A stretch of DNA of 58,055 nt from an uncultured Ruminiclostridium sp. (GTDB lineage Bacteria; Bacillota; Clostridia; Oscillospirales; Ruminococcaceae), in the NCBI GenBank assembly GCA_949878745.1, contig CATLBH010000015.1:1-58055 (forward strand). Direction: 5' to 3'. Below are positions 1 to 58,055 of this stretch, in pieces. The notes beneath the pieces were generated by a model. It searched no databases. It saw only the letters and a program-made list of their open reading frames with translations, and was not told the DNA's origin. Position 1 is the first letter of the stretch, and the number at the start of each line of letters is the position of its first letter. The translations under genes were made by a program, and so were the position numbers.

Positions 1-209
1 TGATTATCTTAATTTTTATATCTTAATCCGGCTATTTGAAGATAGCTTGCTTTGCTGTGCTTTTTTTGCCAAAAAATTTTTTTCAACTTTTTTCCATTTT
101 CCTATTGACTTTTTTATAGTTGGCTCCATAAATTTTTCTCGGGAATAAATCCCCATCTCATTCCGCCGAATCATATCCTATGTAAAAAGGATTGTTCTCG
201 GCATTTTGT
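1..209. other. AT-rich sequence with no recognisable gene
   Basis: Both strands were read. No start with a ribosome binding site, no stable hairpin with a T-run and no family resemblance was found. It lies downstream of the decayed lipoprotein gene on the minus strand and is probably non-coding. Confidence 0.5.
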
Positions 210-587
210 TTAAACCGTTTTTTCGTCGCTGTAAACCGTAGTGGTTTCAGTTTTGCCCTGCTTGTCCGTCAGCGTGAAAACCATTATAAAACGGTAGTCG
301 CCGCTTTCAAGCTCGTACTTAGTGTTGGAATTTCCGTCTTTGTCCATGTGATGTCATCGTATGTACCCCGAAACCATAGAAAGCCTTCCTTTTCAAGGGC
401 TGGTACGGCAACAATGGTTGTTATTTTGCATATCACCGTCGTACCGTTTATAATAAGCTTAAATTCTGCATCATTCGCTTTTTTATAAACGGCTGAACGG
501 AGCCGAATTAAGCCGTCACTACATCATCGAAACCGAAAATGAAAACCACAGTAAAAGTGACAGCATATTTGAAATCACCTTTTTCAT
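210..587 (-). pseudogene. Decayed small lipoprotein gene with two frameshifts
   Basis: Read on the minus strand from the ATG at 587, the sequence encodes a signal peptide (MKKVISNMLSLLLWFSFSVS). Near 523 the frame shifts into a reading that begins Cys-Ser-Asp-Gly, which would place a lipobox cysteine right after the hydrophobic segment, and continues through DGLIRLRSAVYKKANDAEFK. Near 345 it shifts back (DITWTK to DGNSNTKYELESGDYRF) and ends at a TAA at 212-210. All three pieces read like one roughly 125-residue protein with a beta-rich C-terminal domain. Two separate shifts argue for a dead gene and not a sequencing slip. No ribosome binding site precedes the ATG: a palindromic repeat (591-704) begins 4 bp upstream. 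The family is not recognised. Confidence 0.6.
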
Positions 588-590
588 CTT

Positions 591-704
591 ATACTAATCT
601 TTAATCATATTGTAGACGAAGTCGGAAATATGATTAAAGATTACACCCGAAACACTAATCTTTGGTCAACATTTTTTGTCTATAATCTGACTAAAGATTA
701 GTAT
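591..704. repeat. Full-length two-hairpin palindromic repeat (CTAATCTTT family)
   Basis: Starts ATACTAATC and ends GATTAGTAT, so the ends are inverted repeats. Inside are two imperfect hairpins: CTAATCTTTAATCATATT pairs with AATATGATTAAAGATTA, and CTAATCTTTGGTCA pairs with TGACTAAAGATTAG. The same two-hairpin layout recurs at 43904-44008, and one-hairpin versions occur at 27988-28038, 56144-56196 and 57936-57985. The ends carry TA, the target duplicated by IS630/Tc1-mariner elements, so these may be non-autonomous relatives of such an element. Confidence 0.75.
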
Positions 705-984
705 TATCCCTCTTTTCTTATGGAAATGACAATTTTTCCCTTTCTATTATATAAAATCATTTTAAGCCTAAAATGTTACATATTTTTCAAAAAAAATTAC
801 AAAAAAACGATTTTTGTAGAATGTGCCAAATTTTCTGCTTTGCTTTTGGCAATATTTTCAAGCATTTTAGAAAAGTAACCTTTATATATCCAATATAATT
901 CGCCCCCCCTACTTTAAAAGCTATAAAAAATCCATCATTTTCTTCAAATAAGGACATTGGCTCTATAATAGTGTCCTCAGTGTT
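705..984. other. AT-rich intergenic stretch, no gene seen
   Basis: Very AT-rich sequence between the two-hairpin repeat and the AGAACC palindrome. No open frame with a credible start or family resemblance was found on either strand. Confidence 0.45.
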
Positions 985-1011
985 AGAACCTGTCCAGATA
1001 GGAATGGTTCT
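985..1011. repeat. 27-bp AGAACC palindrome
   Basis: AGAACCTGTCC, a 5-bp spacer, then GGAATGGTTCT. A near-identical 27-bp palindrome in reverse orientation lies at 47941-47967. Its arms match the outer ends of the long elements at 37.6 and 46.6 kb, so it looks like two ends joined with the middle removed. Confidence 0.7.
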
Positions 1012-1022
1012 TATACTTTATT

Positions 1023-1228
1023 CTATTGCAAATCAACACAAAAACTTGAATCAAGGCATTCAAAATTAAAAGTTAAAAGCGATGATAATTTGCTATAAAA
1101 TCGGGTATTAACATTCGTAAAAAAATGCTCTACGGATTTAAAGAAATCAGAAAAATTCATATAGTATTTATTCAACATAATTTGTTTACGTAAAAATTTC
1201 CACAATCGTTTAATAAGGTTTAATACTA
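1023..1228 (-). pseudogene. IS630-family transposase, C-terminal fragment
   Basis: The translation LNLIKRLWKFLRKQIMLNKYYMNFSDFFKSVEHFF... matches the conserved end of IS630/DDE_3 transposases, where the consensus is roughly LNLIERLWKFxRKKVxYNxYYxTFxxFKxA, including the glutamate region of the DDE triad (here the usual Glu of NLIERLW is Lys). It has no start of its own: the frame enters from the 34-bp palindrome at 1223-1256. The catalytic aspartates are absent, so it cannot be active. It runs to a stop at 1023. Confidence 0.7.
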
Positions 1229-1256
1229 ATCCCTTTTAAAACTGTTGGATTAGTAT
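1223..1256. repeat. 34-bp palindrome at the transposase deletion junction (CTAATCCC family)
   Basis: ATACTAATCC (1223-1232) and GGATTAGTAT (1247-1256) are perfect inverted 10-mers. Relatives with CCCTTTTTAAA arms lie at 19760-19815 and 57870-57917. It separates the two transposase fragments, so it either inserted there or marks the deletion end points. Confidence 0.7.
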
Positions 1257-1259
1257 CAG

Positions 1260-1373
1260 CTACACTGATCGTTCCTTTGACGCTGCATATAATACGACTG
1301 CTCTTTTTCTTATTGTTTGATTTCTTCCCATTGTTTTTTCGTAGTACAATATTGCGTCTTCCTTGCTTGTCAT
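1260..1373 (-). pseudogene. IS630-family transposase, N-terminal fragment
   Basis: From an ATG at 1373 the frame reads MTSKEDAILYYEKTMGRNQT, then IRKRAVVLYAASKERSV and a stop at 1260. The second part resembles the first helix-turn-helix of IS630 transposases (RxRAxxLLxASEGxSxxEIA). The stop falls just before the palindrome at 1223-1256 that replaces the rest of the protein. The C-terminal piece lies immediately downstream on the same strand. Confidence 0.55.
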
Positions 1374-1431
1374 TTCAAGTCTATTGGTACAGGTTCTGAT
1401 TTTTCATGTCAACTAAAATTATATCACAAAA

Positions 1432-1470
1432 GCAATTGCAATCCAACCATTTTTGATGGATTGCAGTTGC
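1432..1470 (-). terminator. Terminator after the ECF S-component
   Basis: On the minus strand GCAACTGCAATCCATC and GGTTGGATTGCAATTGC form a long stem with a short A-rich loop, followed by TTTTG. It lies 34 bp beyond the stop of the S-component gene. Confidence 0.65.
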
Positions 1471-1503
1471 TTTTTGGGGGAAGTTTTTTTACAGCCCCTT
1501 TTT

Positions 1504-2139
1504 TCACTTAAATTCGGCTCTTCCCCTCCGTATATTCACGTTAATCTTCTTTATCACCTTCACCAGCGGCATTATCAGAAACCCCGCCGCGAAGTTTCCC
1601 AGTGCGTGAACAACATCAAAGGGAAGCCCCGAAGCTATCCACGCCAAGGTCTGATCAAAATCGAAGCCGAAAAACAGCGCCTGAACCGGAGTGTACATTA
1701 CCCCGAACAAAAGACCGTGAAGCCCGCAGACCAAGGAATACATAAACGCCGAGAAGGGGACGGGAAGCTTTTTCGGCAAAAGCACGGTAACTCCCCACAG
1801 AATCGTCCATATGTAAAGGTAGGGGATCCACCAGAACGCGAATCCGGCAAAAAGACCGTTAAGGAACACGTAAACGTACAGAGGTATCAGACCCTTTGCT
1901 TTGTAAGCCAAGGCGAAGGTCATTGTAAACATTCCCAAAAGGTGAATGTTGGGCGCCCATTCCATAATTATTTTTGAGCAGTACATAAGCGCTCCCAGAA
2001 CGGCGAAGGTTGCCAGCTCATAAGGGGTAAGAAAGGGCTTTTTTTGATGTCTTTTTTCCGCTTCGGGTACGTTTTCGGTTTTGCTTTCGGGCAAATCGTC
2101 GCCGGCCGTGGGCTTATTCCTTGACCCGCGTAAGCTCAT
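1504..2139 (-). CDS. ECF transporter S-component, probably for cobalamin or a precursor
   Basis: Predicted integral membrane substrate-binding subunit of an energy-coupling-factor importer, 211 residues. About 40 hydrophilic residues at the N-terminus are followed by roughly six hydrophobic segments between residues 42 and 198, ending in a basic tail, the usual S-component size and layout. The ATG at 2139 is preferred over an upstream GTG at 2148 because GGTGAG sits just before it. The start lies inside the end of the DUF4430 gene, so the two are translationally coupled. The cobalamin riboswitch ahead of the pair and the DUF4430 partner suggest corrinoid uptake. The shared EcfA/EcfT energising module is not in this window. 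Family assignment is from general features; substrate is inference. Confidence 0.7.
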   Translation of the reverse strand: MSLRGSRNKPTAGDDLPESKTENVPEAEKRHQKKPFLTPYELATFAVLGALMYCSKIIMEWAPNIHLLGMFTMTFALAYKAKGLIPLYVYVFLNGLFAGFAFWWIPYLYIWTILWGVTVLLPKKLPVPFSAFMYSLVCGLHGLLFGVMYTPVQALFFGFDFDQTLAWIASGLPFDVVHALGNFAAGFLIMPLVKVIKKINVNIRRGRAEFK

Positions 2140-2557
2140 AGTGCTCACCGTCGGCGATGGGAGTGGAATCGGCGCCTTGCATAAGATATTCGCCGTCCTT
2201 GCTTAAGGACCAGTAGCTTCCGTCCTTGTCAAAATCCGCTTCGATACCGTTGACGAATTTAATGTACAGGCCGAATTCGCTTTCCTCGCCGGACACAAGC
2301 TCGTTTTCCAGAAGCGCTTCTCCCAAGGTCTCGCCGTCGGTGTGAAGGGTAAAGGTTATTGATTTTTCCTCTGCGGCTACTTCTACCGCCAAAGTAAGCT
2401 TACCCTCGCCAAGCTCTGTATCTTCGGTATACAAAGCGTTGTCCCACAGATGGGAAGAGGAAGGCTGTTCCGCGCCTTCGGCGGCGCACGCCGTGACGAA
2501 TACCGAGGACAGGGTTAGGGCGGCGCTCAGAAGGAACGCCTTCATTGTGTTTTTCAT
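2114..2557 (-). CDS. DUF4430-domain lipoprotein (transcobalamin-like C-domain)
   Basis: A 147-residue surface lipoprotein with signal peptide and lipobox VTAC (Cys24). Residues about 48-147 match DUF4430: a TLGEALLEN segment, GIEADFDKDGSYWSLSKDGEYLMQG and a terminal SPIADGEHYELTR. DUF4430 resembles the small C-terminal domain of human intrinsic factor/transcobalamin that caps bound cobalamin. It is the first gene after a cobalamin riboswitch and overlaps the S-component gene. Inference: it captures cobamides outside the cell and hands them to the S-component. AAGAAGG precedes the ATG at 2557. Confidence 0.75.
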   Translation of the reverse strand: MKNTMKAFLLSAALTLSSVFVTACAAEGAEQPSSSHLWDNALYTEDTELGEGKLTLAVEVAAEEKSITFTLHTDGETLGEALLENELVSGEESEFGLYIKFVNGIEADFDKDGSYWSLSKDGEYLMQGADSTPIADGEHYELTRVKE

Positions 2558-2587
2558 TTGTTTACCTTCTTTCCGTTATAATGTAAT

Positions 2588-2653
2588 AACAAAAAGAACA
2601 AAGCGGCGGGAGCTTTCACACGGGGAAATCTCCCCGATACGCCCAAGGCTCCC
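2588..2653 (-). terminator. Riboswitch expression-platform terminator
   Basis: Read on the minus strand, GGGAGCC (from 2653) pairs with GCTCCC (to 2608), enclosing a GGGGA/TCCCC inner stem, and is followed by a T-rich run (TTTGTTCTTTTTGTT, 2602-2588). It lies between the aptamer and the DUF4430 start, where an attenuator is expected. Confidence 0.6.
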
Positions 2654-2664
2654 GACGCGGCTCG

Positions 2665-2815
2665 CGGTATGGCGGGCATTCCGGCTTGTGACGGTTCACG
2701 GGCTTTATGTATATCCCAATGAAATTGCATAAAGGCGTAACGTCATATACGGCAATGGCTGTTGCCGCGGATTTTCACCGCGTTCCCCCGCCGCCTCCCG
2801 CGGCGTCAGATACCG
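2665..2815 (-). promoter_or_regulatory. Cobalamin (B12) riboswitch aptamer
   Basis: On the minus strand the order of conserved elements is right for this class: the 5' half of P1 (CGGTAT at 2815-2810), GGGGGAACGCGGTGAAAATC, CCGCGG, then CAGCCATTG in the place of the usual GCCACTG, a variable arm, and the B12 box AAGCCGGAATGCCCGCC, followed by ATACCG (2670-2665), which closes P1. A terminator follows. It should shut off the downstream DUF4430/S-component operon when adenosyl- or methylcobalamin is plentiful. Confidence 0.85.
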
Positions 2816-3072
2816 TTTTTCGGGCTGTGGCGTTATCCTGCGTATTTTTGTACGCTCGATTCACCGCGCCGAAAGCGGTACCGCGACGCGCTCAGCAGAA
2901 AAAACAGCGTCGGTGTTTTTTGTATACCGTGTTTATTCGTTTTTGCTTTCGGGTGTATTCCCTAAGCCGATTTAAAAAATTCGGTTTTTGGTGAACCCGT
3001 AGTATGATAACATTTTTCGGGGGATATGTCAAGTTTAATTATACAAAATTTTACGGCGAAAGGGGGAGCGCG
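2816..3072 (-). other. Upstream region of the riboswitch operon
   Basis: No gene was seen. It should contain the promoter of the B12 operon, but no convincing -35/-10 pair was fixed. A palindrome CCGATTT/AATTCGG lies at 2967-2984. Confidence 0.4.
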
Positions 3073-3124
3073 AAAAATAATAAAAACCGCATCGGTAAAA
3101 CCGATGCGGTTTTTATTATTTTTC
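3073..3124. terminator. Bidirectional terminator after the ferredoxin
   Basis: ACCGCATCGG and CCGATGCGGT flank a TAAAA loop and are bordered by AAAAATAATAAAA on one side and TTTTATTATTTTT on the other, giving a near-perfect 23-bp stem that would end transcription from either side. Confidence 0.9.
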
Positions 3125-3162
3125 GCAAGACTTGAATTGCGCTAAGTAGCCTTCAACGAGAC

Positions 3163-3333
3163 TTATGCCTGCTGAGGGGCGCCTACGGGGCAGGCGTCGG
3201 CGCAGGCGCCGCAGTCGATGCAGGTGTCGGCGTCGATAACGTACTTGCCGTCGCCTTCGGAGATTGCGTTTACGGGACAGCCGTCGGCGCAAGCGCCGCA
3301 GGCGATGCACTCGTCGGTGATCTGATATGCCAT
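3163..3333 (-). CDS. 2[4Fe-4S] ferredoxin
   Basis: A 56-residue electron carrier, the normal length of clostridial ferredoxins. The translation starts [20 protein letters not shown] and has a second cluster motif [13 protein letters not shown]. The two CxxCxxCxxxCP motifs ligate two [4Fe-4S] clusters. The ATG at 3333 is preceded by AAGGAGG. It is a single-gene unit ending at a strong hairpin. It would serve low-potential electron transfer (pyruvate:ferredoxin oxidoreductase, hydrogenase) in an anaerobe. Confidence 0.95.
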
Positions 3334-3537
3334 TTTTAGGTTCCTCCTTAAAATTAGATCCTGATTATAAGTTTATAAGCACGTAAGGTTAACCGTTTCG
3401 GGTTGCTTGTGCTCTTAAAATATTTTATCATTATTTGGGGGAAATGTCAAGGGAATAAGAGTTTTTTTCGGGGGATTTTTAGTGGGATTTTTTTATATAT
3501 AGTCCATAGTCCGTTTACGAAAATCAGGCGCGGTTTT

Positions 3538-4404
3538 TTAATCCTCCAGCTCCTTTAACGCCGCTATCTCGTCGCGGTTGACCTTTATCCGCGAATCTCT
3601 TATAAGCTTTACGTCACTTCTGTTGAAGGAGGCGGGGGGAGCTTCCCTGTTTTTGTCCAGCTGTATCTTAAGTTCTCCCGTCAGGAGGTTGACGTCTGTA
3701 ACTATGCCTTTTCCTTCCGAGGTTTCCACCAAAGCGCCTATTTTCGGCGTTATTTTAAGAAGCTCCTCGTAGCTGTCCTGTTCGTATTTAAGACAGCACA
3801 TAAGCCTTCCGCAGGTGCCCGATATCTTGGTGGGGTTGAGTGAGAGGGACTGTTCCTTCGCCATTTTAATGGAGACGGGCTGAAATTCTCCCAGAAAAGA
3901 GGAGCAGCAGAGGCGGCGGCCGCAGATACCCAATCCCCCCAGCATTTTCGCTTCGTCTCTTACCCCTATCTGTCTAAGCTCGATACGGGTTCGGTAAATG
4001 GACGCAAGATCCTTTACCAGATCGCGGAAATCCACTCGGCTTTCGGCGGTGAAATAAAACATTATTTTTCCGCTGTCAAAGGTGCATTCCACGTCAATGG
4101 GCTTCATATTCAACTTGTGTTCGTTTATCTTTTCCCCGAAAACCCTCATGATATCCGCTTTTCGGGCAAGGTTTTTCTCCAGTGTTTCTATGTCGTTATC
4201 GGTAGCCACGCGGAATATTTCCTTAAGGGGGTGAACTATTTCCTCGTCCTCCGCCATAAAGTTGCCTATCACCACGTTTCCGCATTCTATCCCCCTGGCG
4301 GTTTCCACGATAACCTTTTCTCCCACCGCGATTTTGGCGCCGCCGGGAGAAAAATAGTATATTTTGCCTACGTCCTTAAAACGTACTCCTATAACTTCGG
4401 TCAT
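3538..4404 (-). CDS. ricT: RicT/YaaT, PSP1-domain Fe-S protein
   Basis: A 288-residue member of the PSP1 family. In Bacillus, RicT forms a complex with RicA and RicF that carries [4Fe-4S] clusters, aids RNase Y mRNA maturation and affects sporulation and competence. Cluster cysteines are visible in GLGICGRRLCCSSFLGEFQP and TCGRLMCCLKYE, and the MAKEQSLSLNP motif between them is typical. The ATG at 4404 has AAAGGA before it. It follows holB at a distance of 22 bp, the conserved darA-holB-ricT order of Bacillota. The C-terminal residues after about 225 are variable. Confidence 0.93.
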   Translation of the reverse strand: MTEVIGVRFKDVGKIYYFSPGGAKIAVGEKVIVETARGIECGNVVIGNFMAEDEEIVHPLKEIFRVATDNDIETLEKNLARKADIMRVFGEKINEHKLNMKPIDVECTFDSGKIMFYFTAESRVDFRDLVKDLASIYRTRIELRQIGVRDEAKMLGGLGICGRRLCCSSFLGEFQPVSIKMAKEQSLSLNPTKISGTCGRLMCCLKYEQDSYEELLKITPKIGALVETSEGKGIVTDVNLLTGELKIQLDKNREAPPASFNRSDVKLIRDSRIKVNRDEIAALKELED

Positions 4405-4426
4405 TTATTTATCCTTTCGCTTTTTC

Positions 4427-5404
4427 TCACTTTTTCACTTTGTCAAATATTCCCGCCGTAAAAGCGTCCGACGCGGATTTTGTGTTGAAATAGACGCTTG
4501 AGACTATGTCCGAAAAGCGCTTGGTTATTCCGCACAGTTCGTTCAGGACGGCGGGAGGATATTTTTCGGCCAGTCTTTTCGCCAGCTCCACGTCGCAGCC
4601 GCAGGAGGGTTTCCCTCCCTCGGCGGACGCAAGAGCGTCGTGAAACAGCTTGGCGGTCTCGGTGACCAGTATCCTCACCGGCTCGCGCTTATCCTCCTTT
4701 GTCTGGGGCAGCTTCGCGAAGGCGCGGAGAGCAAAGTATTCGTCGCCCTTTAAAACAGCTTCGGTGTATTCTCTTACGGCGGCGAAATACAGTCGGGTGT
4801 TCTTGTTTTCAAGGGCTTTCAGCGCCAGACCCAAATTGCCCTTATAGGTTCGCGCCGTTTTTTCCGCCTCTTCGCCGCTTATCCCCTCTTTTTTTAGGGC
4901 AGTCTCACATTCCCGGGGAGAAAGGGGGTAGGTTCTTATCAAAGCGGTGCGGGAAAGTATGGTGGGGAGTATGCCGTTTTTGTTGGAGGCCGTAAGGATA
5001 AAACGCACCATGTCGGAAGGCTCTTCGAGATGCGTCAGAAGCGCGTTCTGGCACTCCCTGTTTAGAACCTGAAACTCCGACAGTATATATACACGTATTC
5101 CGCCCTCCACCGAAGCGCCGTATGAATCCTTGAGGATTTCTCTCAGCTGTACCACCGAGGTTTTTTCGCCGTCCACATATATTACGTCAGGGTGTATGCG
5201 CTTTTCGGTTCTTTCGCAGTTAAGGCACTTCATACAGGGCGTATCGCCGCCTTTTTCGCAAAGATAGAGCATTGCCGTGTAAAAAGCGAGGGTACGCTTT
5301 CCCGTTCCGGAGTCGCCGAAAAAAAGGAGCGAATGAGGCATACGACCGTTGGCGCGGTATTCGGAAAGGCGCTTTACCGCTTCTTTGTTGCCGTAAATTT
5401 CCAT
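4427..5404 (-). CDS. holB: DNA polymerase III subunit delta'
   Basis: Clamp-loader subunit of the replicative polymerase, 325 residues. The AAA+ P-loop reads GDSGTGKRTLA, with Arg after Lys in the place of the usual Thr/Ser, in keeping with delta' not needing to hydrolyse ATP. A zinc motif CMKCLNCE follows, then ALLTHLEEPSDMVRFILTASNKNGILPTILSR, the sensor region and S/T-rich loop typical of HolB. It lies 6 bp after darA and just before ricT. yaaR, present between these genes in Bacillus, is missing. Confidence 0.92.
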   Translation of the reverse strand: MEIYGNKEAVKRLSEYRANGRMPHSLLFFGDSGTGKRTLAFYTAMLYLCEKGGDTPCMKCLNCERTEKRIHPDVIYVDGEKTSVVQLREILKDSYGASVEGGIRVYILSEFQVLNRECQNALLTHLEEPSDMVRFILTASNKNGILPTILSRTALIRTYPLSPRECETALKKEGISGEEAEKTARTYKGNLGLALKALENKNTRLYFAAVREYTEAVLKGDEYFALRAFAKLPQTKEDKREPVRILVTETAKLFHDALASAEGGKPSCGCDVELAKRLAEKYPPAVLNELCGITKRFSDIVSSVYFNTKSASDAFTAGIFDKVKK

Positions 5405-5410
5405 CTTGGG

Positions 5411-5734
5411 TCAGACCTTTTCGAAGCGCTCTATGTCGGTAACGAAAATCGTCGCTCCGCCGACGCTCACCTCAACGGGGAAGCCCGTATAGCTTCCTAC
5501 GTCATAGGAGGCGCCGGAGGGAACGAATTGTTTTCTTCTTCGACTGTGGTCGCGGATTATGTCGATTATTTCGTCCACCTTGTCGTCCTCGGAGCAGACC
5601 AGAAAGGTGGTGTTGCCCGCCATTAGAAATCCGCCGGTGGAGGCCAGCTTGGTGGCGGAAAAGCCGCCCTTGGTCAAGGCGGTGGAAACCGAATGGGAAT
5701 CGTCGTTATTTATTATCGCGTAAATAAGCTTCAT
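5411..5734 (-). CDS. darA: Cyclic-di-AMP receptor DarA (PII-like, YaaQ)
   Basis: A 107-residue PII-like trimeric protein that binds c-di-AMP. The start is set at the ATG at 5734 (MKLIYAIINNDDSHSVSTAL): GGAAAGG lies upstream, the known family begins there, and the 24 extra upstream codons look non-coding. Family hallmarks are the KGGFSATKLASTGGFLMAGNTTFLV core and the C-terminal EVSVGGATIFVTDIERFEKV. It is first in the darA-holB-ricT operon. Confidence 0.93.
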   Translation of the reverse strand: MKLIYAIINNDDSHSVSTALTKGGFSATKLASTGGFLMAGNTTFLVCSEDDKVDEIIDIIRDHSRRRKQFVPSGASYDVGSYTGFPVEVSVGGATIFVTDIERFEKV

Positions 5735-5972
5735 AGTTTTAACCTTTCCGTCGAAGTGAATTAAATAAGTGATTGTTTTAATACTATTTTTATTATCGTA
5801 CAGCATATTATAGCATATTTTTTTTTGTTTGTAAAGTAATAATCAAATCTTTAACGGAATCGTTTGATGGTGATTTGCTTTTTTTACTTAAATTAAGGGT
5901 AAAAAAAATTATTTTTTAAGTATATTTGTGCAAAATTACCTAAAAAATTTTTCTAATTTGTAATTTAGTTCC

Positions 5973-6001
5973 TTGACTTTTATTAAATTAAAAGATATAA
6001 T
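5973..6001 (+). promoter_or_regulatory. Sigma-A-type promoter of the first solute-binding gene
   Basis: TTGACT (5973-5978) and TATAAT (5996-6001) with exactly 17 bp between them. Transcription would begin near 6008 and give a leader of about 170 nt before the gene at 6179. Confidence 0.8.
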
Positions 6002-6062
6002 TTTTATAGTTGGTACATTCAGTAACTTAAGTGCCCGAAAGGGTTTTTTTAAATTATTTTTA

Positions 6063-6147
6063 TAGGAGGAAGTTTGAAAGAACTCAAAAAATTGGGTTCT
6101 TTCAAACCCGTCGCGTTTGTGCCTCGATATATCGGCTCGGCACAAAC
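6063..6147 (+). promoter_or_regulatory. Structured 5' leader with two stable hairpins
   Basis: GTTTGAAAGAAC (6072-6083) pairs perfectly with GTTCTTTCAAAC (6096-6107), and GTTTGTGCC (6115-6123) pairs with GGCACAAAC (6139-6147). A strong AGGAGGA (6064-6070) is followed by an in-frame TTG at 6074 that would add 35 residues to the lipoprotein, sealed into the first hairpin. Neither hairpin has a T-run, so they are not simple terminators. They may protect the mRNA or control access to the ribosome. The riboswitch class, if any, is not recognised. Confidence 0.55.
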
Positions 6148-6178
6148 ACTCCTCAAGAGGAAAGGAATGGTCATAATT

Positions 6179-7660
6179 ATGAAGAAAAGAGCATTGAGAA
6201 CCGCAATATCCTCGGCGCTGTGCCTTTCGATGATACTGTCGGTCACCGCCTGCACCGAATCGGGAGTCGGCTCGGCGGACAACGATCCCGAGGTAACCAC
6301 CAACGAGCAGTACGAGCCTTTGCTGTCTCACGTAAAGACGCTTACCGACAAGGTGGACGGAAGCATCAAGGTGGAAAAGAAAATACGCTGGCTTTCCCAC
6401 TGGGCCATTGACGAAACACAGGCTTCCACCGAGCTTTTCAAAACGGTTTACGGCATTCCCGAAGAGGGGGACGAATCCTACGGCAAGGACGCCAACAATA
6501 TTTTCGATTATATCAACGTTGACTATCAGGCGAGATACGACCAGCTGGGCAAAATGGTGGTAAGCGGTCAGTCGCCGGACATATTCCAGTTTGAGATTAT
6601 CAACTATCCCTATACCGCCTGGAAAAACCTGTTCCAGCCCATTGACCAGTACATTGATTTCAGCGATCCGGCGTGGGATCCCACAAGGGACGTTATGAAG
6701 ATGTTCGAGTGGGGCGGTGAAAACTACTGCGCCATTACCGTTGTCGGCCTTGACCAGCTTCTCTGGTACAGAAAGAGCGTTATCGGGGAAAACGGCCTCA
6801 ACGATCCCTATGAGCTTTACAGGGCGGGCAACTGGAATTGGACCACGTTCCTGGAAATGTGCGACAAGTTCAGCGATCCGGACAACAACAAGTTCTGTAT
6901 AGACGGCTGGCAGGTGCCCGACAGGATGGTAAGCACCACCGGCGTTCCCTTTATAGGCATAGTGGACGGAAAGCTTCAGTCCAATCTTTACAACGCCGAT
7001 ATCGAAAGAGCCATGAACACCGTTATTGACACGCTGTACAAGGAAAACTACCGCTATCCCCGCCATGAGCTTAACAGCTGGAGCCAGAACGTTATGAACT
7101 GGGTAACGGGAGACACGCTGTTTTACGCCACCCTTTCCAACGCCATAAAAGACGAATTCCAGCCTTATTTCAAGCGCTATAAATGGGAGGAGGACGAGGT
7201 GTTCTGCGTGCCCTTCCCCAAGGATCCTCAGACCGAGAAATACTATCACACCGCCAAGATCGATTCCTTCATGCTTTGCGACGGCGCGCCAAATACTGCG
7301 GGCTTTACCGCCTGGACACAGTGCGTTTTGGCCACTCAGTATGACGAAGAGACCGCGAAGATCGGACGCGACAAGCTTAAAAAGGACTATTTGGGTTACA
7401 GCGACGCGGTTCTCGATATGCTTGACGAGCTTCAGTTCGGCGGAGTTCTTACTCCCGTATTCGACTTTAAGGCGGGCATCGGTCAGGATATAGTGGACGG
7501 CAGCACGGTTCAGAACCCCGTGGACTGTCTCACTCAGATTCCCTATCTCAACTGTCTTGACGCCGACGGAAACCCCGCCACCTTCACCACGCTGAGAGCG
7601 GCCAACGAAGGAATAATAGACAGCAGACTTAAAGAAATCAACGCTTCCATAGGCGGCTGA
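6179..7660 (+). CDS. Extracellular solute-binding lipoprotein (family 1), copy 1
   Basis: A 493-residue sugar-type ABC solute-binding protein. The start is the ATG at 6179 (AGAGGAAAGG ahead), which gives a signal peptide with lipobox VTAC (Cys25). The mature part has the family-1 layout: VEKKIRWLSHWAIDE near the N-terminus, LGKMVVSGQSPDIFQFE, and LNDPYELYRAGNWNWTTFLEMCDKF, the lobe-spanning region typical of carbohydrate-binding proteins. It is about three-quarters identical to the next gene. No permease or ATPase is nearby, so it must share a transporter encoded elsewhere or act as an accessory binder. The substrate is unknown. Confidence 0.85.
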   Translation: MKKRALRTAISSALCLSMILSVTACTESGVGSADNDPEVTTNEQYEPLLSHVKTLTDKVDGSIKVEKKIRWLSHWAIDETQASTELFKTVYGIPEEGDESYGKDANNIFDYINVDYQARYDQLGKMVVSGQSPDIFQFEIINYPYTAWKNLFQPIDQYIDFSDPAWDPTRDVMKMFEWGGENYCAITVVGLDQLLWYRKSVIGENGLNDPYELYRAGNWNWTTFLEMCDKFSDPDNNKFCIDGWQVPDRMVSTTGVPFIGIVDGKLQSNLYNADIERAMNTVIDTLYKENYRYPRHELNSWSQNVMNWVTGDTLFYATLSNAIKDEFQPYFKRYKWEEDEVFCVPFPKDPQTEKYYHTAKIDSFMLCDGAPNTAGFTAWTQCVLATQYDEETAKIGRDKLKKDYLGYSDAVLDMLDELQFGGVLTPVFDFKAGIGQDIVDGSTVQNPVDCLTQIPYLNCLDADGNPATFTTLRAANEGIIDSRLKEINASIGG

Positions 7661-7707
7661 TACGATTAGACTATTCCGCTTTAATGCGGTTAAAAACCGA
7701 ATAATTT

Positions 7708-7742
7708 CACAATACATCATTTTTCTAAAATGATGTATTGTG
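7708..7742 (+). terminator. Hairpin between the tandem solute-binding genes
   Basis: CACAATACATCA (7708-7719) pairs with TGATGTATTGTG (7731-7742), followed by CTTTTAAT. The T-run is short, so it may only attenuate or protect the upstream mRNA. Confidence 0.55.
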
Positions 7743-7829
7743 CTTTTAATGAAGGTTTTTTAGGTAAAATGAGTCATTAGTTAATTATTGAAATAGATTA
7801 ACTAAATTAACAGAAAGGAAGAAAAGAGT

Positions 7830-9308
7830 ATGAGAAAAACAGCAAAAACCCTTGTTTCCGCGGTTCTTTGCGCTTCAATGCTTCTTTCCGTTTCCGCCTG
7901 CGATCAGACGGGAGTTACGGAGGGACAGGACGACACCCCGGTTACCACCAACGAGGAGTATACCCCGCTTCAGGAGCATGTAAAGGAGCTTGCGTCAAAG
8001 GTCGATCCCTCCATTAAGGTGGAGAAGAAGATCCGCTGGCTGTCCCACTGGGCCATTGACGAGACCGACGCGCCTTCGGAGCTTTTCAAGAGCGTTTACG
8101 GTATTCCCGAGGAGGGCGACAGCTCCTACGGCAACGACGCAAACAATATTTTCGACTATATCAAGGTGGACTTCGCCGCCAGATACGATCAGCTGGGCAA
8201 AATGGTGGTAAGCGGTCAGTCGCCGGATATCTTTCAGTTTGAAATAGGCAACTATCCCTATACCGCATGGAAAAACCTGTTTCAGCCCATTGATCAGTAT
8301 ATCGATCTCAGCGATCCTCTTTGGGATCCCACAAGAGAGGCTATGAAGATGTTCGAGTGGGGAGGCGAAAATTACTGCGCTCTCACGGTAATAAATCTGG
8401 ACCAGGTGCTTTGGTACAGAAAGAGCACCGTCGAGGAGAACGGACTCAACGATCCCTATGAGCTTTATAAGGCTAACAACTGGACTTGGGATACATTTCT
8501 TGACATGTGCGATAAATTCAGCGATCCTGACAACGGAAAATTCTGTATAGACGGCTGGTCGGTGCCCGAAAGGTTTGTCGCCACCACCGGCGTTCCCGTT
8601 ATCGGCATATATGACGGAAAGCTCAGAGCGAATCTTTACGACGCCAACATCGAAAGATGTATGAATACGGTTGTGGACACCCTTTACAAGCAGAATTACC
8701 GCTATCCACGCCATGACCTCAACAGCTGGAGCATCAATATTATGAACTGGGTAACAGGCGACACTTTGTTCTTCGCGGAGCTTTCCACCGCTCTTAAGGA
8801 CAGCTATCAGTCTTATTTCAAGCGCTATAAGTGGGAGGATGACGAGGTGTTCTGCGTACCCTATCCCAAAGATCCTCAGAGTGACAAGTATTACAACACC
8901 ATGAAGATAGATTCCTTTATGCTCTGCGACGGCGCGCCCAACACGGCGGGCTTTACCGCCTGGACACAGTGCCTTTTGGCTGCCCAGAACGACGAGGAAA
9001 CCGCTAAGATAAGCCGCGAAAAGCTTCAGAGAGACTATGTGGGATATTCCGACGAGCTTTGCGACTTCCTTGACGAGCTTCAGTTCGGCGGAGTTCTCTC
9101 ACCCGTATTCGACTTTAAGTCGGGTATAGGTCAGGACGTTGTCGACGGGGATACGGTTTACAATCCCGTTACTTGTCTCACCGAGATACCTTATCTCAAC
9201 TGTCTTGACGTTGACAACAACCCCGCTACCTTCACCACGCTGAGAGCGGCCAACGAGGGGATTATCAACAGCAGAGTTGACGAGATAAACGCTTCCATAG
9301 GACAGTAA
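7830..9308 (+). CDS. Extracellular solute-binding lipoprotein (family 1), copy 2
   Basis: A 492-residue paralogue of the preceding gene, colinear over its whole length, with signal peptide and lipobox VSAC (Cys24). Shared blocks include KIRWLSHWAIDET, NLFQPIDQYID, MKIDSFMLCDGAPNTAGFTA and the C-terminus PATFTTLRAANEGIINSR. Differences cluster near possible ligand positions (VGLDQLLWYRKSVI versus INLDQVLWYRKSTV), suggesting related ligands. AGAAAGGAAG precedes the ATG. sfsA follows after only 8 bp, so they are probably cotranscribed. Confidence 0.87.
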   Translation: MRKTAKTLVSAVLCASMLLSVSACDQTGVTEGQDDTPVTTNEEYTPLQEHVKELASKVDPSIKVEKKIRWLSHWAIDETDAPSELFKSVYGIPEEGDSSYGNDANNIFDYIKVDFAARYDQLGKMVVSGQSPDIFQFEIGNYPYTAWKNLFQPIDQYIDLSDPLWDPTREAMKMFEWGGENYCALTVINLDQVLWYRKSTVEENGLNDPYELYKANNWTWDTFLDMCDKFSDPDNGKFCIDGWSVPERFVATTGVPVIGIYDGKLRANLYDANIERCMNTVVDTLYKQNYRYPRHDLNSWSINIMNWVTGDTLFFAELSTALKDSYQSYFKRYKWEDDEVFCVPYPKDPQSDKYYNTMKIDSFMLCDGAPNTAGFTAWTQCLLAAQNDEETAKISREKLQRDYVGYSDELCDFLDELQFGGVLSPVFDFKSGIGQDVVDGDTVYNPVTCLTEIPYLNCLDVDNNPATFTTLRAANEGIINSRVDEINASIGQ

Positions 9309-9316
9309 CCGTCAAA

Positions 9317-9991
9317 ATGAAATACAGCGACATAACGGAAGGAATATTTATCGACCGCCCCAACCGATTTATTGCCAACGTGGAAATAAACGGGAAAAAG
9401 ACGGTTTGTCACGTGAAAAACACCGGACGGTGCCGCGAGCTTCTCATAAGCGGCACGAGGGTGTATTTGCAGCGCTCGGACAATCCCGCCAGAAAAACCG
9501 AATACGACTTAATCTCGGTGGAAAAGGGAAAGCTTCTGATAAATATCGACAGCGCCGCTCCCAACAAGGCTGCGGCGGAGTATTTAAGAAAGCTGTACGG
9601 TGAAAACGCCGTTATAAAGGCCGAAGTAAGGTACGGGGCATCGAGAATAGATTTTTTCGCGGAATCGGGGGGCGAAAGGCGGTTTATCGAGGTCAAGGGA
9701 GTGACTCTCGAACGGAACGGCCGCGCCTTTTTCCCCGATGCTCCCACGGTTCGCGGAGTAAAGCACTTAAACGAGCTTTGTTCGGCGGTGAAGGAGGGCT
9801 ATCGCGCCTGTGCGCTGTTTATAATCCAGATGAAGGGGGTAAGCGCTTTTTCCCCCAACGACGTCACTCACCCCGAATTCGGAAAAGCGCTTCGATGGGC
9901 GGCGGAATGCGGCGTGGAAATAAAGGCGGTGGACTGTCTGGTTACAAGAGACGGTATGATTGCCGACAAGGAAGTGGAAGTACTTCTTTAG
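9317..9991 (+). CDS. sfsA: SfsA, sugar fermentation stimulation protein/nuclease-fold protein
   Basis: A 224-residue SfsA-family protein, the usual length. An N-terminal OB-like part (DRPNRFIANVEINGK, CHVKNTGRCREL) is followed by a PD-(D/E)xK-type nuclease fold with SRIDFF, RRFIEVKGVTLE and FPDAPTVRGVKHL. The family binds DNA and its physiological role is unsettled; the E. coli name came from a maltose phenotype. It follows the solute-binding genes closely. Confidence 0.93.
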   Translation: MKYSDITEGIFIDRPNRFIANVEINGKKTVCHVKNTGRCRELLISGTRVYLQRSDNPARKTEYDLISVEKGKLLINIDSAAPNKAAAEYLRKLYGENAVIKAEVRYGASRIDFFAESGGERRFIEVKGVTLERNGRAFFPDAPTVRGVKHLNELCSAVKEGYRACALFIIQMKGVSAFSPNDVTHPEFGKALRWAAECGVEIKAVDCLVTRDGMIADKEVEVLL

Positions 9992-10050
9992 ATAAAGCAA
10001 ATTGCACAAAATCATATCCGAAATTTTTACCTTGCTTTTATGACGAATAA

Positions 10051-10080
10051 TTGACAAAACACGATAAAATGTAGTATAAT
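10051..10080 (+). promoter_or_regulatory. Sigma-A-type promoter of comFB
   Basis: TTGACA (10051-10056) and TATAAT (10075-10080) are both consensus, with an 18-bp spacer. The next gene starts at 10198. Confidence 0.8.
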
Positions 10081-10197
10081 TATATAAGAGCATATATTCG
10101 TTGGATATTGCGCGTTTCTTAACGTTTTGTAATAACATACGGACGGTGAAACAAAAAATATGCGGCCTTCGGGTAAAAAATGAAAGGAAAATAAATT

Positions 10198-10467
10198 ATG
10201 CCTATAATAAATGTCATGGAGGAAATGGTAAGAAATAAGCTTAAAGAGCGTTTGGACAAATCCGATTGCTGCAAATGCGAAAAATGTTTTGACGATATGA
10301 TGGCCATCGCGCTTAACCGACTTCCCTCAAAGTACGTAAGTACTCCGAGAGGCGAGCTTTTTTCAAGAGTCGGCTCGTCGCTGGAAAAACAGAACAGTCT
10401 TGATATAGAATTTGCCGTGGTAAGCGCAATAGAGTTTGTGTCTAAGCACCCGCGTCATGACGACTGA
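10198..10467 (+). CDS. comFB: ComFB-family late competence protein
   Basis: An 89-residue protein of the ComFB family. Visible hallmarks are IINVMEEMVRNKLKE at the N-terminus, the CCKCEKC cysteine cluster and DMMAIALNRLPSKYVSTPRGELF. In Bacillus comFB lies between comFA and comFC, but here it stands alone with its own promoter and terminator. ComFB-type proteins elsewhere have been linked to cyclic dinucleotide sensing; no such role can be read from this sequence. GAAAGGAAA precedes the ATG. Confidence 0.85.
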   Translation: MPIINVMEEMVRNKLKERLDKSDCCKCEKCFDDMMAIALNRLPSKYVSTPRGELFSRVGSSLEKQNSLDIEFAVVSAIEFVSKHPRHDD

Positions 10468-10509
10468 CGTGTTTGCTGCCGCGGGGAGTAGGAAAATTCT
10501 TTAAAAACG

Positions 10510-10545
10510 AAATTCAGGGGCTTTAAGCCCCTGAATTTATATTTT
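10510..10545 (+). terminator. Terminator after comFB
   Basis: AAATTCAGGGGC and GCCCCTGAATTT form a perfect 12-bp stem with a TTTAA loop, followed by ATATTTTC. Confidence 0.9.
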
Positions 10546-10592
10546 CTTTTCGGAATAATTTTTTCCTCGCCCGAATAAAGGAATGTGACAAA

Positions 10593-11336
10593 ATGAACGA
10601 TAAATCAAATTACAGAGCTGTCGTAAATAAAGCGGCAAAGAAGGTCAGAACGGTGGAAACGCCGTTGGGAAGCATAATCTATGAGATTGAAAGAAAAAGC
10701 GTAAAGAGACTTAATCTTCGGGTGAGGAGAGACGGCTCCGTTCGTCTTTCCGTGCCTTGGAGCACCTCATTCGCCTACGCGGACGAATTTGTGGCCGAGA
10801 ACGCGGGCTTCGTGCTGGGGGCAATCGGGAAATTTGCTCAAAAAAACGCGTTTAAGGCCGATCATACCTTTTATCTGGGGAAAAGAACGGATATTGAGAT
10901 AAGAGTAACGGGGAAAAACGGTGGGATGTTGAAGGAAAACGGCGTTTTGACGCTGTTTGTTCCCTCGGAGGAGCTTAAGGGGGACGAGTCGGCCTTAAAA
11001 AAATCCTTGGAGCTGTGGCAAAGGGAGAGGGCGAAGGAGCTTTTGCCTTGGGCGCTTAAGCTGGCCTATGGGAGATTTTCCGCGGTGGGGCTTAAGGTGC
11101 CTTATCCGGCGCTTTCTCTTCGGCTTATGAAAAGCAGGTGGGGGAGCTGCGCGGCTTATAAGAATAAAATTACGTTGAATGTTAGGCTGGTGGAAAAGCC
11201 TTTTGTTTGTATGGAGGAGGTCGCCTGTCACGAATTGGCGCATTTTCTCGTACAGGATCATTCGGCAAATTTTTACGGGGTGATGGATATCGTTATGCCG
11301 GAGCACAGAGAAGTGAACAGGATTTTGAAGGGGTAG
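10593..11336 (+). CDS. YgjP/SprT-like zinc metallopeptidase (DUF45)
   Basis: A 247-residue cytoplasmic protein of the YgjP-like M48-type family. Two zinc-binding histidines and the catalytic glutamate are in CHELAHFLVQDHSANFY near residue 213, with a further His in HSANFY. Upstream is the conserved SRWGSCAAYKNKITLNVRLV. The N-terminal half is beta-rich (IYEIERKSVKRLNLRVRRDGSVRLSVP). Its substrate is unknown. It stands alone after a terminator. Confidence 0.88.
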   Translation: MNDKSNYRAVVNKAAKKVRTVETPLGSIIYEIERKSVKRLNLRVRRDGSVRLSVPWSTSFAYADEFVAENAGFVLGAIGKFAQKNAFKADHTFYLGKRTDIEIRVTGKNGGMLKENGVLTLFVPSEELKGDESALKKSLELWQRERAKELLPWALKLAYGRFSAVGLKVPYPALSLRLMKSRWGSCAAYKNKITLNVRLVEKPFVCMEEVACHELAHFLVQDHSANFYGVMDIVMPEHREVNRILKG

Positions 11337-11343
11337 TTTTTAT

Positions 11344-11396
11344 ACTGTTTTCAAATTAAAAGGAATGCAAAATTTAGCGGATAATTTGAAAACAGT
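11344..11396. terminator. Inverted repeat between convergent genes
   Basis: ACTGTTTTCAAATT (11344-11357) and AATTTGAAAACAGT (11383-11396) are perfect 14-bp arms around a 25-nt loop. It lies between two convergent genes and could terminate or protect either transcript, though no long T-run follows. Confidence 0.5.
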
Positions 11397-11451
11397 GCTT
11401 TGGGTGTAATTTCATCTTTTATTTTATTTATAGTATGATTTGAAAATAATA

Positions 11452-13281
11452 TTACATATCCGGCATAGCTTGCCCGCTTGAAAAGTCGGGTTTATCGGGT
11501 GGGGCGGAGCCGTCGGAAAAGTCGGGAAAGTCGGGAAAATCGGAACCGTTCGGTGCGGCGGGAAATTCGTTGAAGTCCTTCGATTCGCCGCTGTTTTGGG
11601 CGGGCGGGTTTTCTTCTTCGTTGAAGCCGCCAAAGTTGCCGCCTTTCATACCTCCGTTGTTCATAGTCCCCATATCCGAAAGTTCCAGATTTGAAGCGTC
11701 TATCAGGGCGGAGCCGTCGGCGGACTGACCCTCGGAGGTGGATGGTATGCTTCCCTCCAGCTGTCCTTTTACGCTTTCCGTTCTAAGCTCGCAGAAAAGC
11801 TTAAGGGCGGTTACTCCTTTTTCGAATTCCTCATAGGTGCAGAATTTTGTGGGGTCTTTTTCCACGCAATCGGATATCAGAGCAAAAGCTTCGTCTATTA
11901 TTGAAGCGATATCCGCGCCGTCAAGGAACTCCGACATATATTGATGATACAGCTCGGTGTATTCGTCGGAAGAAAATATCCAGCTTATCATAGGGCGGTC
12001 GCTTATTTCGCCGGAAACGGGGGAGTCGATGGGGCTGTTCACCTGTTCCGAGGCGCCGCCGCCCTGAAATGTTCCGAAGGCCAGATTGTAGTCCCAAGGG
12101 ATCATTGAAAGGACTCCGTCTTTTTCGTAAAGGTAATAGTTGTGAACCATCGAGCCGGTGTAGCTGTCGCCGTTACAAACGAAATTGTGTACCGCGAAAT
12201 AGCGTATCACTTGGTCTGTGTCCACGGCGCTTTCGATATTTGTGTTTTCGCTTAAGGCTTTCAGCGAAGCGATAAGCCTGTCTTTATCCGCGTCGGTTAT
12301 ATCGGTTTTGGCGTTGTCGAAAATGTTCGGGTAGCTGTCGTAACTGTCGTCGGTGTACTTTAATTTTACGTCGTCGCTGCCCATGCCGGACATTCCGCCT
12401 TTTTCGGGGAATTCTCCGTTTTCGGGTTTTTCGCGGCCGTTAAAGCCGCCCTCAAAGGCTTCCGAGCCGTCCTTCGGCGTTTCGCCGAAGCTTGAAGGAG
12501 GCGCGGCGTTTTCGGGAAACTCGAAACCGCTTTCGGGAATTTCGAAAGGGGGAAAGAGATTTGCGTTTTCTTCGCCGGCTTCGGTTTCGGCTTTATTTTC
12601 CGATTCATTGGCGGCAAATTCGCTCATTTTAAAATTCATGCCGTTTCCTCTTCCGCCGCCGAAGCTCATACTGTCGGGCTTATACAGCTCGCCGTAATCT
12701 TTTCCGAAGCAGCGGTTCAGAAAACCCTCTTCTATTCCCTCCACCGCCAGATAAAGACCCCAATCCTCGCCGTTTACGGTTATATAAGCGTAGCTGCAAA
12801 GCGGGGCGTTTACGCCGAATTCGTTCATAAGGCGGTAGGTGAGATAGTCCTTCATATAGGTGTTGTCCTGAATTATGTTGTTAAGGCAAAGCTTGTCAAG
12901 GCCGTAATAGCTTTTGGTTTTGTCGTATTTGTCGAATTCGATTTTAAAGCTGTACCTTTCGCTGCCCATGGCGGAGACGGAGCTTAGGGAGGTGTTGCCT
13001 TTGGCTCTTAGGCCTACGTTTTTGTATACGTCCCCGTCTATAATCACCGCGCAGTCGGTGTATTCCTCGTTTTCGCAGGTTGAGATAAATTCCTCCCAAC
13101 CGTCCGATACGATATCGATTGTGTGCACCCTCGAAAGGGAAAAAAGGCGGTCTTTATATCCCGCCTCGCTTGCGGAGCCGATCGCCCCCATTGCTCCCCC
13201 GCCGATAAAAAGCGCGGCGAAAAATACGGCCGTTATAAAAGAAAGCAGACAAATAAGGTCGATTTTTTTATGTGACGACAT
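11452..13281 (-). CDS. CotH-kinase-family protein
   Basis: A 609-residue protein with one N-terminal membrane segment (residues about 8-28) and an extracytoplasmic CotH kinase domain. Visible parts are YTDCAVIIDGDVYKNVGLRAKGNTSL, NEFGVNAPLCSYAYITVNGEDWGLYLAVEG and MIPWDYNLAFGTF, which holds the conserved D of the kinase-like site. A low-complexity stretch rich in Gly, Pro and Glu (about 215-310) interrupts the domain, and another G/N/P-rich tail follows residue 530. AAGGAGG precedes the ATG. It is last in a three-gene unit with VTC4-type and DUF4956 genes, a recurrent combination. Its substrate in this setting is not known. Confidence 0.85.
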   Translation of the reverse strand: MSSHKKIDLICLLSFITAVFFAALFIGGGAMGAIGSASEAGYKDRLFSLSRVHTIDIVSDGWEEFISTCENEEYTDCAVIIDGDVYKNVGLRAKGNTSLSSVSAMGSERYSFKIEFDKYDKTKSYYGLDKLCLNNIIQDNTYMKDYLTYRLMNEFGVNAPLCSYAYITVNGEDWGLYLAVEGIEEGFLNRCFGKDYGELYKPDSMSFGGGRGNGMNFKMSEFAANESENKAETEAGEENANLFPPFEIPESGFEFPENAAPPSSFGETPKDGSEAFEGGFNGREKPENGEFPEKGGMSGMGSDDVKLKYTDDSYDSYPNIFDNAKTDITDADKDRLIASLKALSENTNIESAVDTDQVIRYFAVHNFVCNGDSYTGSMVHNYYLYEKDGVLSMIPWDYNLAFGTFQGGGASEQVNSPIDSPVSGEISDRPMISWIFSSDEYTELYHQYMSEFLDGADIASIIDEAFALISDCVEKDPTKFCTYEEFEKGVTALKLFCELRTESVKGQLEGSIPSTSEGQSADGSALIDASNLELSDMGTMNNGGMKGGNFGGFNEEENPPAQNSGESKDFNEFPAAPNGSDFPDFPDFSDGSAPPDKPDFSSGQAMPDM

Positions 13282-13303
13282 TTTATCCTCCTTTAAGGGA
13301 ATA

Positions 13304-13975
13304 TCAGCTTGTGTAATCCCCGTTGTAGCTCACCAGAACGGCGCTTTTGACCCCGTTCATATCGGAAACGGCGTTTATGAAATCGGTGTTTTCGTCCTTC
13401 AGGCTTATTTCGAGATTAAGCTCGATTTCCCCTTTGCGGGCGGTTTTGCTTTTGAGGGTGCATTTGCGTGTGTTGGCGGCGAGAAAGCTTTTTACTTGTG
13501 TCTCGGTTTCGTGGTTTTCACAGCGTATCACCGCGATATAGGGGCGAAAGTGACTTTTCTTGTTTACCAGCGCCAAAAGGGTTATTCCCACCGCAAGGCT
13601 ACCTATTATCGCCAAGGGTATCATTCCCGCCGCGAGGACGATTCCCGCGCCGATTGCCCAGAACAGGAAGGCGATGTCCAGCGGCTCTTTTATGGCGGTT
13701 CGGAACCTCACGATGGAGAGGGCGCCCACCATGCCCAAGGAGAGCACCACGTTGCTTGTCACCGCAAGAATGACCAAGGAGGTTATCATGGTGAGAGCCA
13801 CGAGCGTTACCCCGAAGCCCGAGGAATACATCAGCCCCTTGTAGGTCTTTTTATACACCAGAAAAATAAACATACCCAGTCCGAAAGCCAGTATCAGGGT
13901 TATGGCTATATCGGCTATGCTTATGTCGGTTATCGCTTCCAGAAAATCCGATTTGAAAATGTCCTTAAAATTCAT
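13304..13975 (-). CDS. DUF4956 membrane protein
   Basis: A 223-residue protein with three to four membrane segments between residues about 20 and 135, and a cytoplasmic C-terminal half of alternating strands and helices. The SLGMVGALSIVRFRTAIKEPLDIAFLFWAIGAGI block is the DUF4956 signature. It sits between the VTC4-type and CotH genes with strong ribosome binding sites and short gaps, so the three proteins probably form one functional unit. Confidence 0.88.
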   Translation of the reverse strand: MNFKDIFKSDFLEAITDISIADIAITLILAFGLGMFIFLVYKKTYKGLMYSSGFGVTLVALTMITSLVILAVTSNVVLSLGMVGALSIVRFRTAIKEPLDIAFLFWAIGAGIVLAAGMIPLAIIGSLAVGITLLALVNKKSHFRPYIAVIRCENHETETQVKSFLAANTRKCTLKSKTARKGEIELNLEISLKDENTDFINAVSDMNGVKSAVLVSYNGDYTS

Positions 13976-13991
13976 TGTTTTTCTCCTTTTT

Positions 13992-14660
13992 TTAGCAGTA
14001 AATTCGGCAGGCGGCGTATTTTGAGAAGGAGGAGGTTCTTCTCCCCTCCAGCCGCACGATATCCCGTATAACAGAGGGGAGAAATTCGTCCCATTTTACC
14101 TCGAGAATTATCGTCGGGCTTATCATAGGCACCGTGGGGCACTCTTTGTCGAAAAGTGCGGTGCTGTAAAGCGCGGTTCTTATGTCAAAGTCCAAGGTGA
14201 CGCGCACGTTCCCGCAAGGGTAAGTAAAGGCCTCGCGGCGGTAGTCCACAAGGGTTTTGGGCTTAAGGCCCGACTTCATTTTCGCGTAAAGCTCCCGAAG
14301 GAGGGGGCGTTCGGAATCTATCAGCCAATCGTATTCGCCGTCGGCTATGGATTGAGCTTCCGATTGGGTGAGCAATGCGCTTTCTTTTCCGCAAAGGCCG
14401 TTTTGTTTGATCTTCTTTTCCAGTCGGATAAAAGAGGGGTCGTTATTGTAGAAGCGTATTCGGAATTTTTCCCTTGAATTTATCCCGTCGATTTTTTCTC
14501 TCAGGGCTTTATCGGTAAAATCGTCAAAATACAGGCTTCGGACAAGATATTCCCCTTCGGGTCGATTTTCGTCTCGGTTCATTACGGCGCTTAGTCTTTG
14601 GGTTAGGGCTAATTTGTCCGAAAGATTTATTTCGTGCTTCAGCTCGTGCCGCAGATTCAT
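13992..14660 (-). CDS. Polyphosphate polymerase (VTC4-like) domain protein
   Basis: A 222-residue protein with the VTC domain of the CYTH/triphosphate-tunnel fold. Visible are RHELKHEINLSDKLALTQRL, YLVRSLYFDD, KFRIRFYNND with basic tunnel residues, IRLEKKIKQNG, and VRVTLDFDIRT. The yeast homologue makes polyphosphate from ATP. The ATG at 14660 is chosen because AGGAG precedes it. It leads the operon with DUF4956 and CotH. Inference: a polyphosphate or phosphorylated-polymer system at the cell surface or spore. Confidence 0.87.
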   Translation of the reverse strand: MNLRHELKHEINLSDKLALTQRLSAVMNRDENRPEGEYLVRSLYFDDFTDKALREKIDGINSREKFRIRFYNNDPSFIRLEKKIKQNGLCGKESALLTQSEAQSIADGEYDWLIDSERPLLRELYAKMKSGLKPKTLVDYRREAFTYPCGNVRVTLDFDIRTALYSTALFDKECPTVPMISPTIILEVKWDEFLPSVIRDIVRLEGRRTSSFSKYAACRIYC

Positions 14661-14929
14661 TTTTCGGCTCCTTTCTTTTTTCGTTGAGGATATTGTAGCA
14701 AATTTTGCTGAATTCACGCTGAAAAAAGATTGGCGGATATGAAAGGGGGGTGATGAATCGGTTATGTAAAGAAAAAAACCGCTTATCGTAACGGGGAGGA
14801 CTCTCTTTTGCAGGGATTTCCCGTTCGGGGGTGTAAAAAAATCTTTACCGGCGGGGGATAGATTTGTTTGAAGGTCTAATCCTTTTTACAAAGCTTTATT
14901 TATTGCACCGACGTGCCTGGCCGCTCCCG
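14661..14929. other. Divergent intergenic region
   Basis: Lies between the VTC4-type gene (minus) and the response regulator (plus) and must hold their promoters, but no consensus promoter was identified. Fragments such as AAAAAATCTTTACCG recall the hairpin motif at 23248-23311. Confidence 0.4.
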
Positions 14930-15119
14930 CGGGAGGGTAAGGCAACATAGGGCAAGCAATGATGCCGCCGCATCCTTGCGGCGGACTTGAGCTTGCCCCC
15001 GACGGCATCGTGCCGTCCCAAAGGGGGGAGAGTTTCGCTCTTGCGGGAGCGGCCAAGGGTACTTTGTCTCTTTGGAAACCCTACTTTCTTTTCGGATTCC
15101 AAAAAGGAAGCGAAAAAAG
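14930..15119 (-). repeat. Intergenic repeat of the TTCGCTTCC family (copy 1, reverse)
   Basis: On the minus strand this reads TTCGCTTCCTTTTTGGAATC, then AGTAGGGTTTCCAAAGAGAC and AAAGTACCCTTGGCCGCTCC, closely matching the copies starting at 35153 and 55915. It ends about 27 bp before the response-regulator start, so it forms most of that gene's leader. The GC-rich middle differs between copies and is itself hairpin-rich. Confidence 0.7.
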
Positions 15120-15145
15120 AATTGATTATAAATGAGGAAAAGCGT

Positions 15146-15829
15146 ATGAAAATATTAATTATAGAAGACGAAAAACTCCTCGCCGACTCCGTTTGCGAAC
15201 TCCTTCGGGAAAAAGGCTTTGAAACAGAAGCGGTTTACGACGGAAAAAGCGGTAAAGAATACGCCGAGCTCGGCGTATACGATCTTATTATCCTTGACGT
15301 TATGATGCCCGAAATGGACGGCTACAGCGTGGCCGCCCGCCTTCGGGAGGAGCGGTGTTCGGCGCCGATACTTATGCTCACCGCGCGGTCGGAGGTGGAG
15401 GATAAAATAGAGGGGCTTAACGCGGGGGCGGATTATTATCTCACAAAGCCCTTTGACTCGCGGGAGCTTTTGGCCTGCGTCAACGCGCTTCTTCGGCGGA
15501 ACGGGGGACAGGTAAACGAGCTTTCCTTTGGAAACACGGCGCTCGATTTGGAATCAGGCAGGCTGATACGGGGAGAAGAAAGCGTTCGCCTTTCCGCGAG
15601 AGAATTCGACGTAATGCGCGTACTTATGCAGGCAAAAGAAAACAACGTTTCCAAAGAAACGCTGTTAACCAAGGTGTGGGGCTATGATTCCAACGCAGTG
15701 GAAAACCATGTGGAGGTGTACGTGGGTTTTTTGAGAAAAAAGCTGTCGAGTATAGGGTCGAATCTTCGGATAGAGGCTATACGGCGGCTGGGCTATCATC
15801 TGGAGGCGGGAAATGATAAAGAAGCTTAA
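15146..15829 (+). CDS. OmpR/PhoB-family response regulator
   Basis: A 227-residue two-component regulator. The receiver domain (1-115) has the acidic pair in IIEDEK, the phospho-acceptor Asp51 in ILDVMMPEMDG, Thr in MLTARSE and Lys in LTKPFDSREL. A winged-helix DNA-binding domain (about 130-222) ends with VEVYVGFLRKKL and RRLGYHLE. The ATG at 15146 has TGAGGA before it. It overlaps the kinase gene by 17 bp. Its target is unknown; the divergent VTC4-DUF4956-CotH operon is one candidate by position. Confidence 0.92.
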   Translation: MKILIIEDEKLLADSVCELLREKGFETEAVYDGKSGKEYAELGVYDLIILDVMMPEMDGYSVAARLREERCSAPILMLTARSEVEDKIEGLNAGADYYLTKPFDSRELLACVNALLRRNGGQVNELSFGNTALDLESGRLIRGEESVRLSAREFDVMRVLMQAKENNVSKETLLTKVWGYDSNAVENHVEVYVGFLRKKLSSIGSNLRIEAIRRLGYHLEAGNDKEA

Positions 15830-16997
15830 ATTCAAGTTTGTGCTGATAAATATGGTTATAGTGGCGGTAATGCTGGCCGCGGTATTCGGCCTTATAATTT
15901 TTTTCACAGCCTCCGCCGCCGAAAAGGACTGTTTCAGTCAGCTCAGGGCGGCGCTGGCGGTTCCCTTTCACGGAGACCTACGAGCCGAGCCGCCCGCTTT
16001 TCCCTATTCGGTTTTCGTGATTCGCGAAACGCCCCGCGGGGAGCTTATTGTGTCGGGAAATTCCGAAATAGGGAACGCGGCGGAAATTTTCGCCGCCGCT
16101 TTGGCTTCCCATAGGCGGGATGGGGTACTTAAGGAGTATAATCTGAGGTTTTGCCTTTCCGAGGGGCCTATGGAGAGAGCCGCGTCTTTTTCCGATTTGT
16201 CTTGGGAGCAGGCGATGCTGTTTCGGTTGGTAAGAACCTGCGTATTTATCGCCTTTCTCGCTTTGGGGGCTTTTTTCGGGATCAGCCTTATTCTTGCCCG
16301 ACTTACGGTAAAGCCGGCGGAAAGGGCGTGGGAGGAGCAAAAGCGGTTCGCCGCGGACGCTTCCCACGAGCTGAAAACGCCGCTGACCGTGATTATTACC
16401 AACGGGGAGCTGATTAAAAGCAACAAATACGGCGAAGAAAAGCGCACCCGCTTCGCCGAGAGCATTTTGGTCATGGCGGAGCAGATGCGCGGTCTTATTG
16501 AAAGTCTTTTGGAGCTGGCGCGAAGCGAGGAGGGGAAAGAAACCGCTTTTGAGCGGGTGGATTTAAGCCGTTTAATTTCCGATTCGGCGCTCCCTTTTGA
16601 GCCGCTTTATTTTGAAAAGGGGTTAACGCTCAGGTGCGAGGCCGAGGAGGGAATAAGCGTAAGGGGGGACAAGCGGCAGCTGTTAAGGCTGGCGGATATT
16701 TTACTGGACAACGCTTTAAAATATTCCCATCCCGGCACCGAAGCGGCGCTTTGTCTTAGAAGGCGGGGAAACGGCTGTGTTCTTTCAATGGAAAGTCACG
16801 GGGACGCCATTTCCAAAGAGGACCTTAAAAATATTTTCAAGAGATTTTACAGAGCCGATAAGGCTCGGAGCATGAATAAAAGCTACGGCCTTGGGCTTTC
16901 CATCGCGGAAAATATTGTAAAGGCCCATGGGGGAAGAATATATGCGGAAAGCGAGGGGGGAGTCAATCGATTTAAGGTTAAGCTGAATATTTGTTAA
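15813..16997 (+). CDS. Sensor histidine kinase
   Basis: A 394-residue membrane kinase paired with the preceding regulator. Two membrane segments (about 9-33 and 138-163) enclose a short extracytoplasmic sensor of roughly 100 residues. The H-box is FAADASHELKTPLTV with His185, followed by an N-box (ILLDNALKYSHPG) and a G-box (KSYGLGLSIAENIVKAHGG). There is little room for a HAMP domain between TM2 and the H-box. The signal sensed is unknown. Confidence 0.92.
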   Translation: MIKKLKFKFVLINMVIVAVMLAAVFGLIIFFTASAAEKDCFSQLRAALAVPFHGDLRAEPPAFPYSVFVIRETPRGELIVSGNSEIGNAAEIFAAALASHRRDGVLKEYNLRFCLSEGPMERAASFSDLSWEQAMLFRLVRTCVFIAFLALGAFFGISLILARLTVKPAERAWEEQKRFAADASHELKTPLTVIITNGELIKSNKYGEEKRTRFAESILVMAEQMRGLIESLLELARSEEGKETAFERVDLSRLISDSALPFEPLYFEKGLTLRCEAEEGISVRGDKRQLLRLADILLDNALKYSHPGTEAALCLRRRGNGCVLSMESHGDAISKEDLKNIFKRFYRADKARSMNKSYGLGLSIAENIVKAHGGRIYAESEGGVNRFKVKLNIC

Positions 16998-17022
16998 AAA
17001 ATCCGCCTAAATTATGCGGCTT

Positions 17023-17850
17023 TTACATTACATTTCCGCTGTTTACGCCTTTGGATAAACTGTCGGTGGGAAGCCAGTCGAGAGCTTTTTTAATGTAGGT
17101 ATCCCAGAAATCCCAGTCGTGGCCGCCTTCTCCGGTTTCGAAGGTGACGTTTACCTTGTTTTCCCGGAGGAAATCGGCGAATTTTTTGTTAGCCTCCAGC
17201 AATCCGTCGCTTAATCCGCAGGCAAGGTAAATATCGGGCATTTTGCCCCCGTCTTCTCTTATTTTCTTCACCAGAAATTCGGGGTTTTTGTCGGTTTCCA
17301 TTATTCCTTCCAGCTCGCCGAAGCACTCCTTGGCGTAGCTTCTCGATTCAAGGAAAAATTTTCCCTCGTCGGTTCTTTTCTCGATTCCCTCAAGGATAAG
17401 ACCGGAGGAAAGGCCTATTATCGCGCCGAAGGTGTCGTTGTACTTAAGGCCGTTTCTGATAGCACCGTATCCTCCCATGGACAGGCCGCCGATATATGTA
17501 TCCTCTCTTTTTTCGGACAGGGGGAAGATATTGCGGGTAAGCTCCACAAGCTCTTTTCCGATATAGTTGCCGTAGTAGTCGTTTCTCGCTTCATGATCGA
17601 GATAGAAGGCGTTGTCCCCCGAAGGCATTATAACGGCCAAGTCCCGTTCCTCCGCGAAGCGCTGTATTCTGGTGCCGTTCACCCAGTCGGTGTAGTTTCC
17701 GAAAACGCCGTGAAGGAGGTACAAGGTTTTGTACTTTTTCCCTTTTTCCCGCTTTTGGTCCCAAGAAAATTTGTCCGCGGGGAGTATCACGTTAACGGGA
17801 ACCGTTCTCATAAGGGAATAAGAGGTGATGTTCATTTGAATAAAAGCCAT
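17023..17850 (-). CDS. Alpha/beta-hydrolase esterase (esterase D-like)
   Basis: A 275-residue cytoplasmic serine esterase of the putative-esterase family that includes S-formylglutathione hydrolases and carbohydrate esterases. Visible are YLLHGVFGNYTDW (oxyanion region), the nucleophile elbow GLSMGGYGAI, DIYLACGLSDG (acid) and GEGGHDWDFWD (catalytic His). There is no signal peptide. Being in a pectin-degrading chromosome, it could remove acetyl or feruloyl groups from imported oligosaccharides, but nothing local proves this. GAAAGGAG precedes the ATG. Confidence 0.85.
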   Translation of the reverse strand: MAFIQMNITSYSLMRTVPVNVILPADKFSWDQKREKGKKYKTLYLLHGVFGNYTDWVNGTRIQRFAEERDLAVIMPSGDNAFYLDHEARNDYYGNYIGKELVELTRNIFPLSEKREDTYIGGLSMGGYGAIRNGLKYNDTFGAIIGLSSGLILEGIEKRTDEGKFFLESRSYAKECFGELEGIMETDKNPEFLVKKIREDGGKMPDIYLACGLSDGLLEANKKFADFLRENKVNVTFETGEGGHDWDFWDTYIKKALDWLPTDSLSKGVNSGNVM

Positions 17851-17879
17851 AAAATCGCTCCTTTCGGGAAAATATTATT

Positions 17880-18777
17880 ATATGTTTTATTATAATACTT
17901 TGGGGGAGGATTTACAAGGGTGTGGTTTTGATGGGGGTGACGAAAGTGGGGGTTAATATTTGTACAAAACGACGAATTGAAATTTTTTTGTAACATTTTG
18001 GGGTGTTGAACTATTTTATTTTATGGAGAGGAAAAGTAGTTTGGGGTTATAAAAAACTTAAGAGTTAAAGATACGATAATGGCGATCTTCGGGACGGCTT
18101 TTTATTTGAGTGAAACCTATATTGACAATAAAACATTAGGAGGGGGGTAAGCGTTTTTTTAAGGTGAAACTTAATGGGGGGAGATTGGCGGCGGCGCAGC
18201 CGCGAACGAAGCCGAAGGCGAAGTGAGCCGACGCGAAGCGACAGCGGAGCGGCGACAAATTTTCCGTTAGGAAAATTTGGGCTGCGCCTCCTGCTGCTGG
18301 GTAGTTTTGGCGTAGGAGCAGTTTTTACTGATGGAGCGGTTATATAAAGGGAAAAGATTAAAATTTAAGCAAAACATACGATAATAGCAATCGTCGGAAC
18401 AACATTTTATCCGAGTGAAAGGCATAGTGACAATAAAACATTTAGAGGGGGGTAAGGAAGGGATTCTTAAGGCGAAACCTAAGGGGGGGAGAGTGGTGGA
18501 CAGGCTTCGCCGAATCGGTAAATTTACGATTATACCGTAAAATTTATAAATAAAGCTTGACTGCGAAGCCTGTCCACCGTTTCACCCCCTTTTTGGTGTC
18601 ATCTTAAGCCCCCCGCGACAAGCAGTTCTTGTTATCATTCCCCCTACGGTAACAATATCACAACACCCGTGCAATAAAGCATTGTAAAAAGTATACGGCT
18701 TTCTTTATCCCCGAACGGTAAAGTCCTTTTTACATCACTAAATAAAGTTTTCCATGAAAAAATTTAAGGAGACCACT
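17880..18777. repeat. Repeat-rich non-coding region with a degenerate tandem duplication
   Basis: No gene was found here. Two direct copies about 305 bp apart (18071-18190 and 18376-18497) share ATACGATAAT, GACAATAAAACATT, GAGGGGGGTAAG and similar blocks. Between them is a GC-rich, self-complementary stretch (18186-18300; GGCGCAGCC...GGGCTGCGCC). A further block at 17971-18036 (TTTTTTGTAACATTTTGGGG and flanks) recurs at 19883-19952 ahead of the second lipoprotein gene. This suggests that the duplication that made the two lipoprotein genes included their upstream DNA. Confidence 0.65.
18495..18578. repeat. Perfect 16-bp inverted repeat
   Basis: GGTGGACAGGCTTCGC (18495-18510) and GCGAAGCCTGTCCACC (18563-18578) with a 52-nt AT-rich interior that itself contains GGTAAATTTACG/CCGTAAAATTTAT. 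Unlike a terminator it lacks a T-run at its end. It lies 200 bp ahead of the first lipoprotein gene. Confidence 0.7.
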
Positions 18778-19746
18778 ATGAAAAAAACAGCTTTTTTTTA
18801 CGCGTTATGTCTGACCCTTGTGTTAGCATTGTCGGCCTGCCAAAGCGAGGGGGAAATTAAGGAAAGCGACTTTGGAACCGAAGCCGACGCAAGTGCCCCC
18901 AAAAAAGAGGAAGAGGAAACGGAAACAGGCGGTGGGACTAAAACGGATATTATAGAACCCATTCCCGAATTTAAGGGCATTTCCGACCTTAAGGGAAAAA
19001 CGGGCAGCTCAGCGGTAAATAATAAAGAGTGCTGTTATCAGGCCTTTTGTTATGACGATAAAGCGGTATACTTTGCTAATCCCGGAGACAATCAATATCT
19101 TTATTCTTATGACGGGGAAAATCTCCGGCTTCTTACGGATATGCCCGTGTATTGCCTTAATTACCGCGACGGTATGATTTATTTTTTGTCAAACGGCTCG
19201 CCGTTAAACCTGTTAGACTTAACAACCGTGAAAGGGTATCTGTATTCTTATGATATTTTAAACGAAAAGCTTACCCGTCTTACAAATTTTACCGTAGGAA
19301 ATTTGTTTGTAAGCGACAGGGGGATTTTGTTTTTACGGGAAACCGACGGCTGCGAAAGCTATCAGCTCCCGATAGCGGGCGTATCGCGCAACGACTGTAT
19401 TTCGGATGGGAAATATTATTATCGGATTCAAGGAGAACGGTCGCTTAATATAATCGACCTTACCGATGGGGAACGGTGCGAAATAAGTGCTCCGAAGGGG
19501 AAGCTTTTTTCAGAGTATACGATTTTTAACGGGGAAGTGTATTTGCTGTTAAACGGTTATCTGTTTGTGTACCGCGAGGAAGAGTTTGTTCAGATGAACG
19601 AAGAGATTCAGTTCGAAAATATTTATGTCGGCCGCGATTGCTTGTACGGCTTTGGGATTAAATACACGGAAAACATGAAAAGGGAATATGATTTTTATAA
19701 GCTTGTTGTCGAAGAGGACGGAGTTCGGGCGGAAAAAATTACTTAA
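18778..19746 (+). CDS. Propeller-like (DUF5050-type) lipoprotein, internally deleted copy
   Basis: A 322-residue lipoprotein; the ATG at 18778 follows AAGGAG and gives a signal peptide with lipobox LSAC (Cys21). The mature part is a series of beta blades such as AVYFANPGDNQYLYSYDGENLRLL and GMIYFLSNGS, resembling DUF5050 propeller repeats. Compared with the next gene it lacks about 47 residues between LFLRET and DGCESYQLP, in frame, so one to two blades are missing. Function unknown; such lipoproteins often lie near surface or transport genes. Confidence 0.75.
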   Translation: MKKTAFFYALCLTLVLALSACQSEGEIKESDFGTEADASAPKKEEEETETGGGTKTDIIEPIPEFKGISDLKGKTGSSAVNNKECCYQAFCYDDKAVYFANPGDNQYLYSYDGENLRLLTDMPVYCLNYRDGMIYFLSNGSPLNLLDLTTVKGYLYSYDILNEKLTRLTNFTVGNLFVSDRGILFLRETDGCESYQLPIAGVSRNDCISDGKYYYRIQGERSLNIIDLTDGERCEISAPKGKLFSEYTIFNGEVYLLLNGYLFVYREEEFVQMNEEIQFENIYVGRDCLYGFGIKYTENMKREYDFYKLVVEEDGVRAEKIT

Positions 19747-19759
19747 TAAAGACTATGTG

Positions 19760-19815
19760 ATATCAATCACTTTTTAAACCGACGTAATATCCATGGTTTA
19801 AAAAGGAATTGATAT
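19760..19815. repeat. Palindromic repeat (CTAATCCC/TTTTTAAA family)
   Basis: ATATCAATCACTTTTTAAAC and GGTTTAAAAAGGAATTGATA are imperfect inverted arms around a 14-bp spacer. It starts 13 bp past the stop of the first lipoprotein gene. Relatives lie at 1223-1256 and 57870-57917. Confidence 0.65.
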
Positions 19816-19990
19816 AAAATAAGCGTGAAGGGCAATATTTACGGCAAAATTAACAAATTATAGTAAAAGTGTTTGTTGAAAAGGGCGAAATTAAATTTTT
19901 TTGTAACATTTGGGTGCGGTGAACGGTTTTATTTTACGGATAGCGAAAAATTGAAATGATTTTCCGTAAAAAAATTTTGGGGAGGTCAAT

Positions 19991-21080
19991 ATGAAAAAAA
20001 GCCGTTTTTTGCGCGTTATGTTTGGCGCTGGCGTTGGCGGGGTGCTGGAGCGAGGGAAAGGTTGAGAAAAGGGAGTTTGGAACAGCATCCGACGTAAGTG
20101 CCCCCAAAAAAGATGAAAAGGGGACGGAAACGGATATTGTCGAAGCTCTCCCGGAATTTAAGGGTATTCAAGAGCTTAAGGGAAAAACAGGCAGCTCCGC
20201 AGTAAATAATAAGGAGTGCCGTTATCAGGCCTTTTGTTACGACGATAAAGCGGTGTATTTTGCCAATCCCAGGGATAATCAGTATCTTTATTCTTATGAC
20301 GGGGAAAACCTCAGGCTTTTTGCGGATATGCCCGTGTATTGCCTTAATTACCGTGACGGTATGATTTATTTTTTGTCAAACGGCTCACAGTTAGACCCGC
20401 TGGACTTAATAAATGTGGAAGGGTATTTGTATTCTTATGATATATTAAACGAAAAGCTCACCTGTCTTACGGATTTTACGGTTTCAAATTTGTTTGTAAG
20501 TGACAGGGGAATTCTGTACTTACAGGAATCCGGCGGCCGTGAAGCGGTATACAAGTTTGACGAAAGCACGGGTGAAAACATATTTATGTACAAAAGCTCA
20601 AGCATAATGGATTATCACGGTTATTATGTTTATTGTACTGTTGAAAACGGAAAAGCCGATTATTTTATTAGCGACGGCAGCGAAAGCTATCAGCTTCCGA
20701 AAAAGGGAACGCCGCCGCGTTACGACTGTATTTCGGACGGGAAATATTATTATAGGACTCAGGAAAAAAAGTCGCTTAATATAATCGACCTTACCGACGG
20801 GGAACGGTTTGAAATAGAGGTTCCGAAGGGAAAGTCCTTTTCGGATTATACGGTTTTTAAGGGAGAAGTGTATTTGCTGTTGGGCGGTTATCTGTTTGTG
20901 TACCGTGAGGGGGAGTTTATAAAGGTAAATGACGAGATGCAGTTTAGAAATATTTATTCCGGCCGCGATTGCTTATACGGTTTGAGGGAGAATTACGCGG
21001 GAAACGAGAGTATGGAATATGATTTTTATAAGCTTATTGTTGAAGCGGACGGAGTTCGGGGGGAAAATATTACTTCATAA
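19991..21080 (+). CDS. Propeller-like lipoprotein, full-length copy, +1 frameshift in an A7 tract
   Basis: A strong GGGGAGG precedes the ATG at 19991, but in that frame translation stops after 24 codons. Removing one A from the seven that follow the ATG yields MKKAVFCALCLALALAGCWS, a perfect lipoprotein signal (Cys18), continuing into the long open frame (about 362 residues in all). The rest is intact and about 80% identical to the previous gene, with the blade region that gene lacks. Without slippage only a signal-less product from an internal TTG at 20022 could be made. Either it is slippage-switched, newly inactivated, or a sequencing error. Confidence 0.8.
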
Positions 21081-21141
21081 AAAATAAAAATTTGGCTTAA
21101 CCCATTAACCCAAAAATGTACATAGGAAAGGAATTGCGAAA

Positions 21142-23163
21142 ATGAAAAGGAAAGGTATTATCTGCGTAATAACCGCCGCGGCGACGGCGCTTGTTTTCTC
21201 CGGCTGTTCGAAGGGCGGGGAGGTGTCGGCGGGAAAGGCGCCGACGGCTTTTGTGTATGAGCAGTCTAAGGAGCCTAAGTGCATTGCCGCCGACGGCGAC
21301 GTACTGTACGCGCTGGAATCCGACGGGGGAAAGGCGGTGCTTTCCGTTTACGGGGAGGACGGCGGGCTGAAATCCCAGGCGGCGCTTGAGGATCTGGGGA
21401 ACTACGGTGCTTTTGAGGTAAAGCATATTTGCGTATATGAAAACAAGGTTTACGGCGCGGTGTTAAAAAGCGGCAAGGCGGCCGTACATTCCTTTGACGC
21501 GGCTACGGGTGAAGTCAAGAAAATATGCGAGCTTAAGGGACTTGACGGGATAGACAAAATCGGCGGCTGCGGCGGAAGGCTTTATTGGATAGGCGACTGT
21601 CTCAAGGAGGCGGAGGAGGTGGATCCCGTTTATGACGAGGACAGTGGACGAGAGATTTATTATTCGGACACCGGAAAGAAAATGGGCTGTATTGATTTCG
21701 AAAGCGGGGAAAACGTTGTTTCGGAAATAGATTTTCCCGTTTCCTTTGCCGTTTCGGGGGATATGGTCACGGTGTACGCCTTTGAGCCGGGGAAAGGGTT
21801 TTATTTTGCCGACTACGCCAAGCCGGGGGAAAAAAGCTTTAACAATAAGCTGGAGGGCATAACGGATCTGGAATATTACGGCGGCGGGGGAGAGTTCGTT
21901 TTCTTGGGCTCCAGCGCCGTGGAGCCTCATGTGCTTCCCGTGGGAAAAGCGGAGGGAGAAGGGGGGATCGTACGGGTTATAAAAAACGCGTTCCCCTATT
22001 TCCCCTCGGAGCTTTGCGCTTCGGAAAACGGGTCGGTGTGGATTATCAACTCCGATACGGTTATTTCGGCGGAAAAGCGGGTGGAAAGGTACAATCTCGG
22101 GGATATAAAAATCACGGGGAAGCCGATTCGCGCCATCACCAACGGTTATTACCCCGACAGGCCTTTTATAGCTGGAAGCGAGGTAAGCTGGGAAGAGCTG
22201 AGCGGGGAGGGGTTCGCGCTTAAGGTGCTTTCCCTTGATTCGGACTATGACGCGGCGATGATTTGCTCCGACGAGAGCGCGGCGTACGACATAAAGGAAA
22301 AGGGAAGCTTTTACCCCCTTAACGATGTTCCGGGAGTAGAGGAGTATCTCGACAGCTGTTTCCCTTACATAAAAGAAGCGGTAACGGACGAGGACGGCAG
22401 TATACGAATGCTCCCCGTAAACGTGGAGATACCTATAGTTATATATAACGAAAAGAACTGTTCGGAAGCGGGGATAAAATTTTCCACGGAGCTTGAGCCG
22501 TTTATCGAAGCGGTTGAAAAGGCCTCCGAGGTTTCGGAATATTATGATATCACAAGATACAGAATGATTGAGGGGCAGCTTAACGCTTATCTTTCGGATC
22601 ACGTTTCCTTTGACACGGAGAGATTCAGGGATATGGCCGAGCTTTTGAAGGAACGCTGTACGGAGGAGGTGTTCAGGTTCCACCCGATGTTGTCCTCCGC
22701 TTTGATGTCGGCGCAGTATGAACGGCTGTACGTTGACCCGGTATATGAAGAAGCGCTTTTTATTCAGCATATTTACCGCAGCCAGCAGATTCAGCTGATA
22801 AACGACCCCAATTTGAGAGCGGTATCGGCGCCTGTTTCCGAAAGCGGAAAAGCGGTTGCGCGGTGCACCTTTATCTGTGTGAATCCCTATTCCGACAGGC
22901 TGTCGGAGACGCTGAAATTTATCGAAATGGCGGCGGGAATGCAAGCGGAAAGAAATTCGGGTATGCTTAAGGATAAAGGCACATATGACGATACGCCTAT
23001 GGGACGCGATTTTTATTCGGTGCATGAAAACGGGGAGATATGTTTTCAGGTGCCTTCGGAGATATATTGGGACGATTTCGGCAGGTATTGCGGGGGTGAG
23101 ATTGGTCTTGATGAGTTTATAAAGGAGGCGGATAGGAAGATGGAGACTTATTTTAATGAATGA
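21142..23163 (+). CDS. Lipoprotein fusing a propeller-like domain to a solute-binding domain
   Basis: A 673-residue lipoprotein (lipobox FSGC, Cys22). Residues about 35-320 are beta-rich blade repeats (CIAADGDVLYALESDGG, HICVYENKVYGAVLKSG, GGRLYWIGDC). From about 365 on the sequence reads like the second half of a family-1 solute-binding protein: DYDAAMICSDESAAYDIKEKGSFYPLNDV, IRMLPVNVEIPIVIYNEKNCSEAGI and a closing DEFIKEADRKMETYFNE. It follows the two propeller-like lipoproteins by 61 bp and may be cotranscribed. No transporter is adjacent. Function unknown; a sensor-type binding protein is possible. Confidence 0.75.
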   Translation: MKRKGIICVITAAATALVFSGCSKGGEVSAGKAPTAFVYEQSKEPKCIAADGDVLYALESDGGKAVLSVYGEDGGLKSQAALEDLGNYGAFEVKHICVYENKVYGAVLKSGKAAVHSFDAATGEVKKICELKGLDGIDKIGGCGGRLYWIGDCLKEAEEVDPVYDEDSGREIYYSDTGKKMGCIDFESGENVVSEIDFPVSFAVSGDMVTVYAFEPGKGFYFADYAKPGEKSFNNKLEGITDLEYYGGGGEFVFLGSSAVEPHVLPVGKAEGEGGIVRVIKNAFPYFPSELCASENGSVWIINSDTVISAEKRVERYNLGDIKITGKPIRAITNGYYPDRPFIAGSEVSWEELSGEGFALKVLSLDSDYDAAMICSDESAAYDIKEKGSFYPLNDVPGVEEYLDSCFPYIKEAVTDEDGSIRMLPVNVEIPIVIYNEKNCSEAGIKFSTELEPFIEAVEKASEVSEYYDITRYRMIEGQLNAYLSDHVSFDTERFRDMAELLKERCTEEVFRFHPMLSSALMSAQYERLYVDPVYEEALFIQHIYRSQQIQLINDPNLRAVSAPVSESGKAVARCTFICVNPYSDRLSETLKFIEMAAGMQAERNSGMLKDKGTYDDTPMGRDFYSVHENGEICFQVPSEIYWDDFGRYCGGEIGLDEFIKEADRKMETYFNE

Positions 23164-23247
23164 ATATACATTGGGGGGATAGTGGAGATATAAAAAAGCC
23201 GTTACCGTTTTGGGTAAGCCCGAACGGTAACTTGTGATTGTCGGAAT

Positions 23248-23311
23248 GGACAGTAAAAAGGTCTTTACCGTACGGGGATAACCCCGAATGGTAAAGACTT
23301 TTTTACTGTCC
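23248..23311. repeat. 64-bp long hairpin with GGTAAAGAC arms
   Basis: GGACAGTAAAAAGGTCTTTA and its near-perfect complement TAAAGACTTTTTTACTGTCC flank an inner GGGG/CCCC stem. Related half-sites (CCCCGAACGGTAAAG) are at 18703-18717 and 56393-56407, and in altered form near 35365. It lies after the fusion lipoprotein gene and can terminate its transcript. Confidence 0.7.
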
Positions 23312-23423
23312 CTCTGATCGAAAATTTTATACTATTTCCATTAGAAAGTGTACAAAAATTTGAGCAAAAACTTCGATATATGGTTTTTGCGAAGAATTTT
23401 TGTGTATATTTTCAATGAGGAAT

Positions 23424-23587
23424 TAGGGCTTGTTTGAAAATAGAGGAAATGACGGATTTTTGACCACAAATGGTTAGCTTCAAGGAAAAAAACCTCGTCA
23501 AACCGCTGTTTGACGAGGTTTTTTGACGCAGAAGATGACCGTTAGGGGGCGAAAAGACGACGTTTCCGATTTTTCAAACAAGCCCTA
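23424..23587. mobile_element. 164-bp MITE-like element with 17-bp terminal inverted repeats
   Basis: TAGGGCTTGTTTGAAAA at 23424-23440 is repeated exactly, inverted, at 23571-23587. There is no open frame inside. The central terminator-like hairpin is at 23491-23520. TA at both ends would fit a TA target duplication. The right end lies 3 bp from the uxaC stop codon. Confidence 0.65.
23491..23525. terminator. Bidirectional terminator inside the 23.4-kb element
   Basis: AACCTCGTCAAAC and GTTTGACGAGGTT form a perfect 13-bp stem with a CGCT loop, flanked by A7 on the left and T6 on the right. It can stop both the plus-strand lipoprotein unit and the long minus-strand uronate operon. Confidence 0.88.
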
Positions 23588-23590
23588 TTA

Positions 23591-24985
23591 TTACTTACTG
23601 AAATACCTCACCGCGTTATTATAACAAATATCCTTTACAATCTTCCCCACAAACTCAACCTTGTTAGGATACTCTCCCTCCTCGATAAGCGTACCCAGCA
23701 TATTGCAAAGAATACGCCTGAAATACTCGTGCCTCGTATAAGAAAGGAAACTGCGGCTGTCAGTAAGCATACCCACAAACTTACTGAGCAATCCCACCTG
23801 AGACAAAGCCATAAGCTGTCTTTCCATTCCGTCCTTTTGATCGTTGAACCACCAGGCGGAGCCGAACTGCATTTTTCCCACAGTTCCGCTCTGCTGGAAG
23901 CAGTTGATGATAGCGGCAAGCACCTCGTTGTCCCGAGGATTAAGACAGTAAAGAATAGTTTTAGGCAGCTCGTCGGTGCTGTCCAGAGTGTCCAAAAGCA
24001 TGGAAAGCTTTTTCGCGAAGGTCTGATCCTCTATTGAGTCAAAGCCCGTGTCTGGACCCAAAAGTCTCATGTAGCGGGAGGAATTGTTGCGAAGCGCGCC
24101 TATGTGATACTGCTGCACCCAGTGGAGACGGGCGTACTGTTTGCCCAAGTGCACCAAAATATACCCCTTGTACTGTTCTATCTCATTTTTGGTGAGATCG
24201 TCCCCCGCCAGCGCCTTTTTAAATATCTTGTCAACCTGTTCCTTTTCGGCGGGCATATACATTACAACGTCAAGAGCGTGGTCGGAGCATACGCAGCCCA
24301 CGCTGTCAAAATATTCTATACGTTTGGTCAGCGCTTCACAAAGGCCGTCTATTCCGTCTATCTTTACGTCGGCGGCGTCGGCCAATTTGGCTATATAAGG
24401 CACAAAGGTGGGCAGCTCGATATTTATCGCCTTGTCGGGTCTGAACGCGGGCGCGACTTCAACGTCAAAGCTTTTATCCTCTTTGAGCAGCTTATGGAAG
24501 TGCAGATCGTCAATGGGATCGTCCGTGGTGAACAGCTTTTTTACATTGCCCATTTTTATAAGTGCGCGGGCGGAAAGCGTCTTAAGCTTTTCATTGGCCT
24601 TATTGTAAACAGATTCGGCGGTTTTGGGAGAAAGAATTTCCTCTATGCCGAAAAAGCGGCGAAGCTCGAGGTGAGTCCAATGATAGATGGGGTTTCCGAT
24701 AGCGTAAGGCATTACCTCGGCGTATTTCAAAAATTTTTCATAATCCCCCTTGTCCCCGGTAATATAGCTCTCGTCAATGCCCATTTCCCGCATTAAGCGC
24801 CATTTGTAATGATCGCCGCCAAGCCATGCCTCGGTAATGGAAGCGAATTTTTTGTCGTTGTAAATTTCCTCGATATTCAGATGACAGTGAAAGTCAAAAA
24901 TCGGCATATCCTTTGCGTAACTGTCATAGAGAGTCTGCGCCGTTTGATTTTTAAGCACAAAATCCTTGTCCATAAAGTTTTTCAT
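23591..24985 (-). CDS. uxaC: Uronate isomerase
   Basis: A 464-residue amidohydrolase-fold enzyme that turns D-galacturonate into tagaturonate (and glucuronate into fructuronate), the first step of hexuronate breakdown. The metal-binding FDFHCHLNIEEIY near the N-terminus and SARALIKMGNVKKLFTTDDPIDDLHFH, then LHWVQQYHIGALRN and LTDSRSFLSYTRHEYFRRILC, are the UxaC signatures. The ATG at 24985 is used: AAAGGA precedes it, and the 46 upstream codons are not family-like. It is the last gene of the long operon. Confidence 0.96.
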   Translation of the reverse strand: MKNFMDKDFVLKNQTAQTLYDSYAKDMPIFDFHCHLNIEEIYNDKKFASITEAWLGGDHYKWRLMREMGIDESYITGDKGDYEKFLKYAEVMPYAIGNPIYHWTHLELRRFFGIEEILSPKTAESVYNKANEKLKTLSARALIKMGNVKKLFTTDDPIDDLHFHKLLKEDKSFDVEVAPAFRPDKAINIELPTFVPYIAKLADAADVKIDGIDGLCEALTKRIEYFDSVGCVCSDHALDVVMYMPAEKEQVDKIFKKALAGDDLTKNEIEQYKGYILVHLGKQYARLHWVQQYHIGALRNNSSRYMRLLGPDTGFDSIEDQTFAKKLSMLLDTLDSTDELPKTILYCLNPRDNEVLAAIINCFQQSGTVGKMQFGSAWWFNDQKDGMERQLMALSQVGLLSKFVGMLTDSRSFLSYTRHEYFRRILCNMLGTLIEEGEYPNKVEFVGKIVKDICYNNAVRYFSK

Positions 24986-25040
24986 CTGTATCGGTCCTTT
25001 CTTAAATAAGATTTTATTAGGTAAAAAAACAATAATGTAA

Positions 25041-25970
25041 TTACATTTCCCCTTTTGCCAGCAGATTGTCTTTTCCCATACCGCAAACAAAGGGATTGGA
25101 ATCGTATCGATAACAAAATTCAAGAAATTCGGAGCGCTGCTTCGGATCGTTCATTATCTTTACAAGCAATTCGTTGGGAATCGTCCTCGCGTACGCGCCG
25201 GGACCCGCCAATTTGATGTTTTTAACTCCGAAACGCTTCAATATTTCTTCCAGCTCGTCGGGCATAAAGGTATAAGTTATACACCAAGGGGTTCCGCCTT
25301 TTTCATATTCGGCAATTTCTTCCTCTCCGCCCAAAAGTCCCTTTTCCAAAAGCTCCGTAAGGTTATTTTTATTGAAGGCAAAGGAATCCACCGCGTTTTC
25401 TCTGTTTTCTATACACCATTTCACAAAGGGATCGTCACAGTTTTTGTCCAGTATAAACTGATTTTTTTGCAGCGGATTGGATACGCACGGGAGACAGCCC
25501 AGACGGCTTGACACGCTTATTACTATACGTTTTCCGCAAATACGCGTCAATTCCCCGATAACCTTTTCCTGATTGGGATAGGTGTACGAAATGGGAGCGT
25601 CAAAGGAAACAACCATATCAAAGGATTTATCCTTAAATTCACTCAAATCCTCCAGCGCGCCCTTTACAAAGGTTATTTTATCAAGCACGCCCGCTTTTTC
25701 GGCCAGCTCCTTTGCCTTATCAATCATAGGCTGTGAAATATCGAAATGCGTTACCTCGCAGCCGTGTTCGGCGAGAAGAATGGAAAATCTCCCGCAGCCC
25801 GCGCCGCCGTCAAATACGGTTTTTATTCCGTCAAGATTTGAAAGCAGCTCTTTTTCGATGTGACTTTTCTGGATAATGTCGTCAATAAAGGTTTCTTCCC
25901 GCTTGCTTTCAAGCTCGCCCTTGTCGGGAAGATTCCATAGGCGTTCGGATATTTTTCTGCTGTAATCCAT
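25041..25970 (-). CDS. Class I SAM-dependent methyltransferase
   Basis: A 309-residue Rossmann methyltransferase. The SAM-binding motif is VFDGGAGCGRFSILLAEHGCEVTHFDIS, followed by KDKSFDMVVSFDAPISY (motif II area) and GELTRICGKRIVISVSS. The target is not recognisable. It sits between GNAT and uxaC in the uronate operon; AGGAAAGG precedes the ATG. There is no obvious metabolic reason for its position. Confidence 0.85.
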   Translation of the reverse strand: MDYSRKISERLWNLPDKGELESKREETFIDDIIQKSHIEKELLSNLDGIKTVFDGGAGCGRFSILLAEHGCEVTHFDISQPMIDKAKELAEKAGVLDKITFVKGALEDLSEFKDKSFDMVVSFDAPISYTYPNQEKVIGELTRICGKRIVISVSSRLGCLPCVSNPLQKNQFILDKNCDDPFVKWCIENRENAVDSFAFNKNNLTELLEKGLLGGEEEIAEYEKGGTPWCITYTFMPDELEEILKRFGVKNIKLAGPGAYARTIPNELLVKIMNDPKQRSEFLEFCYRYDSNPFVCGMGKDNLLAKGEM

Positions 25971-25996
25971 ATATTATTGCCTTTCCTCTATTTACA

Positions 25997-26452
25997 CTAA
26001 CGTCCAATATGCTTAATCAAAAAATATTTCGTCAGCTTGGGATTTTTCTTATTCTCCCTGACAAATTCAATTTCATAGCCGTGTTTACGGTAAAATTCGG
26101 GAGCCTGAAATTCATACGTGCTTAAAGTAATAATGTCAAAGCTTTTGTCGGCAAAAAAACTTTCCGCCGCCTTCAAAAGCCTTGTTCCTATACCCTTTCC
26201 GCGGTATTTTTCAAGTACTATAAGATCGCCTATATGAACCTCTTCGTAATACGAATGCCCCCTTATTATCCCAACCACCTTGCCGTTCTCGGCGGCTGTG
26301 AAGGCAAATGTTTCATAATCGCAGACAAGGCCGTTTCTATCGGCAAATTTACCGAATTCCCCGTCAATAATGCCGCATACGTCATCGCTTAAACTTTTAC
26401 GGAATTGAATATCCGATTCGGTATTTATTGAGGCTTTAAAAAAATCACCCAT
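25997..26452 (-). CDS. GNAT-family N-acetyltransferase
   Basis: A 151-residue acetyltransferase. The acetyl-CoA motif A is HIGDLIVLEKYRGKGIGTRLLKAAESFF, followed by FDIITLSTYEFQAPEFYRKHGYEI. The acceptor is unknown. It begins 6 bp after the uxaA stop, so it is cotranscribed with the uronate genes. Confidence 0.88.
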   Translation of the reverse strand: MGDFFKASINTESDIQFRKSLSDDVCGIIDGEFGKFADRNGLVCDYETFAFTAAENGKVVGIIRGHSYYEEVHIGDLIVLEKYRGKGIGTRLLKAAESFFADKSFDIITLSTYEFQAPEFYRKHGYEIEFVRENKKNPKLTKYFLIKHIGR

Positions 26453-26458
26453 ACTTTT

Positions 26459-27937
26459 TTACAATGTAACCCCCGTCTTGAATATGGCGATATCCCTTGA
26501 ATTATATCTTTCATTAACGGTCTGCCGTCCGTTTGCTGTCTCCGCTATCAAATCCACAAGCTGTTCCAGCTTATCCTCAAAGCTTTCCCCCGCGGCAATT
26601 CCACCCGCGTCAAAGTCTATCCAGTTGGATTTTCTTTTGGCAAGATCGGAGTTGGTGGAAATTTTTATCGTGGGGACAAAGCCGCCGAAGGGGGTTCCCC
26701 GCCCCGTGGTGAACAGAACCATATGACAGCCCGCGCCGGCGAGATTGGTCACCGCCACCATATCGTTTCCCGGGCCGTTCAGCAAATTTAAACCGTGAGA
26801 GGTCAAAGCGTCCCCGTCAAAAAGAACGTCGCATACCTCCCCCGAACCGGATTTCTGGGTACAGCCCAAGGATTTGTCCTCTAAGGTGGTGATTCCGCCC
26901 GCCTTGTTTCCGGGAGAAGGATTTTCGTAAACGGGCTGGTCGTGCTTTTGGTAATATTCCTTAAAGCCGTTAACCAGCTTCACTATTTTGTTGAAGGTTT
27001 TCTCGTCCTTGGCTCTGTCCATAAGAAGCTGTTCCGCGCCGAACATTTCGGGAACCTCGGTCAGTACCGTGGTGCCCCCTATCGCGGCCATATAATCGGA
27101 CAGCCTTCCCACAAGCGGGTTGGCGGTAATGCCCGAAAGCCCGTCTGAGCCTCCGCATTTCAGCCCTATTTTAAGACAGGAAATATCCTCCTCGGTACGC
27201 TTGTCGCCTTTCGCGCCGCAATACAGCTCTTCCAGCAGCCTTACGCCCTCTTCTATCTCGTCCTCCACCTCTTGGGCAATCAAGAAGCGGGTGCGATCCC
27301 CATCATAATCCCCCAAAGTTTCCTTAAACACATCCATTCGGTTGTTTTCACAGCCCAGACCCAATACCAATGCGCCCCCGCAGTTGGGGTGCTTTACCAT
27401 TCTCTGAAGTATCATACGGGTGCGGTTATGATCCTCACCTATCTGGGAGCAGCCGTAGGGGTGAGTATAAGCGAAAACTCCGTCCACCCCCTCGTGGTCG
27501 GGGTGCTTTTTCAGAAATTCGGAAACAATAAGCTTAGCCTGAGAATTTACGCAGCCCACGGTGGGGATTATCCAAAGCTCGTTTCTGATTCCGACTTCGC
27601 CGTTTTTGCGCTTATAAACCTTTACCTTGCGGGATTTGCGCAGGCCTAAATCCTTCGGAGACGCTTTTTGATAGGTATATTCAAGCGTCCCCGAAAGATT
27701 TGTGGACATATTGTGACTGTGAACGTGCTCCCCCTTCTTTATATCGGCGGTGGCTTTTCCTATTACTTCGCCGTACTTTATTATCCGCTCGCCATTCTTA
27801 ATGTCCCTTAAGGCGAATTTATGCCCCTTCTCTATGTTCTCCGACAGTACCGTGCCCTCGGCTTCCTCCCCCTTTTCGAGAGGAACCAGCGCCACTGCCA
27901 CCAAATCATCGGGGGAAATCACGATAGTTTTTTTCAT
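26459..27937 (-). CDS. uxaA: Altronate dehydratase
   Basis: A 492-residue enzyme turning altronate into 2-keto-3-deoxygluconate (KDG). The N-terminal SAF-like domain (1-95, with GHKFALRDIKNGERIIKYGEVIG and HVHSHN) is joined to the catalytic UxaA C-domain (GYRN-type RKNGEVGIRNELWIIPTVGCVN, HPYGCSQIGEDH, KCGGSDGLSGITANPLVG, GRGTPFGGFVPTIKISTNSDL). Full length. It follows uxaB across a 100-bp gap that contains a palindromic repeat. Confidence 0.96.
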   Translation of the reverse strand: MKKTIVISPDDLVAVALVPLEKGEEAEGTVLSENIEKGHKFALRDIKNGERIIKYGEVIGKATADIKKGEHVHSHNMSTNLSGTLEYTYQKASPKDLGLRKSRKVKVYKRKNGEVGIRNELWIIPTVGCVNSQAKLIVSEFLKKHPDHEGVDGVFAYTHPYGCSQIGEDHNRTRMILQRMVKHPNCGGALVLGLGCENNRMDVFKETLGDYDGDRTRFLIAQEVEDEIEEGVRLLEELYCGAKGDKRTEEDISCLKIGLKCGGSDGLSGITANPLVGRLSDYMAAIGGTTVLTEVPEMFGAEQLLMDRAKDEKTFNKIVKLVNGFKEYYQKHDQPVYENPSPGNKAGGITTLEDKSLGCTQKSGSGEVCDVLFDGDALTSHGLNLLNGPGNDMVAVTNLAGAGCHMVLFTTGRGTPFGGFVPTIKISTNSDLAKRKSNWIDFDAGGIAAGESFEDKLEQLVDLIAETANGRQTVNERYNSRDIAIFKTGVTL

Positions 27938-27987
27938 GATAAATATTCCTTTTCAAACAGTATCAAATCACGGCGGAGAAAACGCTT

Positions 27988-28038
27988 ATACCAATCTTCG
28001 GTCAACATCTTCTCTATAATCCGACCAAAAATCAATAT
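27988..28038. repeat. One-hairpin palindromic repeat between uxaB and uxaA
   Basis: ATACCAATCTTCGGTCAACA and its inverted end GACCAAAAATCAATAT match the CTAATCTTT family, with several changes. It touches the uxaB stop codon and may act as a mild attenuator or mRNA-stabilising hairpin between the two genes. Confidence 0.65.
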
Positions 28039-29495
28039 TATTTGCTTATAACGTTATTTTCGGCGAGAAATTTCCTTAAAGCGTTTCTTTCTCCGTCCCT
28101 TAATATGCTTTCAATATATTCTCCCACAACGGCAACGTTATCGTCGTCTGCCGACAGATCCTGCTCCCAGATATCGCTGCGGGAAAGAACCTTCTTGGCT
28201 ATCTCGGAAGAATCGCTCAGCGCCCAAACCTCTTTCCAGAAATCAAGATATTCCTTGGAATCGTTCAGGGCAATTTGCTCCTCTCCCCTTTTACCGCGAT
28301 AAAAAACGATAAGGGAAGCCAGAGAAAACAAAATGTGCTTCGGGGATTTCCTGAACCTTTCACGGTAATCGTTATAGGTGGGGAGAAGGCGCGTTTTAAA
28401 CTTGGTGGTGGAATTCAGGGCGATGGACATAAGCTCGTGGCGTATGAACGGATTCATAAAGCGCTCGATAACGCTGCCCGCGAACGCGTCCATTTCCTCC
28501 TTGGGAAGGTCGATAGTGGGCTTTATTTCATAATTTACAAGCCCCTGAACGAATTTTCCCACGTCCTCATCCGTTACCGCTTCCCTTACGGTGTCGATTC
28601 CGCAAAGGTAAGCCACTGGAACCATAGAGGTGTGAGAGCCGTTGAGAATCTTCACCTTCCTTTGCTTATAAGGCGTGATATCGTCGGCAAAAATCACGTT
28701 AAGTCCCGACTTATCGGCGGGAAGTCTTTCCTGTACAAAGGGCTCCTTTTGAAGCACCCAAAGGTGGAATATCTCGCCCTTGACTATGTTGTTGTCATTA
28801 TAGCCCGTTTCCTCGCAAATTTCCTTAGCCGTATCCCGGGGATAGCCGGGAACGATTCTGTCCACAAGGGTGGAGGTAAAATGATTGGCTTCGGTGAGCC
28901 AATTTATAAATGCCGGGTCTGCTTTGTTGATTTCCGCCAGCTCCTTAAGCACCCTTTTAAGCTCATCTCCGTTATGGTCGATAAGCTCACAGGGGATTAT
29001 CGCCAGCCCCTTGCTCATATCTCCCTTAAAATGCTCGTATCTCGCCTTTAAAAGTGCCAGAAGCTTTCCGGGGAAGCTTTGGGGGCACACGGTCAGGTTC
29101 GTGTCGGAAGGATCCAAAGCTATTCCCGCCTCGGTGGTGTTCGAAACTATTATTTCCAGCTCCTCGCTTTTGGCGTAGGACAAATACTTGTCATACTGCT
29201 CAAAAGGATTTACAAAATCCCGAAGAACGTCGATAACTCTCTTATTCTGTACCTTTTCTCCCTTGTCTATGCCCTCGAGACAAACGGTATAAAGGCCGTC
29301 CTGAGCCTCCAGTTCCTTCACCCTTCCCATAGGCATGGGCTGTACCACTACAATGTCGGAATTTATAACCCCGCTGTCGTTGAGATTCTGAATAATCCAG
29401 TCCACAAAGGCTCTCAAAAAGTTGCCCTCTCCGAACTGCATTATTTTTATCGGTCTTTCCCCTGTTTTAAAATTGGTTCTGTTCAGTTCTTTCAT
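28038..29495 (-). CDS. uxaB: Tagaturonate reductase
   Basis: A 485-residue long-chain (mannitol-type) dehydrogenase, NADH-dependent, reducing tagaturonate to altronate. Visible are IMQFGEGNFLRAFVDWIIQ (nucleotide binding), the VVQPMPMGRVKELEAQDGLYTV segment and the catalytic KVKILNGSHTSMVPVAYL (K...NxxH). UxaB and not UxuB is favoured by UxaC/UxaA neighbours and by the VQPMPMGR opening. It lies 27 bp after the MATE gene. Confidence 0.94.
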   Translation of the reverse strand: MKELNRTNFKTGERPIKIMQFGEGNFLRAFVDWIIQNLNDSGVINSDIVVVQPMPMGRVKELEAQDGLYTVCLEGIDKGEKVQNKRVIDVLRDFVNPFEQYDKYLSYAKSEELEIIVSNTTEAGIALDPSDTNLTVCPQSFPGKLLALLKARYEHFKGDMSKGLAIIPCELIDHNGDELKRVLKELAEINKADPAFINWLTEANHFTSTLVDRIVPGYPRDTAKEICEETGYNDNNIVKGEIFHLWVLQKEPFVQERLPADKSGLNVIFADDITPYKQRKVKILNGSHTSMVPVAYLCGIDTVREAVTDEDVGKFVQGLVNYEIKPTIDLPKEEMDAFAGSVIERFMNPFIRHELMSIALNSTTKFKTRLLPTYNDYRERFRKSPKHILFSLASLIVFYRGKRGEEQIALNDSKEYLDFWKEVWALSDSSEIAKKVLSRSDIWEQDLSADDDNVAVVGEYIESILRDGERNALRKFLAENNVISK

Positions 29496-29522
29496 TTTTA
29501 CGTTAAGCCCTTTCGTACTGAG

Positions 29523-30932
29523 TTATTTTTGCCCTAATTTCACATTATCCTTAGTCTTATGCTGTTTTATCCTGATAAGACATACTGCGCCTATAACCGC
29601 CGACATCATTCCTATTCCGAGATTGGAGATCAGCATGGCTATTCCCAAGCTTTCCGCCCCCATTTCGGGGAAGCAGTTTATCATTATCAGCATCGACGGT
29701 ATCCTGAACACAAAAAGCCTCGAAAGGTTGCACACCATGGAAAGCTTAGTGTAGCCTATGCCGTAAATAAGGCCGTTTACCGCCGCGTTGACTCCCAAGG
29801 CGATTATGCCTATCCGCTCATAGCCGAAAATCTTTTCTATAAGCAAGGCCTTTTCGGGATTTCCGTCCGCGAAGTAAAAGGAAATATCGCTTTTGAATAT
29901 GGTAAGTATTATGAACCCCACGGTGGAAATCAGAAGGTTTATTATAAGGGTGCAGAAGAATATTTTAATCATTCTCCCGTAATATCCCGCGCTGAGATTA
30001 TAGCTTTCTATAGAGGACTCCGAGTCCTCGGTGCAGTTGGAAATACTGGTGACGCTTCCGCTTATCTGATTGGACACCCCCAGCGCTCCGGGCGCGTCCT
30101 CCCCATAGCCTATGGCTAAGGAGTTGACTATCACCTTCCCCATGGAAAAAACAAACTTCCCCAAAAACACTGGCACCGACAAGGAGCACAGCGACCCCAT
30201 AAAATCCCTTTTAAAGCGGGTGTTTTTTAAGGAAAAATGAAACAAATACCGTTTTCTCACCAGCATAGCCGAAGCGTAACAGGTCACCGAAATATCCGCC
30301 AGCAGGGTGGACATCGCCACCATATCCGTACCCATTTTAAGTACGGTAACGAACACCACGGTAAACAAAAGCTTAAGGGACATGGACATTATGTTTACAA
30401 AAAGTATGTTCACCGTAGCTCCCCTCGCCTTTTCGAGACCGAGAAACACCGTGTTGAACATGGAAACGCCGATTGACACAAGCTGTATTCGGAAATACCC
30501 CAGTCCGCTTTCCGCCATACCCTCGGTAAGTCCCAGCAAAAGCAGGATGTTTTTCGATAAAGGCATAAGTATCGCAGCCAGCGCCAGCCCGCCGACAAAA
30601 AACAGGGTCAGCACGGTGTTCGCCGCCTGCTTAGCGGTGTCGTACTCGTTCCGCCCGATAAGCCGCGCGACAATTATGGAGCCGCCCGTGGCGAAACCCG
30701 ATCCCAAAGCGGTAAAGAGGTTTTTTATCTGGGAGATCATTACGACGGAGGATAAAGCGTTGTTGTCGCTTTTCGCCACCACCAGCGTATCTATTATACC
30801 GCTGAGATAAGAAAAAGCTCCCAGCAAAATTAAGGGAAGGGAAATACTCAAAACGACAGCCATAGGCTTGCCGTTAAGGATAAATTCCCTTCTTTTTCGA
30901 TCCTTCTCACTTATATTTGAAGTATCAGACAT
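29523..30932 (-). CDS. MATE-family multidrug/metabolite transporter
   Basis: A 469-residue inner-membrane antiporter with about 12 hydrophobic segments. The start is the ATG at 30932 (GAGGTG ahead); the 56 upstream codons are not family-like. Typical MATE stretches are SLPLILLGAFSYLSGIIDTLVVAK and GSGFATGGSIIVARLIGRNEYDTAKQAANTVL. It is placed inside the uronate operon. Inference: it may export a uronate by-product or be a chance passenger; substrate unknown. Confidence 0.88.
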   Translation of the reverse strand: MSDTSNISEKDRKRREFILNGKPMAVVLSISLPLILLGAFSYLSGIIDTLVVAKSDNNALSSVVMISQIKNLFTALGSGFATGGSIIVARLIGRNEYDTAKQAANTVLTLFFVGGLALAAILMPLSKNILLLLGLTEGMAESGLGYFRIQLVSIGVSMFNTVFLGLEKARGATVNILFVNIMSMSLKLLFTVVFVTVLKMGTDMVAMSTLLADISVTCYASAMLVRKRYLFHFSLKNTRFKRDFMGSLCSLSVPVFLGKFVFSMGKVIVNSLAIGYGEDAPGALGVSNQISGSVTSISNCTEDSESSIESYNLSAGYYGRMIKIFFCTLIINLLISTVGFIILTIFKSDISFYFADGNPEKALLIEKIFGYERIGIIALGVNAAVNGLIYGIGYTKLSMVCNLSRLFVFRIPSMLIMINCFPEMGAESLGIAMLISNLGIGMMSAVIGAVCLIRIKQHKTKDNVKLGQK

Positions 30933-31102
30933 ACTATACTCACCTCTATTGCAAACGTCGCATATCCCGTCGGCATAAATTCCGCGTGTTTTCGTTGTCG
31001 TCCTTGACTTGCGGGAGCAAGCCTGCGTCCTCCGCCTCGACACGCAAAATTTCTGCTCGACATTATATGCAACATTTGCAACAGAGGCGAGTATAAACAA
31101 AA

Positions 31103-32203
31103 TTACTCCTTAAGTTTTATACGTTTTTCCGTTTCCTTATCGAAAAGGTAAACGCTTTCATAAGGTATGGCGAAAACTATGTCCGAATCCATTTCGGGAG
31201 AATCGTGGGGATCCACTTTAAGTATGGATTTTACGCCGTTTATATCCACATAAACGTTGGTGTTGTCGCCCAGAAGCTCGGTAAGCTCAACCTTGCAAAC
31301 GATTTTATAGGCGTTGTCCGTACTTTCTTTGTCCGTAAGCTTAATCGCTTCGGGACGGAAGCCCAAGGCCACCTGTTTTCCCTCGTATTTTTTAAGTACG
31401 GCGGGGTCGGCTATCATGTCAAGATCGACTATGTTGCCTTTTATGTCAAGCTTTCCGTCCTTAAGAGTTTCCTCAATAAAATTCATGGGAGGCTCGCCGA
31501 TAAAGCCCGCCACAAACATATTCACGGGGTTGAAATAAAGAGCGTAGGGGGTGCCCACCTGCTGAACATACCCCGCTTTCATTACCACTATCCTGTCCGC
31601 CATGGTCATAGCCTCGGTCTGGTCATGGGTTACATAAATGGTGGTGGCTCCCGTTTCGCGGTGAATCTGGGTTATCTCGGAGCGCATGGTAACTCTCTGC
31701 TTCGCGTCCAGGTTGGACAAGGGCTCGTCCATCAGGAAGATATCCACCTTCCTTATGATAGCGCGTCCCACCGCCACTCTCTGGCGCTGTCCTCCCGAAA
31801 GAGCGCGGGGCTTTCTGTCCAGATAATCGGTAAGACCCAGAATTTTCGCGGTGTTCATTACCTTTTTGTCAATAACGTCCTCGTCCACGCCCTGAAGCGT
31901 AAGCCCAAACGCCAGATTGTCATAAACCGACATATGAGGGTAAAGGGCGTAGCTCTGAAAAACCATGGCGACGCCGCGCTCGCGGGGCCCCTTTTCGTTG
32001 GCTCTTTCGCCGTCGATCAGAAAATCGCCCTTGCTGATATTTTCAAGACCCGCTATCATACGAAGGGTGGTGGATTTGCCGCAGCCAGAGGATCCGACAA
32101 ACACGATAAACTCGCCCTTTTCTATCTCCAGATTAAAGTCGTGAACCGCGTGGAAGCCGTTGGGATAAATTTTGTTGATGCCTCTTAATGTTAAATATGC
32201 CAT
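31103..32203 (-). CDS. Sugar ABC transporter ATPase (MsmX/UgpC type), copy in the catabolic operon
   Basis: A 366-residue CUT1 ATPase. Walker A is GSSGCGKST, the signature LSGGQRQRVAVGRAI, Walker B IFLMDEPLSNLDAKQR and the switch His in YVTHDQTEAMTMADR. The C-terminal regulatory domain (about 240-366) has the TOBE/MOE fold of UgpC/MalK. It is roughly half identical to the ATPase at 45434-46498. MsmX-type ATPases serve several importers, so it may energise the orphan solute-binding systems of this window. Confidence 0.93.
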   Translation of the reverse strand: MAYLTLRGINKIYPNGFHAVHDFNLEIEKGEFIVFVGSSGCGKSTTLRMIAGLENISKGDFLIDGERANEKGPRERGVAMVFQSYALYPHMSVYDNLAFGLTLQGVDEDVIDKKVMNTAKILGLTDYLDRKPRALSGGQRQRVAVGRAIIRKVDIFLMDEPLSNLDAKQRVTMRSEITQIHRETGATTIYVTHDQTEAMTMADRIVVMKAGYVQQVGTPYALYFNPVNMFVAGFIGEPPMNFIEETLKDGKLDIKGNIVDLDMIADPAVLKKYEGKQVALGFRPEAIKLTDKESTDNAYKIVCKVELTELLGDNTNVYVDINGVKSILKVDPHDSPEMDSDIVFAIPYESVYLFDKETEKRIKLKE

Positions 32204-32292
32204 AACAGTACTCTCGCTTTTCTATGGTTTTTCCGCGTATGACGGATTTTTGAACGCCTTTTGTTGAAAAAGAATCAGTATTACGGCTTTGG

Positions 32293-33129
32293 TTATTTCA
32301 ATTCAAGATTTCCGATATTGTCCATATCGTTAAAGGTCTGATTCTCTCCGCACATACCCCAGATAAAGGTATAGTTGGAGGTGGCCACGCCGCTGTGAAT
32401 GGACCAGCTGGGGGAAATCACCGCCTGTTCGTTGTGCATAATGATATGGCGGGTCTCTTCCTTTTGTCCCATCATATGGAAAACGATATTGTCCTCTTCA
32501 AGCTCGAAGTAGAAATAAACCTCCATTCTTCTTTCGTGAGTATGAGAAGGCATTGTGTTCCAGCAGCTTGTTTTGTCAAGCTCGGTCATACCCATGGCCA
32601 GCTGACAGGATTTGCACACCGCGGGGTGAACGTACTGGTTAATCACCCGCTTGTTCAGATTTTCGGGAGAGCCTAAGGGCACGTGATTCGCTTTTTCCTT
32701 GGTGATGAACACCGTGGGATAGGTCTGATGAGCGGGACAGGAGTTGATATAGAACTTCGCGGGCTTGCTTCCGTCCTCGGATTTAAAGGAAATTTCCTTG
32801 GTGCCCATTCCCACGTAAAGGCCGTCCTTGTAGCTTAATTTATACTGGGTTCCGTCAAGAGTGACCGTACCGTTTCCGCCCACGTTGATGATTCCCATTT
32901 CCCGTCTTTCAAGGAAATAGTCGGTGGCCAGCTCCTTCGCGCTGCCCAGAGCCAGCTCCTCGCTTACGGGCATGGCTCCGCCCGCGATTATTCTGTCCTG
33001 ATGGGAATAGGTCAGAGAAATTTCGTCCTTCACGAAAACCTTTTCGATGAGGTAATTTTTACGCAAAGCGGCGGTGTCATAGTGTTTTGAATCGTCGGGG
33101 TGATTGCTGTATCTGATATCTAATGTCAT
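32293..33129 (-). CDS. kduI: 5-dehydro-4-deoxy-D-glucuronate isomerase
   Basis: A 278-residue cupin enzyme converting 5-keto-4-deoxyuronate, made from unsaturated uronates, into 2,5-diketo-3-deoxygluconate. Zinc ligands are in WNTMPSHTHERRMEVYFYFEL and in RHIIMHNEQAVISPSWSIHSGV. Length is as in known KduI. It is 14 bp after the TIM-barrel isomerase gene. It processes the products of GH105 and links that branch to KduD. Confidence 0.96.
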   Translation of the reverse strand: MTLDIRYSNHPDDSKHYDTAALRKNYLIEKVFVKDEISLTYSHQDRIIAGGAMPVSEELALGSAKELATDYFLERREMGIINVGGNGTVTLDGTQYKLSYKDGLYVGMGTKEISFKSEDGSKPAKFYINSCPAHQTYPTVFITKEKANHVPLGSPENLNKRVINQYVHPAVCKSCQLAMGMTELDKTSCWNTMPSHTHERRMEVYFYFELEEDNIVFHMMGQKEETRHIIMHNEQAVISPSWSIHSGVATSNYTFIWGMCGENQTFNDMDNIGNLELK

Positions 33130-33143
33130 AATTTTCTCCTTTT

Positions 33144-33992
33144 TTAAGAGATATTTTTGATGGTTTCCTTTATATAAGACACCGCGTAAGGGATATCCTC
33201 ACCCGTGGTGCCTTCAAAAACAAGATTCGCGTTGGGGCATACCTTGATTATCTCCGAAAGAATTTTACGGTAATCAAATATGCCCTTACCCACTCCGCAC
33301 TGCTTCAAGGAGCCGTCCTCCGCCATCCTACAGTCCTTAACGTGGAACACGCATATCCTGTCGCCGAAGGTCTGAAGCCCCTCGGCTAAAATATCGTACA
33401 TTTTATCGATGTTGGATTTATCCAGATAATTGTACAGATCGAATATGATTTTTATATTGTCCGCGCCTATGCTTTTTACCGCGCGGTCCAAGGTTTTTAC
33501 GTCGTAACAAACGTGCCCGAAAGCCCCCTCCATTCCCACGAAAGCGTTTTGCTCTTCGGCATAGCCGCAAAGCTCCGAAAAGATTCTTATTACCCTGTTA
33601 AGCGCTTCTTCGGTGCGGTTTTGGGGGTGATAGATCCATTTATCGCCGTTGTAGGAACCCGTTTCCGACCCTACGGTATTGCCCCCGAAGGAATGACAAA
33701 GGGTTAAATAATCCTTGAATACCGCGATACCGTTCACTATTTTTTCCTCGTTGGGGTGAACGGGATTGAAATAAGCGCCTATAAGAGGAACGGACTTGCC
33801 GTTTCTTTTAAAACAGTCGGAAAAGCTTTCCGCCCGCTCTGCGGTAACGGAGGCGGGAACGTAAGCCACACCGTCAAGCGCCTTATACGCCACTAACTGA
33901 ACTCCGTCAAGACCAAGCTCATTAAGTTTTACGGCTATATTTTCCTCATTTTTCACGCCTAAATCGTGGGCGCGGATAAAAAGCTTAAACAT
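33144..33992 (-). CDS. Sugar phosphate isomerase/epimerase (xylose isomerase-like TIM barrel)
   Basis: A 282-residue AP-endonuclease-2-type barrel. Metal ligands are probably in FVGMEGAFGH, IKIIFDLYNYLD, CVFHVKDCR and the terminal NLVFEGTTGEDI. The substrate cannot be read from the sequence. Its place between kdgK and kduI suggests a role in uronate or ketouronate metabolism, perhaps an alternative epimerisation. Confidence 0.8.
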   Translation of the reverse strand: MFKLFIRAHDLGVKNEENIAVKLNELGLDGVQLVAYKALDGVAYVPASVTAERAESFSDCFKRNGKSVPLIGAYFNPVHPNEEKIVNGIAVFKDYLTLCHSFGGNTVGSETGSYNGDKWIYHPQNRTEEALNRVIRIFSELCGYAEEQNAFVGMEGAFGHVCYDVKTLDRAVKSIGADNIKIIFDLYNYLDKSNIDKMYDILAEGLQTFGDRICVFHVKDCRMAEDGSLKQCGVGKGIFDYRKILSEIIKVCPNANLVFEGTTGEDIPYAVSYIKETIKNIS

Positions 33993-34037
33993 ATTATTTA
34001 CCTTTTTAATCTGAAAATCTGTACGTTTTTTGTCAAA

Positions 34038-35069
34038 TCAGCGCTGTACGCGTCCGGAAGCGTCGCCGCCGGCGAGAGCTTCCACCTCGGCGCGGGTGAC
34101 TAAGTTGAAATCGCCTGGGATCGTGTGCTTCAGCGCGGAAGCGGCAACGGCGAACTCAAGAGCCGATTTGAAATCCTTACCGTCGGCGAGACCGCAGATA
34201 AGGCCGCCCGCAAAGGAATCGCCGCCGCCTACCCGGTCAACGATGGGATGAATGCTGTATTTTCTGGAATGATAAAACTCTCTTGTTTTTCCGTCCATAA
34301 TGCAGGCCGACCAATCGTTATCGGAAGCGGAATGGCTTTCGCGGAGGGAGGAAATGATGTACTTAAAGCCGAATTTGTCGGCCATCTGATTAAAAATGTC
34401 CACATAGCCGCCCAGTTCCAATTCGCCCTTTGTTACGTCGGTATTGCCCGGCTTAAAGCCCAAAACCTTTTCCGCGTCCTCTTCGTTTCCTATGCACACG
34501 TCAACATACTGCATAAGATTGGTCATAACCTTCTGAGCCTTTTCGGAGGACCAGAGCTTTTTGCGGAAGTTCAGATCCACGGAAACGGTAACGTTGTGTT
34601 TTTTCGCGGCTTTAAGGGCAACCTCCGTAACCTCCGCCGCCAGATCGGAAATGGCGGGTGTGATTCCGGTAAAATGGAACCAATCCGCGTCCTTGAAAAT
34701 GTCGTCGAAATCGAAGTTGGAGGCTTCGGCCGTGGCTATGGAGGAATGGGCTCTGTCGTATACCACGTTGGAGGCTCTCATGGAAGCGCCCGTTTCCAGA
34801 AAATAAATACCCAGTCTTTCGCCGCACTTGGCGATATGCTTGGTTTCAACGCCGTATTTTCTGAGAGCGGCCACGGCGCAGGCGCCTATGGGGTTATCGG
34901 GAACGGCGGTGACGAATTCCGCCTGATGACCGTAGTTGGCGAGGGAAACGGCTACGTTGGCTTCTCCGCCGCCGTAGTTGACGTCGAATTCGTCCGCCTG
35001 AATGAATTTTTCGTTGTTGGGAGTGGAAAGTCGGAGCATTATTTCGCCCATTGTGACTATTTTTGACAT
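34038..35069 (-). CDS. kdgK: 2-keto-3-deoxygluconate kinase (PfkB family)
   Basis: A 343-residue ribokinase-fold enzyme phosphorylating KDG to KDPG. Family signatures are YGGGEANVAVSLANYG near residue 32 and DRVGGGDSFAGGLICG with the catalytic Asp near residue 283. SVDLNFRKKLWSSEKA and the RASNVVYDRAHSS segment fit KdgK. Position between kduI and eda supports it. The large gap upstream (35070-35640) suggests its own promoter or an attenuator. Confidence 0.93.
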   Translation of the reverse strand: MSKIVTMGEIMLRLSTPNNEKFIQADEFDVNYGGGEANVAVSLANYGHQAEFVTAVPDNPIGACAVAALRKYGVETKHIAKCGERLGIYFLETGASMRASNVVYDRAHSSIATAEASNFDFDDIFKDADWFHFTGITPAISDLAAEVTEVALKAAKKHNVTVSVDLNFRKKLWSSEKAQKVMTNLMQYVDVCIGNEEDAEKVLGFKPGNTDVTKGELELGGYVDIFNQMADKFGFKYIISSLRESHSASDNDWSACIMDGKTREFYHSRKYSIHPIVDRVGGGDSFAGGLICGLADGKDFKSALEFAVAASALKHTIPGDFNLVTRAEVEALAGGDASGRVQR

Positions 35070-35152
35070 TTTTGTTTTTCTCCTTGTTGAATGTTTGTAA
35101 TTATGACGTCACTGGTTTAACGAGAGCACGCTTGAATTACATAATTCTTTTT

Positions 35153-35385
35153 TCGCTTCCTTTTTGGGATCCAAAAAGGAAGTGGGGTTTCCAAAGGGAC
35201 AAAGTCCCTTTGGTCGCCCTCCGCAGAGGGCGAAACTCTTTACGCTAAAAGCGCTCGGAAAAGGGGAATTCCAAAAACACCACGGTGTGGTGTTTTTGGA
35301 AGGGGGAACCCCTGTAAGAGAGGGCTTCCCCTCTTACGGCGGGCACCCGTTTCCTTTCGGGGTTATCCCCGAAAGGTACGCCCTA
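35153..35385 (+). repeat. Intergenic repeat of the TTCGCTTCC family (copy 2)
   Basis: Begins TTCGCTTCCTTTTTGGGATC, with hairpin partner CAAAAAGGAAG, then GGGTTTCCAAAGGGACAAAG, a CGCCCTCCGCAGAGGGCG stem, CCAAAAACACCAC/GTGGTGTTTTTGG and a tail GGGCTTCCCCTCTTAC...CTTTCGGGGTTATCCCCG. It lies between eda and kdgK. The tail also occurs at 56340-56410, where it is separated from its head by inserted DNA. Confidence 0.7.
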
Positions 35386-35439
35386 TAATATATTTATTAA
35401 ACGACAAATTTATTTGACGTTTACTGAAAAATACAATGA

Positions 35440-35605
35440 CTGCTTCTATCTCCGAAGCGGCGGCTTCGCCCGCTTCTTTGCGGGTTTTTACGCGACAAAT
35501 TTACGGATAGTCGATACCGTAAAGCTGCTACGTCGGGGCTTTGCCCCGAACCCCACTTCCTTTTTGCAGTGCAAAAAGGAAGCGAAAAAGACATTGCGGC
35601 TTCGC
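35440..35605. repeat. Partial or rearranged TTCGCTTCC-family sequence
   Basis: CACTTCCTTTTTGCAGTGCA and CAAAAAGGAAGCG form a near-palindrome (35554-35585) resembling the head of the family, preceded by GCTTCGCCCGCTTCTTTGCG and GGGGCTTTGCCCC hairpins. No gene was found in the 570 bp between eda and kdgK. Confidence 0.5.
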
Positions 35606-35640
35606 CGTTTCTTTTTTCTTTTTCTTTTTATTTTTCTCTT

Positions 35641-36612
35641 TTACTTCTTTTCCACCAAGTGCACGGCAAACCCGCCAACCTCATCCTTAAGATAAACCAC
35701 GGTCATTCTGCCCTCTTTATCATACTTCGCCGAATCCATATCCGCCTCAATCCCAAGGCTCTTCAACTGATAAACCGCTCTTCTGACGCTGTTCGTAGCC
35801 ACCGCAATATGCCCCTTAGCCCCTCTGAACGGAGTTTTCATACACTCGATATAACTTCCCGCGAACACGCTGCTGTTTCCAACCTTCTGCTCCCAGCCGA
35901 ACATTTTCGCGAACATTTCCGTAACATTCTTAGCCTCGCTTTCGTTCTCACAGTTAATCCCCACATGAGCAACCGAAAAGTCCAGCATCTTATTAACGGC
36001 AGCGCGGCAAAGGTCGGTTATCTCCTCCCACTTTCCCGCCTTGATAAGCTTATCGGGCACTATCCAGCTTCCGCCGCAGCATATTACTTTTTTAAAGCCC
36101 AGATAGGTATTTAAGTTGTTCTCGTTTACCCCGCCAGTAGGCATAAACTTCATATTGGCATAAGGCGCCGAAACCGCCTTTATATAAGGGAGCCCTCCCG
36201 CCTGTTCCGCCGGGAAGAATTTCACGAAATCGAGTCCCAGCTCCATAGCTTCTTCTATCTGACTTCCGTTGGCTACTCCGGGAGCAAAAGGCACTCCCTT
36301 GTCAAGACAGTGCTTTACAACTTTGGCGTTAAGTCCGGGGGCTACGCAGAATTTTGCCCCCGCCGCTATCGCTTTGTCGCACTGATCAATTGTAAGGACT
36401 GTTCCCGCGCCTACCAGCATATCGGGAAAGGCTTCGGTCATATCCGAAATTACTTTGTCTGCACCCTCGGCGCGGAAGGTCACCTCCGCCGCGTTTATTC
36501 CGCCCGCGCGCAAAGCCTTAGCCAACTCCACCGCTTTTGACGTGTCCTCAAGCTTGATAACGGGGATTATACCCGTACATTCAAGCTGTTCCTGAAAGGC
36601 TTTCATATCCAT
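35641..36612 (-). CDS. eda: KDPG/KHG aldolase fused to a VOC (glyoxalase-like) domain
   Basis: A 323-residue bifunctional-looking enzyme. Residues 1-210 are KDPG aldolase, splitting KDPG into pyruvate and glyceraldehyde-3-phosphate: Glu43 in AAEVTFR, VGAGTVLT, Schiff-base Lys131 in FVKFFPAEQ, and MPTGGVNENN. Residues about 212-323 form a VOC fold (FSVAHVGINCENESEAKNV, FGWEQKVGNSSVFAGSYIE, GHIAVATNSVRRAVYQLKSLGI, GGFAVHLVEKK). Single-domain aldolases are about 205 residues. The extra domain may handle a ketodeoxyuronate or a toxic aldehyde; this is inference. Position after kduD in the operon. Confidence 0.92.
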   Translation of the reverse strand: MDMKAFQEQLECTGIIPVIKLEDTSKAVELAKALRAGGINAAEVTFRAEGADKVISDMTEAFPDMLVGAGTVLTIDQCDKAIAAGAKFCVAPGLNAKVVKHCLDKGVPFAPGVANGSQIEEAMELGLDFVKFFPAEQAGGLPYIKAVSAPYANMKFMPTGGVNENNLNTYLGFKKVICCGGSWIVPDKLIKAGKWEEITDLCRAAVNKMLDFSVAHVGINCENESEAKNVTEMFAKMFGWEQKVGNSSVFAGSYIECMKTPFRGAKGHIAVATNSVRRAVYQLKSLGIEADMDSAKYDKEGRMTVVYLKDEVGGFAVHLVEKK

Positions 36613-36634
36613 ATCCTTATCCTCCGTTAAATAA

Positions 36635-37390
36635 TTATCTTCCCAGCCAGCCGCCGTCTACCGCAAGGGTAAAGCCGTTAACATAATCGCTGGCGGAGGA
36701 AGCGAGGAATACAGCCGCTCCCATAATATCGTCGGGGGTGCCCCAGCGTCCCGCAGGAATACGGTCGAGAATGGCTTCGCTTCTGTCCTTGTCCGAGCGG
36801 AGCGCCTGTGTGTTATTGGTAGCCATATATCCGGGGGCAATGGCGTTAACGTTGATTCCGTACTGCGCCCACTCGTTGGCCATAGTCATGGTGATGCCCT
36901 TTACGGCGGACTTGCTGGCGGTGTAGCTGGGTACGCGTATACCGCCCTGATAGGAAAGCATACTGGCCACGGAGATGATCTTTCCGCCGCTGTTCTGCTT
37001 CATAAACTGCTTGGCAACCGCCTGAGAGAGGAAAAAGAGAGTGCGCAGGTTTACGTTGATTACGCTGTCCCAGTTTTCCACGCTGAAATCTATGGTGTCC
37101 TCGCGCTTGATAATCCCCGCGTTGTTTACGAGAATATCAATACGGCTGAACGCGTCCAATGCCTTTTGTATAATTCCCTCAATGGGATCGAGTGTGGAAA
37201 GATCGGCGGTAATAAATTCAAAATTTTCCTTTCCGAGCATTTCCTGAGTCGCCGTGCTCGGAACCACCGAAACGCCCAAAACCTTTGCGCCCGCTTCAAC
37301 AAAGGCCTTGGAAAAGCCCTGTCCCAAGCCCGTGTCGCTGCCCGTTACAATTGCCACTTTGCCGTTCAGACTGAATTTGTCCAGTATCAT
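36635..37390 (-). CDS. kduD: 2-keto-3-deoxygluconate 5-dehydrogenase
   Basis: A 251-residue short-chain dehydrogenase reducing 2,5-diketo-3-deoxygluconate to KDG. The cofactor motif is VTGSDTGLGQGFSKA; the catalytic Ser is in SVASMLSYQGG and the YxxxK pair in YTASKSAVKG. MANEWAQYGINVNAIAPGYMATNNT is typical of KduD. It opens the catabolic part of the operon. Confidence 0.92.
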   Translation of the reverse strand: MILDKFSLNGKVAIVTGSDTGLGQGFSKAFVEAGAKVLGVSVVPSTATQEMLGKENFEFITADLSTLDPIEGIIQKALDAFSRIDILVNNAGIIKREDTIDFSVENWDSVINVNLRTLFFLSQAVAKQFMKQNSGGKIISVASMLSYQGGIRVPSYTASKSAVKGITMTMANEWAQYGINVNAIAPGYMATNNTQALRSDKDRSEAILDRIPAGRWGTPDDIMGAAVFLASSASDYVNGFTLAVDGGWLGR

Positions 37391-37594
37391 AACTGTTTAC
37401 CTCCGATGTTTTTATTCATTTTTTAGATATAAGACGCGACTTTTCTTCGTCACATTATCTAACATTAATCTTATATCCGATTGCTCAAAAAAGCGAGTGC
37501 AAAACCGCTTGAATTTATGGACAAAACGGATATACAGTGTTATTTTTTTCACGTACTTGTTTTCCCGCGTTTTTTCGCTTATTTTCCCGTATTC

Positions 37595-37826
37595 AGAACC
37601 TATCCGCACAGGAACGGTGCGTGGATTTTCGAGCAGATTTTGTCGAGGAGAAGGCAAAATTTCGCCGGCTTGCTGTCGCAAGTCAAGAAATTTTTACACA
37701 CGAGGTGTTCGGTCATTTGCCCAAAGTCGGCGCAAGGACGCGACGACAGCAAAGCAAATGACGAAACGCAGTCATCGGCAAAATCTGCCGAAAAGACGCG
37801 TGCCAATTCCTATGTGGACAGGTTCT
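37595..37826. mobile_element. 232-bp AGAACC-ended inverted-repeat element (long form)
   Basis: The left end AGAACCTATCCGCACAGGAA and the inverted right end (AGAACCTGTCCACATAGGAA on the other strand) continue as inverted copies for about 48 bp, down to CAGATTTTG/CAAAATCTG. The interior has an internal hairpin (GTCATTTGC...GCAAATGAC) missing from the related copy at 46597-46758. There is no gene. It lies between kduD and the AEC carrier and replaces most of that gap. Confidence 0.78.
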
Positions 37827-37848
37827 TAGTTATATTGCGGCAAAACCT

Positions 37849-38841
37849 CTAAAATACCCCGATCGCGCGAAAAATTACCACGTAAACAAAAATAGTGACG
37901 GTGCTCACAAGACTTGTCCACACCACCAGTTGCCCCGCCAGTTCGTCGTCGGCTCCCATTTCCTTGGCCATAATCGCGCTGGCAACGGCTACGGGAGTCC
38001 CGAATACGGCCACGTAGGTGGCAAAGTGCTCACCAAGTAAACCGGGAATAAAGAAGTACGCGGCGGATAAAGCGATAACCGGTACCGCCACGGTACGCAC
38101 GGCGGTGCCGAAAACGATATATTTAAGCTGTCTTTTCACCGCCGAGAACTCGAATTTTCCCCCCAGAACCAGAAGCGCGAAGGGAGTACAGATGGATTTC
38201 AGATTTTCCAGAGTTTTATATAGAAATTCAATATCCTTTAAGCGAAAACTTATTCCGCACTGTACGAAAATTTCACGAATCCCCAATGTCAACAATCCCG
38301 CAACAGTCGCCAATATAAGCGGATTTTTGACAATTCCCAGCAGAATCTTTTTAACGTCGATTTTTCCCTTTTCACCGTTCCCGTTAAATATGCTCAGGGT
38401 TATAACCGACAGAATGTTGAAAAGGGGAACGCAGAAAGCAGACATCACCCCCGCCGCAGCCGCTCCCTTGTCTCCGAAAAGGGCGGAAGCTAAAGGAAGC
38501 CCGATTATTGCGTAATTCGAGCGAAACGCGGACTGAATCAGCGCGCCTCTTTTCGCGTTATCCTTGGTGAACAAACAGTTTATCGCAACGGAAACAAAAA
38601 ATATCGCGATTATCGCCGCTATCCCGTAAAGCACAAAGCCGAAATTTATTTCCTCAAAGCTTCCTATACCGTAAATGTTGTAAAAAAGCAGAGCGGGGAT
38701 GAGCACTCGAAAGGTCAGCTTGTTGCCCGTGTCGAGAAAACTTTTATTCAGCAGCTTTATTCTTTTTAACCCGTAGCCCGCCGCTATCATAAGCACTATG
38801 GGCAGTACCGCGTCGGCGGCGAATACGAAAGCGTCCTTCAT
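37849..38841 (-). CDS. AEC-family (auxin efflux carrier) transporter
   Basis: A 330-residue membrane carrier with about ten hydrophobic segments in two five-helix halves, as in AEC proteins. Typical parts are IVLMIAAGYGLKRIKLL, FRSNYAIIGLPLASALFG and FGTPVAVASAIMAKEMGAD. Bacterial relatives carry malate or other organic acids. It overlaps GH4 by 4 bp (ATGA). Inference: it moves a uronate or an acidic end product. Confidence 0.85.
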   Translation of the reverse strand: MKDAFVFAADAVLPIVLMIAAGYGLKRIKLLNKSFLDTGNKLTFRVLIPALLFYNIYGIGSFEEINFGFVLYGIAAIIAIFFVSVAINCLFTKDNAKRGALIQSAFRSNYAIIGLPLASALFGDKGAAAAGVMSAFCVPLFNILSVITLSIFNGNGEKGKIDVKKILLGIVKNPLILATVAGLLTLGIREIFVQCGISFRLKDIEFLYKTLENLKSICTPFALLVLGGKFEFSAVKRQLKYIVFGTAVRTVAVPVIALSAAYFFIPGLLGEHFATYVAVFGTPVAVASAIMAKEMGADDELAGQLVVWTSLVSTVTIFVYVVIFRAIGVF

Positions 38842-40241
38842 ACTTTCAAAGTCTCCGCGGAATAATAATCCTTAAGGTATTCCTTGGTTTTATCTGTCAT
38901 TCGGTTGAAAAGCTCCCTTCCTTGGGAAAGGGTAAGGCTTGAACACAATGGCTGATTCATAAAGGCCTCGAAAATTTCCTTTACGTTTCTTCGCTTTATG
39001 CCGTAATAGGTGTTTTCGATATTTAAGGCGTTTCGGAGCACTAAACCGTTTACCGCCTCGGGAAGCCTTTTCGCCACAACGGGCTTAACGCTGTCCGAAG
39101 AGAATACGCAGTTTGTTTCCACCACCGACCCTAAAGGCATATCGGGCATTTGACCCGCGTTTATCACATTGGCGTTGGAAACCAAAGGGGGAACCAGCCC
39201 CAGAAGAGCCTTCATCAGCTCCACGACCTCTTCGTCGCTCTTCTTAACCTCTATTTTTTCCTCCCCCGCCGCTATCCTCTTGGACTGCTCTATTTTATCG
39301 ATTCTGTCCTTTTTGCGGAAGGATACTTCGGTAAGGTGATAAAGCCAATCCTTAACGGCTTCTTTATCCTTGATGTACCAGGAATTATTCATAAATTCCA
39401 CAAGATGTCTGTCTCCCGCGGCGGCCAGAACTCCGAAGCGGTTAAACAGATCCATTTTAACCTTATTTCCGTACAAAAACGGATCTCCCCTAAATCCGTC
39501 GGGGGAAACGTCCGCCCGCTCGCAATAGCCCTTTTCGTAAAATTTTTCAATAAATTTCGGGAGCAGCTTAAGCATATCGATCCCGTTATAACTCGCCTCG
39601 GTTATCCACGTGAAATGGTTCACTCCGCAGGCGTCGATAACCATCTCCTTGCGGTTAGGACGGCCTCCCCCCAGTATCTCCTTGGCGGCGCAGCACAAAA
39701 ACTCCTGTGCGTGAAACACCTCATGACAGCAGCCGAAGGCTTTTATTTCGGGGAAAACGTCAAAAAGCGTCTTGGTACAGGCGGTCATCGGATTGGTGAG
39801 GTTTATCACCCACGCCTTCGGACAATGTTCCTTTATTTCGCGGGCAAACCCCTCGTAAATTGGTACCGTCCGCATTGCTCTCAACACTCCGCCGGGGCCT
39901 ACGGTATCCCCCACAGATTGATAGATTCCGTATTCCTTGGGAAGATGCACGTCCCCTTCCATTTCCTCAAAGGTTCCCGGCAAAATGGAACAGGCCACGA
40001 AATCGGCTCCGTCGAGCGCTTCCCCTATTTCCGTATAAACCTTGTAATCCCACCTTGAAAGGGTGTTTTCGCTTTCGTTTATTCTCCCGCCGATTTTTTT
40101 GTTCAGCTCCGCGGCGGGTATATCTATATCGTAAAGGGCTATCTCGCCGCAAAGTCCCTCGGCTAAGGCCAAATCGGTCATAAATACTCTTGCCCACGCC
40201 TTTGAGCCGCCGCCTATGTATGCTATCTTTATATTTATCAT
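38838..40241 (-). CDS. GH4 glycosidase, probably alpha-galacturonidase
   Basis: A 467-residue NAD- and Mn-dependent hydrolase of family GH4. The Rossmann start is KIAYIGGGSKAW, with INLTNPMTACTKTLF, the motif CHEV in KAFGCCHEVFHAQEF and the metal-binding CGVNHFTWI. The CHEV-type motif and the pectin setting point to alpha-galacturonidase (as in Bacillus LplD) instead of alpha-glucosidase or alpha-galactosidase. It would free galacturonate from oligogalacturonides in the cytoplasm. It starts directly after GH105 and overlaps AEC by 4 bp. Confidence 0.88.
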   Translation of the reverse strand: MINIKIAYIGGGSKAWARVFMTDLALAEGLCGEIALYDIDIPAAELNKKIGGRINESENTLSRWDYKVYTEIGEALDGADFVACSILPGTFEEMEGDVHLPKEYGIYQSVGDTVGPGGVLRAMRTVPIYEGFAREIKEHCPKAWVINLTNPMTACTKTLFDVFPEIKAFGCCHEVFHAQEFLCCAAKEILGGGRPNRKEMVIDACGVNHFTWITEASYNGIDMLKLLPKFIEKFYEKGYCERADVSPDGFRGDPFLYGNKVKMDLFNRFGVLAAAGDRHLVEFMNNSWYIKDKEAVKDWLYHLTEVSFRKKDRIDKIEQSKRIAAGEEKIEVKKSDEEVVELMKALLGLVPPLVSNANVINAGQMPDMPLGSVVETNCVFSSDSVKPVVAKRLPEAVNGLVLRNALNIENTYYGIKRRNVKEIFEAFMNQPLCSSLTLSQGRELFNRMTDKTKEYLKDYYSAETLKV

Positions 40242-41369
40242 TTAGCTTATCCTTTTCACTTCGGTGTAACACAGCAGGAAGGGCGCCACGCCCTTTGCGT
40301 CGTTTTCCACAATAGGCTCGGAAATATAATATTCATAGCTTCCGTCCCGTCTTCTGTTGTCCTCGGGGCCCAAACCCGCCACAAGACAGATTCCCCCCAG
40401 ATTCAAATCGCCCTCTTCGCTTACGGTGAGGTATTTTTGACAAATTCCGTCGAAGGTTTTCCTTCCGAAATCCGCGTATTTTTTATCGATAACCCCTAAG
40501 CGTGCGCCTTTCATCATGGCGTAGGCTATCATACTGCTGCCGCTGGTTTCAAGGTAATTTCCTTCCCTTTCGCCTTGGTCGATAACCTGATAAAACATTC
40601 CCGTTTCCTTATCGGCGTATTTGGAAACGCCCTCTGTGGTTTCGGAAAAGATTGTTTTAAGCTCCGCTTTGGCCTTTTCGTCGTCCAGATAATCGATATT
40701 GTCTATAAGGGAAACGCAAAACCACCCCATAGCCCTTAGCCAGAAATTTTTGGAGCAGCCTGTGTTTTTGTCCGCCCAAAAAGCCGTCCTTGAACAGTCC
40801 ATTCCGTGATAAAAAAGCTTTTTATCGGGATCGTACATATATTTAAGCACGTTTTTGTACTGGCTTACCGTATCGGAATAATCCTTACCGCCGAATTCCT
40901 TTTGAAATCTTACATAAAACACCTGAGCCATATAAAGCCCGTCCAGCCAGATCTGGTTGGGATAAATCTGCTTATGCCAGAAGTTGCCCGTATCGGTTCG
41001 GGGTTGGTTTTTCAATTGCTCCCGCAAAAGGAAAATCGCCTTTTTATACTTCTCCTTGCCTGTTTTTTCGTACAGATCAAATAAAACCCTTCCCTCGTTG
41101 ATATCGTCTAAGTTATATTTGTCCATCGAGTACCCCAAAATAGAGCCGTCCTCTTTAACATAGTAATCTATGAATTTTTCGGCAAAGTCAAAGTATTTTT
41201 TCTCCCCCGTAATCTCTCCCGCGCAGAGAAGGGCGGTCATCATACAGCCGTCAATATAATTCCAATGGGGCTTTTTACCCCCTCTTATGCTTTCGATATT
41301 CCACAAAGGCGCTTCGGGAGTAGAATTGTTCAGAAGCCTTTCGATATAATTTTCTATACGTTCGTACAT
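40242..41369 (-). CDS. GH105 unsaturated rhamnogalacturonyl/galacturonyl hydrolase
   Basis: A 375-residue (alpha/alpha)6-barrel enzyme of the YteR/YesR type that removes the 4,5-unsaturated uronic residue left by pectin lyases. Visible are HWNYIDGCMMTALL, INEGRVLFDLY, QIWLDGLYMAQVFYVRF and FWLRAMGWFCVSLI, with the two conserved aspartates in YIDG and WLDG. No signal peptide, so it acts in the cytoplasm. The ATG at 41369 is preferred to the GTG at 41378 because of the AAAGG spacing. Confidence 0.93.
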   Translation of the reverse strand: MYERIENYIERLLNNSTPEAPLWNIESIRGGKKPHWNYIDGCMMTALLCAGEITGEKKYFDFAEKFIDYYVKEDGSILGYSMDKYNLDDINEGRVLFDLYEKTGKEKYKKAIFLLREQLKNQPRTDTGNFWHKQIYPNQIWLDGLYMAQVFYVRFQKEFGGKDYSDTVSQYKNVLKYMYDPDKKLFYHGMDCSRTAFWADKNTGCSKNFWLRAMGWFCVSLIDNIDYLDDEKAKAELKTIFSETTEGVSKYADKETGMFYQVIDQGEREGNYLETSGSSMIAYAMMKGARLGVIDKKYADFGRKTFDGICQKYLTVSEEGDLNLGGICLVAGLGPEDNRRRDGSYEYYISEPIVENDAKGVAPFLLCYTEVKRIS

Positions 41370-41396
41370 CGTTTTCACCTTTCAGGTTAATTTATC

Positions 41397-42239
41397 TTAT
41401 CTTAATCCTATTTTCTTTAAAACCTCGGTTGTGGTAAGCGAACTGTCACGGTATACAAGCTCCCGCGTTCCAAAGGGCAGGCTTGCGCCGTTTCCGAGCT
41501 TTATTATTTTATAATTGTTTCTTAGCTTTGCTGAATTTCTTATAATAGATTCCCTGACCGACGGCTTTTTAATTTTTTCCCCATTGGCGAGAATTCCTTC
41601 AAGAGTACCGAATTCGCCAAGCAAATAAGCCGCCGTTTTCGGTCCGATTTTTTCCGCGCCCTTGATATTGTCTGCCTTATCGCCGATAAGGGACTTAAAG
41701 TCCGCATACTGCGCGGGCGTTATGCCAAGCTTATCGGAAATGTATTCGGGTGTGCAAAAAACCGTTTTTTCTCCCCGATAGCGAAGTACTGTCACTTTTT
41801 CCGATATAAGCTGAAAAAAGTCGCTGTCAAAAGAGGAAATAACTACTTCGCTTTTTTTGCCGTACGACAAAGCGTATCCCGCTATAATATCGTCCGCTTC
41901 ACAGTCGGCGGCTTCCGTATGCCTGACGGAAAGACAGTCGAGAGCGGAATATATGTCGGGGAGCTGTGAAAAAGGGTTTTCGTTTTTGCTCACCTGTGAG
42001 TAATCGATTCTGTTTGTCTTATAATCCGGATCAATGTCACGGCGGGCGCTTTCTTGCTCTCCGTCAAAAATCGCGGCAATATGTGTGGGCTTTACCATAC
42101 GAATTATTTTAAGAAGCGCGCCCACAAAACCGAGAGTCCCCTGAATGGCTTTTCCGTCTTTATTGACGATTCTTGCGGGCATACCGAAAAACATCTGAAA
42201 CAGCAGATTGCTCCCGTCTATAATCAAAAGACGATTCAT
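41397..42239 (-). CDS. 5'-3' exonuclease (FEN family, Pol I N-domain-like)
   Basis: A 280-residue stand-alone structure-specific nuclease like the N-terminal domain of DNA polymerase I. Metal-binding acidic groups are seen in IIDGSNLL, AAIFDGEQESARRD, DCEADDIIAGYA and ISSFDSDFFQL; a helix-hairpin-helix follows in IGDKADNIKGAEKIGPKTA. It is inserted between GH28 and GH105 in an otherwise pectin-specific operon. It may be an old passenger, since Bacteria often carry such a paralogue (ExoIX/YpcP type). Confidence 0.9.
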   Translation of the reverse strand: MNRLLIIDGSNLLFQMFFGMPARIVNKDGKAIQGTLGFVGALLKIIRMVKPTHIAAIFDGEQESARRDIDPDYKTNRIDYSQVSKNENPFSQLPDIYSALDCLSVRHTEAADCEADDIIAGYALSYGKKSEVVISSFDSDFFQLISEKVTVLRYRGEKTVFCTPEYISDKLGITPAQYADFKSLIGDKADNIKGAEKIGPKTAAYLLGEFGTLEGILANGEKIKKPSVRESIIRNSAKLRNNYKIIKLGNGASLPFGTRELVYRDSSLTTTEVLKKIGLR

Positions 42240-42290
42240 AACAACGCTCCTTTATTCATTTGCTTCCGCAGATTCGGATAGGTGTCATTT

Positions 42291-43835
42291 TCAAACTTCC
42301 TTCACCAGCGTATCCACATGGCTTACAATAAGATTGGCGCCTTCGTTTCCGCTTATGTCTATGTTTCTGACGGTAAGAGTTTTTACGTTGTCGAAATACA
42401 TTCCCGCTTTGCACATTTTTTCCGCGTTGTTTCTCATAGCGGGAACACCGGGCTGTGCGTTTTCGTCGTAGGTGAATTTTATATTCTCCACCGTTATTTC
42501 TTCGATGGGCATTTCGGGAAGTCCGTCGCAATAACAGGCGGCAACCTGACAGTTCAGGCATTCCATATCCTTAAATGTGAATTTTCCCAAATAGGGAGTG
42601 CGTTCGTCCACCGTCAGTTTTTCGCGGGTAGTGTTATATTCGGAATAACGGTCGGAATCGCAGCAGTTATACCACATATTTATAACTATGGGAGTGAGCA
42701 CGCCGTCCATTTTGATATTTTCAAAAAGCACGCCGTCTATTACCGCGTCTTTTCCTCTTCCTCGGCGTGTCTTTATACGCAGCCCTCTGTCGGTATGATT
42801 GAAGATACAGCGGTTAACGGTGAGATTTTTTACGCCGCCCGCCATCTCGCTGCCCAAAGTTATTGCGCCGTGTCCGAACTGCATAATGCAGTTTCTGATG
42901 GTATGATGATCGGCGGGGGTTTTGTATTTTTTGCCTATTTCGATTTTGCCTGATTTAATAGCAATACAGTCGTCGCCTACGCTGAATTTGCAGCCGATTA
43001 TGTTAACGTTGTCGCAGGCTTCCGGGTCAAGAGCGTCCGTATTGGGACTGTCTTTGGGAGCGTTTACGGATACGTCCAAGAAATTGAGATTATGGGAAAA
43101 ATAAGGGTGAAGCTGCCATGAAGCGGCGTTTTGTACGGTAACTCCGTGGAGTGTGATGTTTTCACAGCGATTGGCAAACAAAATTCTCGGTCTTCCCGTT
43201 TCCCTTTCTTTTACATTTATCCACCATTCGCTGTTATGTGCGTTGCCCTCTATGACGCCTTTTCCCACTATTTGTATGTCCTCGGCGTATTCGGCAAACA
43301 GCAGCGCCTGATGCATGGGAATGGAGACTCCCTCCCATGTGCCCGTTTCCACCAGCTTGCCGGTAACAATATCGTTTACGGCTCCCGGAATCACAGGGTA
43401 ACGGTCGGGGTCGGTATTGCCCAATAAAACGGCTTCCTCGGAAAGATCTATGATTATATGGCTTTTAAGGCAGAGGGGAGCGGTGCTGTAAACGCCTTTG
43501 GGAAAATGAAGGCGGCCGCCTTTGGGGAGACAGTTTATGGCGGTTTGAATATTTATCGTATCATCGTGAACCCCGTCGCCCACCGCTCCGAAATCTTTTA
43601 CGTTTACGGCGCAGGTTTCTTTATGGGTAGTGAATGTTACTATGCCGTGGCCGGTTGCTTCGAGAGTATATTCGGTATCGGGGGTGAGATTGAAGAGTGA
43701 AAAGACGTTTGTTTTTGAGGTAAATAAGTCTTTTCCGTTCAGGGTTACCTTGTACTCGGAATCGGAATAATAGGGGGAGTTGTTTTCCAGCTCAAAACAG
43801 GCGGATACGGGGCTTTTATATAGGATATTCAACAT
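42291..43835 (-). CDS. GH28 polygalacturonase, cytoplasmic
   Basis: A 514-residue enzyme, intracellular because it has no signal peptide. Residues 1-75 resemble a small fibronectin-type domain (SPVSACFELENNSPYY...LTPDTEYTLEATG). The right-handed beta-helix begins at VKDFGAVGDGVHDDT. GH28 catalytic motifs: NTD (265-267), DD (288-289), GHG (321-323) and RIK (353-355). Like bacterial exo-polygalacturonases, it likely trims imported oligogalacturonides. The ATG at 43835 is used: GGAAAGG precedes it, and the 15 upstream codons (from 43880) are not family-like. Confidence 0.93.
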   Translation of the reverse strand: MLNILYKSPVSACFELENNSPYYSDSEYKVTLNGKDLFTSKTNVFSLFNLTPDTEYTLEATGHGIVTFTTHKETCAVNVKDFGAVGDGVHDDTINIQTAINCLPKGGRLHFPKGVYSTAPLCLKSHIIIDLSEEAVLLGNTDPDRYPVIPGAVNDIVTGKLVETGTWEGVSIPMHQALLFAEYAEDIQIVGKGVIEGNAHNSEWWINVKERETGRPRILFANRCENITLHGVTVQNAASWQLHPYFSHNLNFLDVSVNAPKDSPNTDALDPEACDNVNIIGCKFSVGDDCIAIKSGKIEIGKKYKTPADHHTIRNCIMQFGHGAITLGSEMAGGVKNLTVNRCIFNHTDRGLRIKTRRGRGKDAVIDGVLFENIKMDGVLTPIVINMWYNCCDSDRYSEYNTTREKLTVDERTPYLGKFTFKDMECLNCQVAACYCDGLPEMPIEEITVENIKFTYDENAQPGVPAMRNNAEKMCKAGMYFDNVKTLTVRNIDISGNEGANLIVSHVDTLVKEV

Positions 43836-43903
43836 TTTTATTACCTTTCCTTTCTTCTTTGGGAGACGTTTGAATAACAATTTTTTTAAGTTCTTTCAAA
43901 ATG

Positions 43904-44008
43904 ATACCAATCTTTAATCAGGTTGTAGACTTGATGAAAGATTGCACCCTAAGCACTAATTTTTGATCATCCGTATTATTTGTCTATACCCTAATCAAAG
44001 ATTAGTAT
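43904..44008. repeat. Full-length two-hairpin palindromic repeat (CTAATCTTT family)
   Basis: ATACCAATCTTTAATCA, TGTAGAC, GATGAAAGATTGCACCC, CACTAATTTTTGATCA, then TTTGTCTATA and CTAATCAAAGATTAGTAT, colinear with 591-704 but more diverged. It lies between GH28 and the four-TM gene upstream of it. No gene was seen in this 240-bp gap. Confidence 0.7.
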
Positions 44009-44076
44009 GGGATTCCTCCGATTTTATTTTTGTATAAGCATATTTTCTAAGCACAAAACAGCGTCTTCGCTGCTTT

Positions 44077-44757
44077 TTATTTTTTTCCGTTTCCCGCTTT
44101 CACGTTCGCGTCTTTAAGCACCTTGATAAACCCGTTCTTTATCACGATAAAAAGCATATCGAACCCCATATACAAAAGTCCGAACAAAATCGGCTCCACC
44201 CCTATCGGCACCGTTTCCGCGCTGTCCGCAGGCCCGGCGAGTATCGTGTTCACTACCGTGTAAAACTGCATAACGCAAAACAGTATCACCGCCGAATAAA
44301 GCACGTTCAGAAAAACCGTCCAGAACTTTTTTGAGGGTATCATCATCCACTTGTCATAAGCCCCCTTTTCGGGTTCAAAATGCCTGAGCGTATGATTTAC
44401 CAGTAAATCGTTGCATACCCCCAAGCCGATGGCTAAAGCCGCCAGCAGGTCGAGTCCGACAAGGTAAGCGCCTAAACCCCAGAGGAAAAAGTAACAAATC
44501 GCTCCGCTGAACCAGAATTTTATAAAAACAATCTTCAGCCATGAGGGAATGTGTATTCCTTTCCTCGACTTGTATTTTCTTATCTCCGCATTCGATACGG
44601 GCGGTGCGTTTTTGGCGTTCACCAGCTTTTCAATCGACTCGGTTTTCAGATCGTAATAGCTTGCTGTGCCAGCCGCGCTAGCTGTGCCAACTGTGCTAGC
44701 TGTGCTCGGCTGTTTTTCGGGCTTTCCGCCCTTCCGTTCTTTTTGTTTATTCGACAT
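44077..44757 (-). CDS. Four-TM membrane protein of unknown function, with low-complexity N-terminus
   Basis: A 226-residue protein from the ATG at 44757. The hydrophilic N-terminus contains a Ser/Thr/Ala/Gly stretch (STASTVGTASAAGTAS) encoded by short DNA repeats. Four membrane segments follow in residues about 75-215 (VFIKFWFSGAICYFFLWGLGAYLVG, LLAALAIGLGVCNDLL, WTVFLNVLYSAVILFCVMQFY, EPILFGLLYMGFDMLFIVI). No family was recognised. It is the last gene of the importer unit before GH28. Confidence 0.7.
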   Translation of the reverse strand: MSNKQKERKGGKPEKQPSTASTVGTASAAGTASYYDLKTESIEKLVNAKNAPPVSNAEIRKYKSRKGIHIPSWLKIVFIKFWFSGAICYFFLWGLGAYLVGLDLLAALAIGLGVCNDLLVNHTLRHFEPEKGAYDKWMMIPSKKFWTVFLNVLYSAVILFCVMQFYTVVNTILAGPADSAETVPIGVEPILFGLLYMGFDMLFIVIKNGFIKVLKDANVKAGNGKK

Positions 44758-44843
44758 ATATTCATATATTCCCTTTTTGCAATTAAAGCAACACAAGTCT
44801 TAAGCTAACCTTCAGACCGATGCTGCTTTTCATTGGTTATTTG

Positions 44844-45419
44844 TTATTCTTCGCCCGAAATTTCAATGGCTTTCATCTCGCCGTTGCCTTCAACGTCAAT
44901 AGAAGTATTGATCTTTTTAAGAAGCTTTCCGTACAACGGTAACAGAAGTACCAGTACAGCGCATACCGCAACGCATACAATGTGCGCGGTCACCGTATTC
45001 TGAGCCGAAAGTATGAAAGCGGTGGAGTCGTCGATTACAACAGGGCTTACCTCGCGGGTCATAGCCTGTGATATTCTGAAAAGGTAAACGCTGTCCACGA
45101 ACACCAAGCCCGCCAGCATGACGTAAAGCAATATCAGCATCACAAGCTTGGGTTTCTGCCTTTTCGGGAACGCGCGAAGAAAACAGACAAAGGCAAGTAT
45201 CGAAAACAGCATTGCCGCAAACTCACACTGTCCCATATTGGGCGAATTTATCCTCGCCGTGGTATTCGCTATGGAAGTAAGATTCAGCGAATATACAAGA
45301 AACGCCGCCGCCAAAGCCACAAGAGCGATAATCTGGGGACTCCGTTTCAGGGAAACGAAAAGTTTTCTTATAAATTCCTTTATCCCTCTCGGCTTAGCGG
45401 ACATCTGCTTTTGTTTCAT
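44844..45419 (-). CDS. Four-TM membrane protein of unknown function
   Basis: A 191-residue protein with a basic N-terminus and four membrane segments (about 30-50, 66-84, 91-113, 143-165); about 30 residues lie outside between the third and fourth. Similar in size and layout to the proteins at 46758-47264 and 47261-47851 in the same operon, though sequence identity is low. It begins 14 bp after the ATPase gene. Confidence 0.72.
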   Translation of the reverse strand: MKQKQMSAKPRGIKEFIRKLFVSLKRSPQIIALVALAAAFLVYSLNLTSIANTTARINSPNMGQCEFAAMLFSILAFVCFLRAFPKRQKPKLVMLILLYVMLAGLVFVDSVYLFRISQAMTREVSPVVIDDSTAFILSAQNTVTAHIVCVAVCAVLVLLLPLYGKLLKKINTSIDVEGNGEMKAIEISGEE

Positions 45420-45433
45420 CTGCCTTTTCTCCT

Positions 45434-46498
45434 TTATCCTATTCTTATTGCCTCGGTGGTGTCCTTGTCAAAGAAATGTTTTCTGCTGAAAGAAACCATA
45501 ACCTCGTCTCCTGCCTTGTAGTTGCACCATTCACGGAATTTGCAGGTTATCTTGTGTTTTTTCATAGTGCCGTTCACAAGAGTGGTCTGTCCGAGGTTTT
45601 CGTTGGAAAATACGTTTACGCGAATGCTTCCCCCCTCCGAAATATTTTCGGGACGTACCCCGAGAGTGATATGCTTATTCTCATATCCCCTCAGCGCGCT
45701 TTTTTCCTCGGGAGAAAGCTCTTCCGCAAAGTCGTCGCAAACCAGCTGGCCGTTCTTTACCTCAACGTCAAAGAAATTCATGGGGGGAAGTCCTATAAAT
45801 CCCGCCACAAACAGGTTCGCGGGAGAGTCGTAGAGCTCCAGCGGCGTTCCTATCTGTTGAACGTGCCCCATGGACATACATACTATCCTGTCCGCAAGCG
45901 TCAATGCTTCCGTCTGATCGTGGGTAACGTAAAGCATAGTTGCGTTAAGCCGCTTGTGAAGAAGAAGTATCTCGCGTCGTGTGGCTCCTCTGAGCTTCGC
46001 GTCAAGGTTGGACAGGGGCTCGTCAAAAAGGAACACCTTAGGGGTGCGCACTATGGCGCGTCCCATGGCGACTCTTTGCCTCTGACCGCCCGAAAGCTGA
46101 TTGGGCTTTTTGTTAAGCTGGTCGGTAAGACCCAATATATCCGCCGCCGCCAGAACCTTCTGGTGTATCTCGTTTTTGTTTTCCTTTCGGAGCATAAGCG
46201 AAAACGCCATATTCTCATATATGGTCATATGACCGTACAGCGCGTAATTCTGAAACACCATCGCTATGTCCCGATCCTTCGGGGGCATTGCCGTAACATC
46301 CTTGCCGTCGATTATGAGCTTCCCGCCGGAAATGTCCTCAAGCCCGGCCACCATGCGAAGCGTGGTGGATTTGCCGCAGCCCGAAGGCCCCACGAGAACT
46401 ATCAGTTCGCCGTCGTTTACGTCAAGGTTAAAATCGAAAACCGCCTGAACCTTATTGTCGTATATTTTGTCAAGATGTTGTAATTTCAAACTGCTCAT
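45434..46498 (-). CDS. Sugar ABC transporter ATPase (MsmX/UgpC type) of the importer operon
   Basis: A 354-residue CUT1 ATPase. Walker A GPSGCGKST, signature LSGGQRQRVAMGRAI, Walker B VFLFDEPLSNLDAKLR, switch YVTHDQTEALTLADR, and a C-terminal TOBE-like regulatory domain (about 240-354). It lies with permeases and the binding protein in the same orientation and probably drives them. Having its own ATPase in the operon is unusual for LplB/LplC-type importers, which commonly rely on a shared MsmX. Confidence 0.94.
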   Translation of the reverse strand: MSSLKLQHLDKIYDNKVQAVFDFNLDVNDGELIVLVGPSGCGKSTTLRMVAGLEDISGGKLIIDGKDVTAMPPKDRDIAMVFQNYALYGHMTIYENMAFSLMLRKENKNEIHQKVLAAADILGLTDQLNKKPNQLSGGQRQRVAMGRAIVRTPKVFLFDEPLSNLDAKLRGATRREILLLHKRLNATMLYVTHDQTEALTLADRIVCMSMGHVQQIGTPLELYDSPANLFVAGFIGLPPMNFFDVEVKNGQLVCDDFAEELSPEEKSALRGYENKHITLGVRPENISEGGSIRVNVFSNENLGQTTLVNGTMKKHKITCKFREWCNYKAGDEVMVSFSRKHFFDKDTTEAIRIG

Positions 46499-46757
46499 CT
46501 TATAATCAATTCCTTTCGGCGGAGACTTTCCGCGCGGCCGCGCGGGATACGAGCCAACAAGCTTACGGCCCGATTCGCTCCGGTTGTTTAGAAATTAGAG
46601 CCCGTCCGCACAGGAATGGCGCGTGGATTTTCGAGCAGATTTTGCCGAGGACAAGGCAAAATTTCGCAGGCTTGCTGGCGCAAGTCAAGAAATTTTAACG
46701 CGGTCATCGGTAAAATCTGCCGAAAAGACGCGTGCCGATTTCTATGCGGAGCGGTTC
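46499..46757. other. Gap between ATPase and four-TM genes: palindrome plus mobile element
   Basis: No gene. CCGCGCGGCCGCGCGG, a perfect 16-bp palindrome, is at 46530-46545; the rest is the AGAACC element described separately. Confidence 0.6.
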
Positions 46758-46758
46758 T
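46597..46758. mobile_element. 162-bp AGAACC-ended inverted-repeat element (short form)
   Basis: Starts AGAGCCCGTCCGCACAGGAA and ends GACGCGTGCCGATTTCTATG plus CGGAGCGGTTCT, the same ends and flanking blocks (GTGGATTTTCGAGCAGATTT, CAAGTCAAGAAATTTT, GTCATCGG) as the 232-bp copy at 37595, minus an 80-bp internal part. Its outer end is adjacent to TTA that serves as the stop codon of the minus-strand gene starting at 47264. Confidence 0.78.
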
Positions 46759-47264
46759 TATTGCTGCGCGGATACGTTCTTTGCCTCAAGCTCGTTCTGA
46801 TAAGCCGAAAGCGTACGGGTTTTATAAAAGGCGATAATTCCCGCCGCTATACAAAGCGCTGCGGAGCCGATAAGATAAACGCATATTCGCGTAAACTGTC
46901 CGCTCCCCATAACCGCCTCTTCTTCGCCGCTTAAGGTAACGGTAGCCTTGGTGGCGTCCATAGGAAGGATAAAGATGCGTATTATCTGCCCCAATCCCAG
47001 AAGCACAAGAACGAAGGAATAATTCAGCTTATAGCTTTTTACCCCCTCGGATGAGAGAAACGCGATAAGCATAAACAAAAGATTATATACAACGGAGATC
47101 CCTATCATATACTGATAATAATAAGAGCCTACGTCGGATTTATAGATACAGACAAAGTAAAGCGCGTTGAGAACTATCGCTAACAGGGTAAGAGAGGACG
47201 AAAGCTTGTTTTTGGTGAAACGGAGCCTATCCTTTTTTATAAGAGCGTCGTTTTTGGCGGTCAT
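46758..47264 (-). CDS. Four-TM membrane protein of unknown function
   Basis: A 168-residue protein with four membrane segments (about 23-41, 50-70, 82-99, 126-147) and short charged ends. It overlaps the upstream four-TM gene by 4 bp. Its TAA stop is supplied by the end of the AGAACC element at 46597-46758, so the present C-terminus may be a truncation of an originally longer protein. No family recognised. Confidence 0.72.
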   Translation of the reverse strand: MTAKNDALIKKDRLRFTKNKLSSSLTLLAIVLNALYFVCIYKSDVGSYYYQYMIGISVVYNLLFMLIAFLSSEGVKSYKLNYSFVLVLLGLGQIIRIFILPMDATKATVTLSGEEEAVMGSGQFTRICVYLIGSAALCIAAGIIAFYKTRTLSAYQNELEAKNVSAQQ

Positions 47265-47851
47265 ACTTTCATCTCCTTTCCCGTACCGATAAGACGTTTT
47301 TCTTCCTTCATCATAATTATTTTCAGAACCAAATTGATAATAAGCAGCACCGTAATCAGAAGAAGAAGCCCGAATACAAAATACGACACGTCAAACCAGA
47401 AGGTGGAATCCGTATAATAGGTTTTCCACAGTTCCGAGTGCGCCTTAAGAGCCTCAAAGTCTATCTGTAAGTACTGCGCTTTATAAGCCGATATTTCGGA
47501 AAGCGCCCATACCGACACTCCGATATTGCACACCGCCGAAAGCCCCACCGCGATATAATTGCCTATGTAGTACTTTCTGCGGGAATGGGTGTTTGTCAGG
47601 AATAAAATCAGCGTAACGAGAATAAGCCCTATGGATATTTGGGTAAATGTTGAGTTAAAGGGCTGCATTTCGTAATAGATCGACGAGCCCGCCACGGTCG
47701 ATTCGGTATAATCGTCGGGGTTTCTCATGGTAGAGTACAGGCTGTCGTACAAATCGGTCATTATGCCGAGCGAGTATATAAATACCAGAGCCGCCGCGGC
47801 CAACGCGGCAAAGCATACTATTTTCTGAAATGTTAATTGTTTCTTATACAT
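47261..47851 (-). CDS. Four-TM membrane protein of unknown function
   Basis: A 196-residue protein with four membrane segments (about 10-31, 70-86, 96-115, 150-176). A 40-residue hydrophilic loop follows TM1 and another TM3. Layout parallels that of 44844-45419. It lies between the solute-binding gene and the ATPase gene and is translationally coupled to the next. Inference: an accessory part of the importer. Confidence 0.72.
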   Translation of the reverse strand: MYKKQLTFQKIVCFAALAAAALVFIYSLGIMTDLYDSLYSTMRNPDDYTESTVAGSSIYYEMQPFNSTFTQISIGLILVTLILFLTNTHSRRKYYIGNYIAVGLSAVCNIGVSVWALSEISAYKAQYLQIDFEALKAHSELWKTYYTDSTFWFDVSYFVFGLLLLITVLLIINLVLKIIMMKEEKRLIGTGKEMKV

Positions 47852-48167
47852 ATAAGCCCTCTTCCTTTATGTTATGTTCGTGGGTAATAACATAATAACT
47901 CCGTAAAAACGCCCTCTGGCGGGTAATACAATCCCTTTTTAGAACCATTCCTATGTGGACAGGTTCTTAAGCTGCGGGTAAAAAAGAATCGGTATAGATC
48001 GGTCTTCAAGGGAGAACGGTTCCCGGCTCGGCCCGACGGAAGACGGACAACAGTAAACGCCAATCTTCCGCCCGGCCGAACCGAGGATAAATCCTCGGTT
48101 GAAGCCTTAATATTCGATAAACGTCAAATATAAGTTAAACATTGCTTTTACTCGAAAATTACGGAAA
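47852..48167 (-). promoter_or_regulatory. Structured gap between the binding protein and four-TM genes
   Basis: No gene. It holds the 27-bp AGAACC palindrome (47941-47967) and a long stem (GGCTCGGCCCGACGGAAGA at 48025-48043 with TCTTCCGCCCGGCCGAACC at 48064-48082), followed by AACCGAGG/CCTCGGTT. Such hairpins after a solute-binding gene often let it be expressed above the genes that follow. Confidence 0.5.
47941..47967. repeat. 27-bp AGAACC palindrome (copy 2)
   Basis: AGAACCATTCC, TATGT, GGACAGGTTCT: the reverse orientation of 985-1011, with 2 or 3 differences. Confidence 0.7.
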
Positions 48168-50396
48168 TCAGCCGTTCATCTCGTTGTAATAGTTTACAAG
48201 TCTCTGCCAAGCGTCCTGCTTGAGAGCAAGATACTGTGCGCCGCTCCATGCGTCGCTTACTGTGGTGATGGTTTCCTCGGCGGAAGATGTGCCCTCGCCG
48301 GTGTAGCCGCCGCAGATGATGTTAACGAAGAGGTTCTCGCCGTCCTTGTTCTGGCCGAACTTACCCTTGGCGCCCAGCTCGGTGAAGGTGCCGATCATAT
48401 CGTTTTCGGTCTTGGTGTTGGGCAGTACGGTGGGAACGGAGGTGTACCACGCGTTTTCGGTAAGCGCCAGCTCGGGGTGCTTGATGGTGCCCAGGCCGAT
48501 GGCGGTGGAGATATAGCCCGCGCCTTCTCTGCCGGCCTCGGAGGTGCACTGATACTCAAACGCCTGGCTCTTTACAAAGCTGAGAGTGGAGCCCAAATAC
48601 TTACGGGCATAGTTAGTGTAGTTGCCGCTTGCCTTCTCCCAGAGCTCGTCATAAGTGGCCTGAGCGATCATAGGCATATCGGTGCCGTTGAACTTGAAGG
48701 TCATATAGTTGCCGTCGGCGTCGGTCATAATGAACGCGTCGGGGCCGTAAGACATAAGAATCTGTCCCTCGGGGCTGTAAGCGTAGTCGATAAGGGAAAG
48801 AGCCGCGTTAAGCTTGTTGGTGTCGTCGCCCACGCCCGCCTTGGAAATTCCCCAGCCGTCCGTCTTAACAGAACGCCAGGATTCGGTAAATCTCATATAA
48901 ACGCCGTCGTCGCTTGAGCCGTCGAACCAATGGGCAACGGGAACCATAGCCGCCATGTACTTCTCGCCGTCTTCTTTCTGAAGCTTGGTCTCGTTAAGTA
49001 CGGTCTGGGTCTGGTTATAGTCATAGTGCATAAAGCCCATATCATTTTCCAACATTGTGGAGGAGCTTTCCTTGGAGCTGTCGATGAAGGACTTGGAGAT
49101 AAGGCCTTCCTGAGCCATAGCGTTCATTCTGTCCATGGCGGCGTAGGCTTCGGGCTCCTGACGCGCGTCATGAAGCTTGTTGTCGGTGCCTACATAAAGG
49201 TAATCGGATCTGGACTCAAGGCCGCGAACGCCGAAGAGAGAACCGGCGAAACGGAACATATCAACTCTTCTCTGATTGTTGTCGTCTTCACGGGAGAAAA
49301 GACCCTGAATGCTGTCTGTGCCGTTAAGAGTCTGAGGGTTAGCCACTACGCAGCGAAGGAGAGCTACCAGCTCGTCGGCGTCCCAGGCGGCGTTCTGACC
49401 AACGAACAGGTTGGAACGGGTGGTTCCGTAATATCCGTTGTAAGCCTCGTCAATGTATGTACGGAGCATATTAACCGCGTCAACACCGCTAATAGCGCCC
49501 GCGTCGTTCATCTTGGCGATAATGTTTCCGCCCGTGTCGTAATCCTTTGTAACGGTTTCGGTACCGGAGCCGTCAAGCTTTACCGTTTCAATTTCAACCT
49601 TGCCGCTGGTGGGCATATAAGGCTGATATACGGGAGCGGCGGTGGTGTTGCTGGCGTCGGCCGCGAAAGCGCCGTCGCCGTCAAGCAGCTTGGCAACCCA
49701 GTCCACTCTCATAAGAGGCATACGCTCTATATCGTTTACACCGTCGAAGTAAGGGGAGAAGTAAATTGCGCCCTTGGTATCGCCGGAGGTGGAGCCGGTA
49801 ATGGAGAGGCGAACGATGGGATTCTGTTCAAGATAAGCCTTGAAGTTGGGCATACTGTCCAGATATTCCCCGATGTTTACCAGAGCGCCCGCCGTACCGT
49901 TTTCGGTAAGCAGAGAGGCCGTGCCGCTGACCATATCCACCTGATCCAACTGAGCCTTCCAGTACTCGAACTCCTTGGTGGAGTTGTTGCCCTGATACTT
50001 ATCCTCGATGGTGATGTTCAGTCTGTTCTGAACCTCTACCCATGTGGGCTTAAGGTCGCCTGTGTGATAGGTGTTGCCGTCCGCCAGCTGAATGCCTTCG
50101 CCGGCTACTTCCGCGTCAAAGCTGAGACCGGTTTCCTTGCTGTTGTAGCCGGTGGCCATGCGCAGAACGGTTCCCGCGTCATACGCCAAAGCGGAAGCGG
50201 GGGTGTTGTTTTCCGCGGTGGTGGTATCCTCTCCGCCGGAATTGCCTTCCGCGGCGGTTGTAGTGGCTGCCGCAGGTGTTGTGCCAGATGTTGTGGTTGC
50301 GTTTTCATTATTGCCGCTGGGGCCGCACGCGGTAAGAAGCGTGGCGGCCGCCACGGAGACGGCGATCAGTGAAGACGCTATTCTTGTCTTTCTCAT
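48168..50396 (-). CDS. Large extracellular solute-binding lipoprotein (LplA-like) for pectic oligosaccharides
   Basis: A 742-residue binding protein from the ATG at 50396 (AAAGGAGGAAG ahead), with lipobox LTAC (Cys24) and a Ser/Thr/Ala linker (about 32-65). Its size exceeds typical 430-500-residue family-1 proteins and fits the LplA/YtcQ-like group that accompanies LplB/LplC permeases. Visible features: LKPTWVEVQNRLNITIED (N-lobe), DYAYSPEGQILMSYGPD (C-lobe). It is followed by hairpins and four-TM genes. Inferred ligand: oligogalacturonides, from context. Confidence 0.88.
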   Translation of the reverse strand: MRKTRIASSLIAVSVAAATLLTACGPSGNNENATTTSGTTPAAATTTAAEGNSGGEDTTTAENNTPASALAYDAGTVLRMATGYNSKETGLSFDAEVAGEGIQLADGNTYHTGDLKPTWVEVQNRLNITIEDKYQGNNSTKEFEYWKAQLDQVDMVSGTASLLTENGTAGALVNIGEYLDSMPNFKAYLEQNPIVRLSITGSTSGDTKGAIYFSPYFDGVNDIERMPLMRVDWVAKLLDGDGAFAADASNTTAAPVYQPYMPTSGKVEIETVKLDGSGTETVTKDYDTGGNIIAKMNDAGAISGVDAVNMLRTYIDEAYNGYYGTTRSNLFVGQNAAWDADELVALLRCVVANPQTLNGTDSIQGLFSREDDNNQRRVDMFRFAGSLFGVRGLESRSDYLYVGTDNKLHDARQEPEAYAAMDRMNAMAQEGLISKSFIDSSKESSSTMLENDMGFMHYDYNQTQTVLNETKLQKEDGEKYMAAMVPVAHWFDGSSDDGVYMRFTESWRSVKTDGWGISKAGVGDDTNKLNAALSLIDYAYSPEGQILMSYGPDAFIMTDADGNYMTFKFNGTDMPMIAQATYDELWEKASGNYTNYARKYLGSTLSFVKSQAFEYQCTSEAGREGAGYISTAIGLGTIKHPELALTENAWYTSVPTVLPNTKTENDMIGTFTELGAKGKFGQNKDGENLFVNIICGGYTGEGTSSAEETITTVSDAWSGAQYLALKQDAWQRLVNYYNEMNG

Positions 50397-50659
50397 TTCT
50401 TCCTCCTTTAAGGATAAATGCTTCTGATTTTGATAATACCGTGGGAATCTTTTATGTCTGCGGCCTCCCTGCCGCCGTTTTACGGTATTACCGCTTTTTA
50501 TATCGACCGCATATGCGATTGACAACGTGTAATTTTTTGCCTGATTCTCTTGTGTTCGCTTATTTTCGCTCTTTTCGCTCTTTTCGCTCTATTTGCTCTC
50601 TTTATTTACTGTTTTTGTTCGTTATTTGCTCTTTTTTTGAGCAATACCCGACATTGCCT
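50397..50659 (-). promoter_or_regulatory. Hairpin and 9-bp tandem repeats between permease and binding protein genes
   Basis: TAATACCGT (50434-50442) pairs with ACGGTATTA (50482-50490) around an inner GCGGC/GCCGC stem. Further on, TTTTCGCTC is repeated three times exactly (50563-50589), with a fourth degenerate copy. The hairpin probably sets permease versus binding-protein mRNA levels; the tandem repeat could vary in copy number. No gene was seen. Confidence 0.55.
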
Positions 50660-51550
50660 TTATTCCTTAACGCCGCCTACGTTTACGCCCTTGGCGAAGT
50701 ACTTCTGAATAAAGGGGTAGATAATCAGAATGGGAACGATGGAGCACACTATAAGCGCGTAGATTACGGAATCCGAAGCGTAAGCCTCGTTCCAGGCGGC
50801 CATCTGTTCGGGATCGGTATACTGCTCCAGCTTAAGCCTTATAAACACCTGAAGCGGGTGCTCGTTTGAGTTGGAGATCATTTGTCTCGCCCAGAAATAT
50901 CCGTTCCAGCGGGAGATTCCGAAGAACAAAGCCACCGTGGCGATTATCGATTTGCTCATAGGTATGTATACGCGCCAAAGCACCTGCATTTCCGTGGCTC
51001 CGTCAACTATCGCCGCTTCTTCTATCTCGGAGGGAACCCCCTCGAAGGAGTTTCGGAGCAGTATAATGTTCATGGCCGCCATACCCATGGCGATAACCAC
51101 AAGCCACTTGTCGTCCATAATGCCCACAGCGTTGAACACGCGCTTCGTGTCCAGATAGTTCAGATACTGGGGCACAAGTCCCGCGCTGAACCACATGGTG
51201 AATACCAAAAAGAAGTTAAAGCCCTTGCGGAACAAAAGACGCTTTTTCGAAAGAGCGTATGCTCCGAAAATAGAGGTGAACAAAGCCCAGATCGTTCCGT
51301 AAAAGGTTATAAACAGGGTGTTGGTATAAGCGTTCCAGAACATATTGTCGTTAAACATTTTAGAGAACGCGTCAAACTGAATATCCTTGGGGAATAAGAT
51401 CAGATCGTTGTACTCCACCGCGTGCCTTCCGCTTATGGAAGCGGAAATCGCGTAAAGGAAGGGATACAGGCAGCAGACCGCGAATATTGTAAGCAGCGTA
51501 TAGCTTATAATCTTAAATATAAGCTCGGAAATTTCCAGTTTTCTTTTCAT
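50660..51550 (-). CDS. Carbohydrate ABC permease (LplC/YtcP type)
   Basis: A 296-residue permease with six membrane segments. The EAA loop that docks the ATPase is EIEEAAIVDGATEMQVLWRVYIPMSKSI. It opens with ISYTLLTIFAVCCLYPFLYAISASISG and ends KYFAKGVNVGGVKE, both characteristic of the LplC group. Lies 25 bp after the partner permease. Confidence 0.94.
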   Translation of the reverse strand: MKRKLEISELIFKIISYTLLTIFAVCCLYPFLYAISASISGRHAVEYNDLILFPKDIQFDAFSKMFNDNMFWNAYTNTLFITFYGTIWALFTSIFGAYALSKKRLLFRKGFNFFLVFTMWFSAGLVPQYLNYLDTKRVFNAVGIMDDKWLVVIAMGMAAMNIILLRNSFEGVPSEIEEAAIVDGATEMQVLWRVYIPMSKSIIATVALFFGISRWNGYFWARQMISNSNEHPLQVFIRLKLEQYTDPEQMAAWNEAYASDSVIYALIVCSIVPILIIYPFIQKYFAKGVNVGGVKE

Positions 51551-51575
51551 AATAAACCGCTAACTCCTTTATCCT

Positions 51576-52628
51576 TTAATACAGCGACACGTCGGACGCC
51601 TTGCGCGATATCGTGTTCGCGCCGATTACCAACAGCATTCCTATAACGTTGTTCATCATTTCCGCGGCGGAGGCGAGACCTTTCATCGTTCCCGTGATAC
51701 CGTACCGGTTGGCGAAGGTGGAAACAACGTCGGCGGTAACGTATGTATTGGGGTTATAGAGAAGCAGAACCTTTTCATAGCCGATATTGAGCAGAGAACC
51801 GATTCTGGTTATCAGCATTATTACAATGGTGGACAGTATACAGGGCAAAACCACGTATCTCATCTGAGACATCTTTCCGGCTCCGTCTATCTGCGCCGCC
51901 TCATAGCTGGTGGGTGAGATTGCGATTATCGCCGCGAAAAATACGATACTGTCATAGCCCGCGCCCTCCCAGATTCCGCTTATCTGATAAATCGCCCTGA
52001 AAAAGTTCGGATCGTTCATAAGACCCGCATAGGCGGTGTCTCCGCTTATTAACCCCAGCTGAACCAGAAGCTGGGAAAGTATGCCCGTGCCGGAGGTTAA
52101 AGACCCCTGCTTAACCAGCATCATTACAAGAGAGGTCATAACTACCGTGGACATAAATTTGGGCAGATAGGTCATTACCTGATAAGTGCTGCGGAGAATG
52201 TTGGAACGAATTTCGTTGAAAAACAGCGCGATAATGATAGGCATGGGGAAACCGAAGCAAAGTCCGTAGAAGCTGAGCAGAAAAGTGTTTCTAAAAGCCC
52301 TCCAGAATTCGGTGGTAAGCGTTCCGGCACCTACCAGCAGCTGCTTAAAATAGGAAAAGCCGGAAAAGAATTGCTCCGCCACAGGCTTTACCTCGTCGGT
52401 GACCTTAAAGCAGCCCAACAGCTCGTACATGGGGAAGTAGCGCCACAAGAGGAAAACCAAAAGCATTGGCACAAGCATTAGGTAAAGCCGCCAGTCTTTC
52501 AGCACCGTCTTAAGAACGTTCAGCCAGTGATGCTTTTCAACATCGTCGCGTACAACCTGTTCCGGATTCTCGATGTAAGTTCCGCTTTCTTCATCGAAAA
52601 TCAGATAATCGGTAGCGTTCAGTTGCAT
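51576..52628 (-). CDS. Carbohydrate ABC permease (LplB/YteP type)
   Basis: A 350-residue permease with a 45-residue cytoplasmic start and six membrane segments (LYLMLVPMLLVFLLWRYFPMYELLGCFK first). The EAA loop is YEAAQIDGAGKMSQMRYVVLPC. The ATG at 52628 has AGGAGG seven bases upstream. It pairs with the next permease to form the channel of the importer. Confidence 0.94.
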   Translation of the reverse strand: MQLNATDYLIFDEESGTYIENPEQVVRDDVEKHHWLNVLKTVLKDWRLYLMLVPMLLVFLLWRYFPMYELLGCFKVTDEVKPVAEQFFSGFSYFKQLLVGAGTLTTEFWRAFRNTFLLSFYGLCFGFPMPIIIALFFNEIRSNILRSTYQVMTYLPKFMSTVVMTSLVMMLVKQGSLTSGTGILSQLLVQLGLISGDTAYAGLMNDPNFFRAIYQISGIWEGAGYDSIVFFAAIIAISPTSYEAAQIDGAGKMSQMRYVVLPCILSTIVIMLITRIGSLLNIGYEKVLLLYNPNTYVTADVVSTFANRYGITGTMKGLASAAEMMNNVIGMLLVIGANTISRKASDVSLY

Positions 52629-52722
52629 CTTTAAATCCTCCTGAAATAATATTTTCATATTTTATCGCTTAAATTCAACATCAGCCGCGTTTTTTAACTC
52701 TTAAATCTTAGATCGTAAGTCT

Positions 52723-53316
52723 TCACTGACCGTAAAAATCCTCTGCCTCTTTTTTTCTTCTCGCCTTGTCCATACGAATAAGATAGCTTTTCTGATCCTC
52801 GAAAAGTCCGTCCGCTTTGCGGGAAATAAGCACTATCACCACCGAAAACAAAAGCGAAAGCGTATCCGTGGCGAAAAACATTATAATCGAATCCGCCGCG
52901 CCCCCGCACAGCGTCGCCACAAGCCATCTTCCGATCTGTGCTCCCATATAGGCGGCAAATACAAATAACAGGGTAAAATAAAATTTATCCTTTATTTTGT
53001 TTTTTCCCGGATATTTAAACAAGAAAAGAGCCAAAAGCGCGAAACAGTTTCCCAATACGTAAATCAGCGTCTGTTTTCCGGTGGCTCCCGAGGCGAGAGA
53101 AAACGCCATTCCGCTGAGAACCGCGTTTATCGCCGCGAACCCGCCCCAGCGCATCATAACTATACACATCATAGCTATTGTGGGAGAAACCGCGTAAAGC
53201 TCACCCGGAAACCATTTTGTGGCGGCGAAGGCCGTTATCGCCTCAAACACCGCGGTGACCAACGCTAACATCGTAAGGTCGATGGCTCTGTACTGATTAA
53301 AGGAAATATTTTTCAT
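52723..53316 (-). CDS. Membrane protein resembling ECF S-components
   Basis: A 197-residue protein with about five to six hydrophobic segments and a charged C-terminus (LIRMDKARRKKEAEDFYGQ). The first helix (LTMLALVTAVFEAITAFAATKWF) with small residues at helix-packing spacing, and the overall size, resemble S-components of ECF importers. It is the first gene of the minus-strand importer operon. Substrate unknown; the S-component reading is tentative. The ATG at 53316 is preferred to the TTG at 53322. Confidence 0.6.
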   Translation of the reverse strand: MKNISFNQYRAIDLTMLALVTAVFEAITAFAATKWFPGELYAVSPTIAMMCIVMMRWGGFAAINAVLSGMAFSLASGATGKQTLIYVLGNCFALLALFLFKYPGKNKIKDKFYFTLLFVFAAYMGAQIGRWLVATLCGGAADSIIMFFATDTLSLLFSVVIVLISRKADGLFEDQKSYLIRMDKARRKKEAEDFYGQ

Positions 53317-53713
53317 AAACAAAAAACCTTTAACACATTCGGATATATTTACAAAAACATCAATTGATAAAAAATTATCAAATAATTTTTTACAATGTCA
53401 TATTTTTTTGTGTGTTATTTACAAAACGCTTTTTACTAATTGTAACCTAAAAGACCTCGAATGTATACGTCAAATACGCGACTGTTTATAGACAAATCGG
53501 ATATATATTTTTTTCGCTTCTATCCGCTTTATAGGTCGCTTTTTTAATATTTAAACAAAAGTGCTAAAATCTGATAAAATTTTTTGTTGTTATTTAATGA
53601 AAATTCGGATTTGATGTTGAAAAACTCGCAAATAAAATATATAATCGGATATGTAATAAAACCGAAAAAAATATATATTATCTGGTCATCTTGCCAAAGG
53701 AAAGGAAAAGCCG
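53317..53713. promoter_or_regulatory. Divergent promoter region of the pectin locus
   Basis: AT-rich 397-bp gap between the importer operon (minus) and the pectinesterase gene (plus). An inverted repeat TTGATAAAAAATTATCAA lies at 53366-53383. No confident -10/-35 pair was fixed. It is the likely binding area of the AraC-type regulator encoded at 54772. Confidence 0.45.
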
Positions 53714-54631
53714 ATGGAAAATATTCACGTTTCCCCCGGGGACAAACTGTCGGAGGTGCTGAAATATGCTTCCGAAAACACGCGAATAGTGCTTGAAAAA
53801 GGCGTTTACAGGGAAAAACTCGAAATACGCGTTTCCGATGTGGAAATTGTTGGCGCGGGAAAAGACGCTACCGTTATAATATACGATGACTACGCCAAAA
53901 AAACCGACGAAAAAGGAAAGGAATACAACACCTTCCGCACATATACCGCCGCCGTACTGGCCGACAACGTCACTTTCAAGGAGCTGACGGTGGAAAACGA
54001 CGCCCGTTTGCCCGAAATAAAAGGACAGGAGGTGGCTCTCACCGTCTGCGGAGATAATTTCAAGGCCGTAAACTGCGGCTTTGTGTCCACCCAGGACACG
54101 GTTTTCTGCGGGCCCCTCCCTCCCGATCTTATAGAAAGATACGAGGGCTTTCTAAAGGACGAGCTGCGCCGCGGCGGCGCAATGAAACAGGTGTTTGAAA
54201 ACTGTTTTATCGCGGGAACGGTGGATTTCATCTTCGGCTGCGGCGACGTCTTGTTTGACCGTTGCGAAATAAAGTCGATTCACGACGAAAGAGGGCACGG
54301 ATACGCCGCCGCCCCCGCCCACTCTCTGTCTCAGGAAACGGGATTCGTATTCAACGGCTGCCGCTTTACCCACGGGGACGGGGTAAAGGATAAATCAATA
54401 TACTTGGCTCGCCCTTGGCGGGATTACGGAAAAGCGAGCTTTATCGGCTGCGAATACGGAAGCCATATTGCCCCCGAGGGCTTCGACAAGTGGAACGACA
54501 CCGAGAGGGACAAAACCGCCCGTTTTTCCGAATACGGAACCGACCCTTCCATAAGGGCGGAACGGGTAAAATGGAGCCCTTCTCTTTCGGAGGAAGACAA
54601 AGACCGCCTGCTCAAAAATTTTAAAAAATAA
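53714..54631 (+). CDS. Pectinesterase (CE8), cytoplasmic
   Basis: A 305-residue pectin methylesterase, a beta-helix enzyme removing methyl groups from galacturonan. Catalytic parts are STQDTVF (Gln127, Asp128), GTVDFIFG (Asp171, nucleophile) and YLARPWRDYGKASFIGC (Arg). No signal peptide: it acts on imported oligosaccharides. AAAGGAAAGG precedes the ATG. It is divergent from the importer operon and is followed by the AraC regulator. Confidence 0.94.
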   Translation: MENIHVSPGDKLSEVLKYASENTRIVLEKGVYREKLEIRVSDVEIVGAGKDATVIIYDDYAKKTDEKGKEYNTFRTYTAAVLADNVTFKELTVENDARLPEIKGQEVALTVCGDNFKAVNCGFVSTQDTVFCGPLPPDLIERYEGFLKDELRRGGAMKQVFENCFIAGTVDFIFGCGDVLFDRCEIKSIHDERGHGYAAAPAHSLSQETGFVFNGCRFTHGDGVKDKSIYLARPWRDYGKASFIGCEYGSHIAPEGFDKWNDTERDKTARFSEYGTDPSIRAERVKWSPSLSEEDKDRLLKNFKK

Positions 54632-54771
54632 ACCGTCTTTTAATTTTGATACACAGTATAGCACATTGCTTATATTTTTACAACAGCAGTTAATAACTTT
54701 TGTTAATTTTTAATAAATTTATTTTTTGTGTTAGGGCAATATACCGTTTATGTAATTTTGAAAGAGGTAAA

Positions 54772-55560
54772 ATGAACAACATAGTTTATATCGGCAAAAA
54801 CCTGATCACCTTTTCCATGCACCGCCATTCTCACGAAAGCTGGGAGCTGGTTTACTGTACGGGAGGGAGCGGACAGTTCGCCTTCGACGATTCCACTATG
54901 AAATACAATTCGGGTGATATCGTGATAATTCCCCCGGGAGCTTCCCATATGAACAACAGCGACGAGGGCTTTACCAATATACATATCAATATTAAAGACG
55001 CAACCTTCCCCTTCCGAAACCCAATAGTCGTTTCCGACGACAGCGACAACCACATTCTGACGGCCTTCAACGACGCTTTTTACTATTTTAACAGCAAGAT
55101 ACACAATCATCAGCTGATAATCGAAGCCTTCGGAAATCTTATAGTAAACTACGTCATCGCCTTTCAGAGCACCAAGCCCCTAGGAGACGTGGTTGGAGCC
55201 ATTAAGAGCAATATTATGCAAAACTGCACCGACTGCGATTACGAGCTGGACAAGTACTTACAAACCATACCCTTCAGCTACGATTATCTGAGAAAGCTTT
55301 TCAAAAGCGAGGTGGGAATGACTCCCCACAATTATCTGGTCAGCCTTCGTATGCAGATGGCGGAAAAGCTTCTTTGCTCCGTGGGGGATATAGAGCAGAA
55401 TGTGTCGCAGATCGCATACGTCTGCGGATTCGCGGAGCCGCTTTATTTTTCGAGGGTTTTTAAGAAAAATTTCGGTTGTTCCCCGAAGCACTACGCGGAA
55501 AAAATGAAGGAAAAGGAAAAAACGGTACCGAAAAATTTTTCGGATTCCGAAAAGGAGTGA
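54772..55560 (+). CDS. AraC-family transcriptional regulator with cupin sensor
   Basis: A 262-residue activator. An N-terminal cupin (1-about 85; FSMHRHSHESWELVYCTGGSGQF, SGDIVIIPPGASHMN) binds the inducer. Two C-terminal helix-turn-helix motifs (about 160-258) include YLRKLFKSEVGMTPHNYLVSLRMQMAEKLL and SQIAYVCGFAEPLYFSRVFKKNFGCSPKHY. The ATG at 54772 with AGAGG ahead is preferred to one at 54700. Likely controls the surrounding pectin genes in response to a uronate, by analogy and position. Confidence 0.92.
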   Translation: MNNIVYIGKNLITFSMHRHSHESWELVYCTGGSGQFAFDDSTMKYNSGDIVIIPPGASHMNNSDEGFTNIHINIKDATFPFRNPIVVSDDSDNHILTAFNDAFYYFNSKIHNHQLIIEAFGNLIVNYVIAFQSTKPLGDVVGAIKSNIMQNCTDCDYELDKYLQTIPFSYDYLRKLFKSEVGMTPHNYLVSLRMQMAEKLLCSVGDIEQNVSQIAYVCGFAEPLYFSRVFKKNFGCSPKHYAEKMKEKEKTVPKNFSDSEKE

Positions 55561-55566
55561 ATCGGC

Positions 55567-55890
55567 ATGGTGGAAATAAAAAGAAATCACGACTCCGAAG
55601 ACTTTGTGTTTGAAGCAAAAACAAACGGAGAGCTTTTGGCGGAGCTTCACGGCGAAATTGTCGAGGGAGTTTTTCACATATTGAAATACAGCGGGGACAA
55701 ATATCTTTTTGACGGAGTCTGCCGCGCGGCGCTGAATAACGCGGATCACGAGGGGGCAAGCTCGGCGGTTATAGAGGACAGCGTACCGGAGTGGCTGCTT
55801 ATGCTTTTCGGGTACAAAAGAAATATCCCATCTATCGGGGAATTTTTTGAAAGCGAAGGATGTAATGGCTGTAAGGGATGTAACGGCTAA
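55567..55890 (+). CDS. Small protein with a Cys-rich tail, possibly GNAT-like
   Basis: A 107-residue protein that begins 6 bp after the AraC gene, so cotranslated. The first 85 residues have alternating strands and a helix (FDGVCRAALNNADHEGASSAVIEDS) reminiscent of the acetyl-CoA-binding core of GNAT proteins, but without a clear R/QxxGxG/A motif. It ends ESEGCNGCKGCNG with three cysteines in CxxCxxC. Not recognised as a family. Could bind a metal or be redox-active. Confidence 0.6.
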   Translation: MVEIKRNHDSEDFVFEAKTNGELLAELHGEIVEGVFHILKYSGDKYLFDGVCRAALNNADHEGASSAVIEDSVPEWLLMLFGYKRNIPSIGEFFESEGCNGCKGCNG

Positions 55891-55914
55891 AAGAAAGCGT
55901 AAAACGAAATTTTT

Positions 55915-56075
55915 TTCGCTTCCTTTTTGGGATACAAAAAGGAAGTAGGGTTTCCAAAGAGACAAAGTCCGCTTGGTCGCTGCCCGTAGGCAGCGAAACT
56001 CCCCATGCTTAGCGGCGCTCGGAAATGGGTGAATTTCAAAACGCCCCGGCGGGGCGTTTTGGAAGAGTGGAAGCC
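55915..56075 (+). repeat. Intergenic repeat of the TTCGCTTCC family (copy 3, head)
   Basis: TTCGCTTCCTTTTTGGGATA, AAAAGGAAGTAGGGTTTCCA, AAGAGACAAAGTCCGCTTGG, a GCTGCCCGTAGGCAGC stem and CAAAACGCCCCGGCGGGGCG TTTTGG. It matches copy 2 (35153) block by block, but the tail of the family appears only later, at 56340-56410. Confidence 0.72.
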
Positions 56076-56339
56076 ATGCAATAGCAATATCATTAACTTA
56101 AGCTATAAAGCCTCTATTTATGCGGGTTTATAAGAATTTTCTAATACTAATCTTTGGTCAACATTTTTTGTCTATAATCTGACTAAAGATTAGTATAAAA
56201 ATTATTGAGAAAAAAGATGTGGTTTTACACGAATTTCAACCAAATATTACCCTTAAAAATTTTTTCTTGAAGTTTTCCAAAGTGAGTAAACCTAAATTTT
56301 TGGATTAATACCGTCATTTTTTAAGTTAATGACATTGCG
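56076..56339. other. AT-rich insert inside the third TTCGCTTCC-family copy
   Basis: No gene. It contains the 53-bp palindromic repeat at 56144-56196 and separates the head (55915-56075) from the tail (56340-56410) of the family, which are contiguous at 35153-35385. Confidence 0.45.
56144..56196. repeat. One-hairpin palindromic repeat (CTAATCTTT family)
   Basis: ATACTAATCTTTGGTCAACA to CTGACTAAAGATTAGTAT, almost identical to the second half of 591-704 (655-704). Confidence 0.85.
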
Positions 56340-56410
56340 GCAAGAGAGCGCTTCCCCTGTTTTAGGTAAGCACACGCTTTCCTTCGGGGTTAACCCCGAA
56401 CGGTAAAGAT
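56340..56410 (+). repeat. Tail of the TTCGCTTCC-family repeat
   Basis: GCAAGAGAGCGCTTCCCCTG and CTTTCCTTCGGGGTTAACCC CGAACGGTAAAG match the end of copy 2 near 35310-35380 (GTAAGAGAGGGCTTCCCCTC, CTTTCGGGGTTATCCCCG). Confidence 0.6.
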
Positions 56411-56425
56411 TTTTGTACAGATTTT

Positions 56426-56463
56426 AAGGGAACATCGTAAAAAAACGGTGTTCCCTTTTTTTA
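56426..56463 (+). terminator. Terminator
   Basis: AAGGGAACATCGT and ACGGTGTTCCCTT pair across an A-rich loop and are followed by a T-run. It faces the plus strand and can also receive transcripts from the minus-strand GH25 gene. Confidence 0.8.
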
Positions 56464-56494
56464 AAAACTCTTTTTAATCAAAAATATAATGATG

Positions 56495-57547
56495 TTATTT
56501 TTCCACCAAATAAAAATCTCCCGCCTCAATAAATCCCAAGTTTCCGTCATAAGCCGCTTTTCTTACGGTACCACCTTTTCCGTTCCTGAATTCCCTGAAA
56601 ACAATGAATTTTTCTCCGTAAGGTATTACCGTAAGAATATTATCGCTTTTTGGTGATTCCAAAAGCCTGAGCGCCTTTGACGTTTGAGCTGTTTCTCCCT
56701 CCGAATAGGGAAAAACGGTGTTTTCGTTTACCCAGCCGTACACGTTGGAGCCGTCTCCGATAAGGTGTATGGGGTGCGCGGTTCCTTCGGCAATATTGGT
56801 CACCTGAGCCGCTCCTGCGGTGCGTATGTTTCCCGTGGGGGTTTCGGATTCCGCTCCCGAATAATGACGGCCGCCGCTGAACAGTACCATATCTCCTATA
56901 TTCGGCTCGTATTCCTCTTTAGTATCGCCCCACTGTCCGTTTGCCGCTATAATTGCGGGATAGTCCACATAGCATATGTCGCAGTCGACCTTTTCTCCGC
57001 TTCCGAAAATGCGTTCCGCTCCCCATTGCCACATTTTTTGTCCGAACTTATAACCGGAGGGTTTGTTGGGGTCATCCGTCCAGTGGGCAAGCCACAGATC
57101 GTATTTATCCAGAATTTTATCTTTATTAAGATTGTTTTCCAGTATCGACGGATTGGAGTAAAGACCGCCGCGGTAGTTCGCTTTGTTTATCGCGTCCAGA
57201 AAAGCGAGGGCGATGTTTGTGAGCTTGGCTCTGGATAAGCTTAACACTCGTTGGTCCTCTATATCGTAAAAAACGGGATAGGTAAGTCGATAAGGTTTTA
57301 TAAGATTTATTACGTATTCCGCTTCTTTTTTTGCTTCCGACGGTGTTTTCGCCGTACAGTAACAATATACTCCCACATTAAGCCCCGCCGAGATAGCGTT
57401 TTTTATGTGCGACTCAAACATATCGTCTGTTTTCTGACGGTAACCTGTTCTTATTATGGCGAAGCTTACGCCGCCTTCTCTTATTTTTTCGAAATCAAGC
57501 TTTTTGTTTGCATAGGATATATCGATTCCGTATCTTTGAATATTCAT
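56495..57547 (-). CDS. GH25 lysozyme-like protein with SH3-like C-terminal region
   Basis: A 350-residue predicted muramidase. The GH25 barrel (1-about 205) shows YGIDISYANKKLDFEKIREGGVSFAIIRTGYRQ, GVYCYCTAKTPSEAKKEAEYV and the catalytic VFYDIED. The rest (about 215-350) has two SH3-like strands sets (NIGDMVLFSGGRHY, VYGWVNENTVF; ILTVIPYGEKFIVFREFRNGKGGTVRKAAYDGNLGFIEAGDF). There is no signal peptide, as in phage endolysins, so export would need lysis or a holin not seen here. Start at 57547 with AAAGGA. Confidence 0.88.
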   Translation of the reverse strand: MNIQRYGIDISYANKKLDFEKIREGGVSFAIIRTGYRQKTDDMFESHIKNAISAGLNVGVYCYCTAKTPSEAKKEAEYVINLIKPYRLTYPVFYDIEDQRVLSLSRAKLTNIALAFLDAINKANYRGGLYSNPSILENNLNKDKILDKYDLWLAHWTDDPNKPSGYKFGQKMWQWGAERIFGSGEKVDCDICYVDYPAIIAANGQWGDTKEEYEPNIGDMVLFSGGRHYSGAESETPTGNIRTAGAAQVTNIAEGTAHPIHLIGDGSNVYGWVNENTVFPYSEGETAQTSKALRLLESPKSDNILTVIPYGEKFIVFREFRNGKGGTVRKAAYDGNLGFIEAGDFYLVEK

Positions 57548-57869
57548 ATATAATATTCCTTTCTTGTTATTTTTCACTTTTTTAACACTTTGTATTCACT
57601 TAATGAAAATAAATATAAAATTATTTTACACCTTTTCATCACAAAATTTGGGATGTATAAAAAATAATAGCTTCATTATGTTTTTTACCGACTTTTCACA
57701 TAATAAACTACTTGTACAAAATCACAATTTCACATATCAATATATGAGCAAATCAGGTAAAAAATACCAAAAAAATAAAAGACACGGCATATATTTTTTA
57801 ATGCCGCGTCGGAAAATCCCGTTAAATAATTGTACTCCCTTTTTAAATATGGGATTAGTGTTTTAAGCG
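57548..57869. other. AT-rich intergenic region
   Basis: No gene was recognised on either strand. A short GGCAT...ATGCC hairpin (around 57787-57805) lies before the palindromic repeats. Confidence 0.4.
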
Positions 57870-57917
57870 CAATCCCTTTTTAAGCTGTGTATATTACATC
57901 AGTTTAAAAAGGGATTG
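57870..57917. repeat. Palindromic repeat (CTAATCCC/TTTTTAAA family)
   Basis: CAATCCCTTTTTAA (57870-57883) pairs with TTAAAAAGGGATTG (57904-57917). A further GGGATTAG half-site precedes it at 57851. Related to 1223-1256 and 19760-19815. Confidence 0.65.
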
Positions 57918-57935
57918 GTATAAAAAGAATGTTTT

Positions 57936-57985
57936 ATACTAATCTTTGGTCAGATTATAGACAAAAAATGTTGACCAAAGATTAG
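57936..57985 (-). repeat. One-hairpin palindromic repeat (CTAATCTTT family), reverse
   Basis: ATACTAATCTTTGGTCAGAT to TGTTGACCAAAGATTAG, the inverse of 56144-56196. The last bases (TAT) are missing where a new sequence starting GGGAACCACTGATTAAATC begins. Confidence 0.82.
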
Positions 57986-58055
57986 GGAACCACTGATTAA
58001 ATCGGATGCGCGCATCTTGCTTGCATATTTTCCGTCAGATTGCACAACTTCTCCT
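57986..58055. other. Unexplained sequence at window end, possibly the end of another element
   Basis: GGGAACCACTGATTAAATCG and the following 50 bp abut the truncated palindrome and differ in composition from the AT-rich sequence before it. It could be the terminus of an insertion sequence continuing beyond the window. No proof here. Confidence 0.3.

Follow-up and report, generated by a model that had tools for sequence, protein, structure and literature searches.

Unless a locus is named, coordinates given here are positions in the window, the whole 58,055-nt stretch of DNA that was analysed. It carries the genes of an importer together with those of five small membrane proteins, which we call A to E (Table 1). 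The surroundings encode GH28, GH88/105 and GH4-type enzymes, a pectin methylesterase, KduI, KduD, KDPG aldolase, tagaturonate reductase and an AraC-type regulator. Some gut Clostridia carry this ten-gene cassette, in which a probable pectin-fragment importer is accompanied by five small membrane proteins without a recognised family, one of them with the predicted shape of a vitamin-transporter receptor; the layout hints at an enlarged importer type. A preliminary description had singled out four open reading frames of 168-226 residues, at 44077, 44844, 46758 and 47261, as four-helix membrane proteins interleaved with importer genes. All four are present on the minus strand (genes A to D), in the order SBP, D, C, ATPase, B, A; the accessory proteins number five in all, gene E having been missed.

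Table 1. Genes of the importer cassette and of the neighbouring pectin functions in the window. TM, transmembrane segment; SBP, solute-binding protein.
Feature	Position	Strand	Description
Gene E	52723..53316	-	opens the cassette; 197 aa, six TM, fold predicted to be that of an ECF S-component
LplB-type permease, AlgM1 relative	51576..52658	-	conserved cytosolic N-terminal arm of ~45 aa
LplC-type permease, AlgM2 relative	50660..51550	-	
Solute-binding protein (SBP)	48168..50396	-	742 aa, lipoprotein-like; distant relative of AlgQ1/AlgQ2
Gene D	47261..47851	-	196 aa, four TM; two outer loops of ~40 aa
Gene C	46758..47264	-	168 aa, four TM; start overlaps the stop of D by 4 nt
Cassette ATPase, UgpC/MsmX-type	45434..46498	-	above the NF008653 cut-off
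Gene B	44844..45419	-	191 aa, four TM
Gene A	44077..44757	-	226 aa, four TM; cytosolic N-terminus of ~70 aa
GH28, polygalacturonase-type	42291..43835	-	signal peptide not seen
GH88/GH105-type unsaturated uronyl hydrolase	40242..41378	-	signal peptide not seen
GH4-type glycosidase	38838..40241	-	NCBIfam alpha-galactosidase model, score below cut-off
Pectin methylesterase	53714..54631	+	divergent from the cassette; signal peptide not seen
AraC-type regulator	54700..55560	+	

Judged by its permeases, its ATPase and its AlgQ-like lipoprotein, the predicted importer is of the AlgM1M2SS/LplBC type, a type I ABC importer. Importers of type I are usually described as one binding protein with a pair of permease domains and a pair of ATPases. 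Both permeases score above the PF00528 cut-off, LplB aligning with AlgM1 at E 2.8e-65 and LplC with AlgM2 at E 1.6e-78; the LplB start codon may instead be the ATG at 52628. The ATPase reaches 452 bits with NF008653, against a cut-off of 432. The SBP profile aligns with AlgQ1/AlgQ2 at E 2e-8 to 6e-8, in a stretch of just 81-94 residues. None of 45 SBP members matched a Pfam family at E 0.001, and a lipobox-like start is found in the window and in 57/78 relatives. A second UgpC/MsmX-type ATPase is encoded at 31103-32203, adjoining KduI, and an ATPase match of any type lies more than 500 nt beyond A in 33/80 loci (best 80 of 284).

Family-averaged hydropathy assigns four TM to each of A to D, and the positive-inside rule places both termini of all four in the cytosol. 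As had been proposed, they belong to no recognised family: the window proteins reach no Pfam or NCBIfam cut-off, and a Pfam search of family members at E 0.001 returned isolated matches, the commonest model hitting 3/80 members. Their sequences are nevertheless conserved, with 74, 81, 83 and 83 full-length members of A, B, C and D in the loci examined (best 80 of 284 plus the window). The shared layout suggested for two or three of them holds for topology and does not extend to homology, with hhalign probabilities among A to E all at or below 1.5%. An EamA transporter was considered for D and rejected (PF00892, 20.3 bits against a cut-off of 28.2; 1/82 members at E <=0.001). DUF624 proteins (YesL/YteU) are small multi-TM proteins encoded near LplBC carbohydrate importers, with no role assigned. 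They resemble A to E in size, in having several TM and in adjoining carbohydrate importers, but PF04854 gave no match to A to D up to E 10, to E up to E 1, or in the member scans. The sole DUF624 match in this genome is on another contig, adjoining genes that by eye resemble those of pentose metabolism.

Translational coupling, also claimed in the preliminary description, is supported for D and C, whose 4-nt overlap recurs in 41/80 loci (best 80 of 284; starts chosen by a nearest-start rule). Elsewhere it is not clear, with gaps of 14 nt from the ATPase to B, 86 nt from B to A, and 241-316 nt between SBP and D, C and the ATPase, and A and GH28. In one metagenome-assembled locus (positions 9386-10489 of L103) D and C are fused in a single frame of 367 aa.

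Mean pairwise identity is 46-54% for A to E and 79-82% for LplB, LplC and the ATPase, so that the core subunits are far more conserved. Among the top 30 positions by conservation, 14 in B, 11 in C and 12 in D are cytosolic, compared with cytosolic shares of 37%, 34% and 22% of the respective sequences. The excess is mild everywhere but on the cytosolic side of D. All three proteins carry conserved basic segments in their cytosolic parts. In D, a further 14 of the top 30 positions fall in the outer loops, which account for 77/196 residues (39%).

Structures were predicted for D and E. E, directly upstream of LplB, has six hydrophobic segments and a predicted structure with the six-TM fold of S-components. 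Its conserved membrane positions are concentrated in the outer half, which contains 13 of the top 14 (hydropathy-assigned helices; permutation p 0.0002). In group II S-components, an AxxxA motif in TM1 makes the contact with EcfT. The motif is present in the window's own E and is not conserved in the family: it is strict in 29/67 members, with alanine at position 18 in 32/67 and at position 22 in 33/67. E reaches none of the Pfam S-component families, TrpP appearing in 1/67 members at E 0.07. In contrast to ECF S-components, E sits in the operon of an SBP-dependent importer.

When genome contigs were scanned once with the profile of C, 284 relatives emerged; the analysis covers the best 80 loci, in all of which C is present by selection. 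The loci are labelled as Clostridia-type taxa and, in one case, Bacteroides sp.; most are metagenome assemblies, with isolate names that often indicate rumen or gut, and Ruminococcus albus 8 is the sole named strain. Wherever the contig reaches the expected place in these best 80 of 284 loci, every other cassette gene is found: E 65/65, LplB 65/65, LplC 69/69, SBP 76/76, D 79/79, ATPase 78/78, B 75/75 and A 70/70. The set E, LplB, LplC, D, C, ATPase, B, A is complete in 60 loci, and its order fits directly in 78/80. The two exceptions are the locus with the D-C fusion and L100, where only the open frame of LplB begins early, its aligned part starting after E. GH28 directly follows A in 52 of the 68 loci that reach far enough, lies elsewhere in five and is absent from 11 (best 80 of 284).

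As a check free of the bias from selecting loci by C, each of A, B, C and D was also searched for on its own across 147 genomes of the order. Five genomes gave A and B, and four of these five also gave C and D; in the remaining one, G119, A and B lie at a contig start and the search found neither C nor D. A to D are all missing from G108 and G136, which belong to the same genus; G332, from another family, has all the genes, at great distance. LplB-like permeases are much more widespread, occurring at E <=1e-20 in at least 154 of 341 genomes of the class. Among the matches listed, an LplB at least 57% identical to that of the window occurs in four genomes (E 4e-121 or better), and the remaining LplB-like permeases reach at most 46% identity (best E 1e-71). 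In samples of equal size and with the same genome labels, these four are exactly the genomes with C and with strong B matches. The cassette LplB is itself distinctive: its arm ends in EQxVRDDxEK in 69/72 loci, the other three being cut off by contig ends, and in 0/26 non-cassette LplB loci. E was likewise found in 0/26 of the latter, where the stretches are too short to judge A to D. The window's own genome gives one match each to A, B, C, D and E, and its three other importer loci contain none of them. A to E are tied to one LplB/LplC clade and not to LplB/LplC importers generally. The linkage to importers in other genomes expected in the preliminary description is borne out by the same gene places in the best 80 of 284 loci, within this clade only. 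The sporadic, unlinked occurrence that would have spoken against it was not seen, save for two further weak B matches in the class-level search and one weak A fragment, all judged to be chance. Overall, the earlier reading is partly supported, with physical association, passage of large substrates through the membrane and sensing of transport as putative roles.

Uronate-oligomer transport is suggested only by the neighbouring enzymes. In a simple hydropathy test on relatives from the loci, signal-peptide-like starts were found in 0/49 methylesterases, 0/57 GH88/105 and 0/37 GH4 proteins, and in 1/27 or 0/47 GH28 proteins depending on the choice of start. De-esterification and cleavage therefore probably take place inside the cell, and the gene content suggests that what enters the cell is probably an oligogalacturonide still intact and esterified.

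Importers of this kind are already known. One is the alginate importer AlgM1M2SS/AlgQ from Sphingomonas sp. A1 (PDB 4TQU), to which the AlgM1, AlgM2 and AlgQ1/AlgQ2 matches point; it is described as taking up an acidic polymer that is then degraded in the cytosol (PMC9314435). The cassette differs in its longer SBP (~740 aa, against 490-516 aa for AlgQ chains), in the LplB arm and in having five additional membrane proteins. In Bacillus subtilis, YtcQP-YteP imports polygalacturonan/rhamnogalacturonan fragments, with the multitask ATPase MsmX as its most probable energy source, and the passages of that account on this system make no mention of A-E relatives (PMC5730181). MsmX is shared and encoded outside that locus, whereas the cassette has its own ATPase gene. 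A structural survey models B. subtilis LplCBA and YtcP/YteP, in the part concerned, as MsmX with two permeases and a binding protein (PMC11466899). In the openly licensed literature searched, we recognised no description of such a cassette; the five retained membrane proteins are what is new.

On balance we favour the reading that E and A to D are accessory integral-membrane subunits of one AlgM1M2SS-type clade that imports intact, probably methyl-esterified oligogalacturonides. It draws on gene content and order, restriction to one clade, the LplB arm, the one D-C fusion, the predicted folds of D and E and the lack of signal-peptide-like starts; from these we infer the mutual binding of the proteins, the transported substrate and the role of each face. 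The oligomer would be captured outside by the 742-aa lipoprotein and passed through a translocator of LplB/LplC and two copies of the cassette ATPase. D and C would form a pair, and conservation in the outer loops of D perhaps reflects contacts toward the binding protein. Taken with the LplB arm, cytosolic conservation in B, C and D suggests contacts on the ATPase side, to which their basic segments would contribute. For E, a receptor or scaffold role is conceivable: with its S-component shape, it could serve either as a docking subunit or, within the membrane, as a receptor that recognises a sugar end. De-esterification and degradation of the imported oligomer would follow in the cytosol. Against this reading, Sphingomonas AlgM1M2SS and B. 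subtilis YtcQP-YteP have to our knowledge been described, in the accounts available to us, without proteins like A to E, which would thus not be needed for the chemistry. It is possible, though doubtful, that the cassette encodes a nine-subunit importer, in which four unrelated four-TM subunits and a receptor with S-component fold are permanently added to a type I ABC importer, combining lipoprotein and membrane-receptor delivery to bring in whole methyl-esterified oligogalacturonides for intracellular use.

Several observations weigh against a subunit role. The co-directional operon position would also fit merely co-regulated proteins, G119 has A and B (B at a contig start) but C and D were not detected in it, the cytosolic enrichment is mild, the AxxxA of E is variable, GH28 is absent from 11/68 loci and lies elsewhere in five, and the fusion comes from a single metagenome-assembled locus. 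E, with some or all of A to D, could be a separate, co-regulated transporter or channel for a pectin by-product such as galacturonate, short dimers, methanol or a cation, E being a true or derived S-component. The predicted fold of E and its outer-half conservation, which resembles a ligand pocket, would agree with this. We nevertheless consider it unlikely, as the A-E genes are interleaved with the importer genes rather than merely adjoining them (best 80 of 284 loci), LplB carries a clade-specific arm, all cassette genes are accounted for with no EcfT among them, and E has no conserved AxxxA.

It seems quite improbable that A to D make up a complex for regulation or sensing, which would gate the ATPase or signal transport activity to the AraC-type regulator: no signalling domain was matched in A to E in Pfam and NCBIfam scans, and conservation in D includes its outer loops, even though the conserved basic segments of B, C and D would suit such a function and an AraC-type gene is present in 42/80 loci (best 80 of 284; flank lengths vary). 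Another explanation is that A to D help the large lipoprotein and the permeases to assemble, fold or be anchored, without being part of the working importer, which would agree with the faster evolution of A to E relative to the core. It would in our judgement be unusual for four unrelated factors to become fixed between importer genes, and we regard this explanation as highly improbable. If the favoured subunit reading is true, five retained membrane proteins, one of them shaped like an ECF S-component, would establish a new class of subunit and link two importer types usually held separate. It would also suggest how Gram-positive gut bacteria import whole esterified pectin fragments without sharing the products.

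The window also contains several repeats. A dispersed repeat of ~160-230 nt occurs at 37595-37828 and, in the gap between the ATPase and C, at 46597-46760 (aligned blocks 89-90% identical). A 54-nt near-palindromic, MITE-like element is present at 651-704, 43955-44008, 56143-56196 and 57935-57988, in both orientations and with copies up to 98% identical. Members of a family bearing inverted repeats, with a CTTCCTTTTTGG-type core, lie in both orientations at 15038-15124, 35143-35238, 35549-35596 and 55911-56001. A tandem duplication (18754-19746 and 20022-21080) comprises two neighbouring open reading frames and the sequence before them, in blocks that are 77-86% identical.
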